Source of the DNA: Terriglobia bacterium
Lineage (GTDB): Bacteria > Acidobacteriota > Terriglobia > Terriglobales > Acidobacteriaceae
DNA length: 49,226 nucleotides
Direction: 5' to 3'
Assembly: GCA_020073015.1 (NCBI GenBank)
Contig: JAIQFZ010000017.1
Span: 1-49,226 of the forward strand
The notes under the pieces were generated by a model, which was not told where the DNA came from, made no database searches, and saw only the letters and a list, made by a program, of their open reading frames with translations. Positions 1 to 49,226 of this stretch are shown here, piece by piece. The translations under genes were made by a program, and so were the position numbers. Numbering within the stretch: position 1 is the stretch's first letter; every line of letters starts with the position of its first letter.

Positions 1-1341
1 ATCTCCGACATTCTCAAGAAGACCGAGCAGTCCAAGCGCGTGCTGGAAGACGCCAGCGAAGGGTTCACGCTCGACGTGATCCGCGAGGACGAAGCCGGTA
101 ACGACGAGACCATCTCGATCGACAAGTTGACGGCGGGCGCGGGCGGGGACATGAGCCCGATTATCCGCCTGGTCGATACCACGATTTTCACTGCACTGCA
201 GCGGCGGGCGAGCGACATTCACATCGAGACGCGCGACGATTCGGTGGTCATCAAATTCCGTATTGACGGCGTGCTGACCAACGCCATGCCGCCCATCGGC
301 AAGGAGCATCACTCGACCATCATTTCGCGTATCAAGGTCATGAGCGAGCTCGATATTTCCGAGCGCCGCGTGCCGCAGGACGGCCGCTTCCGCGTCAAGT
401 ACAACCATCGGGCGATCGATTTCCGCGTTTCCATCATGCCGTCCATCCATGGCGAGGACGCCGTACTGCGCGTGCTCGACAAGGAATCGATGAGCGAAAA
501 GTTTAAGAAGCTCACGCTCGACGTGGTGGGCTTCGATGAGATTGATCTGCGCCGTTTCCGCCGCTACATCAAGGAACCGTACGGCATGGTGCTGGTCACC
601 GGGCCGACGGGCAGCGGCAAAACCACGACGCTCTACGCGGCGGTAAATGAGATCAAGACCGACGAAGACAAGATCATCACGATTGAAGATCCGGTCGAAT
701 ACCAGTTGCGCGGCATCACCCAGATTCCGGTGAACGAAAAGAAGGGACTGACGTTTGCCCGCGGTCTGCGGTCGATTTTGCGGCATGACCCGGACAAGAT
801 CATGGTGGGCGAAATCCGCGATACGGAGACGGCGCAGATCGCCATTCAGTCGGCGCTGACCGGACACCTGGTGTTCACCACCGTCCACGCCAATAACGTG
901 GTCGATGTGCTGGGACGCTTCCTGAACATGGGGGTCGAGCCCTACAACTTTGTTTCCGCGTTGAACTGCATCCTGGCGCAACGACTGGTCCGCCTGATTT
1001 GTGAATCGTGCCGCACGGCGGTGCATTATCCGGCGGAGGTGCTGGAGGCGAGCGGCCTGGATCCACAGCAGTGGGCGCAGGTACCACTCTATGAAGGCCA
1101 GGGATGCATCGAGTGCGCGGGAACTGGATTCCGCGGCCGGACGGCGATTCACGAACTGCTGGATTTAACGGACCGGATCCGGGAAATGATTTTGGCGAAG
1201 AAGCCGACGTCGGAAATCCGGCGCGCGGCCCGGGAAGAGGGCATGCGCTTCCTGCGGGAGTCGGCGCTGGATAAGGTGCGGAGCGGCGCGACCACACTGA
1301 AGGAAATCAACAAGGTCACCTTTATCGAGACTATGCGGTAG
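1..1341 (+). CDS. Type IV pilus / type II secretion assembly ATPase (PilB/GspE family), 5'-truncated
   Basis: Cytoplasmic hexameric ATPase that powers pilus or pseudopilus extension. The frame is open from base 1, so the N-terminal domain lies outside the window; a GTG at 40 is not a convincing start. Visible are the Walker A motif GPTGSGKTTT (601-630), the Asp box and Walker B with DPDKIMVGEIRD (787-822), and a zinc-binding tetracysteine made of CESC (1000-1011) and CIEC (1105-1116), typical of PilB/GspE and absent from PilT. It is followed by PilM-, PilN- and PilO-like genes, which fits either a type IV pilus or a type II secretion system; the sequence does not decide between them. Confidence 0.93.
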   Translation: MSDILKKTEQSKRVLEDASEGFTLDVIREDEAGNDETISIDKLTAGAGGDMSPIIRLVDTTIFTALQRRASDIHIETRDDSVVIKFRIDGVLTNAMPPIGKEHHSTIISRIKVMSELDISERRVPQDGRFRVKYNHRAIDFRVSIMPSIHGEDAVLRVLDKESMSEKFKKLTLDVVGFDEIDLRRFRRYIKEPYGMVLVTGPTGSGKTTTLYAAVNEIKTDEDKIITIEDPVEYQLRGITQIPVNEKKGLTFARGLRSILRHDPDKIMVGEIRDTETAQIAIQSALTGHLVFTTVHANNVVDVLGRFLNMGVEPYNFVSALNCILAQRLVRLICESCRTAVHYPAEVLEASGLDPQQWAQVPLYEGQGCIECAGTGFRGRTAIHELLDLTDRIREMILAKKPTSEIRRAAREEGMRFLRESALDKVRSGATTLKEINKVTFIETMR

Positions 1342-1520
1342 CGGACTTTGCTTCAGCGTGGCCGGGAGTGCAGTCCGCGCACCCGCCGAGGTAACTGTTC
1401 CCCTAGTGAAGGTGCGCGATATCATCAAGTTTTGGAGTGGATGGAGGGACGGTCGTCGCGCCAGTCCCGCCGGGCGGGGACGCCCGGCGCTCCATCATCC
1501 GAGGTAATTTCGATCCGCCG

Positions 1521-2417
1521 ATGAGTGTCACTTCCAAACACGTGCGTCGTCCGACGCTGGCTTGCGAAATCGCGGCCGACCGCATTTTGGCGGGGCGCGC
1601 CGCCGATGCTGGCCGGACGGTCGAAGTGTCGGCGGCGCGTGAACTGGCCCCGGGCACGGTGGTGCCCGACCTTATGGAATCGAACCTCCGCAACCGCTCG
1701 TCGGTGCGCCAGGCGATTGAGGACACCCTGGGTAATGTCGGCGGACGGACGAAAGATGTGATCGCGATTTTGCCGGATACGGCGGTGCGCGTGGTCCTGC
1801 TCGATTTTGAAACGCTGCCTTCGAAGCCAGATGAGGCCGAAGCGGTGGTCCGGTTTCGTCTGAAGAAGTCGCTGCCCTTCGACCTGGCGGAGGCGCGGGT
1901 TTCCTATCACGCGCAAACGGCAGGCAAAGGCATGCGGGCAGTTGCAGCCGTGGTCTTGAACAGCGTCCTCGAGGAATATGAATCGGCCTTCCGCGACGCG
2001 GGTTACAGCCCGGGAGTGGTCATGCCGTCGATGCTGGCGGCGCTGGGAGCGGCCGACGCGGAGCGGCCTACGCTGGTGGTCAAGGTGGACGCGCGAACGA
2101 TCAGCATTGCGATTCTCGACCAGGAGCAACTGCTGTTGTTCCGCACACTGGAGAATATGCGCGGAGTCACCATCACGGGCGATCAACTGGCCGAAGAAGT
2201 CTATCCTTCCGTCGTGTTCTTTCAGGACACCTACAACCTCAATATTGACCGCGTGTATGTTGCCGGCCTGCCGGAATCGGGCGGCGCGGCACCGGCGCTG
2301 AAATCGCAGACGGGCGCGCAGGTCGAAGAACTGGTGACCTCGTCACAAATCGGCTCCGCGACCGGCACGGTTCCGCGCTGGCGGATGGCCGGCGTGGTGG
2401 GAGCATTGATCTCATAA
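1521..2417 (+). CDS. pilM: PilM-like actin-fold pilus assembly protein
   Basis: About 298 residues. PilM is a cytoplasmic FtsA/actin-like protein that binds the N-terminal tail of PilN on the inner face of the membrane. The protein shows ribonuclease-H-like strand patterns (AILPDTAVRVVLLDF, TLVVKVDARTISIAIL) and a repeated acidic RFRLKKSLPF-type segment seen in PilM relatives. I chose the ATG at 1521 over the in-frame GTG at 1437 because the intervening stretch is proline/glycine rich and unlike the family. The protein is shorter than proteobacterial PilM (about 350) and diverged. It ends one base before pilN begins, so the genes are co-transcribed. The PilM assignment rests partly on position. 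Confidence 0.75.
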   Translation: MSVTSKHVRRPTLACEIAADRILAGRAADAGRTVEVSAARELAPGTVVPDLMESNLRNRSSVRQAIEDTLGNVGGRTKDVIAILPDTAVRVVLLDFETLPSKPDEAEAVVRFRLKKSLPFDLAEARVSYHAQTAGKGMRAVAAVVLNSVLEEYESAFRDAGYSPGVVMPSMLAALGAADAERPTLVVKVDARTISIAILDQEQLLLFRTLENMRGVTITGDQLAEEVYPSVVFFQDTYNLNIDRVYVAGLPESGGAAPALKSQTGAQVEELVTSSQIGSATGTVPRWRMAGVVGALIS

Positions 2418-2418
2418 C

Positions 2419-3003
2419 ATGCGCCTCGATATCAATCTCGCAACCCGGCCCTACGAAGATGCCCGCGAATTCTGGTCGCGCTGGGGCCTGGGCGTTGGAG
2501 TGCTGGGCCTTTTGACGCTGATCCTGCTGGGCTTGACCATCCGCGGCTGGGTCAATGCTGGGAGAGACCGGCGCGCGATCGCCGAGTTACAGGCGCAGAT
2601 CCACGAGCGCGATACCGAGCGCGCGAGCGCGCAGGCGTTCCTGGAAATGGCGGCCAACCGCAGTACGCGCGACCAGTCGCAGTTCCTCAACGGGCTGATC
2701 CAGCGCAAGTCGTTTTCCTGGACACGCGTGTTTGAAGATCTGGAACGCGTGATGCCGGCGAGACTGCACGTGGTCTCGCTGCGGCCGGAACTGAACGATC
2801 AGAATCAGGTAGAACTGGAAATGAAAGTCGTGGGTGAGACGCGCGCCGAGGCCGTGGACCTGGTCCACCGCATGGAAGGCTCCAAACATTTTCAGGGATC
2901 GCAATTGGTGCAGGAAGCGCAAACAGGGGACAACGCGGCCTCGGTGATCGCCACCGTATCCGCGATCTATGTGCCCGATCCGGCAGACCGGGGTGGAAAG
3001 TAA
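2419..3003 (+). CDS. pilN: PilN-like inner-membrane assembly protein
   Basis: 194 residues. It opens with RLDINLATRPYED, matching the conserved INLLPYR-type N-terminal motif through which PilN contacts PilM. One membrane helix follows at about residues 25-43, then a coiled coil (about 45-75) and a periplasmic ferredoxin-like domain (ERVMPARLHVVSLRP). PilN and PilO form the alignment complex linking the cytoplasmic motor to the secretin. The stop codon overlaps the start of the next gene (3003), so translation is probably coupled. Confidence 0.82.
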   Translation: MRLDINLATRPYEDAREFWSRWGLGVGVLGLLTLILLGLTIRGWVNAGRDRRAIAELQAQIHERDTERASAQAFLEMAANRSTRDQSQFLNGLIQRKSFSWTRVFEDLERVMPARLHVVSLRPELNDQNQVELEMKVVGETRAEAVDLVHRMEGSKHFQGSQLVQEAQTGDNAASVIATVSAIYVPDPADRGGK

Positions 3004-3551
3004 TGGCCGACCTGCAGCATTCCCGCCGCACGCTGAAGATTGTGATCGCCGTGATGGTGGCGATTGATGTCATCGCGGCGGCGGTGCTGTTCTCGCCCCT
3101 GGTGGGCTCGTCGGAATCGCGGCGGCTCCAGATGAATCAACTGGCGGCGGAATTGAAAAAAAAGACGCACGACGTCCAACCCTTGCGGGGCATGGATAAG
3201 AAGGTCGCTCTGGCGAAAAGCGAGATTCCACAGTTTTACCGCGACCGTTTTGCGGCGCAGGATTCCGATATTGCGCAGGAACTGGGCAAGCTGGCCTCGG
3301 CCAGCGGCGTCAAAATCCAGCAGGCAAAATATAAGCAAGAAGATGCGGAGAGCTCCGGCCTGATCGTTCCGGTTGCGATCGAGGGCAATTTTGCGGGGGA
3401 CTACCTGCAACTGGTGCGCTTCATCAACTCGCTGGAGCGTTCGAAATTGTTCATTAGCGTGGACAGTGTGGCCCTGGCGGGCGAAGGGGCCGGGCCGGTG
3501 CGGCTGCAAGTCAGCATGCACAGTTATCTGTATCTGCGTTCAGGGGCTTAG
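3003..3551 (+). CDS. pilO: PilO-like inner-membrane assembly protein
   Basis: 182 residues: a short cytoplasmic tail, one membrane helix (about 12-32), a coiled coil (LQMNQLAAELKKKTHDVQP) and a C-terminal ferredoxin-like periplasmic domain (EGNFAGDYLQLVRFINSLER), the domain order of PilO/GspM. Its partner PilN lies directly upstream with start and stop overlapping. It should form the PilN-PilO heterodimer in the periplasm. Confidence 0.82.
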   Translation: MADLQHSRRTLKIVIAVMVAIDVIAAAVLFSPLVGSSESRRLQMNQLAAELKKKTHDVQPLRGMDKKVALAKSEIPQFYRDRFAAQDSDIAQELGKLASASGVKIQQAKYKQEDAESSGLIVPVAIEGNFAGDYLQLVRFINSLERSKLFISVDSVALAGEGAGPVRLQVSMHSYLYLRSGA

Positions 3552-4139
3552 GTGAAACTGGGAACCGAAAACCGCAAGCAAGTCATCGTGCTGGCCGTGT
3601 TGGGCGGGCTCGCACTACTGCTGCTGGCGCGCACGTTCTGGCCCTCGGAACCGGTGACGCCGGTGTCGCAGACGGTATCGACCGGCCCGAGTAAGCCGAG
3701 CACGCGGCGCACGGCTTCCGGAAAACTGGTGGCCGTGACGGAGCCGCGCCTGGATCCAACGCTCGACTTCGACTCGCTCCACCGGAGTGAGCAGATTAAG
3801 TACGCAGGGAATGGAAGAAATATTTTTGTGGCCGGTTCGCTGCCGGTTCCTCACGACAGCGGAGCCACAGACCAGAAAAAGCTCATCGCTGAGATTCCCC
3901 CGCCGCCCCTAATCCCGCCTCCGCCCCCGATCACGCTCAAGTTCTTCGGCTTTGCGAACAAGCCGGGAGAGGCGAAGAAAGTATTCCTGGTTCAGGGGGA
4001 AGACGTTTTTATCGCGGGCGAAGGCGACATCGTGGACCGCCGCTACCGCATTCTGCACATCTCGACTACGCCGCCGTCGGTGGACGTGGAGGACGTGCTG
4101 AACAACAACCGGCAGAGCCTGCCGATGGTTCAGGGATAG
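3552..4139 (+). CDS. PilP/GspC-like periplasmic connector protein
   Basis: 195 residues from a GTG start directly after the pilO stop. An N-terminal membrane helix (about 11-27) is followed by a low-complexity linker, a proline-rich stretch (IPPPPLIPPPPPITLKFFG) and a small beta domain (KVFLVQGEDVFIAGEGD...YRILHIS) resembling the homology-region domain of GspC/PilP, which binds the secretin. PilP is normally a lipoprotein, whereas this protein has a membrane anchor and no lipobox, so it is closer in architecture to GspC. The function is inferred from the fold pattern and the position after PilO. Confidence 0.65.
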   Translation: MKLGTENRKQVIVLAVLGGLALLLLARTFWPSEPVTPVSQTVSTGPSKPSTRRTASGKLVAVTEPRLDPTLDFDSLHRSEQIKYAGNGRNIFVAGSLPVPHDSGATDQKKLIAEIPPPPLIPPPPPITLKFFGFANKPGEAKKVFLVQGEDVFIAGEGDIVDRRYRILHISTTPPSVDVEDVLNNNRQSLPMVQG

Positions 4140-4144
4140 GGCAA

Positions 4145-4227
4145 TTGGTAATTTGTGATTTGTAATTTGAAAAAAATTGAGAGTCGCTATGTACCGCGGT
4201 TTTAAATTACGAGATCACAAGATTACC
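4145..4227. repeat. AT-rich inverted repeat spanning a pseudopilin start codon
   Basis: Two arms of about 28 bases (roughly 4145-4172 and 4200-4227) are near reverse complements, both built on ttggtaat..ttgtgat..gtaattt, with about four differences. The arms bracket the ATG at 4189. The region is strikingly AT-rich compared with its surroundings. The second arm is translated as part of the leader of the downstream gene. Confidence 0.75.
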
Positions 4228-5073
4228 AAACTACAAAATCGCTCCCGCGGTTACATTCTCATCACCCTGATGTTGTTCCTGTCGCTGTTGGCGATTGCAG
4301 CCCTGGCCGTGCTTCCCGATGTTGTGTTTCAGATCAAGCGGGATCGCGAGGAAGAACTGATCCACCGGGGGCTTGGCTACTCGCGTGGCGTCCGCCGCTA
4401 TTACAAGAAATTCGGCCGATATCCAACCCGGATCGAAGAACTGGAAGATACCAACAACCTGCGTTTTATCCGGAAGCGCTACAAGGATCCGATCACGGGA
4501 GCAGACTTCAAGATTCTGCGGATGGGCGATGTCGGCCTAGGCAGCGGACTGATGCTGGGCGGGACTCCAGGCCAGAACCTCCCGGGAGCACCCGGGGGCA
4601 CACTCTCCGGTCGGGGCACGACCGGCAGCAACCCCGGACTCGGAACTGGCCAACAGATTCAGGTGACGAATACGGGCGTCGGTAATGCTGCCGGCAGCGA
4701 TTCGGGTAACCCGTCGGTTACGCCGACCAACCCGGACTCCGCCGGATCCAGCGACACCTCGAGTTCAACGCAGCAGGTGTTCGGCGGCGGACCGATGCTG
4801 GGGGTGGTCAGCACGAACAAAGGGAAAACCATCCGGGAGTTCTGCAGCAAGAGCCACTACAAGGACTGGTATTTCATCTACGACCCCAGCAGCGACCGCG
4901 GCGGAGGGATCAATTCGCCGTGGTGCCCGGGTCAGGTCAACCAAGCATTCGGCGCCAATCCCACGCCGCCGCCCACGGGCACACCATCGCCGCCCAACAC
5001 TGGAGCGCCAGGCACAGTACCGGCGACGCCGAATCAGCCGAATCCTGAGGGCGATCTGCCAGTCCAGCAGTAA
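4189..5073 (+). CDS. Pseudopilin-like protein with atypical prepilin signal and Gly/Pro-rich tail
   Basis: 294 residues from the ATG at 4189. After a basic leader of 21 residues comes Gly then YILITLMLFLSLLAIAALA, a class III signal (prepilin peptidase cuts after Gly). The usual Glu at mature position 5 is Thr here, as in GspK-type minor pseudopilins. A pseudopilin-like core follows (YYKKFGRYPTRIEELE, RYKDPITGADFKIL), then a long low-complexity Gly/Ser/Pro region and a terminal Pro-rich tail. It closes the pil operon and is followed by a terminator. Much of the leader is encoded by one arm of an inverted repeat, so the translation start deserves checking. It is probably a minor pseudopilin of the adjacent system. 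Confidence 0.68.
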   Translation: MYRGFKLRDHKITKLQNRSRGYILITLMLFLSLLAIAALAVLPDVVFQIKRDREEELIHRGLGYSRGVRRYYKKFGRYPTRIEELEDTNNLRFIRKRYKDPITGADFKILRMGDVGLGSGLMLGGTPGQNLPGAPGGTLSGRGTTGSNPGLGTGQQIQVTNTGVGNAAGSDSGNPSVTPTNPDSAGSSDTSSSTQQVFGGGPMLGVVSTNKGKTIREFCSKSHYKDWYFIYDPSSDRGGGINSPWCPGQVNQAFGANPTPPPTGTPSPPNTGAPGTVPATPNQPNPEGDLPVQQ

Positions 5074-5086
5074 ATCCCGACAAAGG

Positions 5087-5113
5087 AAAAGCCCCGCATC
5101 GAGCGGGGCTTTC
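5087..5113. terminator. Bidirectional rho-independent terminator
   Basis: A perfect 7-bp stem gccccgc / gcggggc with loop atcga is preceded by aaaa and followed by ttt. It lies between the convergent pseudopilin gene (ending 5073) and the erpA-like gene (ending 5130), so it can serve both strands. Confidence 0.9.
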
Positions 5114-5129
5114 AGACAATCCACAAGAA

Positions 5130-5495
5130 CTATACGTTAAAGGAAGAGCCGCAACCGCAGGTGCTTTTCACGTTCGGGTTCTCAAACTTGAAGCCCGCAC
5201 CCTCCAGGGTTTCGACGTAATCCACGCGCGCGCCGGTGAGATACATCAGGGAGGTGGCGTCGACGTACACCTTCAGGCCTTCCATATCGAACACCTTGTC
5301 CATCATGCCGGCGCCGTTCTCGAACGCCATGGAATACTGGAAGCCGGAGCAACCGCCGCCGACCACCGAGAGCCGCAATCCCGCCGGAACCGGATTCTGT
5401 GAAGCCATGATTTCCTTGACCTTGGAGATCGCGCTCGGGGTCAGGATTACCGGCGTGGTTTTGGGCTGAACTTCGGGTGTGGTGGTGGTTGCCAT
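5130..5495 (-). CDS. erpA: HesB/IscA/ErpA-type iron-sulfur cluster carrier
   Basis: 121-residue A-type carrier that accepts Fe-S clusters and passes them to apoproteins in the cytoplasm. The three conserved cysteines are present: GGGCSGFQY (Cys49) and the C-terminal STCGCGSSF pair (Cys113, Cys115). The ATG at 5495 is preceded by AGAGGAGA at good spacing and by an N-terminal Thr-rich tail; a longer frame runs upstream but lacks family similarity. Many Fe-S proteins are encoded in this window (hydrogenase, molybdenum hydroxylase), but there is no operon link. Confidence 0.93.
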   Translation of the reverse strand: MATTTTPEVQPKTTPVILTPSAISKVKEIMASQNPVPAGLRLSVVGGGCSGFQYSMAFENGAGMMDKVFDMEGLKVYVDATSLMYLTGARVDYVETLEGAGFKFENPNVKSTCGCGSSFNV

Positions 5496-5755
5496 CTGGA
5501 TAATCTCCTCTAGAGCGTGATTATAGCAAACGCTTGGGGGCGTTCCCCCGCAGACCTTCAAGCCACCAGTTGCAAGCCCGGTGACCTTTGTGTTTGGATG
5601 CGGCCCGACCCGGGAAGGTCGCACCCTCTTGCCAATGGGTCTATAATCGAAGCCAGTAAGGGCCCTTACCCGGAACCGTCGGCGAACCAGACGGCTTTGC
5701 TGGACGGTTGGAGGCAACTTCGGGAATTGGCTCGATCTCAGCTCCGAGGTGGCAT
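5496..5755 (+). promoter_or_regulatory. Divergent intergenic region with a TATAAT box
   Basis: 260 bases between the divergent erpA-like gene and a small membrane protein gene. A perfect TATAAT lies at 5642-5647, but no good -35 is found 16-18 bases upstream, so it is only a possible -10 for the rightward gene. I see nothing else. Confidence 0.3.
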
Positions 5756-6037
5756 ATGTCTCCTATGGTCGGGCTGCTGATCGCGTGGGGTGTTCTGACC
5801 GCGATCCTCATCATCCTCCTGATCTATAAAAGCACTCTCACCATGCACGAGGACGATCAGCTCTTTCTGAACGATTCCGAGTCGCACATGGAGAAAGAGC
5901 AGGTGGAAATCCTCAGCAAGGTGAACAAGATCACCCCCATCGTGAAAGTGCTGGGGGCGGTGTCAGGGGTCATGATCCTGGTCATTGCCGGCCTGTTCAT
6001 CTACCAGGGCTTGTCGATCGCAACCACCGCGCAATAG
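5756..6037 (+). CDS. Small two-helix membrane protein of unknown function
   Basis: 93 residues. The ATG at 5756 has GAGGTGG (5746-5752) just upstream, which decides the start over an in-frame upstream ATG at 5708. It has two hydrophobic segments (about residues 4-24 and 66-87) separated by an acidic cytoplasmic or periplasmic loop of about 40 residues (MHEDDQLFLNDSESHMEKEQ). I do not recognise a family. It stands alone between erpA and a flavoprotein gene. Confidence 0.7.
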   Translation: MSPMVGLLIAWGVLTAILIILLIYKSTLTMHEDDQLFLNDSESHMEKEQVEILSKVNKITPIVKVLGAVSGVMILVIAGLFIYQGLSIATTAQ

Positions 6038-6166
6038 GCGGGCCTCGGAGATTGCGGGAGATCTTCTGTAAACTTCGACCAGGGGATCGCCGCCTGGAAG
6101 AAGTGGTGCAGGGTTGCGACTCGCTGACCTGCGGGCTTTCGCTTGCGTTAAAGTCCGTGCTCCAGA

Positions 6167-7363
6167 ATGGATACGCCACTTCCCATCGTGATAGTCGGAG
6201 GCGGGCCTGCGGGTGCTCTCGCGGGGGAACGGCTGGCGCGCGGAAATCGGAACGTCCTCCTCTTTGACGAGAAGCTGGCCTGGGAAAAGCCCTGCGGCGG
6301 CGGAATCACGCACAAGGCGCTGACCCAATATCCCTTCCTGGCGGAAGCGGAATCCCACCACAACCCGGTCGCACATTGCGAACTGATCAGCCCATCCGGA
6401 CAGCGGGTGCGGTTTTACATGCAGTATCCGGTGGCGATCTTCTCGCGCTTGGCGCTGAATGAATTGCTGCTGGAACGCGCGCGGGCCGCGGGTGTGGAAT
6501 TGCGTAAGGAGCGGGTCACCCGGATTTCAGGCGTCGATGGAGACTGGCGGCTGACCACGCCCACGGGTGAATACCGCGCCGTGTATCTGATTCTGGCGGC
6601 TGGGGCGCGTAATCCTTTTCGGGCGCAGTTCCTGTCCCCGATTTCGCCGGACGATCTTCTGATCACCGCGGGATACTTCATCCCTGGCCGCAGTTCATTG
6701 ATGCAGATTCAGTTTCTGAAGGGGATCACCGGTTACATCTGGGTCTTCCCTCGTCCGGATCACGTGTCCGCCGGGATCGCGGGCAAGATGGGCGAGACCT
6801 CAACCGCTGAGTTGAGGCGAACGCTGGAGCGATGGCTGGAAGAGAACAGTTTTTCCTTAGAGGGAGCGCGCTTCTTTTCGCATATTCTCCCTGCCCTCCG
6901 TTCGCGGACACTGGAGACGCTCGAAGTGTGTGGCGAAGGCTGGGCGATGGTAGGCGACAGCGCCGGCCTGGTGGACCCAATAACCGGAGAAGGTCTGTAC
7001 TACGCGCTTCGGTCGGCGGAGTTGTGCGCTCAAGCCTTGCTGGCGGAGCGTCCTGCAGGGTACAAGGTTCAACTAGAAGAAGAGATTCTTCCCGAACTCA
7101 GGCTGGCAGCGCGCGTCTCGCAGCGCTTTTATGGCGGGCAGGTCTTCGGCGAGAGTGTGCTGGAGCGGATGGTGTCACTCACCTCGCAGAGCGAAAGTTT
7201 TCGGGTCCTGATGAGCGATCTCTTCGCCGGAATTCAGGGCTATCGCGATTTGCGGTCGCGGCTCTACCGCAGTCTGCCGTCTCTCATGGCGGAAGGCCTG
7301 GCGGCAACACTGCGGCTGCCGTGGAGCGGATCAGGCTTGGCCACCGACCCGTTCGCCGAATAA
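6167..7363 (+). CDS. Geranylgeranyl reductase family FAD-dependent oxidoreductase
   Basis: 398 residues. The N-terminus carries the FAD Rossmann motif GGGPAGA (11-17), and residues 42-46 are PCGGG, the signature of the geranylgeranyl/digeranylgeranyl reductase branch of the PHBH-like flavoproteins. The second FAD motif VGDSAGLVDPITGEG lies near residues 255-270. Such enzymes reduce isoprenoid double bonds in lipids, quinones or chlorophyll side chains, and many bacterial members have unknown substrates. The gene is monocistronic as far as can be seen. Menaquinone or lipid side-chain reduction is a reasonable guess only. Confidence 0.85.
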   Translation: MDTPLPIVIVGGGPAGALAGERLARGNRNVLLFDEKLAWEKPCGGGITHKALTQYPFLAEAESHHNPVAHCELISPSGQRVRFYMQYPVAIFSRLALNELLLERARAAGVELRKERVTRISGVDGDWRLTTPTGEYRAVYLILAAGARNPFRAQFLSPISPDDLLITAGYFIPGRSSLMQIQFLKGITGYIWVFPRPDHVSAGIAGKMGETSTAELRRTLERWLEENSFSLEGARFFSHILPALRSRTLETLEVCGEGWAMVGDSAGLVDPITGEGLYYALRSAELCAQALLAERPAGYKVQLEEEILPELRLAARVSQRFYGGQVFGESVLERMVSLTSQSESFRVLMSDLFAGIQGYRDLRSRLYRSLPSLMAEGLAATLRLPWSGSGLATDPFAE

Positions 7364-7369
7364 AGTAGC

Positions 7370-7386
7370 GCCGGCACCTTGCCGGC
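7370..7386. repeat. Short perfect hairpin after a stop codon
   Basis: GCCGGCA, loop CCT, TGCCGGC: a 7-bp stem starting 6 bases after the stop of the flavoprotein gene. There is no T tract, so it is more likely an intergenic palindromic repeat than a classical terminator, although it may still slow transcription. Confidence 0.55.
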
Positions 7387-7401
7387 TGTCCGGAGAGCCT
7401 G

Positions 7402-7420
7402 CCCTGAGCTTGTCGAAGGG
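7402..7420. repeat. CCCTGAGCTTGTCGAAGGG dispersed palindromic element
   Basis: This 19-base imperfect palindrome is a sequence I recognise as recurring in intergenic regions of many unrelated bacteria. It lies in the gap between the convergent flavoprotein and peroxiredoxin genes. It has only one copy in this window. Confidence 0.55.
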
Positions 7421-7461
7421 GCGCCTCGCCCTCCGACCTCACCGAAATCACGCCACCAAGA

Positions 7462-7929
7462 TCAGGCCGCCTTCTCCTGCAGAGTCTTGATGTCGTCGAG
7501 CAGAACCCTTTCGTGTCCCTCGGGACTCACCTTCTCGTACACCCTGCGGATAGCGCCCTTGGGATCGACTACAAAACTGGTGCGCTCCCAGAACTTCATT
7601 CCCTTCCATTCGGACTGGCCGATGCCGAGAGCTTTCATCAGGCTGGCGTCGGGATCGGAGAGCAGGTCGATGGTGAAGGCGAACTTGTTGCAGAAGTTCT
7701 TGTGCGAAGCGACGTCATCGGCGCTCACGCCAAGGACTTTGATCCCGGCGGCGTCGAAGTCGGCCTTGGTCGCGGTAAACGATTTTCCCTGGATCGTGCA
7801 GCCGGGCGTGTCGTCTTTGGGATAGAAGTAGACAACCAGCCATTGCCCAGCGAAGTCGCTTAGCCTGGTGATTGTGCCGTCCTGGTTGGGAAGCGAGAAA
7901 TTCGGGAAGGGATTGCCGGCAGGAAGCAT
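7462..7929 (-). CDS. bcp: Peroxiredoxin, BCP/PrxQ (AhpC/TSA) family
   Basis: 155-residue thiol peroxidase reducing H2O2 and organic hydroperoxides in the cytoplasm. The peroxidatic motif PKDDTPGCT is present (Cys44). The resolving Cys usually found five residues later in BCP is absent (GCTIQGKSF); another Cys in NFCNKF could act instead, or the enzyme may be 1-Cys. AAAGGAC lies upstream of the ATG at 7929. It is followed on the same strand upstream by a VOC-family gene, but an intervening palindrome makes one operon uncertain. Confidence 0.92.
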   Translation of the reverse strand: MLPAGNPFPNFSLPNQDGTITRLSDFAGQWLVVYFYPKDDTPGCTIQGKSFTATKADFDAAGIKVLGVSADDVASHKNFCNKFAFTIDLLSDPDASLMKALGIGQSEWKGMKFWERTSFVVDPKGAIRRVYEKVSPEGHERVLLDDIKTLQEKAA

Positions 7930-7975
7930 GGTAAGTCCTTTCTAAGAGCGGAGTGATTGTAGCAGGGCCGTGTGG

Positions 7976-7995
7976 CGCGGGCATTCCTGCCCGCG
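7976..7995. repeat. Palindromic repeat with GGAA loop
   Basis: An 8-bp perfect stem, cgcgggca / tgcccgcg, closes a ttcc loop (GGAA on the minus strand). It lies between two minus-strand genes. The core CA-GGAR-TG recurs at 38251-38270, and a degraded copy lies near 8605-8637. Confidence 0.65.
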
Positions 7996-8009
7996 ACGTG
8001 CGCAAGCTC

Positions 8010-8477
8010 CTAAGCCGCTGGTTTCGCCTTCTTCATGCGTTCTTCCATCTCCTGAGGCGACACGTCCTCCTTGTGAGTCGCGACACCCCAGAGATGGCCA
8101 AACGGGTCCTGGATAAAGCCCGAGCGGTCGCCATAAAACTGGTCCTGGACCGGTTTCAGGATTTTCGCTCCGGCGGCGACGGCGCGTTCCACGATTGAGT
8201 CCACGTCTTCGACATACAGCAGCAGGCTCACGGGAGAGCTGCCGTCGGAAACCGGGCCGCGGTAGTTCATTTCCGGAAACTCGTCGGCCAGCATGATGTG
8301 CGAATCGCCGATCTTCAGCTCAGCATGACCGATTCGGCCGCTGGGGTCAGGCATCCGCATGACTTCGGTCGCGCCGAATACCTTCTTGTAATAATCGATC
8401 GCCTCGGCGGCGCCTTTGATCACGAGATAGGGAGTGATGGAGTTGTAGCCCTCGGGAACGTAGTTGACTGGTTTCAT
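8010..8477 (-). CDS. VOC superfamily (PhnB/glyoxalase-like) protein
   Basis: 155 residues with the paired beta-alpha-beta-beta-beta pattern of the vicinal oxygen chelate fold: SITPYLVIKGAAEAIDYYKKVFGA at the start and a second half beginning LLLYVEDVDSIVERAVAAGAK. Ends with DPFGHLWGVATH, typical of PhnB-like and bleomycin-resistance-like members. The metal ligands and substrate cannot be assigned. An excellent AGAGGAGA ribosome site precedes the ATG at 8477. Charged C-terminal tail (EEMEERMKKAK). Confidence 0.85.
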   Translation of the reverse strand: MKPVNYVPEGYNSITPYLVIKGAAEAIDYYKKVFGATEVMRMPDPSGRIGHAELKIGDSHIMLADEFPEMNYRGPVSDGSSPVSLLLYVEDVDSIVERAVAAGAKILKPVQDQFYGDRSGFIQDPFGHLWGVATHKEDVSPQEMEERMKKAKPAA

Positions 8478-8640
8478 GATTTTCTCCTCTGGTTTTCTCC
8501 TCGAAGATGAGGTTGAGGGTTGAGATTAAGGCGCAGACGGGCCCCCACGGCCCGTGTCATTCGTTAATGAGAACACAGGTTGGGGTAAGGACTCAAGGGG
8601 GAGGATGGTGTGGCGCAGGCACTCTGGCCCTGTCGTCGAT

Positions 8641-9153
8641 TTACTTAGCAACAAGGAATTCTGGCGAGACGATTGTGTAAATGGGACCGGGGTGATGGAC
8701 GATTGTCCACGGCTTCAACGAGTAACGAAGCGTGAATCTGTATTTGCCTCCAAGTGGGCGCTTTTCCAATGAGTCAGCGATCACAAAGTGATTTGGTTCA
8801 TTCCAATCATCAGCTGAGAGCTGCCAATAGACGTGAATCGCGCGTTCGGTGTGAGCTTTGATTTCAATCGGAGTTGTGGGGTCTTTGACGGTGCCGCAGC
8901 CGATTCCCCAATCTCCAGACTCCCATTTGCCTGTTGTTTCATTGAGCCTCTGCAATTGAGCAAAGCCGTGAGGCCAGATTCTACTGAGGAAAACAGATTC
9001 TCCCCCTTTGTTCACGAGCACAGGCTTGATTTGATCAAAGCCTCTGTACCGCGAAGAAACGTCTTTCCAAATGAGAATGGCAGGGGATTGAGGAGCGTCC
9101 TGGCCAAGAGAACCGATGAGCCCCAAGAGCATGAGAAGAGAAAGTCTCTTCAT
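8641..9153 (-). CDS. Putative secreted protein of unknown function
   Basis: 170 residues with an N-terminal hydrophobic signal (MKRLSLLMLLGLIGSLGQ). The rest is beta-rich, with WKDVSSRYRGFDQIKPVLVN and RYRFTLRYS-like strands that suggest an immunoglobulin-like or other small beta sandwich, which is inference. No good Shine-Dalgarno sequence is seen before the ATG at 9153. I do not recognise the family. Its codon use is somewhat less G+C-rich than its neighbours, and it lies beside a toxin-antitoxin pair, so it may be accessory. Confidence 0.6.
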   Translation of the reverse strand: MKRLSLLMLLGLIGSLGQDAPQSPAILIWKDVSSRYRGFDQIKPVLVNKGGESVFLSRIWPHGFAQLQRLNETTGKWESGDWGIGCGTVKDPTTPIEIKAHTERAIHVYWQLSADDWNEPNHFVIADSLEKRPLGGKYRFTLRYSLKPWTIVHHPGPIYTIVSPEFLVAK

Positions 9154-9265
9154 TTCGGCATTCGCTCTCTCTCAGCGCCACTTGTCCCGCTTGCTAACGC
9201 TCGGCGCAAGCGTCTCCGGCATACATTCAAGTTAGACACCGACCGCAAGCGCCCTCGTTCCAGGA

Positions 9266-9601
9266 CTACCGCCCGGCGGAGATTTCCGCACCACTAGCTC
9301 TTCTCTCCTGTGACACCGCTCGCGGCTTGATTTTCTTGCCGACGCCACTGCCCTCCGCGACTCGCAGATCGTAATCGTTCTGAAGGTTGAGCCAGAACTG
9401 CGCGGGCAGGCCAAAATACTTTCCCAGGCAGATGGCGGTGTCGGCGCTGATGGCGCGGCCTCCGCGCACCACTTCATAGATGCCGGGGAAGTTCAGCGCT
9501 TTCGCCAGGGCATAAGCGCTGAGGCCCAGCGGTTCCATGAATTCGGTCTTGAGGATCTCTCCCGGGTGAACGGCGAAAACCTTTCTTCTCATCTTGGTCA
9601 T
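9266..9601 (-). CDS. higA: HigA-type antitoxin (XRE family)
   Basis: 111 residues. The N-terminal segment HPGEILKTEFMEPLGLSAYA and the helix-turn-helix core (residues about 26-60, ISADTAICLGKYFG) followed by PAQFWLNLQNDYDL are hallmarks of the HigA/VapI antitoxins. It should bind the HigB toxin and repress the shared promoter. It starts 17 bases after the toxin stop on the same strand, giving the toxin-first order typical of HigBA. The basic C-terminal tail (about 88-111) is longer than usual. Confidence 0.9.
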   Translation of the reverse strand: MTKMRRKVFAVHPGEILKTEFMEPLGLSAYALAKALNFPGIYEVVRGGRAISADTAICLGKYFGLPAQFWLNLQNDYDLRVAEGSGVGKKIKPRAVSQERRASGAEISAGR

Positions 9602-9618
9602 ACATTGAGTCTCGATTC

Positions 9619-9900
9619 CTAGTGGTAATCGACGATTTCCACGTCAAAAGCATTTCCGTCCCGCCACACGAAACACACGCGGTATTGGTCGTTGATGCGA
9701 ATGCTGTGTTGTCCCACCCGGTCTCCACGAAGCGCTTCCAAATAGTTTCCCGGCGGTACTTTTAGATTGTCGAGCGTGACAGCGGCATTGAGAATGGCGA
9801 GTTTCTTGAAGGCCCGGCGGTGGAGATCAGCAGGCAGGCGGCGGCTCTTGCCGGATTGCCATACCCTCTCCGTTTCCGGGTCGCGGAAACTCGCGATCAT
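9619..9900 (-). CDS. higB: HigB-type toxin (RelE superfamily mRNA interferase)
   Basis: 93 residues with the family pattern: MIASFRDPETERVWQSGKSR at the start, LPADLHRRAFKKLAIL, LKVPPGNYLEALRGDR and the C-terminal QHSIRINDQYRVCFVWRDG...VEIVDYH. HigB toxins cut translated mRNA on the ribosome. It is the first gene of the pair and is co-transcribed with higA. The ATG at 9900 lies directly at the predicted transcription start, so the message may be leaderless. Confidence 0.9.
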   Translation of the reverse strand: MIASFRDPETERVWQSGKSRRLPADLHRRAFKKLAILNAAVTLDNLKVPPGNYLEALRGDRVGQHSIRINDQYRVCFVWRDGNAFDVEIVDYH

Positions 9901-9906
9901 GAATGG

Positions 9907-9935
9907 ATGCTAACGTTATACGATACTATTGTCAA
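9907..9935 (-). promoter_or_regulatory. Promoter of higBA
   Basis: On the minus strand a perfect -35 TTGACA (9930-9935) is separated by 17 bases from TAGCAT (9907-9912, 4 of 6 matches). The start point would fall within a base or two of the higB ATG at 9900. The AT-rich spacer (gtatcgtataac) is a likely site for HigA autorepression; that part is inference. Confidence 0.6.
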
Positions 9936-9965
9936 GCATGAGTATGGACCGCGCCGGGCCGGACT

Positions 9966-11579
9966 TTACTCGATCCCCAGCTCTTTCGCCAGCGCCTTCC
10001 ACTTGCTGTCCACTAGCGCGCGCGTCTTGGGGTCCATCACGATCTCGTCCGGCCAGGGGCGGGTGAAGCCTTCGGTGGACCACTTGCGCGTCGCGTCGAT
10101 GCCCATCTTTGAGCCGTAGTTCGCGAGGCGGGCGGCGTGGTCGAGCGAATCGACTGGGCCGAGAGTGAACTGGATGTCGCGCTCGGGATCAATGTTGTTC
10201 AGGACTTTCAGCGTGACATCGGCGAGGTCGTGCACATCTACGTCTTCATCCACCACGAGGATGCACTTCGTGAACATGGCCTGGCCCAGCGACCAGATGG
10301 CGTTCATCACTTTGCGCGCCTGTCCGGGGTAGGACTTGCGGATAGAGACGATCATCAGGTTGTGGAACACGCCTTCGATGGGAAGGTTCACGTCGACCAG
10401 TTCGGGGATGGTCAGCTTCATCAGCGGCAGGAAAATGCGCTCGACGGCCTTGCCCATCCAGGCGTCTTCTTGCGGCGGCTTGCCGACGATGGTGGCGGCG
10501 TAGATCGGGTCTTTGCGGTGCGTGATACAGGTTGCGTGGAAGACTGGGTACTCGTCTTCGAGCGAGTAAAAGCCGGTGTGATCGCCGAAGGGGCCTTCGG
10601 TGCGGAGTTCGTCGAGATTGACGTAGCCCTCGAGGATGATTTCGGCATCGGCGGGGACTTCGAGATCAACGGTTTCGCACTTCACCAACTCGACCGGCTT
10701 CTGGCGGAGGAATCCGGCGATGATGTACTCCTCAACGTCGGGCGGAGCGGGCACGATGGCGGAGAACGTGAGCGCGGGCTCGGTGCCGATGGCAACGGCG
10801 ACGTCCATGCGGCCGGAGGGGCGGTCGCCGGGGGCTAGGACGGAGCCTCCTGATGACCTGGCCATGATATCTACTGCCGCTGCTGCCGGGCTTCGCCCGG
10901 CTGGACGGCCGAGGGCGGCCGTCCCTACGTTATCCGAGGAGATGGCGGCGTTTCGAATCGCATCGCGATAGTGCTCGGCGGCTACTTTCTGGCGTTGCCA
11001 GTGCATGCCGGTGGTGCGCTCGTCGTAGACCTGCATGCGGTACATGCCTACGTTGCGCTTGCCGGTTTTCGGATCGCGCGTGATCACGCAGGGCAGCGTG
11101 ATGAAGCGTCCGCCATCCTTTGGCCAGCACTGCAGGATGGGGAAATCGAGCAGGGAGAAATTGTCGCGCTTGATGACTTCTTTGCAGGGGCCGGTGGGCA
11201 CGACCTTCGGAAAGAACTTGCCCATTTCCGCCAGCATGGGCAGCATTTTTACTTTGTCGAGAAAGCCCTGCGGAGACTTGACGTCGAGGAAACCACGGAT
11301 GCGCTCGGCAACTTCGTCGAGCGAATCGACTTCGAGGGCGAGGTTCATGCGGTGGGCGGAGCCGAACTGGTTGATCAGCAACCGCTGTCCGGGATAGCCT
11401 TTGAGATTCTCGAACAGGAGCGCGCAGCCGCCGGCGTTTCCCTGCTGGTCACGGCTTTTCGACACGCGGTCCGTAATCTCTGCAATTTCCAGAATCGGGT
11501 CCGCTTCGGTGCGGATGCGCTTGAGTTCTCCGGCGCGGTCAAGCGCCTTGATCCAGTCCCGCAGATCGTCGTAGGCCAA
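9966..11579 (-). CDS. ubiD: UbiD family decarboxylase (4-hydroxy-3-polyprenylbenzoate decarboxylase type) with internal repeat insertion
   Basis: 537 residues, about 40 longer than E. coli UbiD (497). UbiD uses prenylated FMN made by UbiX to decarboxylate aromatic acids in quinone biosynthesis. Conserved segments include LINQFGSAHRMNLAL, VDLEVPADAEIILEGY and the ELRTEGPFGDHTGFYS motif containing the catalytic Glu-Arg-Glu region. Between the RDAIRNAA and GRMDVAVAIG segments lies an extra stretch, part of which (VGTAALGRPAG) is the translation of a double-hairpin repeat found elsewhere in the window. The frame stays open, so the enzyme may tolerate the insert in a surface loop. A role in menaquinone or aromatic metabolism cannot be told apart by sequence. 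Confidence 0.88.
   Translation of the reverse strand: MAYDDLRDWIKALDRAGELKRIRTEADPILEIAEITDRVSKSRDQQGNAGGCALLFENLKGYPGQRLLINQFGSAHRMNLALEVDSLDEVAERIRGFLDVKSPQGFLDKVKMLPMLAEMGKFFPKVVPTGPCKEVIKRDNFSLLDFPILQCWPKDGGRFITLPCVITRDPKTGKRNVGMYRMQVYDERTTGMHWQRQKVAAEHYRDAIRNAAISSDNVGTAALGRPAGRSPAAAAVDIMARSSGGSVLAPGDRPSGRMDVAVAIGTEPALTFSAIVPAPPDVEEYIIAGFLRQKPVELVKCETVDLEVPADAEIILEGYVNLDELRTEGPFGDHTGFYSLEDEYPVFHATCITHRKDPIYAATIVGKPPQEDAWMGKAVERIFLPLMKLTIPELVDVNLPIEGVFHNLMIVSIRKSYPGQARKVMNAIWSLGQAMFTKCILVVDEDVDVHDLADVTLKVLNNIDPERDIQFTLGPVDSLDHAARLANYGSKMGIDATRKWSTEGFTRPWPDEIVMDPKTRALVDSKWKALAKELGIE
10884..10929 (-). repeat. Double-hairpin repeat, copy 1 (inside ubiD)
   Basis: Reading the minus strand: GTAGGGAC leader, a 9-bp stem GGACGGCCG with loop CCCT, then a 7-bp stem GCCGGGC with loop GAA. 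The two related copies (26159-26204 and 30881-30927) keep both stems through paired base changes. This copy lies inside the ubiD coding frame. Confidence 0.85.
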
Positions 11580-11768
11580 AATTCCTCCCGAAATGACAGA
11601 CGATTATATGACGTGCGCTCGGCGACAGGTTCCCGAATCAACCGCAGGGCACAGGGAAGTGCCTGAGGAACCTCTTTGCACCACCCACATGGTCTTCCAC
11701 ATTTCTCGCTCTGCGAATAGGATATGTTGGTAAATTCACAGCTCATCTGTCGTTGACCGGGGGAACCC

Positions 11769-12218
11769 ATGATCCGTTTCAAAGTGAACGGGAAAGAGCA
11801 AACTTTCGACGGCGATCCGGACATGCCGCTGCTGTGGTACTTGCGCGACGTGGCCGGGCTCACCGGAACCAAGTTCGGCTGCGGCATGTCGTTGTGCGGG
11901 GCGTGCACGGTGCACCAGAACGGCCAAGCCATCCGCTCCTGCGGCACATCCATGAAAGAAATCAGCGGAACGGACATCACCACCATCGAGGGCATCGCGC
12001 CCATGCATCCGGTGCAGAAAGCGTGGATGGAGATCAAGGTTCCGCAGTGCGGCTACTGCCAGACCGGCCAGATCATGCAGGCCATTGCACTCCTCAAAGA
12101 CAACAAACATCCCAACGACCAGGAGATCGATACGGCTATGTCGGGCAATCTTTGCCGCTGTGGCACGTATCAGCGCATTCGGGCGGCCATCCACCAGGCC
12201 GCGAAGGAGTTGGCATGA
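11769..12218 (+). CDS. iorA: [2Fe-2S] subunit of a molybdenum hydroxylase (IorA/CoxS-like)
   Basis: 149 residues carrying electrons from the molybdenum subunit to an external acceptor. The plant-type [2Fe-2S] site uses Cys38, 43, 46 and 58 ([13 protein letters not shown]). The second, helical [2Fe-2S] site uses Cys94, 97, 129 and 131 (QCGYCQTGQ and [10 protein letters not shown]). Two-subunit xanthine-oxidase-family enzymes without a FAD subunit (isoquinoline 1-oxidoreductase, some aldehyde dehydrogenases) have this form. It overlaps the large-subunit gene by 4 bases (ATGA). Confidence 0.93.
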
Positions 12219-14455
12219 ACATCATTGAGAACGTCAGCCGTCGCGGATTTTTGCAGGGCGTTGTCGTCAGCGGCGTGTTTGTGCTGAGCGCGCGCTTTGT
12301 TCCCGAGCCGCTGTGGGCCGCGGAAGGGGAAGCCGCTGCCGCTGGGATTGAGCCCAGTTTGTGGATGTCGATTGCATCCGACGGAACGGTGACCATCGTG
12401 GCGCACCGCTCGGAGATGGGCTGCGGCAGCCGCACGGCTCTACCGCTGGTGGTCGCAGACGAACTGGATGCCGACTGGTCGAAGGTGAAGATTGATCAGG
12501 CCATCGGCGACCCGAAATACGGCGAGCAGGATACGGACGGGTCGCATTCGGTGCGCAGTTTCTTTGACCAGATGCGCTACGTAGGCGCTGCGGGACGCGC
12601 TATGTTGATCAGCGCTGCTGCCGCGCAGTGGAACGTTTCTCCCAAGGAATGCACGACCGAGCCGCATTTCGTCGTGCACCGCGCCAGCGGACGAAAGCTG
12701 GGGTATGGCGAACTGGCCGCCGCGGCCGGCAAACTCCCCGTCCCGAAAAAAGAAGATTTGCAGCTCAAGCCGAAGTCCGAGTGGCGGCACATCGGGAAAG
12801 AAAGCAACGCTTTGTTCGACCTTCCTGACATGGTCACAGGCAAGGCTGTGTTCGGAATGGACGCAACCATGCCGGGGATGGTCTATGCTTCGATCGAACA
12901 TCCACCGGTACTGGGGCAGAAGATCAAGTCCTGCGACGACAAAGCTGCTCTCAAGGTGCCGGGCGTTCAGAAGACCGTCACCATCGACACCGTGACGCCG
13001 CCGCACCTGTTCAAACCACTGGGCGGAGTGGCGGTGATCGGCGACAACACGTGGGCGACATTCAAGGGGCGTAAAGCGCTCAAAATCGAGTGGGACAGCA
13101 GCCCGCACTCCAGTTACAACTCCGCCGAATTCCGCAAGACGCTCGAAACCACTTCCCGGCAGCCGGGCAAAGTTGTGCGCAACGTAGGGGACGTGGACGC
13201 CGCGTTCGCGAAGGGCGGCAAGATCATCGAGGCGGAATACTATACGCCGCACCTGGCACACGTTTCGATGGAACCGCCGGTGGCGGTGGCGGAATATCGC
13301 GACGGAAAAGTGCTGGCGTGGGCTCCGACGCAGAATCCACAGGCCGTGCAGGAGACGATCTCCGGCGTTCTCGGCATCAAGAAAGAGGATGTGACCTGCC
13401 ACGTGACGCTTCTTGGGGGCGGCTTCGGGCGCAAGTCGAAACCCGATCAGGTTGCCGAGGCGGCGGTCCTGTCCAAGCAACTCGGCAAGCCGGTCAAGGT
13501 GGTGTGGACGCGCGAGGACGACATTCACTTTGACTACTTCCACTCGGTCGCGGCCATGTACTTGAAGGCCGCGGTTGGAGCGGATGGAAAGCCGACCGCA
13601 TGGTTGCAACGCACCGTCTACCCGCCGATCGGCTCAACCTTTGATGCGGCCGCCAAGTACGCCGACGACGAGATGGGCCTGGGCTGGAACAATCTCCCGT
13701 TCGATATTCCCAACCATCGCGCGGAGAACGGTCCTGCCGATTACCACGTGCGCATCGGATGGTTCCGCAGTGTGGCGAACATCTATCACGCGTTTGCGAT
13801 TCATTCTTTCGCCGACGAACTCGCCCATGCCGCCAAGAAGGACCCGGTGCAGTATCTGCTGGATCTAATCGGTCCAGGGAGAATTGTCAACCTTGACCTG
13901 AAGGGAGACGAGGCGGAAGACGCCAAGAGCTATCCGCTGGACACGGCGCGTTTGCGGCGGGTGGTCGAGATGGCCGCGGACAAGGCCGGCTGGGGCAAAC
14001 GACCGATGGGCAAAGGACGCGGTATGGGCATCGCCGCTCATCGCAGCTTCCTGACCTACGTTGCCACGGTGGTGGAAGTCGAAGTCGACAGCAAGGGACA
14101 GGTACACATCCCGAACGTCTGGACGGCTCTCGATGCGGGCACGGTCGTGAGCCCGGACAACATCCGCAACCAGTTCGAAGGTGCGGCCGTGTTCGGCACG
14201 AGCCTTGCGCTGTTCGGCGAAATCACCGCCACGAACGGGGCCATCAACCAGAGCAACTTCCATAACTACCAGGTCACGCGCATGAGCCGCGCGCCGCGGC
14301 ATATCGAGGTGCACATCGTGGAAAGCGATGCGCCGCCGGCGGGCGTTGGAGAACCCGGCGTACCGCCGTTCGCGCCGGCTCTCTACAACGCAGTCTTCGC
14401 GGCTACGGGAAAGCGCGTGCGGGAGTTGCCGCTGTCGAGGACAAAGCTGGTGTAG
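12215..14455 (+). CDS. iorB: Molybdopterin-cytosine-type large subunit of a molybdenum hydroxylase (IorB-like), Tat-exported
   Basis: 746 residues of the xanthine oxidase family. The start is at the ATG overlapping the iorA stop. A twin-arginine signal [13 protein letters not shown] (8-20) and an AEG cleavage region indicate export of the complex to the periplasm, carrying the small subunit along. Conserved segments include [27 protein letters not shown] and the C-terminal GVGEPGVPP with the catalytic Glu (about 713). The substrate could be an aldehyde or an N-heterocycle; sequence alone does not say. The molybdate transporter genes follow immediately downstream. Confidence 0.92.
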
Positions 14456-14461
14456 GGCAGA

Positions 14462-14510
14462 CTCTGGGCTTCTAGCTCCTAGCTTCTAGCTCTTGGCTCT
14501 TGGCCTTCGG
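14462..14510. repeat. Degenerate 7-bp tandem repeat (CTYYTRG), array 1
   Basis: Seven consecutive heptamers starting in the bases just after the iorB stop: ctctggg, cttctag, ctcctag, cttctag, ctcttgg, ctcttgg, ccttcgg. A second array of the same unit lies at 43634-43682. Confidence 0.8.
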
Positions 14511-14534
14511 AACAAGAATCGCTCGGGATGATCC

Positions 14535-15305
14535 ATGAAATTATTCTGCAAGCTCGCCGTGTGCCTGATTCTTCTCGCCTTGTGCGCGGCGGGGCAGGAG
14601 ATCACGGTTGCGGCGGCGGCGGACATGAACGTGGTTCTTCCGGAGCTGGCAGTGCGCTGCACGAAGCAGACCGGGCAAGTGGTTAAGCTGTCGTTTGGTT
14701 CGTCCGGCAATCTGACGAACCAGATCCGGAATGGCGCGCCATTTGATGTCTTCTTCTCCGCCGATGAGGAATATCCAAAGCAGCTGGTGGCGGACGGGTT
14801 GGCTGTAAGCGGCTCGCTTTACCGGTATGCAGTCGGGCGATTGGTGCTGTGGGTCCCGAATACGTCCACTCTCGACTTGCCGAAGCTGGGCATGACGGCT
14901 CTGCTTGATCCATCCGTGAAAAAGCTCGCGATTGCCAACCCGCAGCATGCACCCTATGGACGTGCTGCAGAAGCCACCCTCAAGCACTTCGGAATCTACG
15001 ATCAGGTGGCGGCGAGGCTCGTGCTCGGAGAAAATGTAGCGCAAGCTGCGCAGTTTGTGGAATCGGGCAATGCCCAGGCCGGATTGATTGCACTCTCGCA
15101 CGCGCTCGCGCCAGCGATGAAGAGCAAAGGCCGCTACTGGACCGTTCCGCTCGATTCGTACCCCACGCTGAACCAGGCGGCGGTCGTGCTCTCCCAGTCA
15201 AAGCACCAGGATGCGGCGCAAGAGTTTTTGAAATTCGTCCGCAGTTCCGAGAGCATTTCCCTGCTCAAGAGCTACGGCTTCAGCTTGCCCGCGGAGACAC
15301 GTTGA
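14535..15305 (+). CDS. modA: Molybdate ABC transporter, periplasmic binding protein ModA
   Basis: 256 residues. A signal peptide (about 1-20, LAVCLILLALCAAGQ) is followed by EITVAAAADMN and the oxyanion-binding SFGSSGNLTNQI and GAPFDVFFSADEEYP segments typical of ModA. It captures molybdate (or tungstate) in the periplasm for ModBC. It lies directly downstream of the molybdenum hydroxylase genes, separated only by a tandem-repeat stretch, and 1 base before modB. Confidence 0.93.
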   Translation: MKLFCKLAVCLILLALCAAGQEITVAAAADMNVVLPELAVRCTKQTGQVVKLSFGSSGNLTNQIRNGAPFDVFFSADEEYPKQLVADGLAVSGSLYRYAVGRLVLWVPNTSTLDLPKLGMTALLDPSVKKLAIANPQHAPYGRAAEATLKHFGIYDQVAARLVLGENVAQAAQFVESGNAQAGLIALSHALAPAMKSKGRYWTVPLDSYPTLNQAAVVLSQSKHQDAAQEFLKFVRSSESISLLKSYGFSLPAETR

Positions 15306-15306
15306 C

Positions 15307-15981
15307 ATGAACTGGGAGGCATTTTGGTTGACGGTCCGGCTGGCAGCGATCGTCTCCGTACTTTTGATCGCCATCGGGATCCCCATCGCTTACTGGATTG
15401 CTCATTCGCGCTGGCGCTGGAAATTTTTGGTAGAGGCGGTGGTTGCGTTGCCGATCGTGTTGCCTCCGACCGTGCTGGGCTTCTACGTTCTGCTGGCCCT
15501 GGGTTCCCGGAGTCCGCTGGGCCGCTGGTGGGAATCGCTGACGGGCCACACGCTGGCATTTACTTTTGAAGGGCTGGTGATTGGGTCTCTGATCTATAGC
15601 CTGCCGTTTGCGGTGCAGCCGTTCGCGGCTTCGTTCGGAGCGGTCGATCCGAAACTGCTGCGCGCCTCGGCCTCACTCGGGCAATCGCCAGCTCGAACCT
15701 TTTGGCGGGTGGTGCTTCCTCTCTCGAAGGCGGGGCTGGTCACTGGATTTGCCCTCAGCTTCGCTCATACGTTGGGCGAATTTGGCGTGGTGCTCATGGT
15801 GGGAGGCAACATACCGGGCGTGACCCGCACCATCTCGATTGACATTTACGATCAGGTACAAGCGGCGCAGTATGCCAGCGCGAATTGGACCGCGATCGTG
15901 CTCCTTCTGATTTCCTTTGCGGCGCTCTCGATCGTTTACGGAATCAACCGCCGGCCTTGGGCAGTGGGTCCATGGAAGTGA
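15307..15981 (+). CDS. modB: Molybdate ABC transporter permease ModB
   Basis: 224 residues with five to six membrane helices and the inner-membrane EAA loop (about 120-140, LRASASLGQSPARTFWRVVLP). ALPIVLPPTVLGFYVL and HTLGEFGVVLMVGGNIPG are characteristic of ModB. It partners ModA and ModC. Its 3' end overlaps modC by 10 bases. Confidence 0.93.
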   Translation: MNWEAFWLTVRLAAIVSVLLIAIGIPIAYWIAHSRWRWKFLVEAVVALPIVLPPTVLGFYVLLALGSRSPLGRWWESLTGHTLAFTFEGLVIGSLIYSLPFAVQPFAASFGAVDPKLLRASASLGQSPARTFWRVVLPLSKAGLVTGFALSFAHTLGEFGVVLMVGGNIPGVTRTISIDIYDQVQAAQYASANWTAIVLLLISFAALSIVYGINRRPWAVGPWK

Positions 15982-17123
15982 AAACCTCTCCCTCTAAGAA
16001 GTCCGCGGCGCCACCTCCCATCTCGTCGGAACTCGAAGTCCGCATTCGCAAGCGATTCCTGAATCCCGAGGGCAGCTTCATCCTAAATACTCACTTTCGC
16101 GCGCTGGCGGGGTTCACGATTCTGTTCGGCGCTTCGGGCGCAGGAAAAACCACTCTGCTGGATTGCATCGCCGGACTGAATGACCCCGACGACGGACGCG
16201 TCGCGGTCGGCGGCGAAGACCTCTACGACTCGGAGAAAAAGCGGAATGTTGCGGCCTGGAAGCGGCGGATCGGGTATGTGTTCCAGGAACTTGCGCTCTT
16301 CCCGCACCTGACTGCCGAGGAGAATGTGGCTTACGGACTACCGACGCTCACTCCGGCGGAACGACTGGCGCGCACCGGCCATATTCTGCAAACCTTTCGC
16401 ATCGAGCATGTGCGCGACCGGCGGCCGGCGCAGATCTCGGGAGGCGAACGCCAACGCGTGGCCCTCGCGCGGGCTTTGGTGACCGAGCCGCGCGCCTTGC
16501 TGCTGGATGAGCCGCTGGCCGCGCTGGACCGTCCGACCAAGTCGCACATTCTGGCCGATCTTCGGCAGTGGAACCAGAATCACCGGGTGCCGATCCTCTA
16601 CGTCACCCACAGCAGCGAAGAGGTTTTTGCTCTTGGCGATGAAGTCATCGTGCTGGATGCAGGAAGAATCGTGGCCCAGGGACGGCCGCATGAGGTCATG
16701 CGTGCTCCGCGGCTCGAAACCGTTGCGCAACTTTCCGGGTTCGAGAATATCTTCGACGCCGCCGTGGTTGCGCTCCATGAGGATCGCGGCACGATGACCT
16801 GCCGTCTGGGAACCGGCACGGTGGAACTGGAAACGCCGCTGGTTCGAGCGGAAGTTGGGTCACGGCTGCGCGTTGGCATTCGCGCCGGCGATCTGCTGCT
16901 GGCTACGCAGAGCCCCAAGGGACTCAGCGCGCGGAACGTTGTGGCAGGAACGATTCGGGGGCTGGAGCAGAGAGACGTCATTGTCTCCGCGTTCGTGGAT
17001 TGCGGCGGGACGGAATTCGAAGTGCACTTGACGCTGGCGGCACGCGAAGCGCTGAAGGCGGCTCCGGGCAAGAAAGTCTGGCTGGTCGTCAAGACGCATT
17101 CGTGTCATTTAATGAGCGGGTAA
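15972..17123 (+). CDS. modC: Molybdate ABC transporter ATPase ModC
   Basis: 383 residues. Walker A GASGAGKTT (53-61), Q-loop YVFQELALFPHLT, signature ISGGERQRVALARAL, Walker B ALLLDEPLAALD and a C-terminal molybdate-binding (MOP/TOBE) region after about residue 290. The ATG at 15972 was chosen; it sits inside the modB tail and gives a low-complexity leader of about 20 residues. It energises molybdate uptake; besides the adjacent hydroxylase, no other obvious active molybdoenzyme is in the window. Confidence 0.92.
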   Translation: MEVKTSPSKKSAAPPPISSELEVRIRKRFLNPEGSFILNTHFRALAGFTILFGASGAGKTTLLDCIAGLNDPDDGRVAVGGEDLYDSEKKRNVAAWKRRIGYVFQELALFPHLTAEENVAYGLPTLTPAERLARTGHILQTFRIEHVRDRRPAQISGGERQRVALARALVTEPRALLLDEPLAALDRPTKSHILADLRQWNQNHRVPILYVTHSSEEVFALGDEVIVLDAGRIVAQGRPHEVMRAPRLETVAQLSGFENIFDAAVVALHEDRGTMTCRLGTGTVELETPLVRAEVGSRLRVGIRAGDLLLATQSPKGLSARNVVAGTIRGLEQRDVIVSAFVDCGGTEFEVHLTLAAREALKAAPGKKVWLVVKTHSCHLMSG

Positions 17124-17160
17124 ACGGGAACTGGAGGATGGGTTGCAGAGGAGAGTTTTG

Positions 17161-17229
17161 TCATCCCGAGCGCAGCGAGGGATCTGCATTTTGCGGCGAA
17201 CTACAGATCCCTCGCTTCGCTCGGGATGA
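17161..17229. repeat. Long inverted repeat of the TCATCCCGAGCG family; probable bidirectional terminator
   Basis: Arms of 26 bases (17161-17186 and 17204-17229) pair with one mismatch around a 17-base loop. It lies between the convergent modC and glycosyltransferase genes. A further single arm occurs at 29885-29910. Confidence 0.85.
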
Positions 17230-17273
17230 CAATCTATGAAAGATGCCCCTCATGCGCCGCTCCGGCCAGAATT

Positions 17274-18884
17274 TCACCACGGGCTGCGAGCTTCTTCTTC
17301 TCTTTCCATGGCGATTACGGCGACCCACTGTCCGCTCTGTTCCTTGTGAAACATAATCCTTCCGCCGAGCCGCTGGGCAATCTCTTCGGGAAGCAGGTCG
17401 CGATGGTAGCCAAAGAATCTCTCCTTGACGCGCTGCCACCAGGCCCAATCTTCGAGGAACGGATGTGGCGGCTGGTACTTGGTCGAAAACACAAACGCGA
17501 CATCGAACTGGCCAGCGGCCGTGGAGGCGGCGGAGATCTGCGCAGCCGTGAAGTCTTCGATGCGCACAACTGGAAACGGGCGGCTCACGTAGCCCAGCCA
17601 TGGCCGAGTGAGTTCGTCCGAGGCGGGCCAGGCGCTTAACACTCTTGCGCGGGGATACCGCATCGCGAGAAAGCGGCTTGCTTCGGCATGCATCACGATG
17701 TAGTCGCGGTAAGCGAGGTTGTCTTCCAGAGAGAAACCGTAGGGCGGATTCGTAAACAGGGCAACGACAAACACGGCCGCTACTATTCCCACGATCCCTT
17801 TCCAGAATCGCACTCGCCGCCACAACGTCGCGGTTAACTCCAAAATTACCAACGGCACAGCCGGCAACATGTAGCGCGCCAACACCGCACCGCCCACTGC
17901 CGACATGAACCCCAAATAAGCGAGCGCGACCGAAAGAAATCCAGCCTGAATCCAGATTGCAATGCGCGGCCGTGAGATTCCCTTCTCCATTTGCGCCGGA
18001 CGAAACATCGCCAGCAGCCCGGCTAGCATCAGCAGATAGAGGCCAAGATATCCGAACAGTTGCCAGAGCCGCAGTCCCAGAGCGAGTGGGATGCGCAAAG
18101 GATCGAGCGTAGAAGCAACGTTGTAGCGGAAGTACTCGGGATTGCCAAGCAGGAAACCTGTTGTCGCGTAGTGGTACGCATACCAACATGCCAGCGGCAC
18201 GACGGGAACCAACAGATGAAACGCGCGTGTGCGTCTTCCCGCGCTTGGGAAAAGTTCCTGCCATCGCGGGCGAACAACATGCGCCAGAATTTCCCAGGCA
18301 AACAGCGCGAGGGGCGCCAGAATCGCTGTCTCTTTCGCCAGAACCGCCAGAGAAAACCAGGCGGCTTGTTTCCAGCGGCAGTCCTCAAAGTAGGCAGACA
18401 AACCCCAGAAGGTAAAGCCAGCAGCCGCCAGATCCACCTGGGCGAGTGAACTCTGGGTGAAAAACACCGGGTAGAGCGCGGTCAGCGCGGTGGTCGCCCA
18501 GGCCACCGCGGGGTTCGCGCTCAGCCGGGAGAGCCGCCAGATTCCCAACAGGGAAAACGCGGCCAGCGCCAGCATGGCGGTGCGCGTGACCAGCGTGGAA
18601 TATCCCGCGACTCGCCACGCCAGTGCGAGCCAGGCCATTACCAGCGGAGGATGAGCGTTTGAAACAGTGGAGTGCGGAATGAGCGTGCCGGTCAGGTACA
18701 GGTCTCGCGCCGCGGGCACGTAATAGCCCGCCTCATCCCAGAAATAGGGGAGACGCAGCAGGGGCGCATGCAGAAGCATCAATCCGGCAAAGAACAATGA
18801 GAACAACAGTAGTTGCTGCGTCCAGGTGACAGAGGAGAGTGCTTGCCCTGATGGAGCGGCGGCAGCCGATGGCCTCGCAGCCAT
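17274..18884 (-). CDS. ArnT/PMT-type membrane glycosyltransferase (GT-C fold)
   Basis: 536 residues with 10-12 predicted membrane helices. The acidic motif RLPYFWDEAGYY (Asp50-Glu51) in the first periplasmic loop is the catalytic signature of dolichyl/polyprenyl-phosphate-sugar mannosyltransferases and ArnT, which transfer a sugar from a lipid carrier to lipid or protein in the periplasm. HPPLVMAWLALAWRV and VLAKETAILAPLALF are family-like. The substrate is unknown. Its ATG overlaps the stop of the upstream DUF3467 gene (TAATG), so the two are coupled. Confidence 0.85.
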   Translation of the reverse strand: MAARPSAAAAPSGQALSSVTWTQQLLLFSLFFAGLMLLHAPLLRLPYFWDEAGYYVPAARDLYLTGTLIPHSTVSNAHPPLVMAWLALAWRVAGYSTLVTRTAMLALAAFSLLGIWRLSRLSANPAVAWATTALTALYPVFFTQSSLAQVDLAAAGFTFWGLSAYFEDCRWKQAAWFSLAVLAKETAILAPLALFAWEILAHVVRPRWQELFPSAGRRTRAFHLLVPVVPLACWYAYHYATTGFLLGNPEYFRYNVASTLDPLRIPLALGLRLWQLFGYLGLYLLMLAGLLAMFRPAQMEKGISRPRIAIWIQAGFLSVALAYLGFMSAVGGAVLARYMLPAVPLVILELTATLWRRVRFWKGIVGIVAAVFVVALFTNPPYGFSLEDNLAYRDYIVMHAEASRFLAMRYPRARVLSAWPASDELTRPWLGYVSRPFPVVRIEDFTAAQISAASTAAGQFDVAFVFSTKYQPPHPFLEDWAWWQRVKERFFGYHRDLLPEEIAQRLGGRIMFHKEQSGQWVAVIAMEREEEARSPW

Positions 18885-19174
18885 TAGTGAACGGGTCCGC
18901 CCGGAGCGCGGGGATCGAGCTTGATCTCGCCGAACGCGGCTTCGTAGTTCGTCACGTTCTGCTGCAAGAGGGCCATGAGGGCCTTAGCTTGCTGCGGACT
19001 TAGATAAATCCCCTGGAAGTTTTTCAACTCCACCTGCGTCTCCGAGCTTTGCTGCATGGTTCCGAAGACGAGGAAGAAATCCCAGACATTCACCCGGATC
19101 TGCACGCTGTTGGCGTAGGTGTCGCGGTAGTCCGGGGTTTGCACAAACTTCACATTCGGTTGGGTCACATTCAT
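18884..19174 (-). CDS. DUF3467 domain protein
   Basis: 96 residues from the ATG at 19174 (a TTG at 19210 would add 12 residues). Matches DUF3467: YANSVQIRVNVWDFFLVFG, QVELKNFQGIYLSPQQAKA and LLQQNVTNYEAAFGEI. The domain is small, often found in gut and soil bacteria, and has no agreed function. It is translationally coupled to the downstream glycosyltransferase. Confidence 0.78.
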   Translation of the reverse strand: MNVTQPNVKFVQTPDYRDTYANSVQIRVNVWDFFLVFGTMQQSSETQVELKNFQGIYLSPQQAKALMALLQQNVTNYEAAFGEIKLDPRAPGGPVH

Positions 19175-19284
19175 AGCTGGCAGTGTACCGTCTCTGATCC
19201 CGCCCTGCAAAATTGGGGAGTGGCTGTTTGAAGTTTGGAGGAGTTAGTGAGACTATTGGGCCAAAGAACAGTAGGAGCGGCAGC

Positions 19285-19587
19285 GTGAAATACCGAATTG
19301 CTATGTGGGCGAGTGCGGGCCTACTCGTTGTGGGCTGCTGGCAACTTTATGCCTTCGCAACGGCCCCAATTCCGATTTCAGTCGAACCGATTGTGTGGAC
19401 TCTCGCCCGTTTAACTTGCCCAGTTGTGTTTGCTAGCTTTTATTTCCATTTCGGCGTTGGTTTCTATTGGGTTCTTCTTGCGAATGCTGCTACGTATGCG
19501 TTGGTCGGTCTGATCGTGGAGACCCTACGGAAAAAGCTGAAATCCGGCGAAGTGATTCAAAACAGCCCACTCCTCAAAATTGGGTAA
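19285..19587 (+). CDS. Small membrane protein of unknown function
   Basis: 100 residues from GTG 19285, which has TAGGAG (19272-19277) at good spacing; an earlier in-frame start at 19213 lacks a ribosome site. Three hydrophobic segments (about 4-22, 32-52, 56-75) and a basic tail LRKKLKSGE. The base composition is visibly lower in G+C than its neighbours. I recognise no family. Confidence 0.65.
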   Translation: MKYRIAMWASAGLLVVGCWQLYAFATAPIPISVEPIVWTLARLTCPVVFASFYFHFGVGFYWVLLANAATYALVGLIVETLRKKLKSGEVIQNSPLLKIG

Positions 19588-19596
19588 ACTTCAGTC

Positions 19597-21477
19597 CTAC
19601 TTCCGCTGCTCCAGCTTGACCGACGCCGTCAGCGGCTCGCCGTCTCGCAGTACTTTGACTTCCACCACATCTCCGACTTTGCTTCTACGCAAGGCGTCGG
19701 TGAAATCGTAGAGGTTCTTGATCGGTTTTTCGCCGAACTGCACCAGGATGTCCCCGGCCTTCAAGCCGGCCTTGGCGGCCGGCGAATTCGGTTTCACGTC
19801 GGAGAATTTCACTCCGTTTTCGACCTGCCCAAAATCCGGAATCGATCCGAAGTAGGGCCCGTATCCGCCGCCACCGCCCATTCCGCCCACCGGCTTGTCT
19901 TCTGCTACGACGACGAACGCCGGACGCTCCTCTGCATCGGCGAGTTGCACCCCGGTCGCCGACACGACATCGAGCAGGCGCGCCGCCGAGTCGGGGTTGA
20001 TTTTGTCCCACGTGTCCGACGGCTTGTGATAATCCGAGTGCAATCCGGAAAAGAAAAAGAGCACGGGAATCTTCTTGGCGACGAACGACGTGTGGTCGCT
20101 GGATGAATAGCCTCCCGGCGAGTATTCCATCTTGAATCCTGATTTTGTCTGCGCTTGTTCAACCATCGCTTTAAGAGTCGATCCGGTCCCAACGCCGCCC
20201 ACGTAAACCTTGTCATCCTTGATCCGGCCAATCATGTCCATGTTGAGCATAGCGACGGCCTTCTCCAGGGGACGCGTCGGTTCCTTCACCCATTCCGCCG
20301 ATCCGAGCAGCCCAAGTTCTTCGCCAGCAAACGAGGCAAACAAAATTCCACGCCGCAACTGTCCCTTCTGTGGCGCCAGTAAGCGCGCCAACTCGAGCAC
20401 GCCTGCTGTTCCCGACCCGTTGTCGTCGGCCCCGGGATGAATCTGCCCGATTTGCGAAGGCGCGAGCGAGTCGAAATTGCCACGTCCGAGGTGATCGTAG
20501 TGCGCGCCGATGATGACGTATTCATTCGTCTTGCCGGGCAGATAGGCGAGCACATTGTTCACGGTGGCCCGGGTGGTGACGATACTGACTTTTACCGCGG
20601 CGCTTAGATTCCCGGGCAGCGCGAAGGAATCCGGTTTCCCGGAATTGTTGATTTTGTCCTGCGTTTCCGGGAGTGACTTCCCGGCAGCCTTGAACCACTC
20701 GTCTGCGACCGCATTCTTCACCTGGACAAACACAATGCCAACGTTCTCCGGGCCGCTCACGCTCCCAAACCGCGTCAGCAGATCTTCTTCGCCGTCGCCC
20801 AGTTTGCCGTTGACCAGCACAAGCGCCTTCGCCCCGTGGTTCCTCGCATTGATTGCCTTGGTGATCAACTGGGAGTGTTGTGTCATCCCGTGATTGCCGG
20901 TCTTGGCCGCAAACGACGCTGGTTCGTAGCGAAGAACCAGAACAATCTTGTCTTTAACGTCGATCCCGGCGTAATCGTCGTACTGAAACTCATCGGCCGA
21001 AACGCCATAGCCCGCAAACACAAGAGGGCCCTGTGCGGCTCCTGAAGAAGAGAAACTGAAAGGAACAAAATCCTGCTTGGGCTTCAGTTCTTTCTTCTGT
21101 TCTCCGGCCTGAACGACGAAATGGTTCTTGCCTTTCAACTGGGCGCCGGTAATGACCGTAAACGGCTGGAGATAGGAGTGCGTGCCCGCCGGTTCGAGCC
21201 CCAAGCTCTTGAACCTCTTTTCAATCAGGTTCGCCGCGCGCGTCAAGCCCTTGGTTCCGTCGCCGCGCCCTTCCATTGCAGGAGTGGTGAGTGTCTTGAT
21301 GTCCTCCAGATAGCGATGCGGGTCGGCGGTGGGAACGGCCAGGGGCGTGGGCGCCGCCAGCAAGGTAATGGACAGCGCCGCGAGGACGCTGAAAACACCG
21401 GCTGCCCGTGTCGGATAGGTTCGAGTGGACTTCGGGACTGGGAATAAAGGCATATACCGCAAAATGCTAGGTTTCAT
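19597..21477 (-). CDS. Secreted M28 family metallopeptidase with protease-associated and PDZ domains
   Basis: About 626 residues. A signal or anchor helix lies near residues 25-45. A protease-associated insert (about 130-260) is followed by the zinc peptidase domain: GAHYDHLG, HPGADDNGSG, FASFAGEELGLLGS, LNMDMIGRI and SSDHTSF supply the His, Asp, Glu-Glu, Asp and His ligands of a two-zinc aminopeptidase. The C-terminus is a PDZ domain (GVKFSDVKPNSPAAKAGLKA). The start is placed at ATG 21477; MPLF at 21453 is an alternative, and longer frames would overlap the divergent gene at 21667. Probably cleaves peptides outside the cytoplasm. Confidence 0.9.
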   Translation of the reverse strand: MKPSILRYMPLFPVPKSTRTYPTRAAGVFSVLAALSITLLAAPTPLAVPTADPHRYLEDIKTLTTPAMEGRGDGTKGLTRAANLIEKRFKSLGLEPAGTHSYLQPFTVITGAQLKGKNHFVVQAGEQKKELKPKQDFVPFSFSSSGAAQGPLVFAGYGVSADEFQYDDYAGIDVKDKIVLVLRYEPASFAAKTGNHGMTQHSQLITKAINARNHGAKALVLVNGKLGDGEEDLLTRFGSVSGPENVGIVFVQVKNAVADEWFKAAGKSLPETQDKINNSGKPDSFALPGNLSAAVKVSIVTTRATVNNVLAYLPGKTNEYVIIGAHYDHLGRGNFDSLAPSQIGQIHPGADDNGSGTAGVLELARLLAPQKGQLRRGILFASFAGEELGLLGSAEWVKEPTRPLEKAVAMLNMDMIGRIKDDKVYVGGVGTGSTLKAMVEQAQTKSGFKMEYSPGGYSSSDHTSFVAKKIPVLFFFSGLHSDYHKPSDTWDKINPDSAARLLDVVSATGVQLADAEERPAFVVVAEDKPVGGMGGGGGYGPYFGSIPDFGQVENGVKFSDVKPNSPAAKAGLKAGDILVQFGEKPIKNLYDFTDALRRSKVGDVVEVKVLRDGEPLTASVKLEQRK

Positions 21478-21666
21478 CGGGAGCGGTGTCAATGGGCGAC
21501 TCCTACGCTCAGAGCACGCTTCCCGCTGCTGTTCGCCTTTTACCTCCTTGCATTCAGCTACTTGGGGACTGATGAGATATTCATCACAACCCTCAGTGCG
21601 CTCTGTACTAGCGGTATTCCCGGGGCAGGCGGAGATTGAAGATGAGGTGCTCTTCGGGCACATTGC

Positions 21667-23709
21667 ATGCCCCACAAGCTCACCACATGCACGTTCTGCG
21701 GTGTGGGTTGCGGTCTCTACCTGGAGACTCAAGGCAACCAAGTAGTGGGCGTGTACCCGAGCGTTTCGCATCCGACCAATCAAGGCAGAATCTGCGTACG
21801 GGGCTGGCATGTCCACGAAATTGCCAGCTCACCGGATCGGCTGAAACACCCGCTCCTTAAGAAAGACGGACAGTTTCAGGAAGTTCCCTGGGACGAGGCG
21901 CTCGGCTTCATCGCTACCCGGCTCACGGAAATCCGCAATCAGCACGGTCCCGATTCTCTTGCCTTCCTGAATTCGCCGCGCTGTTCCAACGAAGAATCCT
22001 ACCTGCTGCAGAAGCTTGCCCGCGCCGTGATCGGCACCAACAACGTGCACCACGGGACCGGCGCTTACTCGAACAATTCGATCAGTGTTCTGCTCGACAT
22101 GATCGGCGTGCCGGCGAGCACAAATTCGATCGCGGAGTTGGCGCAGAGCGAAGTGATCATTGTCGACGGCGTGGATCTGGCACGCCGCCTGCCCACTATC
22201 GGAGGTGCGGTCATTCGAGCCAAGCTCAATGGTGCGCGACTGATCGTCGTGGGCACGCGCCGTCACCGCGTGGCCGAAAATGCGGACCTGTTTTTGCAGA
22301 TCAAGCCTGGGACCGAGACCCTGCTGTATGGCGCCATCGCCAAGGTCGTCGTAGATCGCGGTCTCGCGAAACTCCCCTTCATCAAGGCCCGCTGCCGGGA
22401 CTACAGCGCCTTTCTGGCGCAAGTGCTGGAATACGATCTGCTGCGCGTGGCGGACGCGTGCGGCGTATCACCGGACCTGATCGAAGCTGCCGCCCTGGCC
22501 TACGGGCAGGCTCGATCCGCGGCACTGCTGTTTTCGTCCAGCATGGAAGATCGCACTCGCGACAGCATCCGCGCGGTCGTCAACCTGGTTCTTCTCACGG
22601 GCAACCTGGGCAAGCCGGGCGCCGGCCTGTTCGCGCTCAGCGAACAAAACAATCTGCAGGGCGTGTGCGACTTGGGGATGATACCGGACCGGCTCCCGGG
22701 CTACCCGAAGGTGAGTGATCCCGCCGCCCGCGCCGCGATGGAGGCAATCTGGAAGACCAGGATTCCTGCCACCCCGGGGTTAGGATCTCGTCCGGTCTTG
22801 ACCAGTCGCGGGCAGGGCCAGATACGCGGAGTCTGGCTCTCCCGCTACGATCCGGTTAATACCGCCTTCCTCGGTAATGTCGGAGATGTCGCTGCTCAGC
22901 TTCGACAGCTTGACTTGCTGGTCGTGCAGCACCTCTTCATGAACGAGACTGCGCAGTACGCCCATGTCGTTTTGCCGACCACAGCCTTCGGCGAAGAGGA
23001 AGTTACGTTCACCAGTACCGACCGTAGAATTCAATTGGCAGAGCGAGTCGTCGATCCGCCTGCGGGCCTGACCTCGGCTTGGGAACAAATTGCGGATGTA
23101 GCCCAGCGCATGGGAGCCGATTGGAACTACCGATCAGCCGGCGAGGTGATGGAAGAAATCGGTGAGGTCGTGCCCTCCTACGGTGGCGCAAGCTATCAGA
23201 ATCTGGCGCGCGAGTATGGCCGGCAGTGGCCGTGCACGAAGGACCGCCCGCTGGGCACGCGCTTCCTGTTTGGAGACAACAACCACAACGGAGGAGAGAA
23301 ATTCAAGTTCGTCCCGATCCCGAAACCGCCGCAGCCTGCGCCAGCTTCTAAAGACTTTCCGCTGACGCTGGTCTTTGGAAACTCACTCTACTACTGGAAT
23401 CAGAATGTAGTCGTCCGCCACAGCGAGACCCTGAAACGCGAATATCGGATCCTGATGCTTGACTATCCGCAGGGCTTCGTCGAGCTCAACACCGACGACG
23501 CCAAGCAACTCGGCATTCGCGACGGCAAGAGGATCCGGCTGTGTGCAGCGAATTCCTCTTCGACTGCGACGGCGCGGGTTACCTCGGAGGTCATGAGTGG
23601 AACCATTTTCGTTCCACATTTCATGCGGGATGTTGAACGGCAGATTCTGGGAGCGACCGGCGACAGCCGCCGGCTGGTTCCGGTGCGCGTGGAGAAGGAG
23701 ATTGCATGA
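21667..23709 (+). CDS. FdhF/NuoG-like molybdopterin oxidoreductase homologue lacking formate dehydrogenase catalytic residues
   Basis: 680 residues. The N-terminal [4Fe-4S] site is intact (Cys8, 11, 15, 43), and the fold is plainly that of formate dehydrogenase H: QKLARAVIGTNNV, LTGNLGKPGAG, GMIPDRLPGYP. Aligned without gaps to E. coli FdhF from memory, selenocysteine 140 corresponds to Tyr134 (codon TAC), His141 to Ser135 and Arg333 to Ser325. So it should not oxidise formate by the known mechanism. It is the first gene of the hydrogenase operon and overlaps the next gene by 4 bases. It probably serves as an Fe-S electron-transfer or scaffold subunit, as NuoG does in complex I; whether it binds molybdenum is unknown. 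No clear ribosome site is seen before 21667. Confidence 0.82.
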   Translation: MPHKLTTCTFCGVGCGLYLETQGNQVVGVYPSVSHPTNQGRICVRGWHVHEIASSPDRLKHPLLKKDGQFQEVPWDEALGFIATRLTEIRNQHGPDSLAFLNSPRCSNEESYLLQKLARAVIGTNNVHHGTGAYSNNSISVLLDMIGVPASTNSIAELAQSEVIIVDGVDLARRLPTIGGAVIRAKLNGARLIVVGTRRHRVAENADLFLQIKPGTETLLYGAIAKVVVDRGLAKLPFIKARCRDYSAFLAQVLEYDLLRVADACGVSPDLIEAAALAYGQARSAALLFSSSMEDRTRDSIRAVVNLVLLTGNLGKPGAGLFALSEQNNLQGVCDLGMIPDRLPGYPKVSDPAARAAMEAIWKTRIPATPGLGSRPVLTSRGQGQIRGVWLSRYDPVNTAFLGNVGDVAAQLRQLDLLVVQHLFMNETAQYAHVVLPTTAFGEEEVTFTSTDRRIQLAERVVDPPAGLTSAWEQIADVAQRMGADWNYRSAGEVMEEIGEVVPSYGGASYQNLAREYGRQWPCTKDRPLGTRFLFGDNNHNGGEKFKFVPIPKPPQPAPASKDFPLTLVFGNSLYYWNQNVVVRHSETLKREYRILMLDYPQGFVELNTDDAKQLGIRDGKRIRLCAANSSSTATARVTSEVMSGTIFVPHFMRDVERQILGATGDSRRLVPVRVEKEIA

Positions 23710-24812
23710 GAGCTCGCGTACTGGACCGCGACGACGCGCTGAAGATCGTCGATCTGCTGCGCCGGCAGGGCTACGAGGTGATCGCGCCGTTCTATGGCCG
23801 CGGGCGCGACACACTTTTTGACACGGTCACAGACCAGAACCGGGATCGGGTCCAGATTCATCTGCCGAATCCGTACTACCCACCGAAGCGCTACGTTTTT
23901 CCGCACATCGAGCGTTTGCTGAAGGTCCAGCGCAGCAATGGCGACCTCCATATCGAGCCTACGTACGAGCAGCCTCTACGCGCCATCTTCGGAATTCGTT
24001 CGTGCGACATCGCGGGCATATTCCATCTCGACCGTTTCTATCTGGGCCGCGAGTTCCGCGACATTTATTACGACAATCGCCGCAAGAACCTGCTGCTGAT
24101 CAATGTCGTTTGCAGCGATCCCGAAGTGGATATCGGCGAGGAATGCTTCTGCATGTGCTCCGACACCGGCCCCGCCGCCCGCGGCCACTTCGACCTGCAA
24201 CTGATGGACCTCGGCGAAGAATTCCTGGCAGTTGCCGGAACGCCCGCCGGGGAAGCGATGTTCGCAGATCCCATTTTCAAGAAAGGCACGGAGGCGCATA
24301 TAGCCAGGCGTCGTGCAATTCTGGAAGACGTTCGCAAACGCTTCAAGCCCATTACGACCAGCTGGTTCTCAGCAGCCATCCAGGACGTTTCAAAGGGCGA
24401 GATCCTGGAAAAGACCTGGGAGGAAATCGGCAACCGCTGTCTGGAATGCGGCGGATGCACCTATGTCTGTCCGGCCTGCACCTGCTTCACGGTCACTGAT
24501 CGGCAGGTGGGGCCGAACGAAATCGAGCGGGTCCGCATCTGGGACTCCTGCGGCCTGGACGGTTTCACCCGCATGGCGGGAGGCTTCAACCCGCGGCGCG
24601 CCGTGCACGACCGCCGCAATCGCCGCTTCTTCCGGAAGCTGGCTCACTACTTCATTCAACGCGAACTCTCCATGGCGTGCGTCGGCTGCGGGCGATGCGC
24701 GGCGGTCTGTCATGGAGACATCGGAATGCCGAGCGTGGTGGAAATGGTCCGCCGCGCCACGGCCGAGGTGGGGAAGGCAGAGGCCGAAAAACATGAACTC
24801 GTCAGCCATTGA
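23706..24812 (+). CDS. Sulfhydrogenase beta-subunit-like Fe-S protein (two 4Fe-4S clusters)
   Basis: 368 residues. The N-terminal 220 residues follow the beta-subunit pattern of NAD(P)-linked sulfhydrogenases (IFGIRSCDIAGI near 95-105, then a Cys-rich EECFCMCSDTG). Two ferredoxin-type motifs follow: Cys245-248-251-255 and Cys325-328-331-335. In group 3b hydrogenases this subunit wires the flavin subunit to the hydrogenase core. Here it sits between a FdhF-like gene and the flavin subunit gene, overlapping both. It overlaps the next gene by 20 bases. Confidence 0.85.
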   Translation: MRARVLDRDDALKIVDLLRRQGYEVIAPFYGRGRDTLFDTVTDQNRDRVQIHLPNPYYPPKRYVFPHIERLLKVQRSNGDLHIEPTYEQPLRAIFGIRSCDIAGIFHLDRFYLGREFRDIYYDNRRKNLLLINVVCSDPEVDIGEECFCMCSDTGPAARGHFDLQLMDLGEEFLAVAGTPAGEAMFADPIFKKGTEAHIARRRAILEDVRKRFKPITTSWFSAAIQDVSKGEILEKTWEEIGNRCLECGGCTYVCPACTCFTVTDRQVGPNEIERVRIWDSCGLDGFTRMAGGFNPRRAVHDRRNRRFFRKLAHYFIQRELSMACVGCGRCAAVCHGDIGMPSVVEMVRRATAEVGKAEAEKHELVSH

Positions 24813-25677
24813 GAATGTGACCCGGCCCATCGTTCCCGAGCCGATCGAGAACGTGTATCTGCCCAAGGTCGCGGTGCTCGACCGCGTGGTTGATGAAATC
24901 CATGAGCTCAAGACCTTCTGCTGGCACTTCGAAGATCCAGCAGAGCAGCGCGCTTTCAAGCGCTTCCGCCCGGGCCAATTTGCCCAGGTTTCGCTGTTTG
25001 GCGTGGGCGAGTTTCCCACGTCCCTGCCGCCCAGTCCCACCGAGGACGAGACTTTCTTCACCGTTCGGCAGGTTGGAAGTTGCACATCGGCGCTCCACCA
25101 GCTCAAGGCGGGCGACAAGTTCGCGATACGCGGACCCTACGGCAACGGCTTCCCGATGGAAGAGTATTACGGCAAGAACCTGGTGTTCGTCGCGGGCGGC
25201 ATTGGGTTGATTCCGCTGCGCTCGGCCATTGTGTACGCGCTGGCGCATCGCGACAAATTCCAGCGCATCCAGATTTTTCACGGCGCAAAAACACCGAAGG
25301 AACTGATGTATGTGCCCAAGCTGCTCGAGTGGGAACGAACCCCCGGGGTCGATTGCCACATGACTGTGGACCGGGCTGGCGCCGACTGGACGGGCAACGT
25401 CGGCGTGGTCGGCAGCCTGTTCAAGAAGCCCGGCGTCGAGGTGCCGGTCGATAACACGATCGCCTTCGTCTGCGGGCCGCCGATCATGTTCCGCTTCGTC
25501 ATCAAAGATCTGCTCGGCATGGGCTTCCAGGAACGCAACATCGTCTCGACGCTCGAACGCTACATGAAATGTGGCGTGGGCAAATGCGGGCACTGCTGCA
25601 TCGGCGTGGCCTACGTATGCGTAGACGGTCCGGTCTTCACCTACGAGCAGATCAAGAAGTTGGGGGAGGACATTTGA
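24793..25677 (+). CDS. Sulfhydrogenase gamma-subunit-like FAD/NAD(P)-binding reductase
   Basis: 294 residues of the ferredoxin-NADP reductase family. FAD domain near residues 20-120 (RPGQFAQVSL, RGPYGNGFP), NAD(P)-binding domain from VFVAGGIGLIPLRSA (131-145) to FVCGPPIMF, and a C-terminal [2Fe-2S] loop with Cys260, 265, 268 and 276 as in HydG and PyrK. It should exchange electrons between NAD(P)H and the Fe-S chain. The ATG at 24793 lies within the end of the preceding gene; the stop overlaps the following ATG (TGATG). It is the key evidence that the complex is NAD(P)-linked rather than formate-linked. Confidence 0.88.
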   Translation: MNSSAIENVTRPIVPEPIENVYLPKVAVLDRVVDEIHELKTFCWHFEDPAEQRAFKRFRPGQFAQVSLFGVGEFPTSLPPSPTEDETFFTVRQVGSCTSALHQLKAGDKFAIRGPYGNGFPMEEYYGKNLVFVAGGIGLIPLRSAIVYALAHRDKFQRIQIFHGAKTPKELMYVPKLLEWERTPGVDCHMTVDRAGADWTGNVGVVGSLFKKPGVEVPVDNTIAFVCGPPIMFRFVIKDLLGMGFQERNIVSTLERYMKCGVGKCGHCCIGVAYVCVDGPVFTYEQIKKLGEDI

Positions 25678-26237
25678 TGAAAGACCTCCGCCAACAACTC
25701 GGAGAATTGCTCCAGGGCCGCGTCTGCCTGATGGGCTTGGGGAATGTGGACTGCGGCGACGATGGCTTTGGTATCCGCTTAGCGGAGGAACTGCGGGAAG
25801 CCGGCGTGCCGGATGTCATCATCGCGGGAACCACTCCCGAGCAGTATGTCGGCCGCATCGCGAATCAGGGATTCGACCGCCTCGTTTTCCTGGACGCAGT
25901 TGAGTTCGGCGCGCCGCCCGGATCGGTCGCGCTTCTGAATGCCCGCGAAATATGCGCCCGCTATCCGCAGATCTCCACCCACAAGATTTCCCTGGGCGTG
26001 CTGGCCAAATGGGTTCGAGCCAGCAGCAGAACCAAAGTGTGGCTGCTGGGCGTGCAGCCGCAGTCCATAAAACCCGGAGAGACAATCACACCCACCATAA
26101 GCGCAACGCGCGATCTTCTCCGGACGTTGCTTCTGGAACTGTCAGCCGGCAAGAACCGCGTAGGGACAGCCGCCCTCGGCTGTCCAGCCGAGCGAAGCTC
26201 GGCAGTCACACGAGAAGATGAGGCGGTCACGGCATGA
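25677..26237 (+). CDS. hycI: Hydrogenase maturation protease (HycI/HyaD family) with repeat-encoded tail
   Basis: 186 residues. Nickel-dependent endopeptidase that trims the C-terminus of the large subunit after metal insertion. Motifs: GLGNVDCGDDGFG (21-33, metal Asp), LDAVEFGAPPG and STHKISLGVLA with the conserved His. The family is usually about 150-160 residues; the extra C-terminal part (from about 161, RVGTAALGCPAE) is the translation of the double-hairpin repeat at 26159-26204. The trimming target, a 28-residue tail after the DPCFSCTDR motif, is present on the large subunit encoded two genes downstream. The stop overlaps the next ATG. Confidence 0.88.
   Translation: MKDLRQQLGELLQGRVCLMGLGNVDCGDDGFGIRLAEELREAGVPDVIIAGTTPEQYVGRIANQGFDRLVFLDAVEFGAPPGSVALLNAREICARYPQISTHKISLGVLAKWVRASSRTKVWLLGVQPQSIKPGETITPTISATRDLLRTLLLELSAGKNRVGTAALGCPAERSSAVTREDEAVTA
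26159..26204 (+). repeat. Double-hairpin repeat, copy 2 (3' end of hycI)
   Basis: GTAGGGAC leader, a 9-bp stem GGACAGCCG with loop CCCT, then a 7-bp stem GCCGAGC with loop GAA. It lies inside the 3' end of the protease gene and is read in the same frame as copy 1 in ubiD, giving VGTAALG in both. Confidence 0.88.
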
Positions 26238-28168
26238 TGACTCCGGAACAAGCCGTCGTCGTCGCCATCCTAAGTTGCGTTGCCGGTGCCCTGCTGACGC
26301 TGCTGGTTTCGCGCTACAAGACGGTCGCCGGATGGATTGCGTTTCTCGTCACTGCAGGGACCGCCGTCCTGATTTTCTCAGCCGCGCTGCGGGTGCTGAC
26401 CACCGGGCCGTCGCTTCATCCAGCTGCCTTTTGGGCTCTACCAAAGATTGGTTTCATCCTGCGCATCTATGTCGATGGCTTGACGGCCGTGTTCCTGCTG
26501 CTGGCCGCCGCGATTGCGGTGCCTGCCGCGTTCTACTCCATCGCTTACATGCGGCACTACCAGGACTATGGGGTCGGGCGTTACTACCCGTATTTCCTGC
26601 TCTTCCTCGCCGCCATGTACGGCTTGCTCTCGACCACCGACATGATGTGGTTCTTCTTCATCTTCTGGCAGCTCATGACCCTGCCCGGATATGCGCTGAT
26701 CCGCTTCGAATACCGCAAACGGCAAAACGTCAGGGCCGCCAACAAATATCTGCTGATGATGCAGATTGCCTGCGTCGCGACCATGGTGGGAGCCGAGATG
26801 CTGGCGGTGGCTGGCGCTGCTGCGCGCGGCAGTACGAGCCTGATGTATGACTTCGACACGGTCAGCGCGAACCTGCCGCTGCTGTTGCGGGATCAACCCA
26901 TCGCGGCTGCGTTCGCCTTTGCGCTGTTCCTGACCGGCTTCGGCATCAAGATGGGAATGTGGCCATTCGGCCAGGTGTGGTTGCCGGACGCGCACCCTGC
27001 CGCTCCTTCTCCCGTAAGCGCAATGCTTTCGGGCGTGATGATCAAAACCGGCGTCTATGGCCTGATGCGCTACTTCCTCTGGCTCGTGCCAATCAGCGCG
27101 CTTGCGGACTATCCGCTCGCCCGCTGGGGCATGCTGGTCGCGGTGCTGGGCACGATCACGTTGTTCACCGGCACCATGCAGGCACTGAAGCAGGAACAAT
27201 CCAAGCGCCTGCTCGCCTTCCACAGCATTGGACAGATCGGCTACATCCTGCTGGGCACCGGCACATGCATGGCCCTGCTGGCAGTGAACACTCCGGCCAC
27301 GGCGGCACTGGCCACGATCGCTTTCTTTGGAGCGCTGTTTCACGTTCTGAATCACGGCTTGTTTAAGGGACTGCTGTTCCTCAATGCCGGCTCCATGCTG
27401 CACTCGACCGGCACGCAGGACCTGAACAAAATGGGTGGGATGATGAGATACATGCCGCTGACGGCCGTGACCGCGCTCATCGCCTCGTTTTCGATCTCGG
27501 GCGTGCCGCTGTTCAACGGCTTCGTCAGCAAGTGGAGCATCTACGTGGCGGCCATCCAGGGCAGCGGGTCGGCTCACTACCTCGTGGTATGTGCGGTGAT
27601 CGCCATCCTGACCAGCGCTCTCACGCTGGCCTCGTTCATCAAGTTCTTCGGGGTAAGTTTCCTCTCGCGGACCAGCGCGCTGGTAAAGACACGAGCAGGC
27701 GCAACCAACGGCCACCTGGAAGTCCCGTGGATGATGCAACTCCCGCAGGTAGTGCTGGCATTCCTTTGCGTGCTGCTGGGCGTTGTGCCCGCCATCGGCT
27801 TCCGCCTCATGCAGCACGCGCTCGAAGCGAGCCGCGGCGGGCTAGGAACGACTCTTGCCAATGCCTCACCCATGATCAGCAATCCTCTTACCGGGCTCGC
27901 CCAAGCTCCTTCCGCGGCCGTGTTTGCGCCGGTCGCGCTGGCCGCGGTTTTAGGTCTCATGTTCCTGGCTGTGTACGGCATCTCGAAACTCGGGAGCGCG
28001 TCGCGTCGGGCCGCCGATCCCTGGCTGTGCGGCTACGTGCGCGAGGCGGACTGCCATCGCTATGTCGCCCACAACTTTTACGGGGAGATCAAGCGCTACT
28101 TCGGCTGGCTCGGCGGCGCGCCGCATCCACATCCGGAGAAAACGCCGGTCGTGAAGGAGCTCTCATGA
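26234..28168 (+). CDS. hyfB: Hydrogenase-4 subunit B / NuoM-NuoL-like membrane subunit
   Basis: 644 residues with about 14-16 membrane helices. Antiporter-type subunit of membrane hydrogenases and complex I, thought to move protons or sodium ions. The conserved segment FGQVWLPDAHPAAPSPVSAML with its helix-breaking Pro and the QEQSKRLLAFHSIGQIGYIL stretch (Lys and His in the proton path) are both present. The proximal Glu region (FWQLMTLPGYALI) is altered compared with NuoM. It is the only antiporter-like subunit in the operon. Overlaps the genes on both sides by a few bases. Confidence 0.9.
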   Translation: MMTPEQAVVVAILSCVAGALLTLLVSRYKTVAGWIAFLVTAGTAVLIFSAALRVLTTGPSLHPAAFWALPKIGFILRIYVDGLTAVFLLLAAAIAVPAAFYSIAYMRHYQDYGVGRYYPYFLLFLAAMYGLLSTTDMMWFFFIFWQLMTLPGYALIRFEYRKRQNVRAANKYLLMMQIACVATMVGAEMLAVAGAAARGSTSLMYDFDTVSANLPLLLRDQPIAAAFAFALFLTGFGIKMGMWPFGQVWLPDAHPAAPSPVSAMLSGVMIKTGVYGLMRYFLWLVPISALADYPLARWGMLVAVLGTITLFTGTMQALKQEQSKRLLAFHSIGQIGYILLGTGTCMALLAVNTPATAALATIAFFGALFHVLNHGLFKGLLFLNAGSMLHSTGTQDLNKMGGMMRYMPLTAVTALIASFSISGVPLFNGFVSKWSIYVAAIQGSGSAHYLVVCAVIAILTSALTLASFIKFFGVSFLSRTSALVKTRAGATNGHLEVPWMMQLPQVVLAFLCVLLGVVPAIGFRLMQHALEASRGGLGTTLANASPMISNPLTGLAQAPSAAVFAPVALAAVLGLMFLAVYGISKLGSASRRAADPWLCGYVREADCHRYVAHNFYGEIKRYFGWLGGAPHPHPEKTPVVKELS

Positions 28169-29841
28169 TCGCCCGCCAAATGTTCGAGGAGTTCAAGGCG
28201 CGATTCGGGCCCCTCATCCAACGGGCGGATCTGCCCAGCGATAGCCGCCTCTACGTGTTTGTGGATCGCTCTGCCGTGAAGTATGTCTGCCAGCATATCT
28301 TCCGGGAACTCGACGCCCGCTACGTGGCCAGCATCGGCAGCGACGACCGGCCCTTCTCCGGCACGTTTCTGGTCGCGCACAACTTCGCCTTCGACAAGGA
28401 TCACCTGCTCTGCAGCGTGCTCACGCAACTTCCACAAGACGATTTGAAAATCGACAGCATCACCGCGATGGTGCCCGCGGCCAGTTGGGCCGAGCGCGAG
28501 ATGCGCGACCTGCTCGGCATCGAACCGGTGGGGCACAGTTATCCCAAACGGCTCGTGTTGCCCGACGGCTGGCCGGAAGGCAAACATCCGCTGCGCAAGG
28601 ATGTGCCCTGGAACGAGGTGCCCGAGGGCTACGACGAGGAGCGCGAGTTCAAATTCGACGAGCCTCCTGAGGGCTGCATGGTGGTGCCGTTCGGCCCCTT
28701 CCATCCCACGCTCGACGAGCCCGCCCACTTCCGCCTGTACGTCGAAGGAGAGATGGTGCGCGGCTGCGAGTACCGCGGCTTCATGGTTCACCGCGGCATC
28801 GAAAAGCTGGCCGAATCGGTGATGAGCTACAACGACATCCCGATGCTGGCGGAACGCATCTGCGGCATCTGCGGTTGTGTCCACAACGTGGCGTATGTGC
28901 AGGCCGTCGAGGACGCCGCCGTGCTCAAGCCGCCGCCGCGCGCTGAGTACATTCGCACCATCATGCTGGAACTCGAGCGCCTGCACAGCCACCTGCTGTG
29001 GACCGGGCTGGCCTGTCACATTGTGGGGTTCGACACATTGTTCATGCAGAGCTTCCGCATCCGCGAACCCATCATGTGGATCGCCGAAAAAATCAGCGGG
29101 AACCGCAAGACCTATGCCCTCTGCGTCATCGGCGGAGTGCGCCGCGACATTACCGACGAACTCAAAACCGAACTGCGCGCCGTGCTCGACAAACTCGAGT
29201 CCGAATGGCGTGCCGTCGTGGGCGCCGTAAGCAATGACCGGAACATTCAGAAGCGCACGCGGGATGTAGGAGTAGCCGACAAACTTCTGGTCAAGAGCGC
29301 CGGACTGGTCGGCCCGGTAGCGCGCGCGGCTGGAGTCGACATCGATTGCCGCCGCGACCTTCCCTACGCTGCGTATGATCGCGTGGACTTCGACGTCATT
29401 ACGGCGCAAAGCGCCGATGTGTGGGCCCGCCTGGTGGTGCGCATGAAAGAAGTATTCGAGTCCATCAAGATCATGCGCCAGTGTCTCGACAAAATGGAAG
29501 ACGGCCCCCTGCAACTCGAAATCAAAGACGAGTTGCCGATCGGCCGCATGGGCCTGTCCTCGGTCGAAGCCCCGCGCGGCGAAGCCCATCACTTCGTCAT
29601 CACCGGAGAGAATAACCGTCCTCGCCGCTGGCGAGTGCGCGCGCCCACGTACCAGAACCTGCAGGGCGTGCCGGCCATGATCAAGGATCAGCAGATCGCC
29701 GACATGACGATTTCGTTGGGCAGCATTGACCCATGTTTTTCCTGCACCGACCGCCTGGAGACAATCGACCTGCGCTCCGGCGAGAAAAAAGTGTGGTCGC
29801 AACAGGAGCTGCTGCAAATGACGCGGAAGAAGGAGCCTTAA
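28165..29841 (+). CDS. hyfG: [NiFe]-hydrogenase large subunit, group 4 (HyfG/HycE type, NuoC-NuoD fusion)
   Basis: 558 residues. Residues about 1-150 form the NuoC-like domain (ERE-MRDLLGIEPVGH) and 175-558 the NuoD-like catalytic domain. All four nickel-binding cysteines are present: Cys233 and Cys236 (ERICGICGCVH) and Cys524 and Cys527 (DPCFSCTDR). So unlike NuoD it should hold the Ni-Fe site. A 28-residue extension follows Arg530, the tail cut by HycI-type proteases. AAGGAG precedes the ATG at 28165. The N-terminal motif has CGCVH where HycE has CSFCH-like variation. Catalyses H2 production or uptake on the cytoplasmic side of the membrane. Confidence 0.94.
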   Translation: MIARQMFEEFKARFGPLIQRADLPSDSRLYVFVDRSAVKYVCQHIFRELDARYVASIGSDDRPFSGTFLVAHNFAFDKDHLLCSVLTQLPQDDLKIDSITAMVPAASWAEREMRDLLGIEPVGHSYPKRLVLPDGWPEGKHPLRKDVPWNEVPEGYDEEREFKFDEPPEGCMVVPFGPFHPTLDEPAHFRLYVEGEMVRGCEYRGFMVHRGIEKLAESVMSYNDIPMLAERICGICGCVHNVAYVQAVEDAAVLKPPPRAEYIRTIMLELERLHSHLLWTGLACHIVGFDTLFMQSFRIREPIMWIAEKISGNRKTYALCVIGGVRRDITDELKTELRAVLDKLESEWRAVVGAVSNDRNIQKRTRDVGVADKLLVKSAGLVGPVARAAGVDIDCRRDLPYAAYDRVDFDVITAQSADVWARLVVRMKEVFESIKIMRQCLDKMEDGPLQLEIKDELPIGRMGLSSVEAPRGEAHHFVITGENNRPRRWRVRAPTYQNLQGVPAMIKDQQIADMTISLGSIDPCFSCTDRLETIDLRSGEKKVWSQQELLQMTRKKEP

Positions 29842-29884
29842 CGCTTGTCTCAGAGGTCTATGTCAGAAAAGTCTCTATCGATTG

Positions 29885-29910
29885 TCATCCCGAGCGAAGC
29901 GAGGGATCTG
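29885..29910. repeat. TCATCCCGAGCG repeat, single arm, within the hydrogenase operon
   Basis: Matches one arm of the inverted repeat at 17161-17229. It lies in the 104-base gap between hyfG and hyfC. In translation it gives the CHPERSEGS string, a known source of false N-terminal extensions. Confidence 0.8.
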
Positions 29911-29945
29911 CAGTTGGCGAGCGTAAGAACATTCGAAGGATGTCT

Positions 29946-30872
29946 ATGGACCGCAGCCTGATTTGGACGATCGTCGCTGGCGTGCTGAACATCGGCATCG
30001 TGCTGCTCGTCGCGCCACTCTGCCAGGGAGTACTGCGCAAGGTCACGGCCCGCGTGCAATCCCGCCAAGGTCCTCCGCTGCCGCAGCCGTACTTCGACCT
30101 GCTGAAACTCCTGGGCAAGGAAGACATTGAGTCCGGCCAAACACCTGCCATGCAGCGCTTCGCCGCCTATCTCTCGCTGGCTACGGTGCTGACGGTGGCG
30201 TGCCTCGTGCCCATGGGCTTTGCACCCCCGATGAATCATGCCGGAGACGTGATCCTGCTGATCTATCTTTTGACCCTGTGCGGCGTCTGCACACTGTTGG
30301 CCGGCCTCGCCGCCGGTTCCACCTACTCGCTGGTCGGGATCAGCCGCGAAATGATGAGCATGATCGCACTCGAGCCCCTGTTTGCCATCGCCCTCATCGT
30401 CGGCGCAGTCCACACCGGGTCGTTCCGGCTGGACACCGTGTTGCACGGCTCGGTTTACACCGCGGCCGGCGTTCCCTGGTCGGGATTGATCATGCTGGGC
30501 GTGATTCTGCTGTCGTTTCAGGCATTCGTTCAGCGCGTGCCCTTCGACATTTCCGAAGCGGAAACCGAACTCATGGAAGGCCCGCTCATGGAATACTCCG
30601 GCCCCAAGCTGGCGCTGTTCAAGTACGCGCAGATGGCCAAGCTGGTCATCTACAGCGCGCTCTTCGTATCGCTGTTCGCGCCCTGGGGCTCAGCGCTGGT
30701 TTTCCCGTTTGGCTGGCTGCTGTTCTGGGCCAAGGTTCTAGTGCTCGTGCTGTTAGTCACGCTGGTAGCGGCAACGCACGCGCGCTATCGCATTGATCAA
30801 GCGCTTCGGTTCTTTGCGAGCCTGTTCGCGGTAGCACTGGTGGCGCTGGTGCTGGCAAGCTATGGACACTGA
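29946..30872 (+). CDS. hyfC: Hydrogenase membrane anchor subunit (HyfC/HycD, NuoH-like)
   Basis: 308 residues with about eight membrane helices. NuoH-type subunit linking the peripheral arm to the antiporter-like subunit. Conserved features: VTARVQSRQGPPLPQPYFDLLKL-type loop, ISREMMSMIALEP and RVPFDISEAETEL with the acidic residues lining the quinone/proton region. Two in-frame starts, ATG 29940 and 29946; GAAGGA (29934-29939) favours 29946. The longer open frame upstream is repeat-derived and rejected. Confidence 0.92.
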   Translation: MDRSLIWTIVAGVLNIGIVLLVAPLCQGVLRKVTARVQSRQGPPLPQPYFDLLKLLGKEDIESGQTPAMQRFAAYLSLATVLTVACLVPMGFAPPMNHAGDVILLIYLLTLCGVCTLLAGLAAGSTYSLVGISREMMSMIALEPLFAIALIVGAVHTGSFRLDTVLHGSVYTAAGVPWSGLIMLGVILLSFQAFVQRVPFDISEAETELMEGPLMEYSGPKLALFKYAQMAKLVIYSALFVSLFAPWGSALVFPFGWLLFWAKVLVLVLLVTLVAATHARYRIDQALRFFASLFAVALVALVLASYGH

Positions 30873-30880
30873 CCGAAATT

Positions 30881-30927
30881 ACGTAGGGACAGCCGCCCTC
30901 GGCTGTCCGGCGGAGCAAAGCTCCGCA
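30881..30927 (+). repeat. Double-hairpin repeat, copy 3 (between hyfC and hyfH)
   Basis: GTAGGGAC leader, a 9-bp stem GGACAGCCG with loop CCCT, then a 7-bp stem GCGGAGC with loop AAA. It fills most of the 75-base gap in the hydrogenase operon, 20 bases before the next ATG, so it will be in the mRNA. Confidence 0.88.
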
Positions 30928-30947
30928 GCTTGGCACAAGGTGAGTGC

Positions 30948-31472
30948 ATGTCGCTCTTGAGCAAACTCGAAGAGACGCTGATCTGCCTGAAGGCCGGCCG
31001 CGTCACGCTCCCCTACCCCGCGCAGGCTCAGCCGCTGCCCGAGAAGTTCCGAGGCCGCCCGATTTTCGATGCCACCAAGTGCATCGGCTGCGCGGGCTGC
31101 GCGAACAACTGCCCCGCGCGCGAAATCCTCGTCTACGACGTTTGCCAGGAAGTCCGCGTCCTGCAATACCTCGGACGCCGCTGCACCTATTGCGGCCGCT
31201 GCGCCGACGTCTGCCCCGAGAAGGCCATCACCATGAGCCTGGAATTCGAGAACGCCACCAACCAGATCGGCGACCTCGGACAGAAATTGGAACTATTCAT
31301 GAGCACTTGCCAGCGCTGCGGACGCTGCTTCAAGGGCGCGGCCGCACTGGACGAGTTGAAGATGAAAGGCTATCGCTCCGACGATCTCGAGAGCGAGCGC
31401 TGGGTCTACCGCGCCCACGCATTTCTGGAAGGTGAACCGGCAGTCGCGGACATCGAGATCGAGTTGGATTGA
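30948..31472 (+). CDS. hyfH: Hydrogenase ferredoxin-like subunit (HyfH/HycF, NuoI-like)
   Basis: 174 residues. Two 4Fe-4S motifs: Cys45-48-51-55 (KCIGCAGCANNCP) and Cys79-82-85-89 (RCTYCGRCADVCP). An additional CQRCGRC (Cys121, 124, 127) lies in the C-terminal part, as in some HycF/HyfH relatives, and may hold a further cluster. It relays electrons between the small subunit and the diaphorase-like module. The ATG at 30948 has AAGGTGAG at good spacing. Overlaps no gene but ends 2 bases before the next start. Confidence 0.92.
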   Translation: MSLLSKLEETLICLKAGRVTLPYPAQAQPLPEKFRGRPIFDATKCIGCAGCANNCPAREILVYDVCQEVRVLQYLGRRCTYCGRCADVCPEKAITMSLEFENATNQIGDLGQKLELFMSTCQRCGRCFKGAAALDELKMKGYRSDDLESERWVYRAHAFLEGEPAVADIEIELD

Positions 31473-31474
31473 AT

Positions 31475-32011
31475 ATGTTGAAGAATCTTTGCCAAAAAAT
31501 GTTCGGCCGGTCGCTGTGGGTCTATCACGCCAACAGTGGAGGCTGCAACGGCTGCGATATCGAAGTGCTCAACGTCCTCACCCCGTATTACGATGTCGAG
31601 CGCTTCGGCATCAAACTGGTCGGCTCGCCGCGACACGCGGACGTCATGCTCTGCCAGGGCCCGGCCATGCGCTCCACCGCGCTCGCCCTCAAGCGTGCGT
31701 ATGAAGCCATGCCGGCTCCAAAACTCGTTTTTGCGATCGGCTCCTGTGCCTGCGGCGGCGGCATCTGGTTCGATAGTTACTCCGTGCTGGGTCCCGTCGA
31801 AAAGATCCTTCCGGTGAGTTACTACATTCCCGGCTGTCCGCCGCGCCCGGAGGCCATTATTTACGGCGTCGCGGTTGCGCTCGGACTGGTCGACAAAAAG
31901 ACCGCACCTGTCACCTTCAAGCAATCGGAGTTTCCGATTCCGCAGTATCACCCCGGCGATCTGCGGGGCGACGGCGGCATGGTCGTCTACGAGAAACTCG
32001 AGAAGATCTGA
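31475..32011 (+). CDS. hyfI: [NiFe]-hydrogenase small subunit (HyfI/HycG, NuoB-like)
   Basis: 178 residues holding the proximal 4Fe-4S cluster. Ligands: Cys24 and/or Cys27 (SGGCNGCDIE), Cys91 (GSCACGGG) and Cys121 (PGCPPRPE), the pattern of group 4 small subunits. ATG 31475 preferred over an overlapping TTG at 31469. It is the last gene of the operon. Confidence 0.93.
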   Translation: MLKNLCQKMFGRSLWVYHANSGGCNGCDIEVLNVLTPYYDVERFGIKLVGSPRHADVMLCQGPAMRSTALALKRAYEAMPAPKLVFAIGSCACGGGIWFDSYSVLGPVEKILPVSYYIPGCPPRPEAIIYGVAVALGLVDKKTAPVTFKQSEFPIPQYHPGDLRGDGGMVVYEKLEKI

Positions 32012-32012
32012 G

Positions 32013-32027
32013 TGCGGAAAACCCGCA
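32013..32027. other. Small hairpin after the hydrogenase operon
   Basis: TGCGG, loop AAAAC, CCGCA directly after the hyfI stop. There is no T tract, so it is a weak terminator candidate. A second small inverted repeat, TGCAA / TTGCA, lies at 32032-32045. Confidence 0.35.
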
Positions 32028-32170
32028 TGTATGCAAGCGTTTGCACAATTCTCGCAACTGCCACGTCTCTGCATTCGTCCTTGTAATACCGCTGCTGTGG
32101 CGCCCGTTTTTGGGGTACACTGACATCAGAACTGCAGCAAGCGCCACACCAGCCGACCCGGGGGCAAGAC

Positions 32171-32656
32171 ATGAAAACGCACAAGCAAAAAGGTTTCTCA
32201 CTTATCGAACTGTTGATCGTGGTAGCGATCATCCTGATCATCGCGGCAATTGCCATCCCCAACTTGCTGCGCGCCCGTATCTCAGCCAATGAAGCGTCCG
32301 CAGTCGCATCGCTGCGCACGCTGAACACCGCTCAGATTTCCTACAACTCCACCTACCCGACGGTGGGTTACGCCGCCACGCTGGCCGCTCTGGCTGGGAC
32401 GAATTGCGCTCCCCCGACGTCCGCGGGCGCTTGCCTGATTGACACGCAGCTGGCCTCCGGCGTCAAGAGCGGTTATTCGTTTGTGATCTCGGGCACGGGC
32501 AGCACCACGCCGGTTTCCTCCTATCAGTTCAGAGCCGATCCTCTGGCTCCGAACCAGACGGGCGTGCGCTTCTTCTGCTCGTTCGCCGACGGCGTGATTC
32601 GCGCGGGAACGGCCTCGCTGACAACCTGCGACGGCAGCGCCACACCGCTCCAGTAA
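32171..32656 (+). CDS. pilA: Type IV major pilin (PilA-like prepilin)
   Basis: 161 residues. Class III signal: eight-residue leader ending KQKG, cleavage before FSLIELLIVVAIILIIAA with Glu at mature position 5. The 20-residue-plus hydrophobic helix is followed by RARISANEASAVASLRTLN and a disulfide-type C-terminal loop (Cys pairs near 78, 86, 138 and 151). Such pilins form the fibre body; acidobacterial pilins of this form are often called PilA or GspG-like. It is far from the assembly genes at 1-5073. A TACACT box at 32116-32121 may be the -10 region. Confidence 0.9.
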   Translation: MKTHKQKGFSLIELLIVVAIILIIAAIAIPNLLRARISANEASAVASLRTLNTAQISYNSTYPTVGYAATLAALAGTNCAPPTSAGACLIDTQLASGVKSGYSFVISGTGSTTPVSSYQFRADPLAPNQTGVRFFCSFADGVIRAGTASLTTCDGSATPLQ

Positions 32657-32783
32657 GCGACGCAATCCCCAACTCGATGCGGCGCGGTCGCGATTCCATG
32701 CCTCGTTAGTCACTCCTCAAGAACCATCGGAGATCGCTTGGTTCAGGCGCGAGAAGCTATACTAAGGGCGGCCAGAAATTCAG

Positions 32784-32869
32784 GCCGGGATGGCGGAATT
32801 GGCAGACGCGCTGGTCTTAGGAGCCAGTGCCCAAAAGGCGTGCAGGTTCAAGTCCTGTTCCCGGCACCA
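32784..32869 (+). tRNA. tRNA-Leu, anticodon TAG
   Basis: 86 bases. Acceptor stem GCCGGGA pairs with TCCCGGC, followed by discriminator A and encoded CCA (32867-32869). Anticodon stem CTGGT/GCCAG with loop CTTAGGA puts anticodon TAG at 32818-32820, reading CUA. A long variable arm (about 32829-32842) and the TPsiC stem-loop CAGG-TTCAAGT-CCTG are present, as expected for a class II leucine tRNA. The methyltransferase gene ends 8 bases further on the opposite strand. Confidence 0.95.
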
Positions 32870-32876
32870 TCGTTGT

Positions 32877-33461
32877 TCACTCGTGCTTCGTCGCCACAAT
32901 CTCAGCGGTCGCCTTCTCCGCAACCACCTCGCGATCGTGCAGCACGCGCATCCCACCGACCAACCGCAAGAGTTCTCCCGGTGCCAGCAAGTGCGAGGCA
33001 TCCTTGGGTCCGCCCGGCAGCTTCAACTGATCGGTAGTGTACGTTTTGTAGAGCAGCAGGCCACCCGGACGCAGCGCTTTCACGATCTCCGGAAAAATCT
33101 TTCGCTCCAGATAAAAGAATCCCATTACGAGGTCGAACTGCGTTTGCGAAGCCCGAAATTGAGTGAGATCATCTATGACAAAGTGAATGTGGGCAGCGAG
33201 CGGGCCGGCGTTCTGCCGCGCCAGTTCGACACCAGTTTCCGAGAGATCGATGAGCGTAACATCCCAACCCTGTTTCGCCAGCCAGATCGAGTGCCGCCCG
33301 GCGCCTCCCGCAAGGTCGAGCGCGCTTCCTCCGTGCGGAAACAGCGGCTGGATATATTCAGAAAACGCCCGTGCCAAGAACGGATCCGGCTCCAACCATG
33401 CGCCAGGACTTTCCCCATATTTCTGGTTCCAGCGCTCGCGCTCGGTTGAGGCAGAAGGCAT
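32877..33461 (-). CDS. Class I SAM-dependent methyltransferase (TehB-like)
   Basis: 194 residues. Motif I ALDLAGGAGRHSIWLA (47-62) and motif II VTLIDLSETGVELA match class I methyltransferases; SASTERERWNQKYG at the start and LRPGGLLLYKTY are like TehB and thiol/tellurite methyltransferases. The usual GCG in motif I is AGG. The ATG at 33461 gives the family N-terminus; the longer upstream frame has no similarity and would overlap the divergent gene. Substrate unknown. Confidence 0.85.
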   Translation of the reverse strand: MPSASTERERWNQKYGESPGAWLEPDPFLARAFSEYIQPLFPHGGSALDLAGGAGRHSIWLAKQGWDVTLIDLSETGVELARQNAGPLAAHIHFVIDDLTQFRASQTQFDLVMGFFYLERKIFPEIVKALRPGGLLLYKTYTTDQLKLPGGPKDASHLLAPGELLRLVGGMRVLHDREVVAEKATAEIVATKHE

Positions 33462-33497
33462 ACGCTGTAATTCTAGCGCCAGTTCAACCTGCGCCCC

Positions 33498-34259
33498 ATG
33501 ACCCGACTGACCCCCATCTCGACGCGCCCGACCGGTCATAACGGCTCGTCTCTGCCACCGCGCACGGGCGGGGGAGACGACGGGCACAGCGGCCGCGACG
33601 GCGGCGACAGCAAGCCCGACTTCATGCCGAACTACGGCGAGCGCTTGCGCCGCGCCCGCTTGGGATTGGCGGTCGCCATGACGCCGATCCTGATGCTTTT
33701 CATTTCATTCACGGCGGCTTATCTGGTCCGCCGCGGCTTTCTTACCTTCGACCTCAGCAACAACGCTTACGTCCGAACCTGGCTGCCTGTCCGACTGCCA
33801 TGGTTCTGGTTGCTGGCCAACAGCGCGGTCCTCATCCTGAGCAGCGTCAGCATCGAATTCGCCCGCCGCGACATTACGAGACAGTCCGCGCTGGCACCTC
33901 TCCAATCAATCCCGGGAATCTCGCTTGGCGATGAGCGCCATTTCCCCTGGCTTGGCGTGACCACTGTGCTCGGCTGTACGTTTCTGGCCGGACAGCTGTT
34001 TCTCTGGAGCCAGCTCGCAGCCCGCGGTTTCCACCTCAACACAAGTCCGAGCAGTTCGTTTGTCTATTTCCTGACCGGAATGCACGCCCTTCATCTCGCC
34101 GGCGGCGCGCTCGCTCTGGCGTTCGCCGATGTTGCGACGCTGCTTCACCGCCCCATCGAATCCCGCCGCATCGTGGTGGACATCACCGCCTGGTATTGGC
34201 ATTGCATGACCGGCCTCTGGATTTACATCCTCGCGTTGTTCACGTTTGCCGCACAGTGA
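33498..34259 (+). CDS. Orphan heme-copper oxidase subunit III-like protein
   Basis: 253 residues: a hydrophilic Gly/Asp-rich N-terminus of about 45 residues, then five predicted membrane helices. The HALHLAGGALALAFAD and DITAWYWHCMTGLWIYI segments match COX3/CyoC, which flank the catalytic subunit of oxygen reductases. No subunit I or II gene lies nearby, so it may serve an oxidase encoded elsewhere. The ribosome site is weak. Confidence 0.82.
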   Translation: MTRLTPISTRPTGHNGSSLPPRTGGGDDGHSGRDGGDSKPDFMPNYGERLRRARLGLAVAMTPILMLFISFTAAYLVRRGFLTFDLSNNAYVRTWLPVRLPWFWLLANSAVLILSSVSIEFARRDITRQSALAPLQSIPGISLGDERHFPWLGVTTVLGCTFLAGQLFLWSQLAARGFHLNTSPSSSFVYFLTGMHALHLAGGALALAFADVATLLHRPIESRRIVVDITAWYWHCMTGLWIYILALFTFAAQ

Positions 34260-34308
34260 GTCACGCCTCCGCCGGCCCGCGGCCTCAACTATGTTTCCGT
34301 CGGACGCT

Positions 34309-35352
34309 TCATTTGTTATCCCGGACGATGTAAGCGTTGACACGCAGACCGATGGGTAAATCAGCGCCGCCATCCAGTTGCACCAAAGTCTCCAGGATTT
34401 TCATGTCCACCCGTTCGGTGGGCTCGTCGGTGCGGACGTTCTTGCGCCCCAGTTCCTCGCCGATGCGAACGACGTGTCCGGGGAAACGTCGGTCACCGAA
34501 CGCATCCGCCGTAACGTAGGCGCGCTGCCCCAAAGACAGCTTGCTCACGTCCGCTTCGTCTACATCCACACGCACCCGCAAGTCGCGAGTGTCGCCGATG
34601 GTGAAGATGGGATCGGGCACGCTGGTGGAATTCGACACACTCTCGCCTTCGCGATGATTCCTGCGTAGCACCGTGGCATCCAGCGGCGAACGGATGAAGG
34701 TCTTCTCCAGTAGTGCGCGCGCATTGTCCAGTTTTGCCTCAGCGAGCTTCAGGTTTGCCTGGGCGACGGCGCGGTCCTCCTCGCGGGCAGCGGCATCCAC
34801 CAACGCGTGGTGCTGCGACATCTCTTCATAGCGCGCCTTGGCGACCTCATACTCCTTCTCGTAGCGGTCCTGCTCCTCTCGCGAGATCACCCCGGCGGCG
34901 AACAGGCCCCTGCGGCGTTGCATATCTGCCTTGGCGTTGTTCATGACCGCCTCAGCCTCCGCCACGGACGAGAGCGCTTCGCGGCGCTCCTGCTGGCGGG
35001 CTCCGTTGATGACCTTGCGCAGCTCTGCCTGCTTCTGCATCACCTCGGCTTCGGCGGACGCAACCTGTGCGCGGTAGTCGCTGTCTTCCAGCTCCGCGAG
35101 GATTTGCCCGCGACGCACCACGGCCCCTTCCTCTACGTAGATCCGCTTCAGCTTGCCGTTGATTTCCGAACCGAGCTTGATATTTTCCGAACTGGGTTCG
35201 ACCCGGCCGGCGCCGGCAATCAAGTATTCGTCGTGAGCAGCCGCCTGCACTGTTCGCGGCTTCCTGCCGGCAGTCGTGCGGCCCCAGATCACGGTCGCCG
35301 TGGCGGCTGTCAATGCAACCATCGCAGTAATCAACAACACTTTCTTCTTCAT
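34309..35352 (-). CDS. DevB/HlyD-like membrane fusion protein of an ABC exporter
   Basis: 347 residues. Signal anchor (about 1-23), a biotinyl-lipoyl half domain (GSEINGKLKRIYVEEGAVVRRG), a long coiled-coil hairpin (about 95-190, QKQAELRKVINGARQQERRE) with a SREEQDRYEKEYEVAKARYEE stretch, the second lipoyl half (FIRSPLDATVLRRNHREGE), and a beta-barrel. It joins the inner-membrane permease to an outer-membrane channel. Last gene of the TetR-led operon. Confidence 0.9.
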   Translation of the reverse strand: MKKKVLLITAMVALTAATATVIWGRTTAGRKPRTVQAAAHDEYLIAGAGRVEPSSENIKLGSEINGKLKRIYVEEGAVVRRGQILAELEDSDYRAQVASAEAEVMQKQAELRKVINGARQQERREALSSVAEAEAVMNNAKADMQRRRGLFAAGVISREEQDRYEKEYEVAKARYEEMSQHHALVDAAAREEDRAVAQANLKLAEAKLDNARALLEKTFIRSPLDATVLRRNHREGESVSNSTSVPDPIFTIGDTRDLRVRVDVDEADVSKLSLGQRAYVTADAFGDRRFPGHVVRIGEELGRKNVRTDEPTERVDMKILETLVQLDGGADLPIGLRVNAYIVRDNK

Positions 35353-35383
35353 GCCATCACCATTTCTTCGCACTTTGTACAGA

Positions 35384-36154
35384 TCAGCAAATCCTCAGAG
35401 CGTGTTCGGCAGAGTTTGTCGACAGTAGTCCCATGCTTACGACTTCCGCCATACCTTTGCGTCCCGAAGCTTCCGTCTCCGGCTCGGCAATGCGCCCGTC
35501 TTCCATGTGCACGATGCGATCTCCGAACTCGAGCACCCGGCTGTCATGGGTCACCACCACCACGCCGCGCCCGTGTTTCCGCGCCAGGTCGCGCATCATC
35601 TCCATCACGTTGCGGCCGGACTGCGAATCCAGCGCCGCGGTCGGCTCATCGGCCAGGATGACGCGTGGCGATCCGGCCAGAGCCCGCGCAATCGCCACCC
35701 GCTGCTTCTGTCCGCCGCTCAGGTCCGCCGGGAAACTGTCGTACTTGGCGGCGAGTTCCACCTGGTCGAGCAACTTCCGCGCTTCCTGTTTCGCCCGTTC
35801 TCCCCGAATCCGCTTGAGGTCGAGCGCGAGCTCGATGTTTTCGCCAACGGTGAGCGTAGGAAACAAGTTGAATCCCTGGAAGACGAAGCCGATATGCTGC
35901 AAGCGAATCTCCGGAAGCTCACGCTCACTGAGCTTCGCCACCTCCTGCCCGGCAATCTGCACACTGCCGGAAGTCGCGCGAAGAATGCAGCCCATAATGG
36001 ACAGCAGGGTCGTCTTGCCGCTGCCCGATGGCCCCATCAGCAACACCACTTCGCCCTGCTCCACGTCGAAGTCAACGCCATGGAGAACCTGGATTTTGTT
36101 TGCGCCTTCGACGTAGACCTTGGTTACATCGCGAACCGAAATTGCTGCCTGCAT
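35384..36154 (-). CDS. ABC transporter ATPase, DevA/LolD/MacB type
   Basis: 256 residues. Walker A GPSGSGKTT (41-49), Q-loop FVFQGFNLFPTLT, signature LSGGQKQRVAIARAL, Walker B VILADEPTAALD and switch His in VVVTHDSRVLEFGD: all intact. The MacB-like sub-branch drives mechanotransmission export rather than transport through the membrane domain. AAGGAGAGG precedes the ATG at 36154. The C-terminal 30 residues are longer than usual. Confidence 0.93.
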   Translation of the reverse strand: MQAAISVRDVTKVYVEGANKIQVLHGVDFDVEQGEVVLLMGPSGSGKTTLLSIMGCILRATSGSVQIAGQEVAKLSERELPEIRLQHIGFVFQGFNLFPTLTVGENIELALDLKRIRGERAKQEARKLLDQVELAAKYDSFPADLSGGQKQRVAIARALAGSPRVILADEPTAALDSQSGRNVMEMMRDLARKHGRGVVVVTHDSRVLEFGDRIVHMEDGRIAEPETEASGRKGMAEVVSMGLLSTNSAEHALRIC

Positions 36155-36165
36155 CAGTCCTCTCC

Positions 36166-37290
36166 TTACCCTCGAAAGACCATCGCCGGATCGAGGCTGG
36201 TCACCTTATTAATGGACACTACCGCCGCACTCACGCACATCAGCAGCGTCAGAAAGAAGATCCCCACCGCCATTTGCCAAGGCAGCAGAATGGCCGCGCC
36301 ACCGCTCTGGCTGGCGTGCACAATGAAGACACTGACGAACATCGCCAAGACGTAGCCCGCCACCGCGCTCATCCCCGCCTGCGTGATGATGACGCGATAG
36401 ATATAACTATTGGGCGCGCCCATCGCCTTCAACGTGCCGTACTCGCGGATGTGGTCCATGGTGGTGGCATAAATCGTCTGCGCCACCACTACGACTCCCA
36501 CGACGAGTCCCAGGAGCGCCGCAATCAGCACGGCTACCCCAGCGCCGGTGGTGAACATCCAGTAGATGCGTGTCATGCTGCTGAATTTCCTGGTGGTCAG
36601 CACATCCACATCACGCAGTCGCGACTCAAGCTCGTGTTGCAGCGCGGCTCTGTCGGTTCCGGGAAGCGCGCGCACCAGGATGAAGTACGTCTGGTCCTCG
36701 GCGATCCCGGTATAGGCCTGCGCATTCTTGAAGCTGGTGAAGACGTAGGGCGTGGTGGTGAAGGCGCGGATGCCGCGGGTGAATCCCACCACACGCGCGC
36801 GGCGTCGGTTGATTTCAAACGTCTCGCCCACCTTCGTCACCCCAAGCTTTTTTTTGTAGATCTCGTCCACCATGACAGCATCGGGAGTCTTCAGGTCCTC
36901 CACTTTGCCCTCGACTACGTTCCACGGGCCGCCCACGCCGGTGTAGGGATTGAAGCCGACGATCTGGATCCCGTCTTCCGCGCCTTGCGGCGTCTTCCAG
37001 TTGGAGAAGCGCACGATGTACTTGTCCGCATGGGCAACGCCGGGCGTCGCAAGTACCTGGTAGAGCTTCCTCTCTGAGAACGCAGAGCCCTGCTCAATGT
37101 AGGGCGTGCCCTTCGACACGATCCAGAGGTCCACCTTCGACTGGTCGATGATGCCGGAGGTGGTAACGGTGAAACCCACGAACAGTCCGAGCTCGACCAC
37201 GATCAGCACCACGGCGAAGACGATGCCGGTCAGGGTGACGGTCAGCCGGACCTTGTCGTGCATCAGGTTGCGTTGCGCCAGAGGAGGCAT
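36166..37290 (-). CDS. ABC exporter permease, DevC/FtsX (MacB-like) type
   Basis: 374 residues: one N-terminal membrane helix (about 16-42), a periplasmic domain (about 45-250, including FSNWKTPQGAEDGIQIVGFNP), then three C-terminal helices (about 253-280, 300-325, 335-360). This is the four-helix type VII ABC layout. REYGTLKAMGAPNSYIYRVI is the coupling segment. It starts 4 bases after the TetR stop, in one operon with the ATPase and membrane fusion protein, like cyanobacterial DevBCA. Confidence 0.92.
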   Translation of the reverse strand: MPPLAQRNLMHDKVRLTVTLTGIVFAVVLIVVELGLFVGFTVTTSGIIDQSKVDLWIVSKGTPYIEQGSAFSERKLYQVLATPGVAHADKYIVRFSNWKTPQGAEDGIQIVGFNPYTGVGGPWNVVEGKVEDLKTPDAVMVDEIYKKKLGVTKVGETFEINRRRARVVGFTRGIRAFTTTPYVFTSFKNAQAYTGIAEDQTYFILVRALPGTDRAALQHELESRLRDVDVLTTRKFSSMTRIYWMFTTGAGVAVLIAALLGLVVGVVVVAQTIYATTMDHIREYGTLKAMGAPNSYIYRVIITQAGMSAVAGYVLAMFVSVFIVHASQSGGAAILLPWQMAVGIFFLTLLMCVSAAVVSINKVTSLDPAMVFRG

Positions 37291-37293
37291 AAC

Positions 37294-37929
37294 TCACCGT
37301 TCCCGCTTTAACAGCCCGTCCAGAAGGCTGTTAATCATGGTTTCGCCGCGCTGCTGCACGGAGCACCAGGGCACCCATCCCTCGTTGCACTTGGCAATCT
37401 GCAGTGAGGTGACGCCGTGCACGCCGCCCCACAGCGTCTGCGCAATCAGGTCGGCGTCCTTCAGGTGCTCGCGGAAGGCCCCGGCATTCAGTGCTTCCCC
37501 AACAGTCGCACGCAACAGCTCGTAGGCGTCCTCCTCGGGATTTCCCTTCCCCATCAACTCCTCAGCGCCCTTCGCCACCGGCGGATGCGGCGTCATGAAC
37601 ATCCGGCGGTAGTGGTTCGGGTTGTTCAGGCCGAATTCGATGTAGGCTGCGCCGATCTTGCGCAGTCGTTGCACCGGATCGGCTACTTGCGCCAGCGACA
37701 CCATCGAGTGAGCCAGAAGCCGGTAGTCCTGGTGGCAGATCTCGAGAAACAGCTCGTCCTTGTCCTTGAAGTGCACGTAAATCGCGGTGGGCGAGTATTC
37801 AATCTTGTCAGCGATCTGGCGCATGGAGACGCCGTCGTAGCCTTCGTCGATGAAGAGCTCGCGGGCGGCCTCCAGGATCTTGTCGCGGGTCTCGACCCGC
37901 TCGCGTTCGCGCCTCTCTTTGACTCCCAT
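37294..37929 (-). CDS. TetR family transcriptional regulator of the ABC exporter operon
   Basis: 211 residues. The N-terminal helix-turn-helix spans about residues 15-62 (TRDKILEAARELFIDEGYD...IEYSPTAIYVHFKDKDEL). The C-terminal domain (about 70-205) matches the TetR_C class seen in efflux regulators. First gene of a four-gene operon, so it probably represses its own promoter and is released by the exporter's substrate. An operator-like palindrome covers the promoter at 37945-37999. Confidence 0.93.
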   Translation of the reverse strand: MGVKERRERERVETRDKILEAARELFIDEGYDGVSMRQIADKIEYSPTAIYVHFKDKDELFLEICHQDYRLLAHSMVSLAQVADPVQRLRKIGAAYIEFGLNNPNHYRRMFMTPHPPVAKGAEELMGKGNPEEDAYELLRATVGEALNAGAFREHLKDADLIAQTLWGGVHGVTSLQIAKCNEGWVPWCSVQQRGETMINSLLDGLLKRER

Positions 37930-37944
37930 AACATCGGCCTCTTG

Positions 37945-37999
37945 GTTAACGTTGTTAACGTAACTATGTTAAGTTACGACTTGCCGTTATGCTTGTCAA
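37945..37999 (-). promoter_or_regulatory. Promoter and putative TetR operators of the exporter operon
   Basis: On the minus strand a perfect -35 TTGACA (37994-37999) lies 17 bases from TAACTT (37971-37976). The -10 is covered by an 18-base palindrome GTAACT-N6-AGTTAC (37960-37977), and a second inverted pair GTTAAC-gtt-GTTAAC lies at 37945-37959. These are likely operators for the TetR protein encoded immediately downstream. Confidence 0.72.
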
Positions 38000-38345
38000 G
38001 CACTTTTTGTGATGGGCTGCAAGCGGTTGATTCCAAAGAGTGAGTAATGACCGATGGGATTTTCAAGGCGGGTTACCGACTCTGAAAAGGAAACTCCCCT
38101 CGGGGACTGTGCCGATGACGGCCGATCGGCAAGGATTCCGTCTTAGTTGGCGCTTATGTTGCGATGCCCGGGTCCGCGGTGCGGGTACCCGGAGACGCAG
38201 CAAGCTTCGCCTCTGCGGGAGGCGGGGGGACAAGAATGTCCGCCCCACACGGCGGACAGGAGTGTCCGCCCTACACGACGAACCGACGCTTTATAATAGA
38301 AAGATTCGGTAGCGAGTTTTGATCCATCTGTAGTGCCAGGGGAAG
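38000..38345. other. Intergenic region upstream of uvrA
   Basis: About 346 bases without a credible gene. Short open frames exist, but none has a recognisable product. It contains two near-tandem palindromes (38221-38276) and a TATAAT at 38292-38297 as a possible uvrA -10; no matching -35 or LexA-type box was recognised. Confidence 0.6.
38221..38276. repeat. Two near-tandem GGAR-loop palindromes
   Basis: The second copy (38251-38270) is a perfect 8-bp stem ggcggaca / tgtccgcc with loop ggag. The first (about 38221-38245) has ggaca, loop agaa, tgtcc with extra Gs. Both continue into gcccYacac. Related to the element at 7976-7995. Confidence 0.8.
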
Positions 38346-41276
38346 ATGTCCACAGAGAGCATCGTTGTCCGCGGGGCCCGGGTCCACAACCTCAAGAACA
38401 TCGATTTTGAGATCCCGCACAACACTATGACGGTCGTCACCGGCGTCTCTGGCTCCGGCAAGTCGTCGCTCGCCTTTGACACGATTTACGCCGAAGGGCA
38501 GCGTCGCTATGTCGAGTCGCTGTCGGCCTATGCGCGGCAGTTCCTGGAACGCATCGAAAAGCCGGACGCCGATCTGATCGACGGCATCGCCCCGGCCGTG
38601 GCCATCAAGCAGAAAAATTCCACGCGCAACCCCCGCTCGACCGTCGCCACCGCCACCGAAATCTACGACTACCTGCGCCTGTTATTTGCCCGCATCGGCC
38701 GCACCCACTGTTTGCAGTGCGGGCAGGAGGTCAAGAAAGACACGGTGGACGAGGTCGCCGATCGCGTTCTCGCGCTCGGCGAAGGCACTCGCCTGAATGT
38801 GCTTTTCCCGGTGCAGGCGCACACGCCCACGGCGGAAGAGGCCAGCCACAAGAAAGCTCGCGGCAAGAAGAAGCCGGAGCCCGAATCCAATCTGCCCTCC
38901 GACGCCGTCAAGGCGCGCTTGTTCGATCTTCGCAAACGGGGCTTCAACCGACTGTTTCAGCGCGGGCAGGTGTTCGAGTTTTCTACCCCGGAATCGCTTC
39001 TGGAAATCAACTTCTCCGAGCCGGTCTTTGCGCTCGTGGATCGGCTTGCGGTATCCGCCGACGGCCGCTCCCGCATCGTCGATGCCATCGAGATCGGCTA
39101 TCGCGAATCCGGAGAAGTGATTTTCGAAACTGCGCCGCGCGACGAAGAAGCCCCGCAGCGTCTTCGCTTTTCCCAGCGCTTCGAATGCAAGAACGACGGC
39201 ACCCGCTACGAAGAGCCCGAGCCGCGGCTGTTCTCGTTTAACAATCCGTACGGCGCCTGCCCGCGCTGCCAGGGATTCGGGAACACCATCGACTTCGATC
39301 TCGACCTCGTGATACCCGACAAGGGGAAAACTCTGAACGAGGGCGCCATCGAACCCTGGACAAAACCGAAATACAAGCCGCTGTTCACTGAGCTCAGGCG
39401 CTTTGCCCGCCAGGCTGACATTCCGCTGGACGTGCCGTGGTTCGAACTCGATCCCGAGCACCAGAAGCTCATCATCGGCGGCGAGGGCCGCTTTAGCGGC
39501 GTCCGCGGATTCTTTCAACACCTGGAGCGCAAGAAATACAAGCTGCACGTCCGCGTCTTTCTCAGCCGGTATCGCGGCTATTCCCTCTGCTCGACCTGCG
39601 GCGGCGCGCGCTTGCGCCCCGAAGCCCGCCAGGTCAAAATCGACGGCAAAGATATCTGCCAGGTCTGCAGCTTGACCGTGGAAGATGCGACGCGTTTCTT
39701 CGATCAAATCAAGCTCTCGGCGCAGCAGGCCGCTATCGCTGAAAAGCTCCTGATCGAACTTCAGGAACGCCTGCGCTTCCTGAATGAAGTCGGCCTCGAA
39801 TACCTGACGCTCAACCGGCTTGCTTCCACCCTGTCTGGGGGTGAGGCGCAACGCATTCAACTCGCAACCTCGCTCGGTTCGCGGCTGGTGGGGACTCTCT
39901 ACGTCCTCGATGAGCCCTCGATCGGCCTGCACAGCCGCGACACCCACCGCCTGATTAAAATCCTGCACGACCTGCGCGATCTCGGGAACACGATCTTGGT
40001 GGTCGAGCACGATCCCGACATCATGCGCGCCGCCGACCGCATCCTCGATCTCGGGCCGGGCGCCGGTGAAAATGGCGGCAAAGTGGTGGGCGTTGGCACT
40101 TACGATGAGATCAAGAAGCTGCCCCACTCGCTCACGGGGCGGTATTTGGCCGACGAGTTACACATCCAGGTCCCGTCACAGCGCCGCAAACGCGGGACAG
40201 AAAACATCCGCGTCACGGGTGCGCGCGCACACAACCTGAAACGCATCGATCTGGAAATCCCGCTCGGGATGCTGGTGGCGATCACCGGCGTTTCCGGTTC
40301 GGGGAAATCCACCCTGCTGCACGATGTTCTCTATCAGGCAATCGCCACGGCCAAGCGGCAAACCAACGGCACCGTGCCCGCTGCCCTGGCATGGGATGGT
40401 ATCGAAGGCGATCAGTTCCTCGACGAAGTCATCCTCGTCGATCAATCGCCCATTGGGCGCACACCGCGCTCCAATCCCGTCACCTACATCAAGGCCTTCG
40501 ACGTCATCCGCGACCTTTTCGCTTCGCTTCCAGAATCCAAGAAACGCAGTTTCCCGGCGGGATATTTTTCCTTCAACGTCCCGGGCGGGCGCTGCGAGAA
40601 CTGCCAGGGCGACGGCACGGTTACGGTCGAAATGCAGTTCCTGGCCGACGTGGAACTGATCTGCGACGAGTGCAAAGGCACGCGCTACAAACCCCAGGTC
40701 CTTGAGGTTCGTTACAAGGGCAAGAATATTCACGAGGTCCTGAACCTCACCATTCGCGAAGCCCTTAAGTTCTTCGCCGACGTCCACCGGCTCACCGATA
40801 AATTGCGTGTGCTCGACGAAGTCGGACTCGGCTACCTGCGCCTCGGGCAGTCGGCCACCACGCTCTCCGGGGGCGAGGCGCAGCGCATGAAGCTGGCGGC
40901 CCACCTGCAGCCCGCGGGACACCGCGAAACCACCCGCTCCTCCGAAGGCGGCGAGGCGAAAAAACGCAGGCGCCGTCTGCTCTACATCTTCGACGAGCCC
41001 ACCACCGGCCTGCATTTCGACGACGTCAGCAAACTCCTCTCCGCGTTTCGCCGTCTGATTGAGGCAGGAGGCTCGATCGTGGTCATCGAGCACAATCTCG
41101 AGGTCATCAAAACCGCCGACTGGGTGATCGACCTCGGCCCCGAGGGCGGCGACCGCGGAGGAAATGTTGTCGGCTCCGGCCCGCCGGAAGCCATTGCGAA
41201 ACTCAAGAACTCTTACACTGGAAAATATCTGGCACAGATCTTGAACGGAAGCGGCAGTCGAAACAGCAATCAGTGA
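38346..41276 (+). CDS. uvrA: Excinuclease ABC subunit A
   Basis: 976 residues. DNA-damage sensor of nucleotide excision repair. Both ATPase halves are complete: Walker [10 protein letters not shown] near residue 34 and GVSGSGKST near 643, with signatures LSGGEAQRI and [10 protein letters not shown] zinc module is present at CENCQGDG...CDECKGTRY. The other zinc site has CPRC and a single Cys where E. coli has CPIC (here ECKND), so one ligand is missing. A charged Lys/Glu-rich insert ([14 protein letters not shown]) sits near residue 170. Monocistronic as far as visible. Confidence 0.96.
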
Positions 41277-41345
41277 ATCACGAGGTCGGGTGAATTGCGG
41301 CAGAGAACTGGACACAGCATCGGCGCCGGAGGGATGGTTCAGGCG

Positions 41346-42656
41346 ATGAATCGCTCGCTCGCCAACGCAATCCTACTCATCTCTGTAGCCGCGTCTGCCT
41401 GCGCGCAAACCCAAACCCACACCACCGTCCGCCATCACCGCGAGGTCGTTGAACAGCAACCTGCCGAGATCGCTCAAGCGGAAGACGCCATCCAGAAGAA
41501 TGATTTTGCCTCAGCCGAAACTCTGCTGAAGAAGGCTCTCGACCGTGATCCCAAGAATTACCAGGCGTGGTTTGATCTCGGATTTGTTTTCAATCGCCTG
41601 GGCCGTAGCGAAGACTCGATTCACGCCTACCGGCAATCCGTCGCCGCCAAGCCCGATGTCTTCGAGTCCAATCTGAACCTGGGCCTGATGCTCGCGCGCT
41701 CCAACAACCCCGAGGGCGAGCGATTCCTGCGTTCCGCCACCACTCTCAGACCCACCGACCATACTGAAGAAGGTCAGGCGCGCGCCTGGCTTGCGCTCGG
41801 TCACCTGCTTGAAAACAGCAAGCCCGAAGATGCGTTCGCCGCTTACCAGAAGGCCGCCACACTCACGCCGAAAGATCCTGAGCCTCATCTTTCCGCAGGC
41901 CTGTTGCGCGAGCGCCAGAAGGATTTTCCCGGAGCCGAAGCCGAATACCAGCAGGTTCTCGTGCTCGATCCGCGCTCCACCGAGGCTGTCATCGGCCTCA
42001 CCAACCTGTACATGAAATCCGACCGCATCAGCGAAGCCGAACCTCTGCTTCACCGCCTCGCCGCCGAACGCCCGGACGATGCCGGCATTCATCTCCAGCT
42101 CGGCCGTGTGCTCGCCGCGCAAGGCAAGAAAGACGACGCCATCCCCGAAATCCAGACGGCCCTGAAACTCTCCCCCAACGACTCCGAAGCGCAGCGCGAT
42201 CTTGCCGACCTTTATGCCAGTACCGGGAAAGACGATTTGGCGGAGGCGGCCTATCGCACCCTTATCACTGCCCACCCTGGCGACGCCGAATTGCACCGCG
42301 GCCTAGGACAGGCTTTGCTGCGCCAGAAGAAGTTTCCGGATGCCCAACAGGAGTTGCTGGCCGCGGTCCGGCTGAAACGCGACTGGCCTGACGTCTACGT
42401 GGATCTGGCCTTTGCCGCCAGTGAGAACAAAAACTACGAACTCACGGTGAGAGCTCTCAACGGGCGCGAACTGTTAAATACGGAAATGCCGGTGGTCTGC
42501 TTTTTCCTCCGTGCCTCAGCCTATGATCATCTCGGTGACTACAAACAGGCGGCGGTCGATTATCATCACTTCCTGGATTCTGCGAACGGGAAGTATCCTG
42601 ATCAGGAGTGGCAGGCTCGACATCGCCTGATCGCGATCGAGCCGAAGAAGCGTTGA
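41346..42656 (+). CDS. Secreted or periplasmic tetratricopeptide repeat protein
   Basis: 436 residues. Signal peptide (about 1-20, LANAILLISVAASACAQ); a Cys at 19 could suggest a lipoprotein, but the lipobox is poor. At least nine TPR units follow, such as NYQAWFDLGFVFNRLGRSEDSI, AEAEYQQVLVLDPRSTEAVI-type and AGIHLQLGRVLAAQGKKDDAI. TPR arrays mediate protein contacts. ATG 41346 chosen over 41334. First of three secreted-protein genes in one operon; the next begins 6 bases later. Confidence 0.8.
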   Translation: MNRSLANAILLISVAASACAQTQTHTTVRHHREVVEQQPAEIAQAEDAIQKNDFASAETLLKKALDRDPKNYQAWFDLGFVFNRLGRSEDSIHAYRQSVAAKPDVFESNLNLGLMLARSNNPEGERFLRSATTLRPTDHTEEGQARAWLALGHLLENSKPEDAFAAYQKAATLTPKDPEPHLSAGLLRERQKDFPGAEAEYQQVLVLDPRSTEAVIGLTNLYMKSDRISEAEPLLHRLAAERPDDAGIHLQLGRVLAAQGKKDDAIPEIQTALKLSPNDSEAQRDLADLYASTGKDDLAEAAYRTLITAHPGDAELHRGLGQALLRQKKFPDAQQELLAAVRLKRDWPDVYVDLAFAASENKNYELTVRALNGRELLNTEMPVVCFFLRASAYDHLGDYKQAAVDYHHFLDSANGKYPDQEWQARHRLIAIEPKKR

Positions 42657-42661
42657 CGACC

Positions 42662-43102
42662 ATGCGCCGACCGACCTTTTCGATATTGCTCATGACCTTT
42701 GCCCTCACCCTGTCCGCGGCGGCCAAGGACGAGGCTGTGGAGCAACTCAAGGCTCGCGTGGAGAGCGCACACCCTGAAGACCGCCCCGGACTCTGCATCC
42801 AGATCGCGCACCAGCAGCTTCGTAACGCCGACAGACTTTACAACGATGGCCAGATCGAGCAAGCCCGCGCCGCGGTGGACGACATCGTCACGTACTTTGA
42901 GAAAGCCCGCGACGCGGCGTCCCAAACTAAGAAGCATCAGAAGAGTGTTGAGATTGCCGCTCGCAAAATCTCGGAGAAGCTCCGCGACATCAAGCGCACC
43001 CTGGCCTTTGAGGACCAGCCCCCTGTGGACCAGGCCATCAAACACCTGGAAGACATTCGCACCGCACTGCTCAAGGAGATGTTCTCCAAGGACAAGAAAT
43101 GA
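42662..43102 (+). CDS. Small secreted helical protein of unknown function
   Basis: 146 residues with a signal peptide (about 1-21, FSILLMTFALTLSAAAK). The mature part is mostly charged alpha helix (LQ-type heptads such as QTKKHQKSVEIAARKISEKL) and may form a coiled coil or helical bundle. It is also found beside TPR proteins here. The stop overlaps the next start (ATGA). Family not recognised. Confidence 0.7.
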   Translation: MRRPTFSILLMTFALTLSAAAKDEAVEQLKARVESAHPEDRPGLCIQIAHQQLRNADRLYNDGQIEQARAAVDDIVTYFEKARDAASQTKKHQKSVEIAARKISEKLRDIKRTLAFEDQPPVDQAIKHLEDIRTALLKEMFSKDKK

Positions 43103-43632
43103 CGCGCCGCGGTCGGTCTTATACGGCTCTTAGTTTGTGTCTTTTCCTCGCGCTTCCTCTCTACGCCCAGCGCCGCCACGATCCTCTCAATCCAGCCGAA
43201 GTCGACCAACTGCGCGACGCCATGCTCGAGCCCGATACCCGCTTAAAGCTTTACGTGAAGTTCACCCGGGACCGCATGACGGCATTGGAGCAAATGCGCG
43301 CCAATCCCAAGACCACCGATCGCCCCCGCCAGACCCACGACCTGCTGGAGGATTTCCTCGCCGTTTACGATGAACTGAACGACAACATCGACATGTACGT
43401 CGGCCGCAAAAACGACATCCGCAAACCCCTGAAGCTCATCATCGAAGCCGATACCGAGTTTCAATCGAAGCTGCGTGCCCTCAAAGACTCCGCCAACACC
43501 GATGCCGCGGAAGCAAAACAGTACGAATTCATCCTGACCAATGCCATCGACACCGTCGACTCCAGCGCCGACGAGCACCGCAAGGCCGTGGCCGAGGTCG
43601 AGGAGTACGTGAAGCGCAAGAAGAAGAAATAG
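43099..43632 (+). CDS. Small secreted helical protein, partner of the preceding gene
   Basis: 177 residues with a signal peptide (about 1-23, LSLCLFLALPLYAQ). Predominantly helical and charged (PRQTHDLLEDFLAVYDELND, VEEYVKRKKKK tail). Resembles the preceding gene product in style: both likely periplasmic helical bundles. The three-gene set is a good candidate for a single envelope complex, though I cannot name one. Confidence 0.7.
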   Translation: MTRRGRSYTALSLCLFLALPLYAQRRHDPLNPAEVDQLRDAMLEPDTRLKLYVKFTRDRMTALEQMRANPKTTDRPRQTHDLLEDFLAVYDELNDNIDMYVGRKNDIRKPLKLIIEADTEFQSKLRALKDSANTDAAEAKQYEFILTNAIDTVDSSADEHRKAVAEVEEYVKRKKKK

Positions 43633-43633
43633 G

Positions 43634-43682
43634 CTCTAGGCTCTTGGCTCTTGGCTTTTAGCTTTTAGCTTCTGGCCCTAGA
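43634..43682. repeat. Degenerate 7-bp tandem repeat (CTYYTRG), array 2
   Basis: Seven heptamers right after the preceding stop: ctctagg, ctcttgg, ctcttgg, cttttag, cttttag, cttctgg, ccctaga. Same unit as the array at 14462-14510, also immediately 3' of a gene on the same strand. Confidence 0.8.
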
Positions 43683-43741
43683 CAGCCTATCCGTTTGAAA
43701 CTTCTGGTTGCTACACACTTTGCCGCTTAAGATAGTGCTGC

Positions 43742-44659
43742 ATGCAACTCTGGTTTGCCCGTGGAAGTGAAGTTACTATCCGCGAACAACTGGTCACGCA
43801 GGTCATCCTGGGTATCCTCAGCGACGACCTGGCCCCGGGTCAGCGCTTGCCCAGCACGCGAGAACTAGCGCGGCGCTTCCGACTTCATCCCAACACGGTC
43901 AGTGCCGGCTACCGCCAACTCGAACAGGAACGGTGGGTGGAGTTTCGCCATGGCAGCGGGGTCTATGTCCGGAGCCAAAAACCCGAAGGGTCGCACTCTT
44001 CCTCGCTCGCTCTGGATCAACTGATCGCCAAGCTCTTCCGCTCAGCGCGTGAACTCGGCGCTCCCCTTAGCACCGTGCGCTCCCGCTTGCGACAATGGCT
44101 GGAACTGCAGCCGCCCGATCATTTCCTGCTGATCGAACCCGACGAGGAACTGCGACGAATTCTGGCTGCGGAGATCGGGCAGGCCGTGGCTTTCCCGGTC
44201 CAGAGTTGCGATGTGCTGGACTGCCCGAAGACACCGGACGGCGCGATTCCGGTCGTGCTTCCAAATCGCGCCGCAGCCGTACGACAGGCGCTGCCGGAAG
44301 GCACCGACGTTCTCACGCTGCAGGTTCGCTCCGTCCCCACCTCGCTTGCGGGATGGCTGCCCGCCCCGTCCGGCACACTGCTCGGCATCGCATCCGGATG
44401 GCCGAATTTCCTGAAATTGGCACGCACTATTTTGCACGCCGCCGGTTTCCACCCGGACGCCCTGGTATTTCGCGACGCGCGCAAGGCGAACTGGCAGCGC
44501 GGCCTGCAGCAGACCGCGGCCGTGGTCTGCGACTCCGTCACCGCAACTCTGCTCCCCGCCGGCTGCCGGGCCATTCCCTTCCCCTTACTGTCGGAGTCTT
44601 CGATCGTGGAACTCCGTCGTTACGTGGAGTTCATCACCCGTCCGATCGAGTCATTGTGA
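43742..44659 (+). CDS. GntR-type transcriptional regulator (YtrA-like HTH) with unrecognised C-terminal domain
   Basis: 305 residues. Winged helix domain at about 8-75 (TIREQLVTQVILGILSDDL, LPSTRELARRFRLHPNTVS) ending with the wing FRHGSGVYV. The remaining 225 residues do not resemble the usual ligand domains (FCD, UTRA, aminotransferase); the pattern DVLTLQVRSVPTSLAGWL ... LFLKLARTILHAAGF hints at a Rossmann-like or periplasmic-binding-like fold. TTGCTA (43708-43713) and GATAGT (43731-43736) with 17-base spacing could form a promoter that ends almost at the ATG, so the message may be leaderless. Confidence 0.8.
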   Translation: MQLWFARGSEVTIREQLVTQVILGILSDDLAPGQRLPSTRELARRFRLHPNTVSAGYRQLEQERWVEFRHGSGVYVRSQKPEGSHSSSLALDQLIAKLFRSARELGAPLSTVRSRLRQWLELQPPDHFLLIEPDEELRRILAAEIGQAVAFPVQSCDVLDCPKTPDGAIPVVLPNRAAAVRQALPEGTDVLTLQVRSVPTSLAGWLPAPSGTLLGIASGWPNFLKLARTILHAAGFHPDALVFRDARKANWQRGLQQTAAVVCDSVTATLLPAGCRAIPFPLLSESSIVELRRYVEFITRPIESL

Positions 44660-44720
44660 CACTCGCAGAAGTGTCTTAACTCGGCACCCACAGCCGCACT
44701 GTGAGCGTTACGATCCGCTC

Positions 44721-45632
44721 ATGAACCTCCGCTATCAAACTCGCGTCTTGTTCTTGAGCTGTTGCCTGCTCGTTCTTGCCGCCTCGAGTGCGGCGCAGGT
44801 TGGGTTTCTGGCGGCCCTGAATCGCACTTCCAAAACGGCTTCTCCCATAAGCGAGGCGCCCGCCAGCGAGCCCGAGCCGGAACCCATCACGCTTCCCGCC
44901 GGCACGCATCTGCTCATGAAACTGCTCAGCCCTCTGCACACCACCTCCTCGACGCCCGGATCCGGGGTCTACCTCGAGACTGCGTTTCCCGTGGTTGCGA
45001 ACGGTCGCGTTGCGATTCCCGAACAGACTCGGGTGCTGGGAGTGGTGGCAGACGAGCGCCGGCCGGGCCGCGTGCAAGGCCGCGCCCAGATGCAACTCCG
45101 CTTCACGCAGTTGATTCTCCCCGACAACCGCACACTCCCCATCGTCGGAGGTCTGCAAAGCCTGCCCGGATCGAGCGCGAACCGCACCGTCGACAAAGAG
45201 GGCACACTGGAACCGGTGGACCAGATTGATGCGGATGTCTACACCATCGCCGGGGCGACCGGAGCAGGGCTTCTGGGCGGCGCCATGAGCCTCAGCCGGA
45301 ATGGCTTGCGCAACGGCTTTTTGATCGGTGCGGGGCTGGGTCTTGCCAAAGTGTTGTTTACGCGCGGCAACGAAATTTCCCTGCCCGTCGGCGCCAGGGT
45401 CGAGATGGTCCTGCACCACCCTCTTACGGTACAGCCAGCATCTCGATCGGCACTGGCCGTCAATCGCAGCCCGGATTCACCCAAGGAGAGCGACCGCCCC
45501 TCCATCCCCAAAGTGCAAAGCACCCATCCACGAAGAGCCACCATTCCCTGCCTGCGCGACGGTGTAACCCTCCGATGTGTCACTGCAGAAACTGTCGCAG
45601 TCTCGCAAGCCGAGCCGGGTAGTGATCGCTAG
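44721..45632 (+). CDS. Secreted protein with VirB10/TrbI-like segment
   Basis: 303 residues with a signal peptide (about 1-24, LSCCLLVLAASSAAQ). The central part, LPAGTHLLMKLLSPLHTT then VYLETAFPVVANGRVAIP, QTRVLGVVADERRPGRVQGR and LRFTQLILPDNRTLPI, resembles the beta-barrel repeats of VirB10/TrbI. A Gly/Ala-rich, possibly membrane-active stretch (ATGAGLLGGAMSLSRNG) follows. There are no other conjugation genes nearby, so a stand-alone envelope role is more likely than secretion of DNA. The C-terminus is low-complexity. Confidence 0.65.
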   Translation: MNLRYQTRVLFLSCCLLVLAASSAAQVGFLAALNRTSKTASPISEAPASEPEPEPITLPAGTHLLMKLLSPLHTTSSTPGSGVYLETAFPVVANGRVAIPEQTRVLGVVADERRPGRVQGRAQMQLRFTQLILPDNRTLPIVGGLQSLPGSSANRTVDKEGTLEPVDQIDADVYTIAGATGAGLLGGAMSLSRNGLRNGFLIGAGLGLAKVLFTRGNEISLPVGARVEMVLHHPLTVQPASRSALAVNRSPDSPKESDRPSIPKVQSTHPRRATIPCLRDGVTLRCVTAETVAVSQAEPGSDR

Positions 45633-45640
45633 TTGAAATC

Positions 45641-46118
45641 ATGAGACACACAAAACACATCCCATTCCGATTGGCGCCGCTCCTGCTGACCGCGACGAGC
45701 GCGTTGGCGCAGACCGGAGACTGGCAAGCAGTCAAGAATCTACCGCCCGGCACCCGAATCTCAGTCCGCCCTCACCGTCTCTTTCGCGACACATGCTTCT
45801 TTCTGAGTGCGACCGACGACCAACTGGTCTGTGGACGCCTTCTCCATCGTCATCCACGCATCATGATCGTTCTTCCCATTCCAAACGAGGTCGTCCACGA
45901 GCGTAAGAGGGTACGGGAAGTGCGCCTTGAGCATGCCGGTACCGTCAACTCGCCTGGCCGGAGCGGGAATCGGAGCGGGAATCGGAACCGCCCTCACCGC
46001 CGGCGCGAACAATGGAACAGTTCCTCGACTCACCCTCGGTGTCCTCGGCGCAGTGTTCGGCGCATCCTTAGGGAGTGAGTTCCCAATCATCCACGGCAAA
46101 GTGATCTATCGGCGATGA
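45641..46118 (+). pseudogene. Glycine-zipper secreted protein, split by a +1 frameshift
   Basis: Frame 1 (45641 onward) encodes a signal peptide and TGDWQAVKNLPPGTRISVRPH up to about VREVRLEH (45930). The natural continuation, a glycine zipper AGAGIGAGIGTALTAGANNG and the ending FPIIHGKVIYRR, lies in the frame of 45927-46118. The two frames join between about 45930 and 45957, consistent with one extra base. Acidobacterial relatives known to me keep both parts in one frame. It could be a real inactivation or a sequencing error. Confidence 0.62.
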
Positions 46119-46137
46119 CGGCGATGCATGGGAACCC

Positions 46138-46884
46138 GTGGCTTCGCTGGCAACTGGAAACCGGCGACTGATCTCATGCTACTCTTCCCTCAACGTGTCC
46201 CCGCGGCTCACCGAAATCTTTCAGACCAGCTACCGCGAGCTCCGTCCCCGCGCACCGGTGCCGCCCGTGCACATTCGGTTTTATCCATTCGTCTCCATCA
46301 ACAACACCATCCGCCTGCGCCAGGGAGAACTTTACGTTCGCCTCTCCGATCTGCTCGAAGGCGCGCCGGAACCCGTGCTGCATGCTATCGCGCACATCCT
46401 GCTGGCCAAGCTTTACCGCAAGCCGGTCGACCGCACCCAGAGCGCCCGCTACCGGCGCTATGTCGCCAGTCACGATATCTCCTCCAAGGCGCGCCTCGTC
46501 CGCCAGATGCGCGGACGCAAGCTCATCCACTCCGCCCGTGGCCACTACTACCATTTAGAGGAAATCTTCGAAGACCTGAACCGCCGCTTCTTCCACGGCC
46601 TGATGGGGCGCCCCCAACTCACCTGGAGCCAGAATCACGCCCGCAACAGCCTTGGTCATTACGACCCCGCGCACAACACCATCGTCATCAGCCGGATCTT
46701 CGACCATTCACAGGTTCCCAGATACGTGGTCGAGTACATCGTCTTCCACGAAATGCTTCACCTGAAACACCCGGTCAAGCTGCGCGGCAGCCGCAGGTGC
46801 GTGCATTCGGCGGAGTTTTCGGCGGAAGAGAAAATGTTTCCAGAACTGGAAGCAGCTACTAGGTTCTTGAAGCGGATCTACTGA
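46138..46884 (+). CDS. SprT-like zinc metalloprotein
   Basis: 248 residues from GTG 46138 (a later GTG at 46195 is possible). The zinc-peptidase motif HEMLH (His204, Glu205, His208) is in VFHEMLHLKHP, and a third ligand may be His223 in VHSAEF, as in SprT/YgjP-like proteins. The N-terminal 150 residues include a helix-rich region (APEPVLHAIAHILLAKLY) with an earlier His-Ala-Ile-Ala-His. There is no signal peptide, so it acts in the cytoplasm. Function in bacteria is largely unknown. Confidence 0.8.
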   Translation: MASLATGNRRLISCYSSLNVSPRLTEIFQTSYRELRPRAPVPPVHIRFYPFVSINNTIRLRQGELYVRLSDLLEGAPEPVLHAIAHILLAKLYRKPVDRTQSARYRRYVASHDISSKARLVRQMRGRKLIHSARGHYYHLEEIFEDLNRRFFHGLMGRPQLTWSQNHARNSLGHYDPAHNTIVISRIFDHSQVPRYVVEYIVFHEMLHLKHPVKLRGSRRCVHSAEFSAEEKMFPELEAATRFLKRIY

Positions 46885-46917
46885 GCTGTCATGGCGCGCG
46901 AAGCTCTTGTGCGGTAG

Positions 46918-47418
46918 TCAGCACTCCAGGAGAGCCCCCCAAAAATCCAAGTCCACATGGCCTCCGTTCAATTCTGAGATCCGAGCGAGGAATTTCTCCC
47001 GCTCGGCCTCAGTGACCGGGTTCGCCTCTTGTTCCACGGGCGTGCTGCGGCCAGTTGCCAACCGCGCAAACTCGTTCAATGAGGCAACAAAGGATTCGAT
47101 CGATAATGAGACACGCCTTGGATTCCATCTGCCTTGCCCGTTGAAATCGTGCAGAATCGGGAGGGCAGGGTCGCTCGTATCCAGTATCAAAGGATCACCG
47201 CAAGCGGTGTCGTGGCCAATGACAATCCAGTTTGGGTTCCACGCTCCATTCCTCGCGCTGGACAAGGCCGAGCCATCCCGCGCCACCGAGTACCCCATCT
47301 GTCCGTTTTCGATCTCGTCTAGTTTGAACAACAGTAAACCACCGACTCCAAAGTTGACCTCATCCGCCGCCAGCAAAGGGCGGATATCCCGGTACCGGGG
47401 AGGTATTGGTGGTGGCAT
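46918..47418 (-). CDS. SUKH (SMI1/KNR4) family protein
   Basis: 166 residues. The pattern GQMGYSVARDG ... WNPNWIVIGHDTACGDPLILD ... PALPILHDFNGQGRWNPRRVSLSIESFVASL matches the SUKH superfamily, which includes immunity proteins against contact-dependent and polymorphic toxins. No toxin gene is adjacent here. AAGGGAG lies just before the ATG at 47418. It may be an orphan immunity protein. Confidence 0.78.
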   Translation of the reverse strand: MPPPIPPRYRDIRPLLAADEVNFGVGGLLLFKLDEIENGQMGYSVARDGSALSSARNGAWNPNWIVIGHDTACGDPLILDTSDPALPILHDFNGQGRWNPRRVSLSIESFVASLNEFARLATGRSTPVEQEANPVTEAEREKFLARISELNGGHVDLDFWGALLEC

Positions 47419-47577
47419 CTCCCTTTCAGACTAGAGCACCCGGCGAGTATTTTTCCACTTCGCGAGTGCTGCTGAAAAACGCAGTTCGATGCTGCAGTTC
47501 CCCGTGTGATGCAGATCACGCCCACCCGTGACCTCTAGCGTTGACCGCACCCCTCCCAAAACCGTATCCTATCCATA

Positions 47578-47600
47578 TTGAAATTGAAATTCATTTTCAA
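47578..47600 (+). promoter_or_regulatory. Fur box upstream of the iron permease gene
   Basis: A 23-base palindrome centred on A47589: outer arms TTGAAA and TTTCAA around TGAAATTCA, with 10 of 11 base pairs matched (only 47584/47594 mismatched). It sits 22 bases before the FTR1-type start codon, where bound Fur would block transcription when iron is plentiful. Confidence 0.85.
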
Positions 47601-47622
47601 CTTGGGACAGGTGCTCTCTTAA

Positions 47623-48873
47623 ATGCTCCAGGCTTTTATCATCACCCTCCGCGAAGGCGTTGAGGCCGCCCTCATCGTGGGCATCACCCTCGCGTATCTG
47701 GCCAAGATCGGCCGCAACGACCTGCGCAAGTCCGTGTATACCGCCCTGGCCGCCGCCTTTGCCGGATCGATCGGCATTGCTGTCCTGCTCTCCCGCCTGA
47801 ATTGGAACCAGGACATCTTTGAAGGCTGGGTCATGCTGGTCGCCGCCGTCTTCGTTGTGACCATGATCATCTTCATGATGAAGACCGGCCGCAGGCTCAA
47901 AGGCGAGATCGAAGGCAAAATCGGCCTGTTCGCCCGCGACGACGCCTGGATCGGCCTCTTCCTGTTCGTTTTCCTGATGGTGCTGCGCGAGGGCGTCGAA
48001 ACGGTCCTGATTCTTTCCGCCGTGAAGCTGAACTCGACCGAACTGATGAGTTTCATCGGCACTGTTGTCGGCGTCGTCGTGGCCATCTTGTTCGGCGTGA
48101 TGTTCGTCAAGGGCAGCGTCAAGATCAACCTGCAGAAGTTCTTCAAAGTCACCACGGCCATCCTGTTCTTCGTTGCCGCGCAACTTCTGATCGGGGGCTT
48201 GCACGAACTTTCCGAAAACGGCGTGCTTCCCTCTTCCCGCGAAGAGATGGCCATCATCGGCCCCATCGTCCGGAACGAACTGTTCTTCCTCGTCACCATC
48301 CTTGTGCTGGCTGCACTGATGGTGCTGTTCGAAATGAAGAGCCGCCAACCGGTTGAACTACCGCCGGCCGGCGCCGCCCGCCGTAAGGCGCTCTGGACCG
48401 CCCGCCGCGAACGTCTCTGGATGGCGTCGGTCTACATCTGTTCGTTCCTGTTCATCGTCATGATCACCGCCAGCTTCATCTATGAAAAGAGCGCCAGCGC
48501 GCTTTCGCCCGCCACCGAAGTGACGTTTGTGAATGGCACCGTGGCCATCCCGGTGAAGCAGGTTTACGACGGCGACCTCCATCGCTTCGAAGCCAAGGAA
48601 GGCGGGGTCGAAATCCGCTTCTGGCTCTATCAGAAGCCCGACGGCAAAATCGCGACGCTGTTCGACGCCTGCGAAATCTGCGGCCCCGTGGGCTTCTACA
48701 AAGGAGCGCAGGGTGTGATCTGCAAGAACTGCGCGGCGCCGATCAATCCCCAATCGGTCGGCATGCCGGGCGGCTGCAACCCAATCCCGCTCAAAGCGCA
48801 GGTCACCGACGACGCAGTCATCATCTCTGAGGCGGATCTAGTGGCTGGCCGCCACTACTTCGAGCAGAAATAA
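47623..48873 (+). CDS. FTR1-type iron permease fused to a DUF2318 Cys-rich domain
   Basis: 416 residues. The N-terminal seven-helix FTR1/EfeU part has both REGVE iron-site motifs (10-14 and 122-126). The C-terminal part after about residue 290 is DUF2318-like with Cys350, 353, 367, 370 and 385 (CEICGPVGFY, VICKNC), predicted outside the membrane. In Campylobacter p19-type systems these are separate proteins. It is preceded by a Fur box and overlaps the following permease (TAATG). Probably imports ferrous or ferric iron with partner proteins encoded to the right of this window. Confidence 0.9.
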   Translation: MLQAFIITLREGVEAALIVGITLAYLAKIGRNDLRKSVYTALAAAFAGSIGIAVLLSRLNWNQDIFEGWVMLVAAVFVVTMIIFMMKTGRRLKGEIEGKIGLFARDDAWIGLFLFVFLMVLREGVETVLILSAVKLNSTELMSFIGTVVGVVVAILFGVMFVKGSVKINLQKFFKVTTAILFFVAAQLLIGGLHELSENGVLPSSREEMAIIGPIVRNELFFLVTILVLAALMVLFEMKSRQPVELPPAGAARRKALWTARRERLWMASVYICSFLFIVMITASFIYEKSASALSPATEVTFVNGTVAIPVKQVYDGDLHRFEAKEGGVEIRFWLYQKPDGKIATLFDACEICGPVGFYKGAQGVICKNCAAPINPQSVGMPGGCNPIPLKAQVTDDAVIISEADLVAGRHYFEQK

Positions 48874-49226
48874 TGTTCCCTCGCCTCGTCTACGAATCGT
48901 TTCGCAGACAGACCCGACGCAAGCTTCTCGCCGGAGTAGCCATCACGCTGGGTGTAGCGGTCGCGACTGCCATGATCGCGGTGGCCACCGACATCGGCGA
49001 CAAGATCAATCGCGAACTCCGCAGCTACGGCGCGAACCTCGTCGTCACGCCGCAGGAAGATACGCTCGACGTGGAGATCGGCGGCGTAAATCTGAAGCCG
49101 CCCAGCGACGGCGCCTTCCTCAACGAAGCCGACCTGCCTAAGATTCGCGGAACCTTCTGGCACCACAACATCGTCGGCTTCTCGCCCATGCTGCCCGTCC
49201 CGGTAAAACTCGGCAGTGGCCCCGGA
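48873..49226 (+). CDS. FtsX/MacB-type ABC permease, 3'-truncated by the window
   Basis: 118 visible residues, open to the right edge. It starts MFPRLVYESFRRQTRRKLLAG, then one membrane helix (about 20-40, AITLGVAVATAMIAV) and the start of an extracytoplasmic domain (GANLVVTPQEDTLDVEIGG), typical of MacB/FtsX permeases. Coupled to the FTR1-DUF2318 gene by TAATG. Comparable ABC permeases sit in the p19/FetMP-type iron uptake loci. Confidence 0.82.
   Translation, partial: MFPRLVYESFRRQTRRKLLAGVAITLGVAVATAMIAVATDIGDKINRELRSYGANLVVTPQEDTLDVEIGGVNLKPPSDGAFLNEADLPKIRGTFWHHNIVGFSPMLPVPVKLGSGPG

Follow-up and report, generated by a model that had tools for sequence, protein, structure and literature searches.

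The window analysed here, a 49,226-nucleotide contig of a Terriglobia bacterium (JAIQFZ010000017.1), carries nine genes on the plus strand between positions 21667 and 32011, encoding in order an FdhF-like protein, beta and gamma subunits, HycI, HyfB, HyfG, HyfC, HyfH and HyfI (Table 1). We assigned families by Pfam and NCBIfam profile searches and nearest solved relatives by sequence match, and recovered the nine-gene composite of the original prediction with every gene in its place and matched to its family. Five of the eight gene junctions overlap, by 1-20 bases, and hyfH and hyfI are spaced by 2 bases; the two larger gaps, hyfG-hyfC (98 bases) and hyfC-hyfH (75 bases), both contain repeats. 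The gene order is not a product of chance, as it recurs in distant phyla.

Table 1. Genes and sequence features of the nine-gene locus, in window coordinates.
Feature	Position	Strand	Family or evidence
FdhF-like molybdopterin-oxidoreductase-fold subunit, 680 aa, predicted non-catalytic electron relay/hub	21667..23709	+	PF04879, PF00384, PF01568
[4Fe-4S] motif of FdhF-like subunit: Cys8, Cys11, Cys15, Cys43	21688..21795	+	alignment, 49 rows
Lost active site: Tyr134-Ser135 in place of Sec/Cys140-His141 (E. coli FdhF numbers)	22066..22071	+	alignment columns
Ser325 in place of formate dehydrogenase Arg333	22639..22641	+	alignment columns
Beta subunit, sulfhydrogenase type, [4Fe-4S] dicluster (Fer4_22)	23706..24812	+	PF17179
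Gamma subunit, FAD/NAD(P)-binding, [2Fe-2S] motif	24793..25677	+	PF00175, PF10418
HycI-type maturation protease for large subunit C-terminal extension	25677..26237	+	PF01750; TIGR00072 above cut-off
HyfB/HycC antiporter-like membrane subunit	26234..28168	+	PF00361, PF00662
HyfG/HycE large subunit, NuoC-like N-terminal domain fused	28165..29841	+	PF00329, PF00346, PF00374
L1 motif, Ni-Fe ligands Cys233 and Cys236	28861..28872	+	alignment, 13/13
L2 motif, Ni-Fe ligands Cys524 and Cys527, then C-terminal extension	29734..29745	+	alignment, 13/13
HyfC/HycD (NuoH-like) membrane subunit; start 29940 or 29946	29940..30872	+	PF00146
HyfH/HycF ferredoxin-like subunit, two [4Fe-4S] motifs	30948..31472	+	Fer4 families
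HyfI/HycG small subunit, proximal [4Fe-4S] cluster	31475..32011	+	PF01058

The core shows the group 4 traits, combining L1 and L2 CxxC Ni-Fe ligands, all four invariant in the aligned large subunits, with a complex-I-like membrane arm (PF00146, PF00361). The best solved matches of HyfG are HycE, MBH and NuoCD, led by E. coli HycE (7z0s, E 5e-121; 38% identity over 557 residues), and the ShyA family NF040828 gives 28 bits, so the large subunit is not of the group 3 kind. Its C-terminal extension after L2 is the likely HycI substrate. The eight [4Fe-4S] motif cysteines of HyfH are present in 52/52 rows, and those of the HyfI proximal cluster in 50, 50, 50 and 49 of 50. HyfB, HyfC, HyfG, HyfH and HyfI match HycC, HycD, HycE, HycF and HycG of E. 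coli FHL-1 (HycBCDEFG-FdhF; 7z0s/7z0t; group 4a) at 31-44% identity, a system that likewise includes HycI and an FdhF-type protein. The single antiporter-like subunit that the original prediction singled out is indeed the only one, but it is not unusual, since FHL-1 also has one (HycC), and it makes the core Hyc-like. Unlike FHL-1, the locus lacks HycB and HycH, adds beta and gamma, and has an FdhF-like protein without the Sec-His-Arg residues.

In a tree of large subunits, the loci with beta and gamma form a cassette clade of their own (support 100/97), apart from the HycE/HyfG clade; grouping with known formate hydrogenlyases that have these accessory subunits, which the original prediction had named as evidence against itself, was not what we found. 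Three Chloroflexi with HycB fall inside the cassette clade, and the module swap was therefore not one clean event. For reference, the HydDB table in PMC5037454 gives group 4f as 'formate-coupled (putative)' and group 4g as 'ferredoxin-coupled (putative)'.

The beta and gamma subunits point to a NAD(P)H module. The sole match of beta among solved structures at E <= 0.001 is the beta subunit of Pyrococcus furiosus sulfhydrogenase 1 (9nez_B, E 1.7e-34), and the best solved match of gamma is the corresponding 9nez_C (E 3.5e-56). Sulfhydrogenase 1 is a soluble group 3b enzyme whose large and small subunits are of the group 3 kind, and it has neither a membrane arm nor an FdhF-like protein; beta and gamma are what the cassette has in common with it, whereas the cassette large subunit is of another kind. 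Because the matches of beta to NF040829 and NF040833, and of gamma to NF006220, fall under the curated NCBIfam cut-offs, we read the two as homologues of the named sulfhydrogenase-type equivalogs rather than the same subunits. Fifteen of 16 beta cysteines are invariant in 52/52 rows, with the 16th in 49, and the four [2Fe-2S] cysteines of gamma occur in 53/53. Since NCBIfam places these families in both sulfhydrogenases and AsrAB, family alone would not fix the partner of beta and gamma.

The arrangement is a widespread, recurrent cassette rather than a local oddity. Beta and gamma adjoin the large subunit in 40 of its best 80 relatives, and judged by record titles the cassette occurs in about ten phyla. 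The search of other Acidobacteriota that the original prediction had called for placed them beside the core in 16/20 neighbourhoods (four records are common to this set and the 80-locus set). Also as predicted, a HycB-type linker is absent, here from the entire window: tblastn found none with HydN or with any of four HycB/HyfA-type queries. Across loci, a HycB-type ferredoxin and the beta/gamma cassette are mutually exclusive: the ferredoxin is found in 0/56 cassette loci (52 distinct, the window included) compared to 22/48 other loci, of which three are reference loci from E. coli or Azospirillum. In the formate hydrogenlyase loci of E. coli and Azospirillum, linkers of the HycB/HyfA type are present and neither beta nor gamma is annotated.

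The FdhF-like protein retains the formate dehydrogenase fold and has lost the formate site. Its best NCBIfam family is TIGR01591 (554.8 bits, under the 666 cut-off), its best solved relative is the FdhF of HDCR (7qv7), and its AlphaFold model (pLDDT 85.3, pTM 0.90) has the formate dehydrogenase fold (TMq 0.86 to 1aa6). The four [4Fe-4S] cysteines are kept in 49, 49, 49 and 48 of the 49 cassette rows. The Sec/Cys-His pair, on the other hand, occurs in none of the 49, Cys or Sec is missing at column 140 in 48, and Arg333, which is catalytic in formate dehydrogenases, is retained in one. All five FdhF controls, E. coli FdhF plus four whose loci have no beta/gamma, retain Sec or Cys. With these catalytic residues lost, the cassette protein very probably does not act as a formate dehydrogenase, and a role as relay or scaffold fits it better. 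The loss of catalytic residues with retention of the cluster in this subunit is new here.

We propose that the operon probably encodes a reversible membrane NAD(P)H:H2 oxidoreductase on a group 4 [NiFe] core, with a dead formate dehydrogenase kept as a relay hub, analogous to the NuoG of complex I but independent of it. If the subunits assemble as predicted, electrons from NADH or NADPH would enter at the gamma FAD and pass through the gamma [2Fe-2S] cluster and the beta [4Fe-4S] clusters to the two HyfH clusters, the HyfI proximal cluster and the HyfG Ni-Fe site, where protons would be reduced to H2 or the reverse would occur. The FdhF-like subunit, a presumed former formate dehydrogenase stripped of its catalytic residues and still holding its [4Fe-4S] cluster, would replace both FdhF and HycB of E. 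coli formate hydrogenlyase, serving beta and gamma as docking hub and relay much as NuoG does in complex I with its dead molybdoenzyme domain. HyfC and HyfB would form the membrane arm, with coupling to H+ or Na+ movement probable; the ion gradient could drive H2 formation from NADH at high H2 and be charged by the reaction at low H2. The part of the original prediction that joined a conserved group 4 core to a sulfhydrogenase-type NAD(P)H module thus holds, while its FdhF-like part takes on a different reading.

An ordinary group 4a formate hydrogenlyase with extra electron-transfer subunits, in which the FdhF-like protein oxidises formate, appears highly improbable. It has in its favour the fold, the TIGR01591 match and the annotation of a peatland acidobacterium, SbA1, whose 'fdhF, hyf operon' is listed as formate hydrogenlyase in PMC6018796; cassette operons such as this one may already be in print under that name. 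Against it stand the altered catalytic columns, the missing linker in all 56 cassette loci, the separate clade of the large subunits and Chitinibacter tainanensis, where no other molybdo-formate dehydrogenase candidate appears. The retained fold could instead bind a pterin cofactor and catalyse a non-formate reaction, which would add a third site, for another substrate, to those for NAD(P)H and H2. Moco enzymes without a protein Cys or Sec ligand exist, and some columns are still conserved in the cassette (e.g. G221 in 46/49 and R204 in 40/49). In nine cassette rows a Cys lies no more than five columns from the Sec column, in some of them immediately next to it, so a shifted ligand is conceivable in those rows; the window's protein has no Cys within that distance. 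We nonetheless regard such catalysis as unlikely: columns fixed or nearly fixed in the five controls vary (Q301 kept in 3/49, D478 in 5, H585 in 1, K679 in 2; K44 is K in 5 and R in 44), and no single residue has taken over the Sec column (Gly 25, Tyr 14, Trp 3, Val 2, others), unlike a conserved new site.

The closeness of beta and gamma to sulfhydrogenase and AsrAB subunits also suggests a sulfur-linked or bifurcating enzyme, with polysulfide reduced at beta/gamma as in sulfhydrogenase, or beta/gamma and ferredoxin jointly exchanging electrons with H2. By itself, moreover, NADH drives H2 formation only weakly at ordinary H2 pressures. This reading is quite improbable, as gamma is a single flavin subunit of the ordinary DHODB-like type (Pfam, NCBIfam), a NuoE/NuoF-like gene is found in 0/56 cassette loci, and the same profile searches recognise no ferredoxin-specific subunit among the nine genes. 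A less remote variant, though still a doubtful one, is that the NAD(P)H-linked complex is real but uncoupled from ion movement, its membrane arm being an anchor only; as a sub-case of the ion-coupling step proposed above, its probability overlaps with that of the preferred explanation. HyfB (best NCBIfam PRK06521, hydrogenase 4 subunit B, under cut-off) has Gln in place of the TMH5 Glu in the window and in 39/55 rows, which speaks against ordinary pumping. The equivalent HycC E135 is termed strictly conserved in PMC9474812, which also describes E. coli FHL as lacking a clear P-side proton path. As given there, however, HycC E135A did not significantly lower H2 production, and HycC departs from other antiporter-like subunits at positions 208, 285 and 391, where HyfB has Lys in 54/55, 45/55 and 54/55 rows; the HyfC equivalents of Glu130, 138 and 199 are present in 46/46. 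We regard ion coupling by the proposed oxidoreductase as likely. The ion movement of the original prediction is to be taken as an inference: some HyfB positions resemble pumping enzymes, but the TMH5 Glu is replaced in the window.

A close parallel to this proposed NAD(P)H:H2 oxidoreductase is complex I (NuoA-N), which shares a common core, NAD(P)H input and a non-catalytic molybdoenzyme-fold subunit (NuoG) between NADH module and core. The cassette differs in keeping Ni-Fe ligands where complex I has a quinone site, and in a different NAD(P)H module without NuoE/NuoF. Its FdhF-like protein shows no NuoG-type N-terminal ferredoxin domain in Pfam and scores far higher against FDH-alpha than against NuoG (554.8 versus 118.6 bits). 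The FDH-Ehr complexes put forward for Margulisbacteria and Saganbacteria (PMC6349859) also combine a complex-I-like membrane arm, an FDH-type subunit and a NAD(P)H module; in that account, however, Ehr has no Ni-Fe ligands, the NAD(P)H genes resemble nuoE/nuoF and FdhA is treated as catalytic. A Thermococcus formate-hydrogenlyase-type locus (L101) has a related large subunit and a nearby FdhF, but this FdhF keeps Cys-His, and the locus has a HycB-type ferredoxin and no beta/gamma.

We can also entertain, tentatively, a broader view: bacteria of many phyla may possess a counterpart of complex I, put together independently and ending in H2 rather than quinone. In it, a recruited formate dehydrogenase would have lost its activity and come to serve a different NAD(P)H module as a NuoG-like hub, the whole being an ion-gradient-coupled enzyme making H2 straight from NADH and liable to annotation as formate hydrogenlyase. 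If true, a group 4 hydrogenase would be coupled directly to NAD(P)H, and fermenting or syntrophic bacteria could release NADH electrons as H2 with the help of an ion gradient; we calculate this reaction to be near equilibrium, at +1.0 kJ/mol, at pH 7, 100 microbar H2 and NAD+/NADH of 10. It would add a further independent formate dehydrogenase turned relay within a complex-I-type machine, bearing on the origin of NuoG. What 'fdhF + hyf' annotations imply for formate and H2 metabolism in peatland Acidobacteria, Aminicenantes, Verrucomicrobia and others would then change as well.

Cultured carriers, C. tainanensis and Lamprocystis purpurea, make the proposed enzyme testable. In C. tainanensis, the cassette HyfG is the only PF00374 match and HypD is present, as in all nine carrier genomes. 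A PF00384 search of this genome detected no molybdo-formate dehydrogenase: it returned just the FdhF-like protein and one other, which we take to be NuoG, given a NuoD-like match at a distance of 3 kb. C. tainanensis is thus a natural test, with the cassette as its sole detected [NiFe] hydrogenase and no detected molybdo-formate dehydrogenase, and it alone among the carrier genomes searched isolates the cassette enzyme, the other seven of eight having further PF00374 matches. TIGR01591 is above cut-off in none of the nine carrier genomes (the window's own and eight others), a cut-off that can miss unusual formate dehydrogenases. The window's own genome encodes a long molybdo-protein whose Sec position is an in-frame TGA, and similar molybdo-proteins occur in Lamprocystis and bog_205. 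The active-site loss in the FdhF-like protein lay beyond what the original prediction could see.

The operon joins a group 4 [NiFe] hydrogenase core to a sulfhydrogenase-type NAD(P)H module and an FdhF-like protein, and gene calls and family profiles confirm the nine-gene content originally predicted. P. furiosus sulfhydrogenase 1 beta is the only PDB match of the beta subunit, gamma is matched best by that enzyme's gamma chain, and HycE is the top match of the large subunit (HyfG). The Ni-Fe ligand cysteines of the large subunit are invariant across 13 aligned relatives, a C-terminal extension follows its L2 motif, HycI is encoded in the operon, and HypD was found in the same genome. Nine open frames, retained cluster and Ni-Fe ligands and a relative 91% identical rule out a decaying operon, and recurrence of the cassette rules out a chance or locally rearranged one. 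The 26-base element present twice inside the operon has 63 copies in the genome at up to 2 mismatches (0 for a reversed control), and in the close relative L058 the hyfG, hyfC and hyfH matches are separated by 8-13 bases.

Features in and around the operon, with one locus from a relative
Feature	Position (strand)	Length	Remarks
Nine-gene operon	21667-32011 (+)		
FdhF-like protein	within 21667-32011 (+)	680 aa	
beta subunit	within 21667-32011 (+)	368 aa	Fer4_22
gamma subunit	within 21667-32011 (+)	294 aa	FAD/NAD and [2Fe-2S]
HycI; HyfB/HycC; HyfG/HycE; HyfC/HycD; HyfH/HycF; HyfI/HycG	within 21667-32011 (+)		HyfG/HycE with fused NuoC-like domain
26-base element	26160-26185		3' end of hycI
26-base element	30883-30908		hyfC-hyfH gap
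Another repeat	29861-29907		hyfG-hyfC gap; distinct from 26-base element
MoCo-binding-domain protein, then molybdate importer-like set	11753-17120		some kb upstream; solute-binding protein, permease, ATPase with TOBE
Protein with N-terminal methylation motif	32171-32656		just 3' of operon
tRNA-Leu gene	32784-32869		just 3' of operon
beta/gamma of Chloroflexota bin905	L096:7408-9463		adjoin core; no FdhF-like match

The cassette is a real and widespread group 4 hydrogenase variant. Among 396 sampled Acidobacteriota genomes, the large subunit occurs at 49-70% identity in at least 18 besides this one, a lower bound because at most 3 candidates were scored per genome; with the same scoring, none of the 43 same-family genomes listed was a carrier. 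The FdhF-like, beta and gamma genes adjoin the core in 16 of the 20 Acidobacteriota neighbourhoods fetched, and the nine-gene order is complete in 10 of these 16, each gene occurring once. Of the other six, L052 adds two HyfB-like genes to the ordered nine, L039, L040, L045 and L046 have no HycI match at the threshold used, and the L057 contig ends after hyfG. The remaining four neighbourhoods (L053-L056) are short contigs, with L056 classical-looking and carrying HycH. In a named-contig scan, 40 of the best 80 of 582 confirmed loci have beta and gamma: 23 show the nine-gene order (adjacent HyfB matches counted once; L060 has two full ones), 7 have an extra HyfB-like gene between hyfH and hyfI, 3 end after hyfG, 2 have hyfC and hyfG swapped, and 5 vary otherwise. 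The FdhF-like match is also absent from 36 of the other 40, many on short contigs. By record title, the 40 carriers are Acidobacteria, Aminicenantes, Verrucomicrobia, Planctomycetes, Spirochaetes, Gemmatimonadetes, Armatimonadetes, KSB1, Chloroflexi (L096, in whose beta a stretch of residues is undefined, so the record may be incomplete) and Proteobacteria (Rhodocyclaceae, Thiodictyon, Lamprocystis purpurea, Chitinibacter tainanensis). No cassette appeared in the plasmid matches listed (15 of 249 for HyfG, best 43% identical; 15 of 41 for beta, best 32%).

We found no description of this composition in the open-licence papers searched. In the excerpted text of each source, the proposed FDH-Ehr complexes differ in being without Ni-Fe ligands (PMC6349859), and an Fpo-like hydrogenase related to group 4g has no NADH module (PMC7886697). 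Excerpts of Hausmann et al. (PMC6018796) read a 'fdhF, hyf operon' of Ca. Sulfotelmatobacter kueseliae SbA1 as a formate hydrogenlyase; identity of our contig with that genome is not supported, as the same excerpts describe SbA1 as a DsrAB genome and the present assembly gave no DsrA match.

To place the large subunit, we built a tree of 110 rows and a careful second tree of 80 of these, with 30 removed by hand: L002, L003 and L029 (wrong strand), L180 (short), other long or doubtful rows, near-duplicates, and L054, L082, L090, L099 and L102, early-ending contigs with no visible beta/gamma that fell inside the cassette clade. The beta/gamma label changes 7 times on the first tree, where those five contigs were scored as lacking the module, versus 2 on the second. 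On the 80-row tree, a single clade (bootstrap 100, SH-aLRT 97) takes in the 46 cassette rows together with three Chloroflexi and is separate from HycE, HyfG and archaeal enzymes; the large subunit thus did not fall with known formate hydrogenlyases. The three Chloroflexi loci (L087, L089, L119) have a HycB-type ferredoxin instead of beta/gamma, with Sec-FdhF in L087 and L119. Because they nest inside the clade, at least two module changes are implied, either a gain and a reversal or two gains, and these loci look like a natural module swap. The window large subunit clusters with two Acidobacteriaceae MAGs from bog and fen (88-91% identical), followed by Verrucomicrobia and kin (78-82%); this kinship, together with the gene's absence from the 43 family members sampled, suggests a possible lateral transfer.

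The FdhF-like subunit is predicted to retain the formate dehydrogenase fold, its AlphaFold model (pLDDT 85.3) matching E. coli FDH-H with a TMq of 0.86, and its active site is lost. We aligned the cassette proteins with five controls, namely E. coli FdhF and four FdhF-type proteins whose loci have no beta/gamma, omitting L069 (a fragment), L094 (frameshifted, in two pieces) and the duplicates L071, L080 and L123; the 49 cassette rows are 48 distinct ones because the duplicate pair L048/L091 was kept. The four [4Fe-4S] cysteines are retained in 49, 49, 49 and 48 rows. We take the columns of Sec140, His141, Arg333 and Lys44 to be catalytic from work on E. coli FDH-H. Cys occupies the Sec140 column in one row (L084, where Tyr comes next); 14 rows retain His141, 1 retains Arg333 and 5 retain Lys44, and a Cys/Sec-His pair occurs in 0 of 49. 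Nine rows have a Cys within 5 columns of the Sec140 place, in the next column in four Verrucomicrobia-type rows; the window protein has none within that distance. All five controls carry Sec or Cys (3 in-frame TGA, 2 Cys), four His and four Arg; L098, the control without either, may therefore not be a formate dehydrogenase. In a quick FdhF tree the cassette proteins are split: a starred clade holds 33 of 43, including that of the window, and the divergent remainder lies outside it on weak long branches.

We reject a plain formate hydrogenlyase on this active site and on the absent HycB. Searching with HycB, two HyfA, a Chloroflexi HycB-type protein and HydN (tblastn), we obtained 0 matches in 56 cassette loci (52 distinct), the window included, in keeping with the predicted lack of a HycB-type linker, whereas HycB matched in 22 of 48 other loci (three of them E. 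coli or Azospirillum references). HycH was likewise found in 0 of 56 cassette loci versus 6 of 48. FdhD and FocA are absent beside cassette loci and, among relatives without beta/gamma, found only in the Azospirillum reference and, for FocA, in L101, so they are of no use as markers. A lack of Sec machinery is an unlikely cause of the Sec loss, since the window's own genome encodes an FDH-like protein of 1,072 residues (contig C162, locus L159) whose selenocysteine position is an in-frame TGA. The FdhF-like subunit stands as an operon member but very probably not as a formate dehydrogenase, and the cassette very probably is not a formate hydrogenlyase through this subunit.

Carrier genomes offer a natural test. 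In C. tainanensis DSM 15459 the single PF00374 match is the cassette's large subunit, with HypD about 9 kb away on the same contig, and the two PF00384 proteins are the FdhF-like one and one read as NuoG because of a NuoD-like match 3 kb away; provided that these searches missed nothing, no molybdo-formate dehydrogenase can feed its hydrogenase. The other seven carrier genomes searched have additional PF00374 matches. FDH-alpha (TIGR01591) passed the cut-off in 0 of 9 carrier genomes, a profile that other formate dehydrogenase types may escape; the window's genome, Lamprocystis and bog_205 each encode one long molybdo-protein with an in-frame TGA.

The enzyme is most likely NAD(P)H-linked. Electrons would pass from NAD(P)H to the FAD and [2Fe-2S] of gamma and the [4Fe-4S] clusters of beta, then, either by way of the FdhF-like cluster or bypassing it, to HyfH, HyfI and the Ni-Fe site; cluster ligands along this path are conserved. 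From textbook standard potentials, we computed -4.7 to +1.0 kJ/mol for NADH to H2 at 10-100 microbar H2 and an NAD+/NADH ratio of 10, so near equilibrium that ion-gradient coupling would matter. FdhF is a homologue of complex I NDUFS1/NuoG, yet the two probably joined the superfamily independently, and N7 in NDUFS1 is apparently a relic in many species (PMC9474812). The cassette FdhF-like subunit would add one more such case.

Coupling of the complex to ion movement is probable. Lys occupies the positions of HycC Leu208, Gln285 and Glu391 in 54, 45 and 54 of the 55 HyfB rows compared (at four of these loci no beta/gamma is visible), which favours coupling; E. coli HyfB has Lys at the first two but not at 391. 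Excerpts of PMC9474812 give Lys at 391 in other group 4 enzymes and set HycC apart, at 208 and 285, from antiporter-like subunits. HyfC Glu130, 138 and 199 are kept in 46 of 46 rows, with Arg108 replaced by Gly or others and Glu189 mostly by Phe. Gln at TMH5 Glu135 in 39 of 55 HyfB rows, the window included, speaks against coupling. The 16 rows keeping Glu are the four without visible beta/gamma and 12 cassettes, 11 with more than one HyfB match. This position tracks layout: compact cassettes have Gln, and those with extra HyfB-like genes mostly have Glu.
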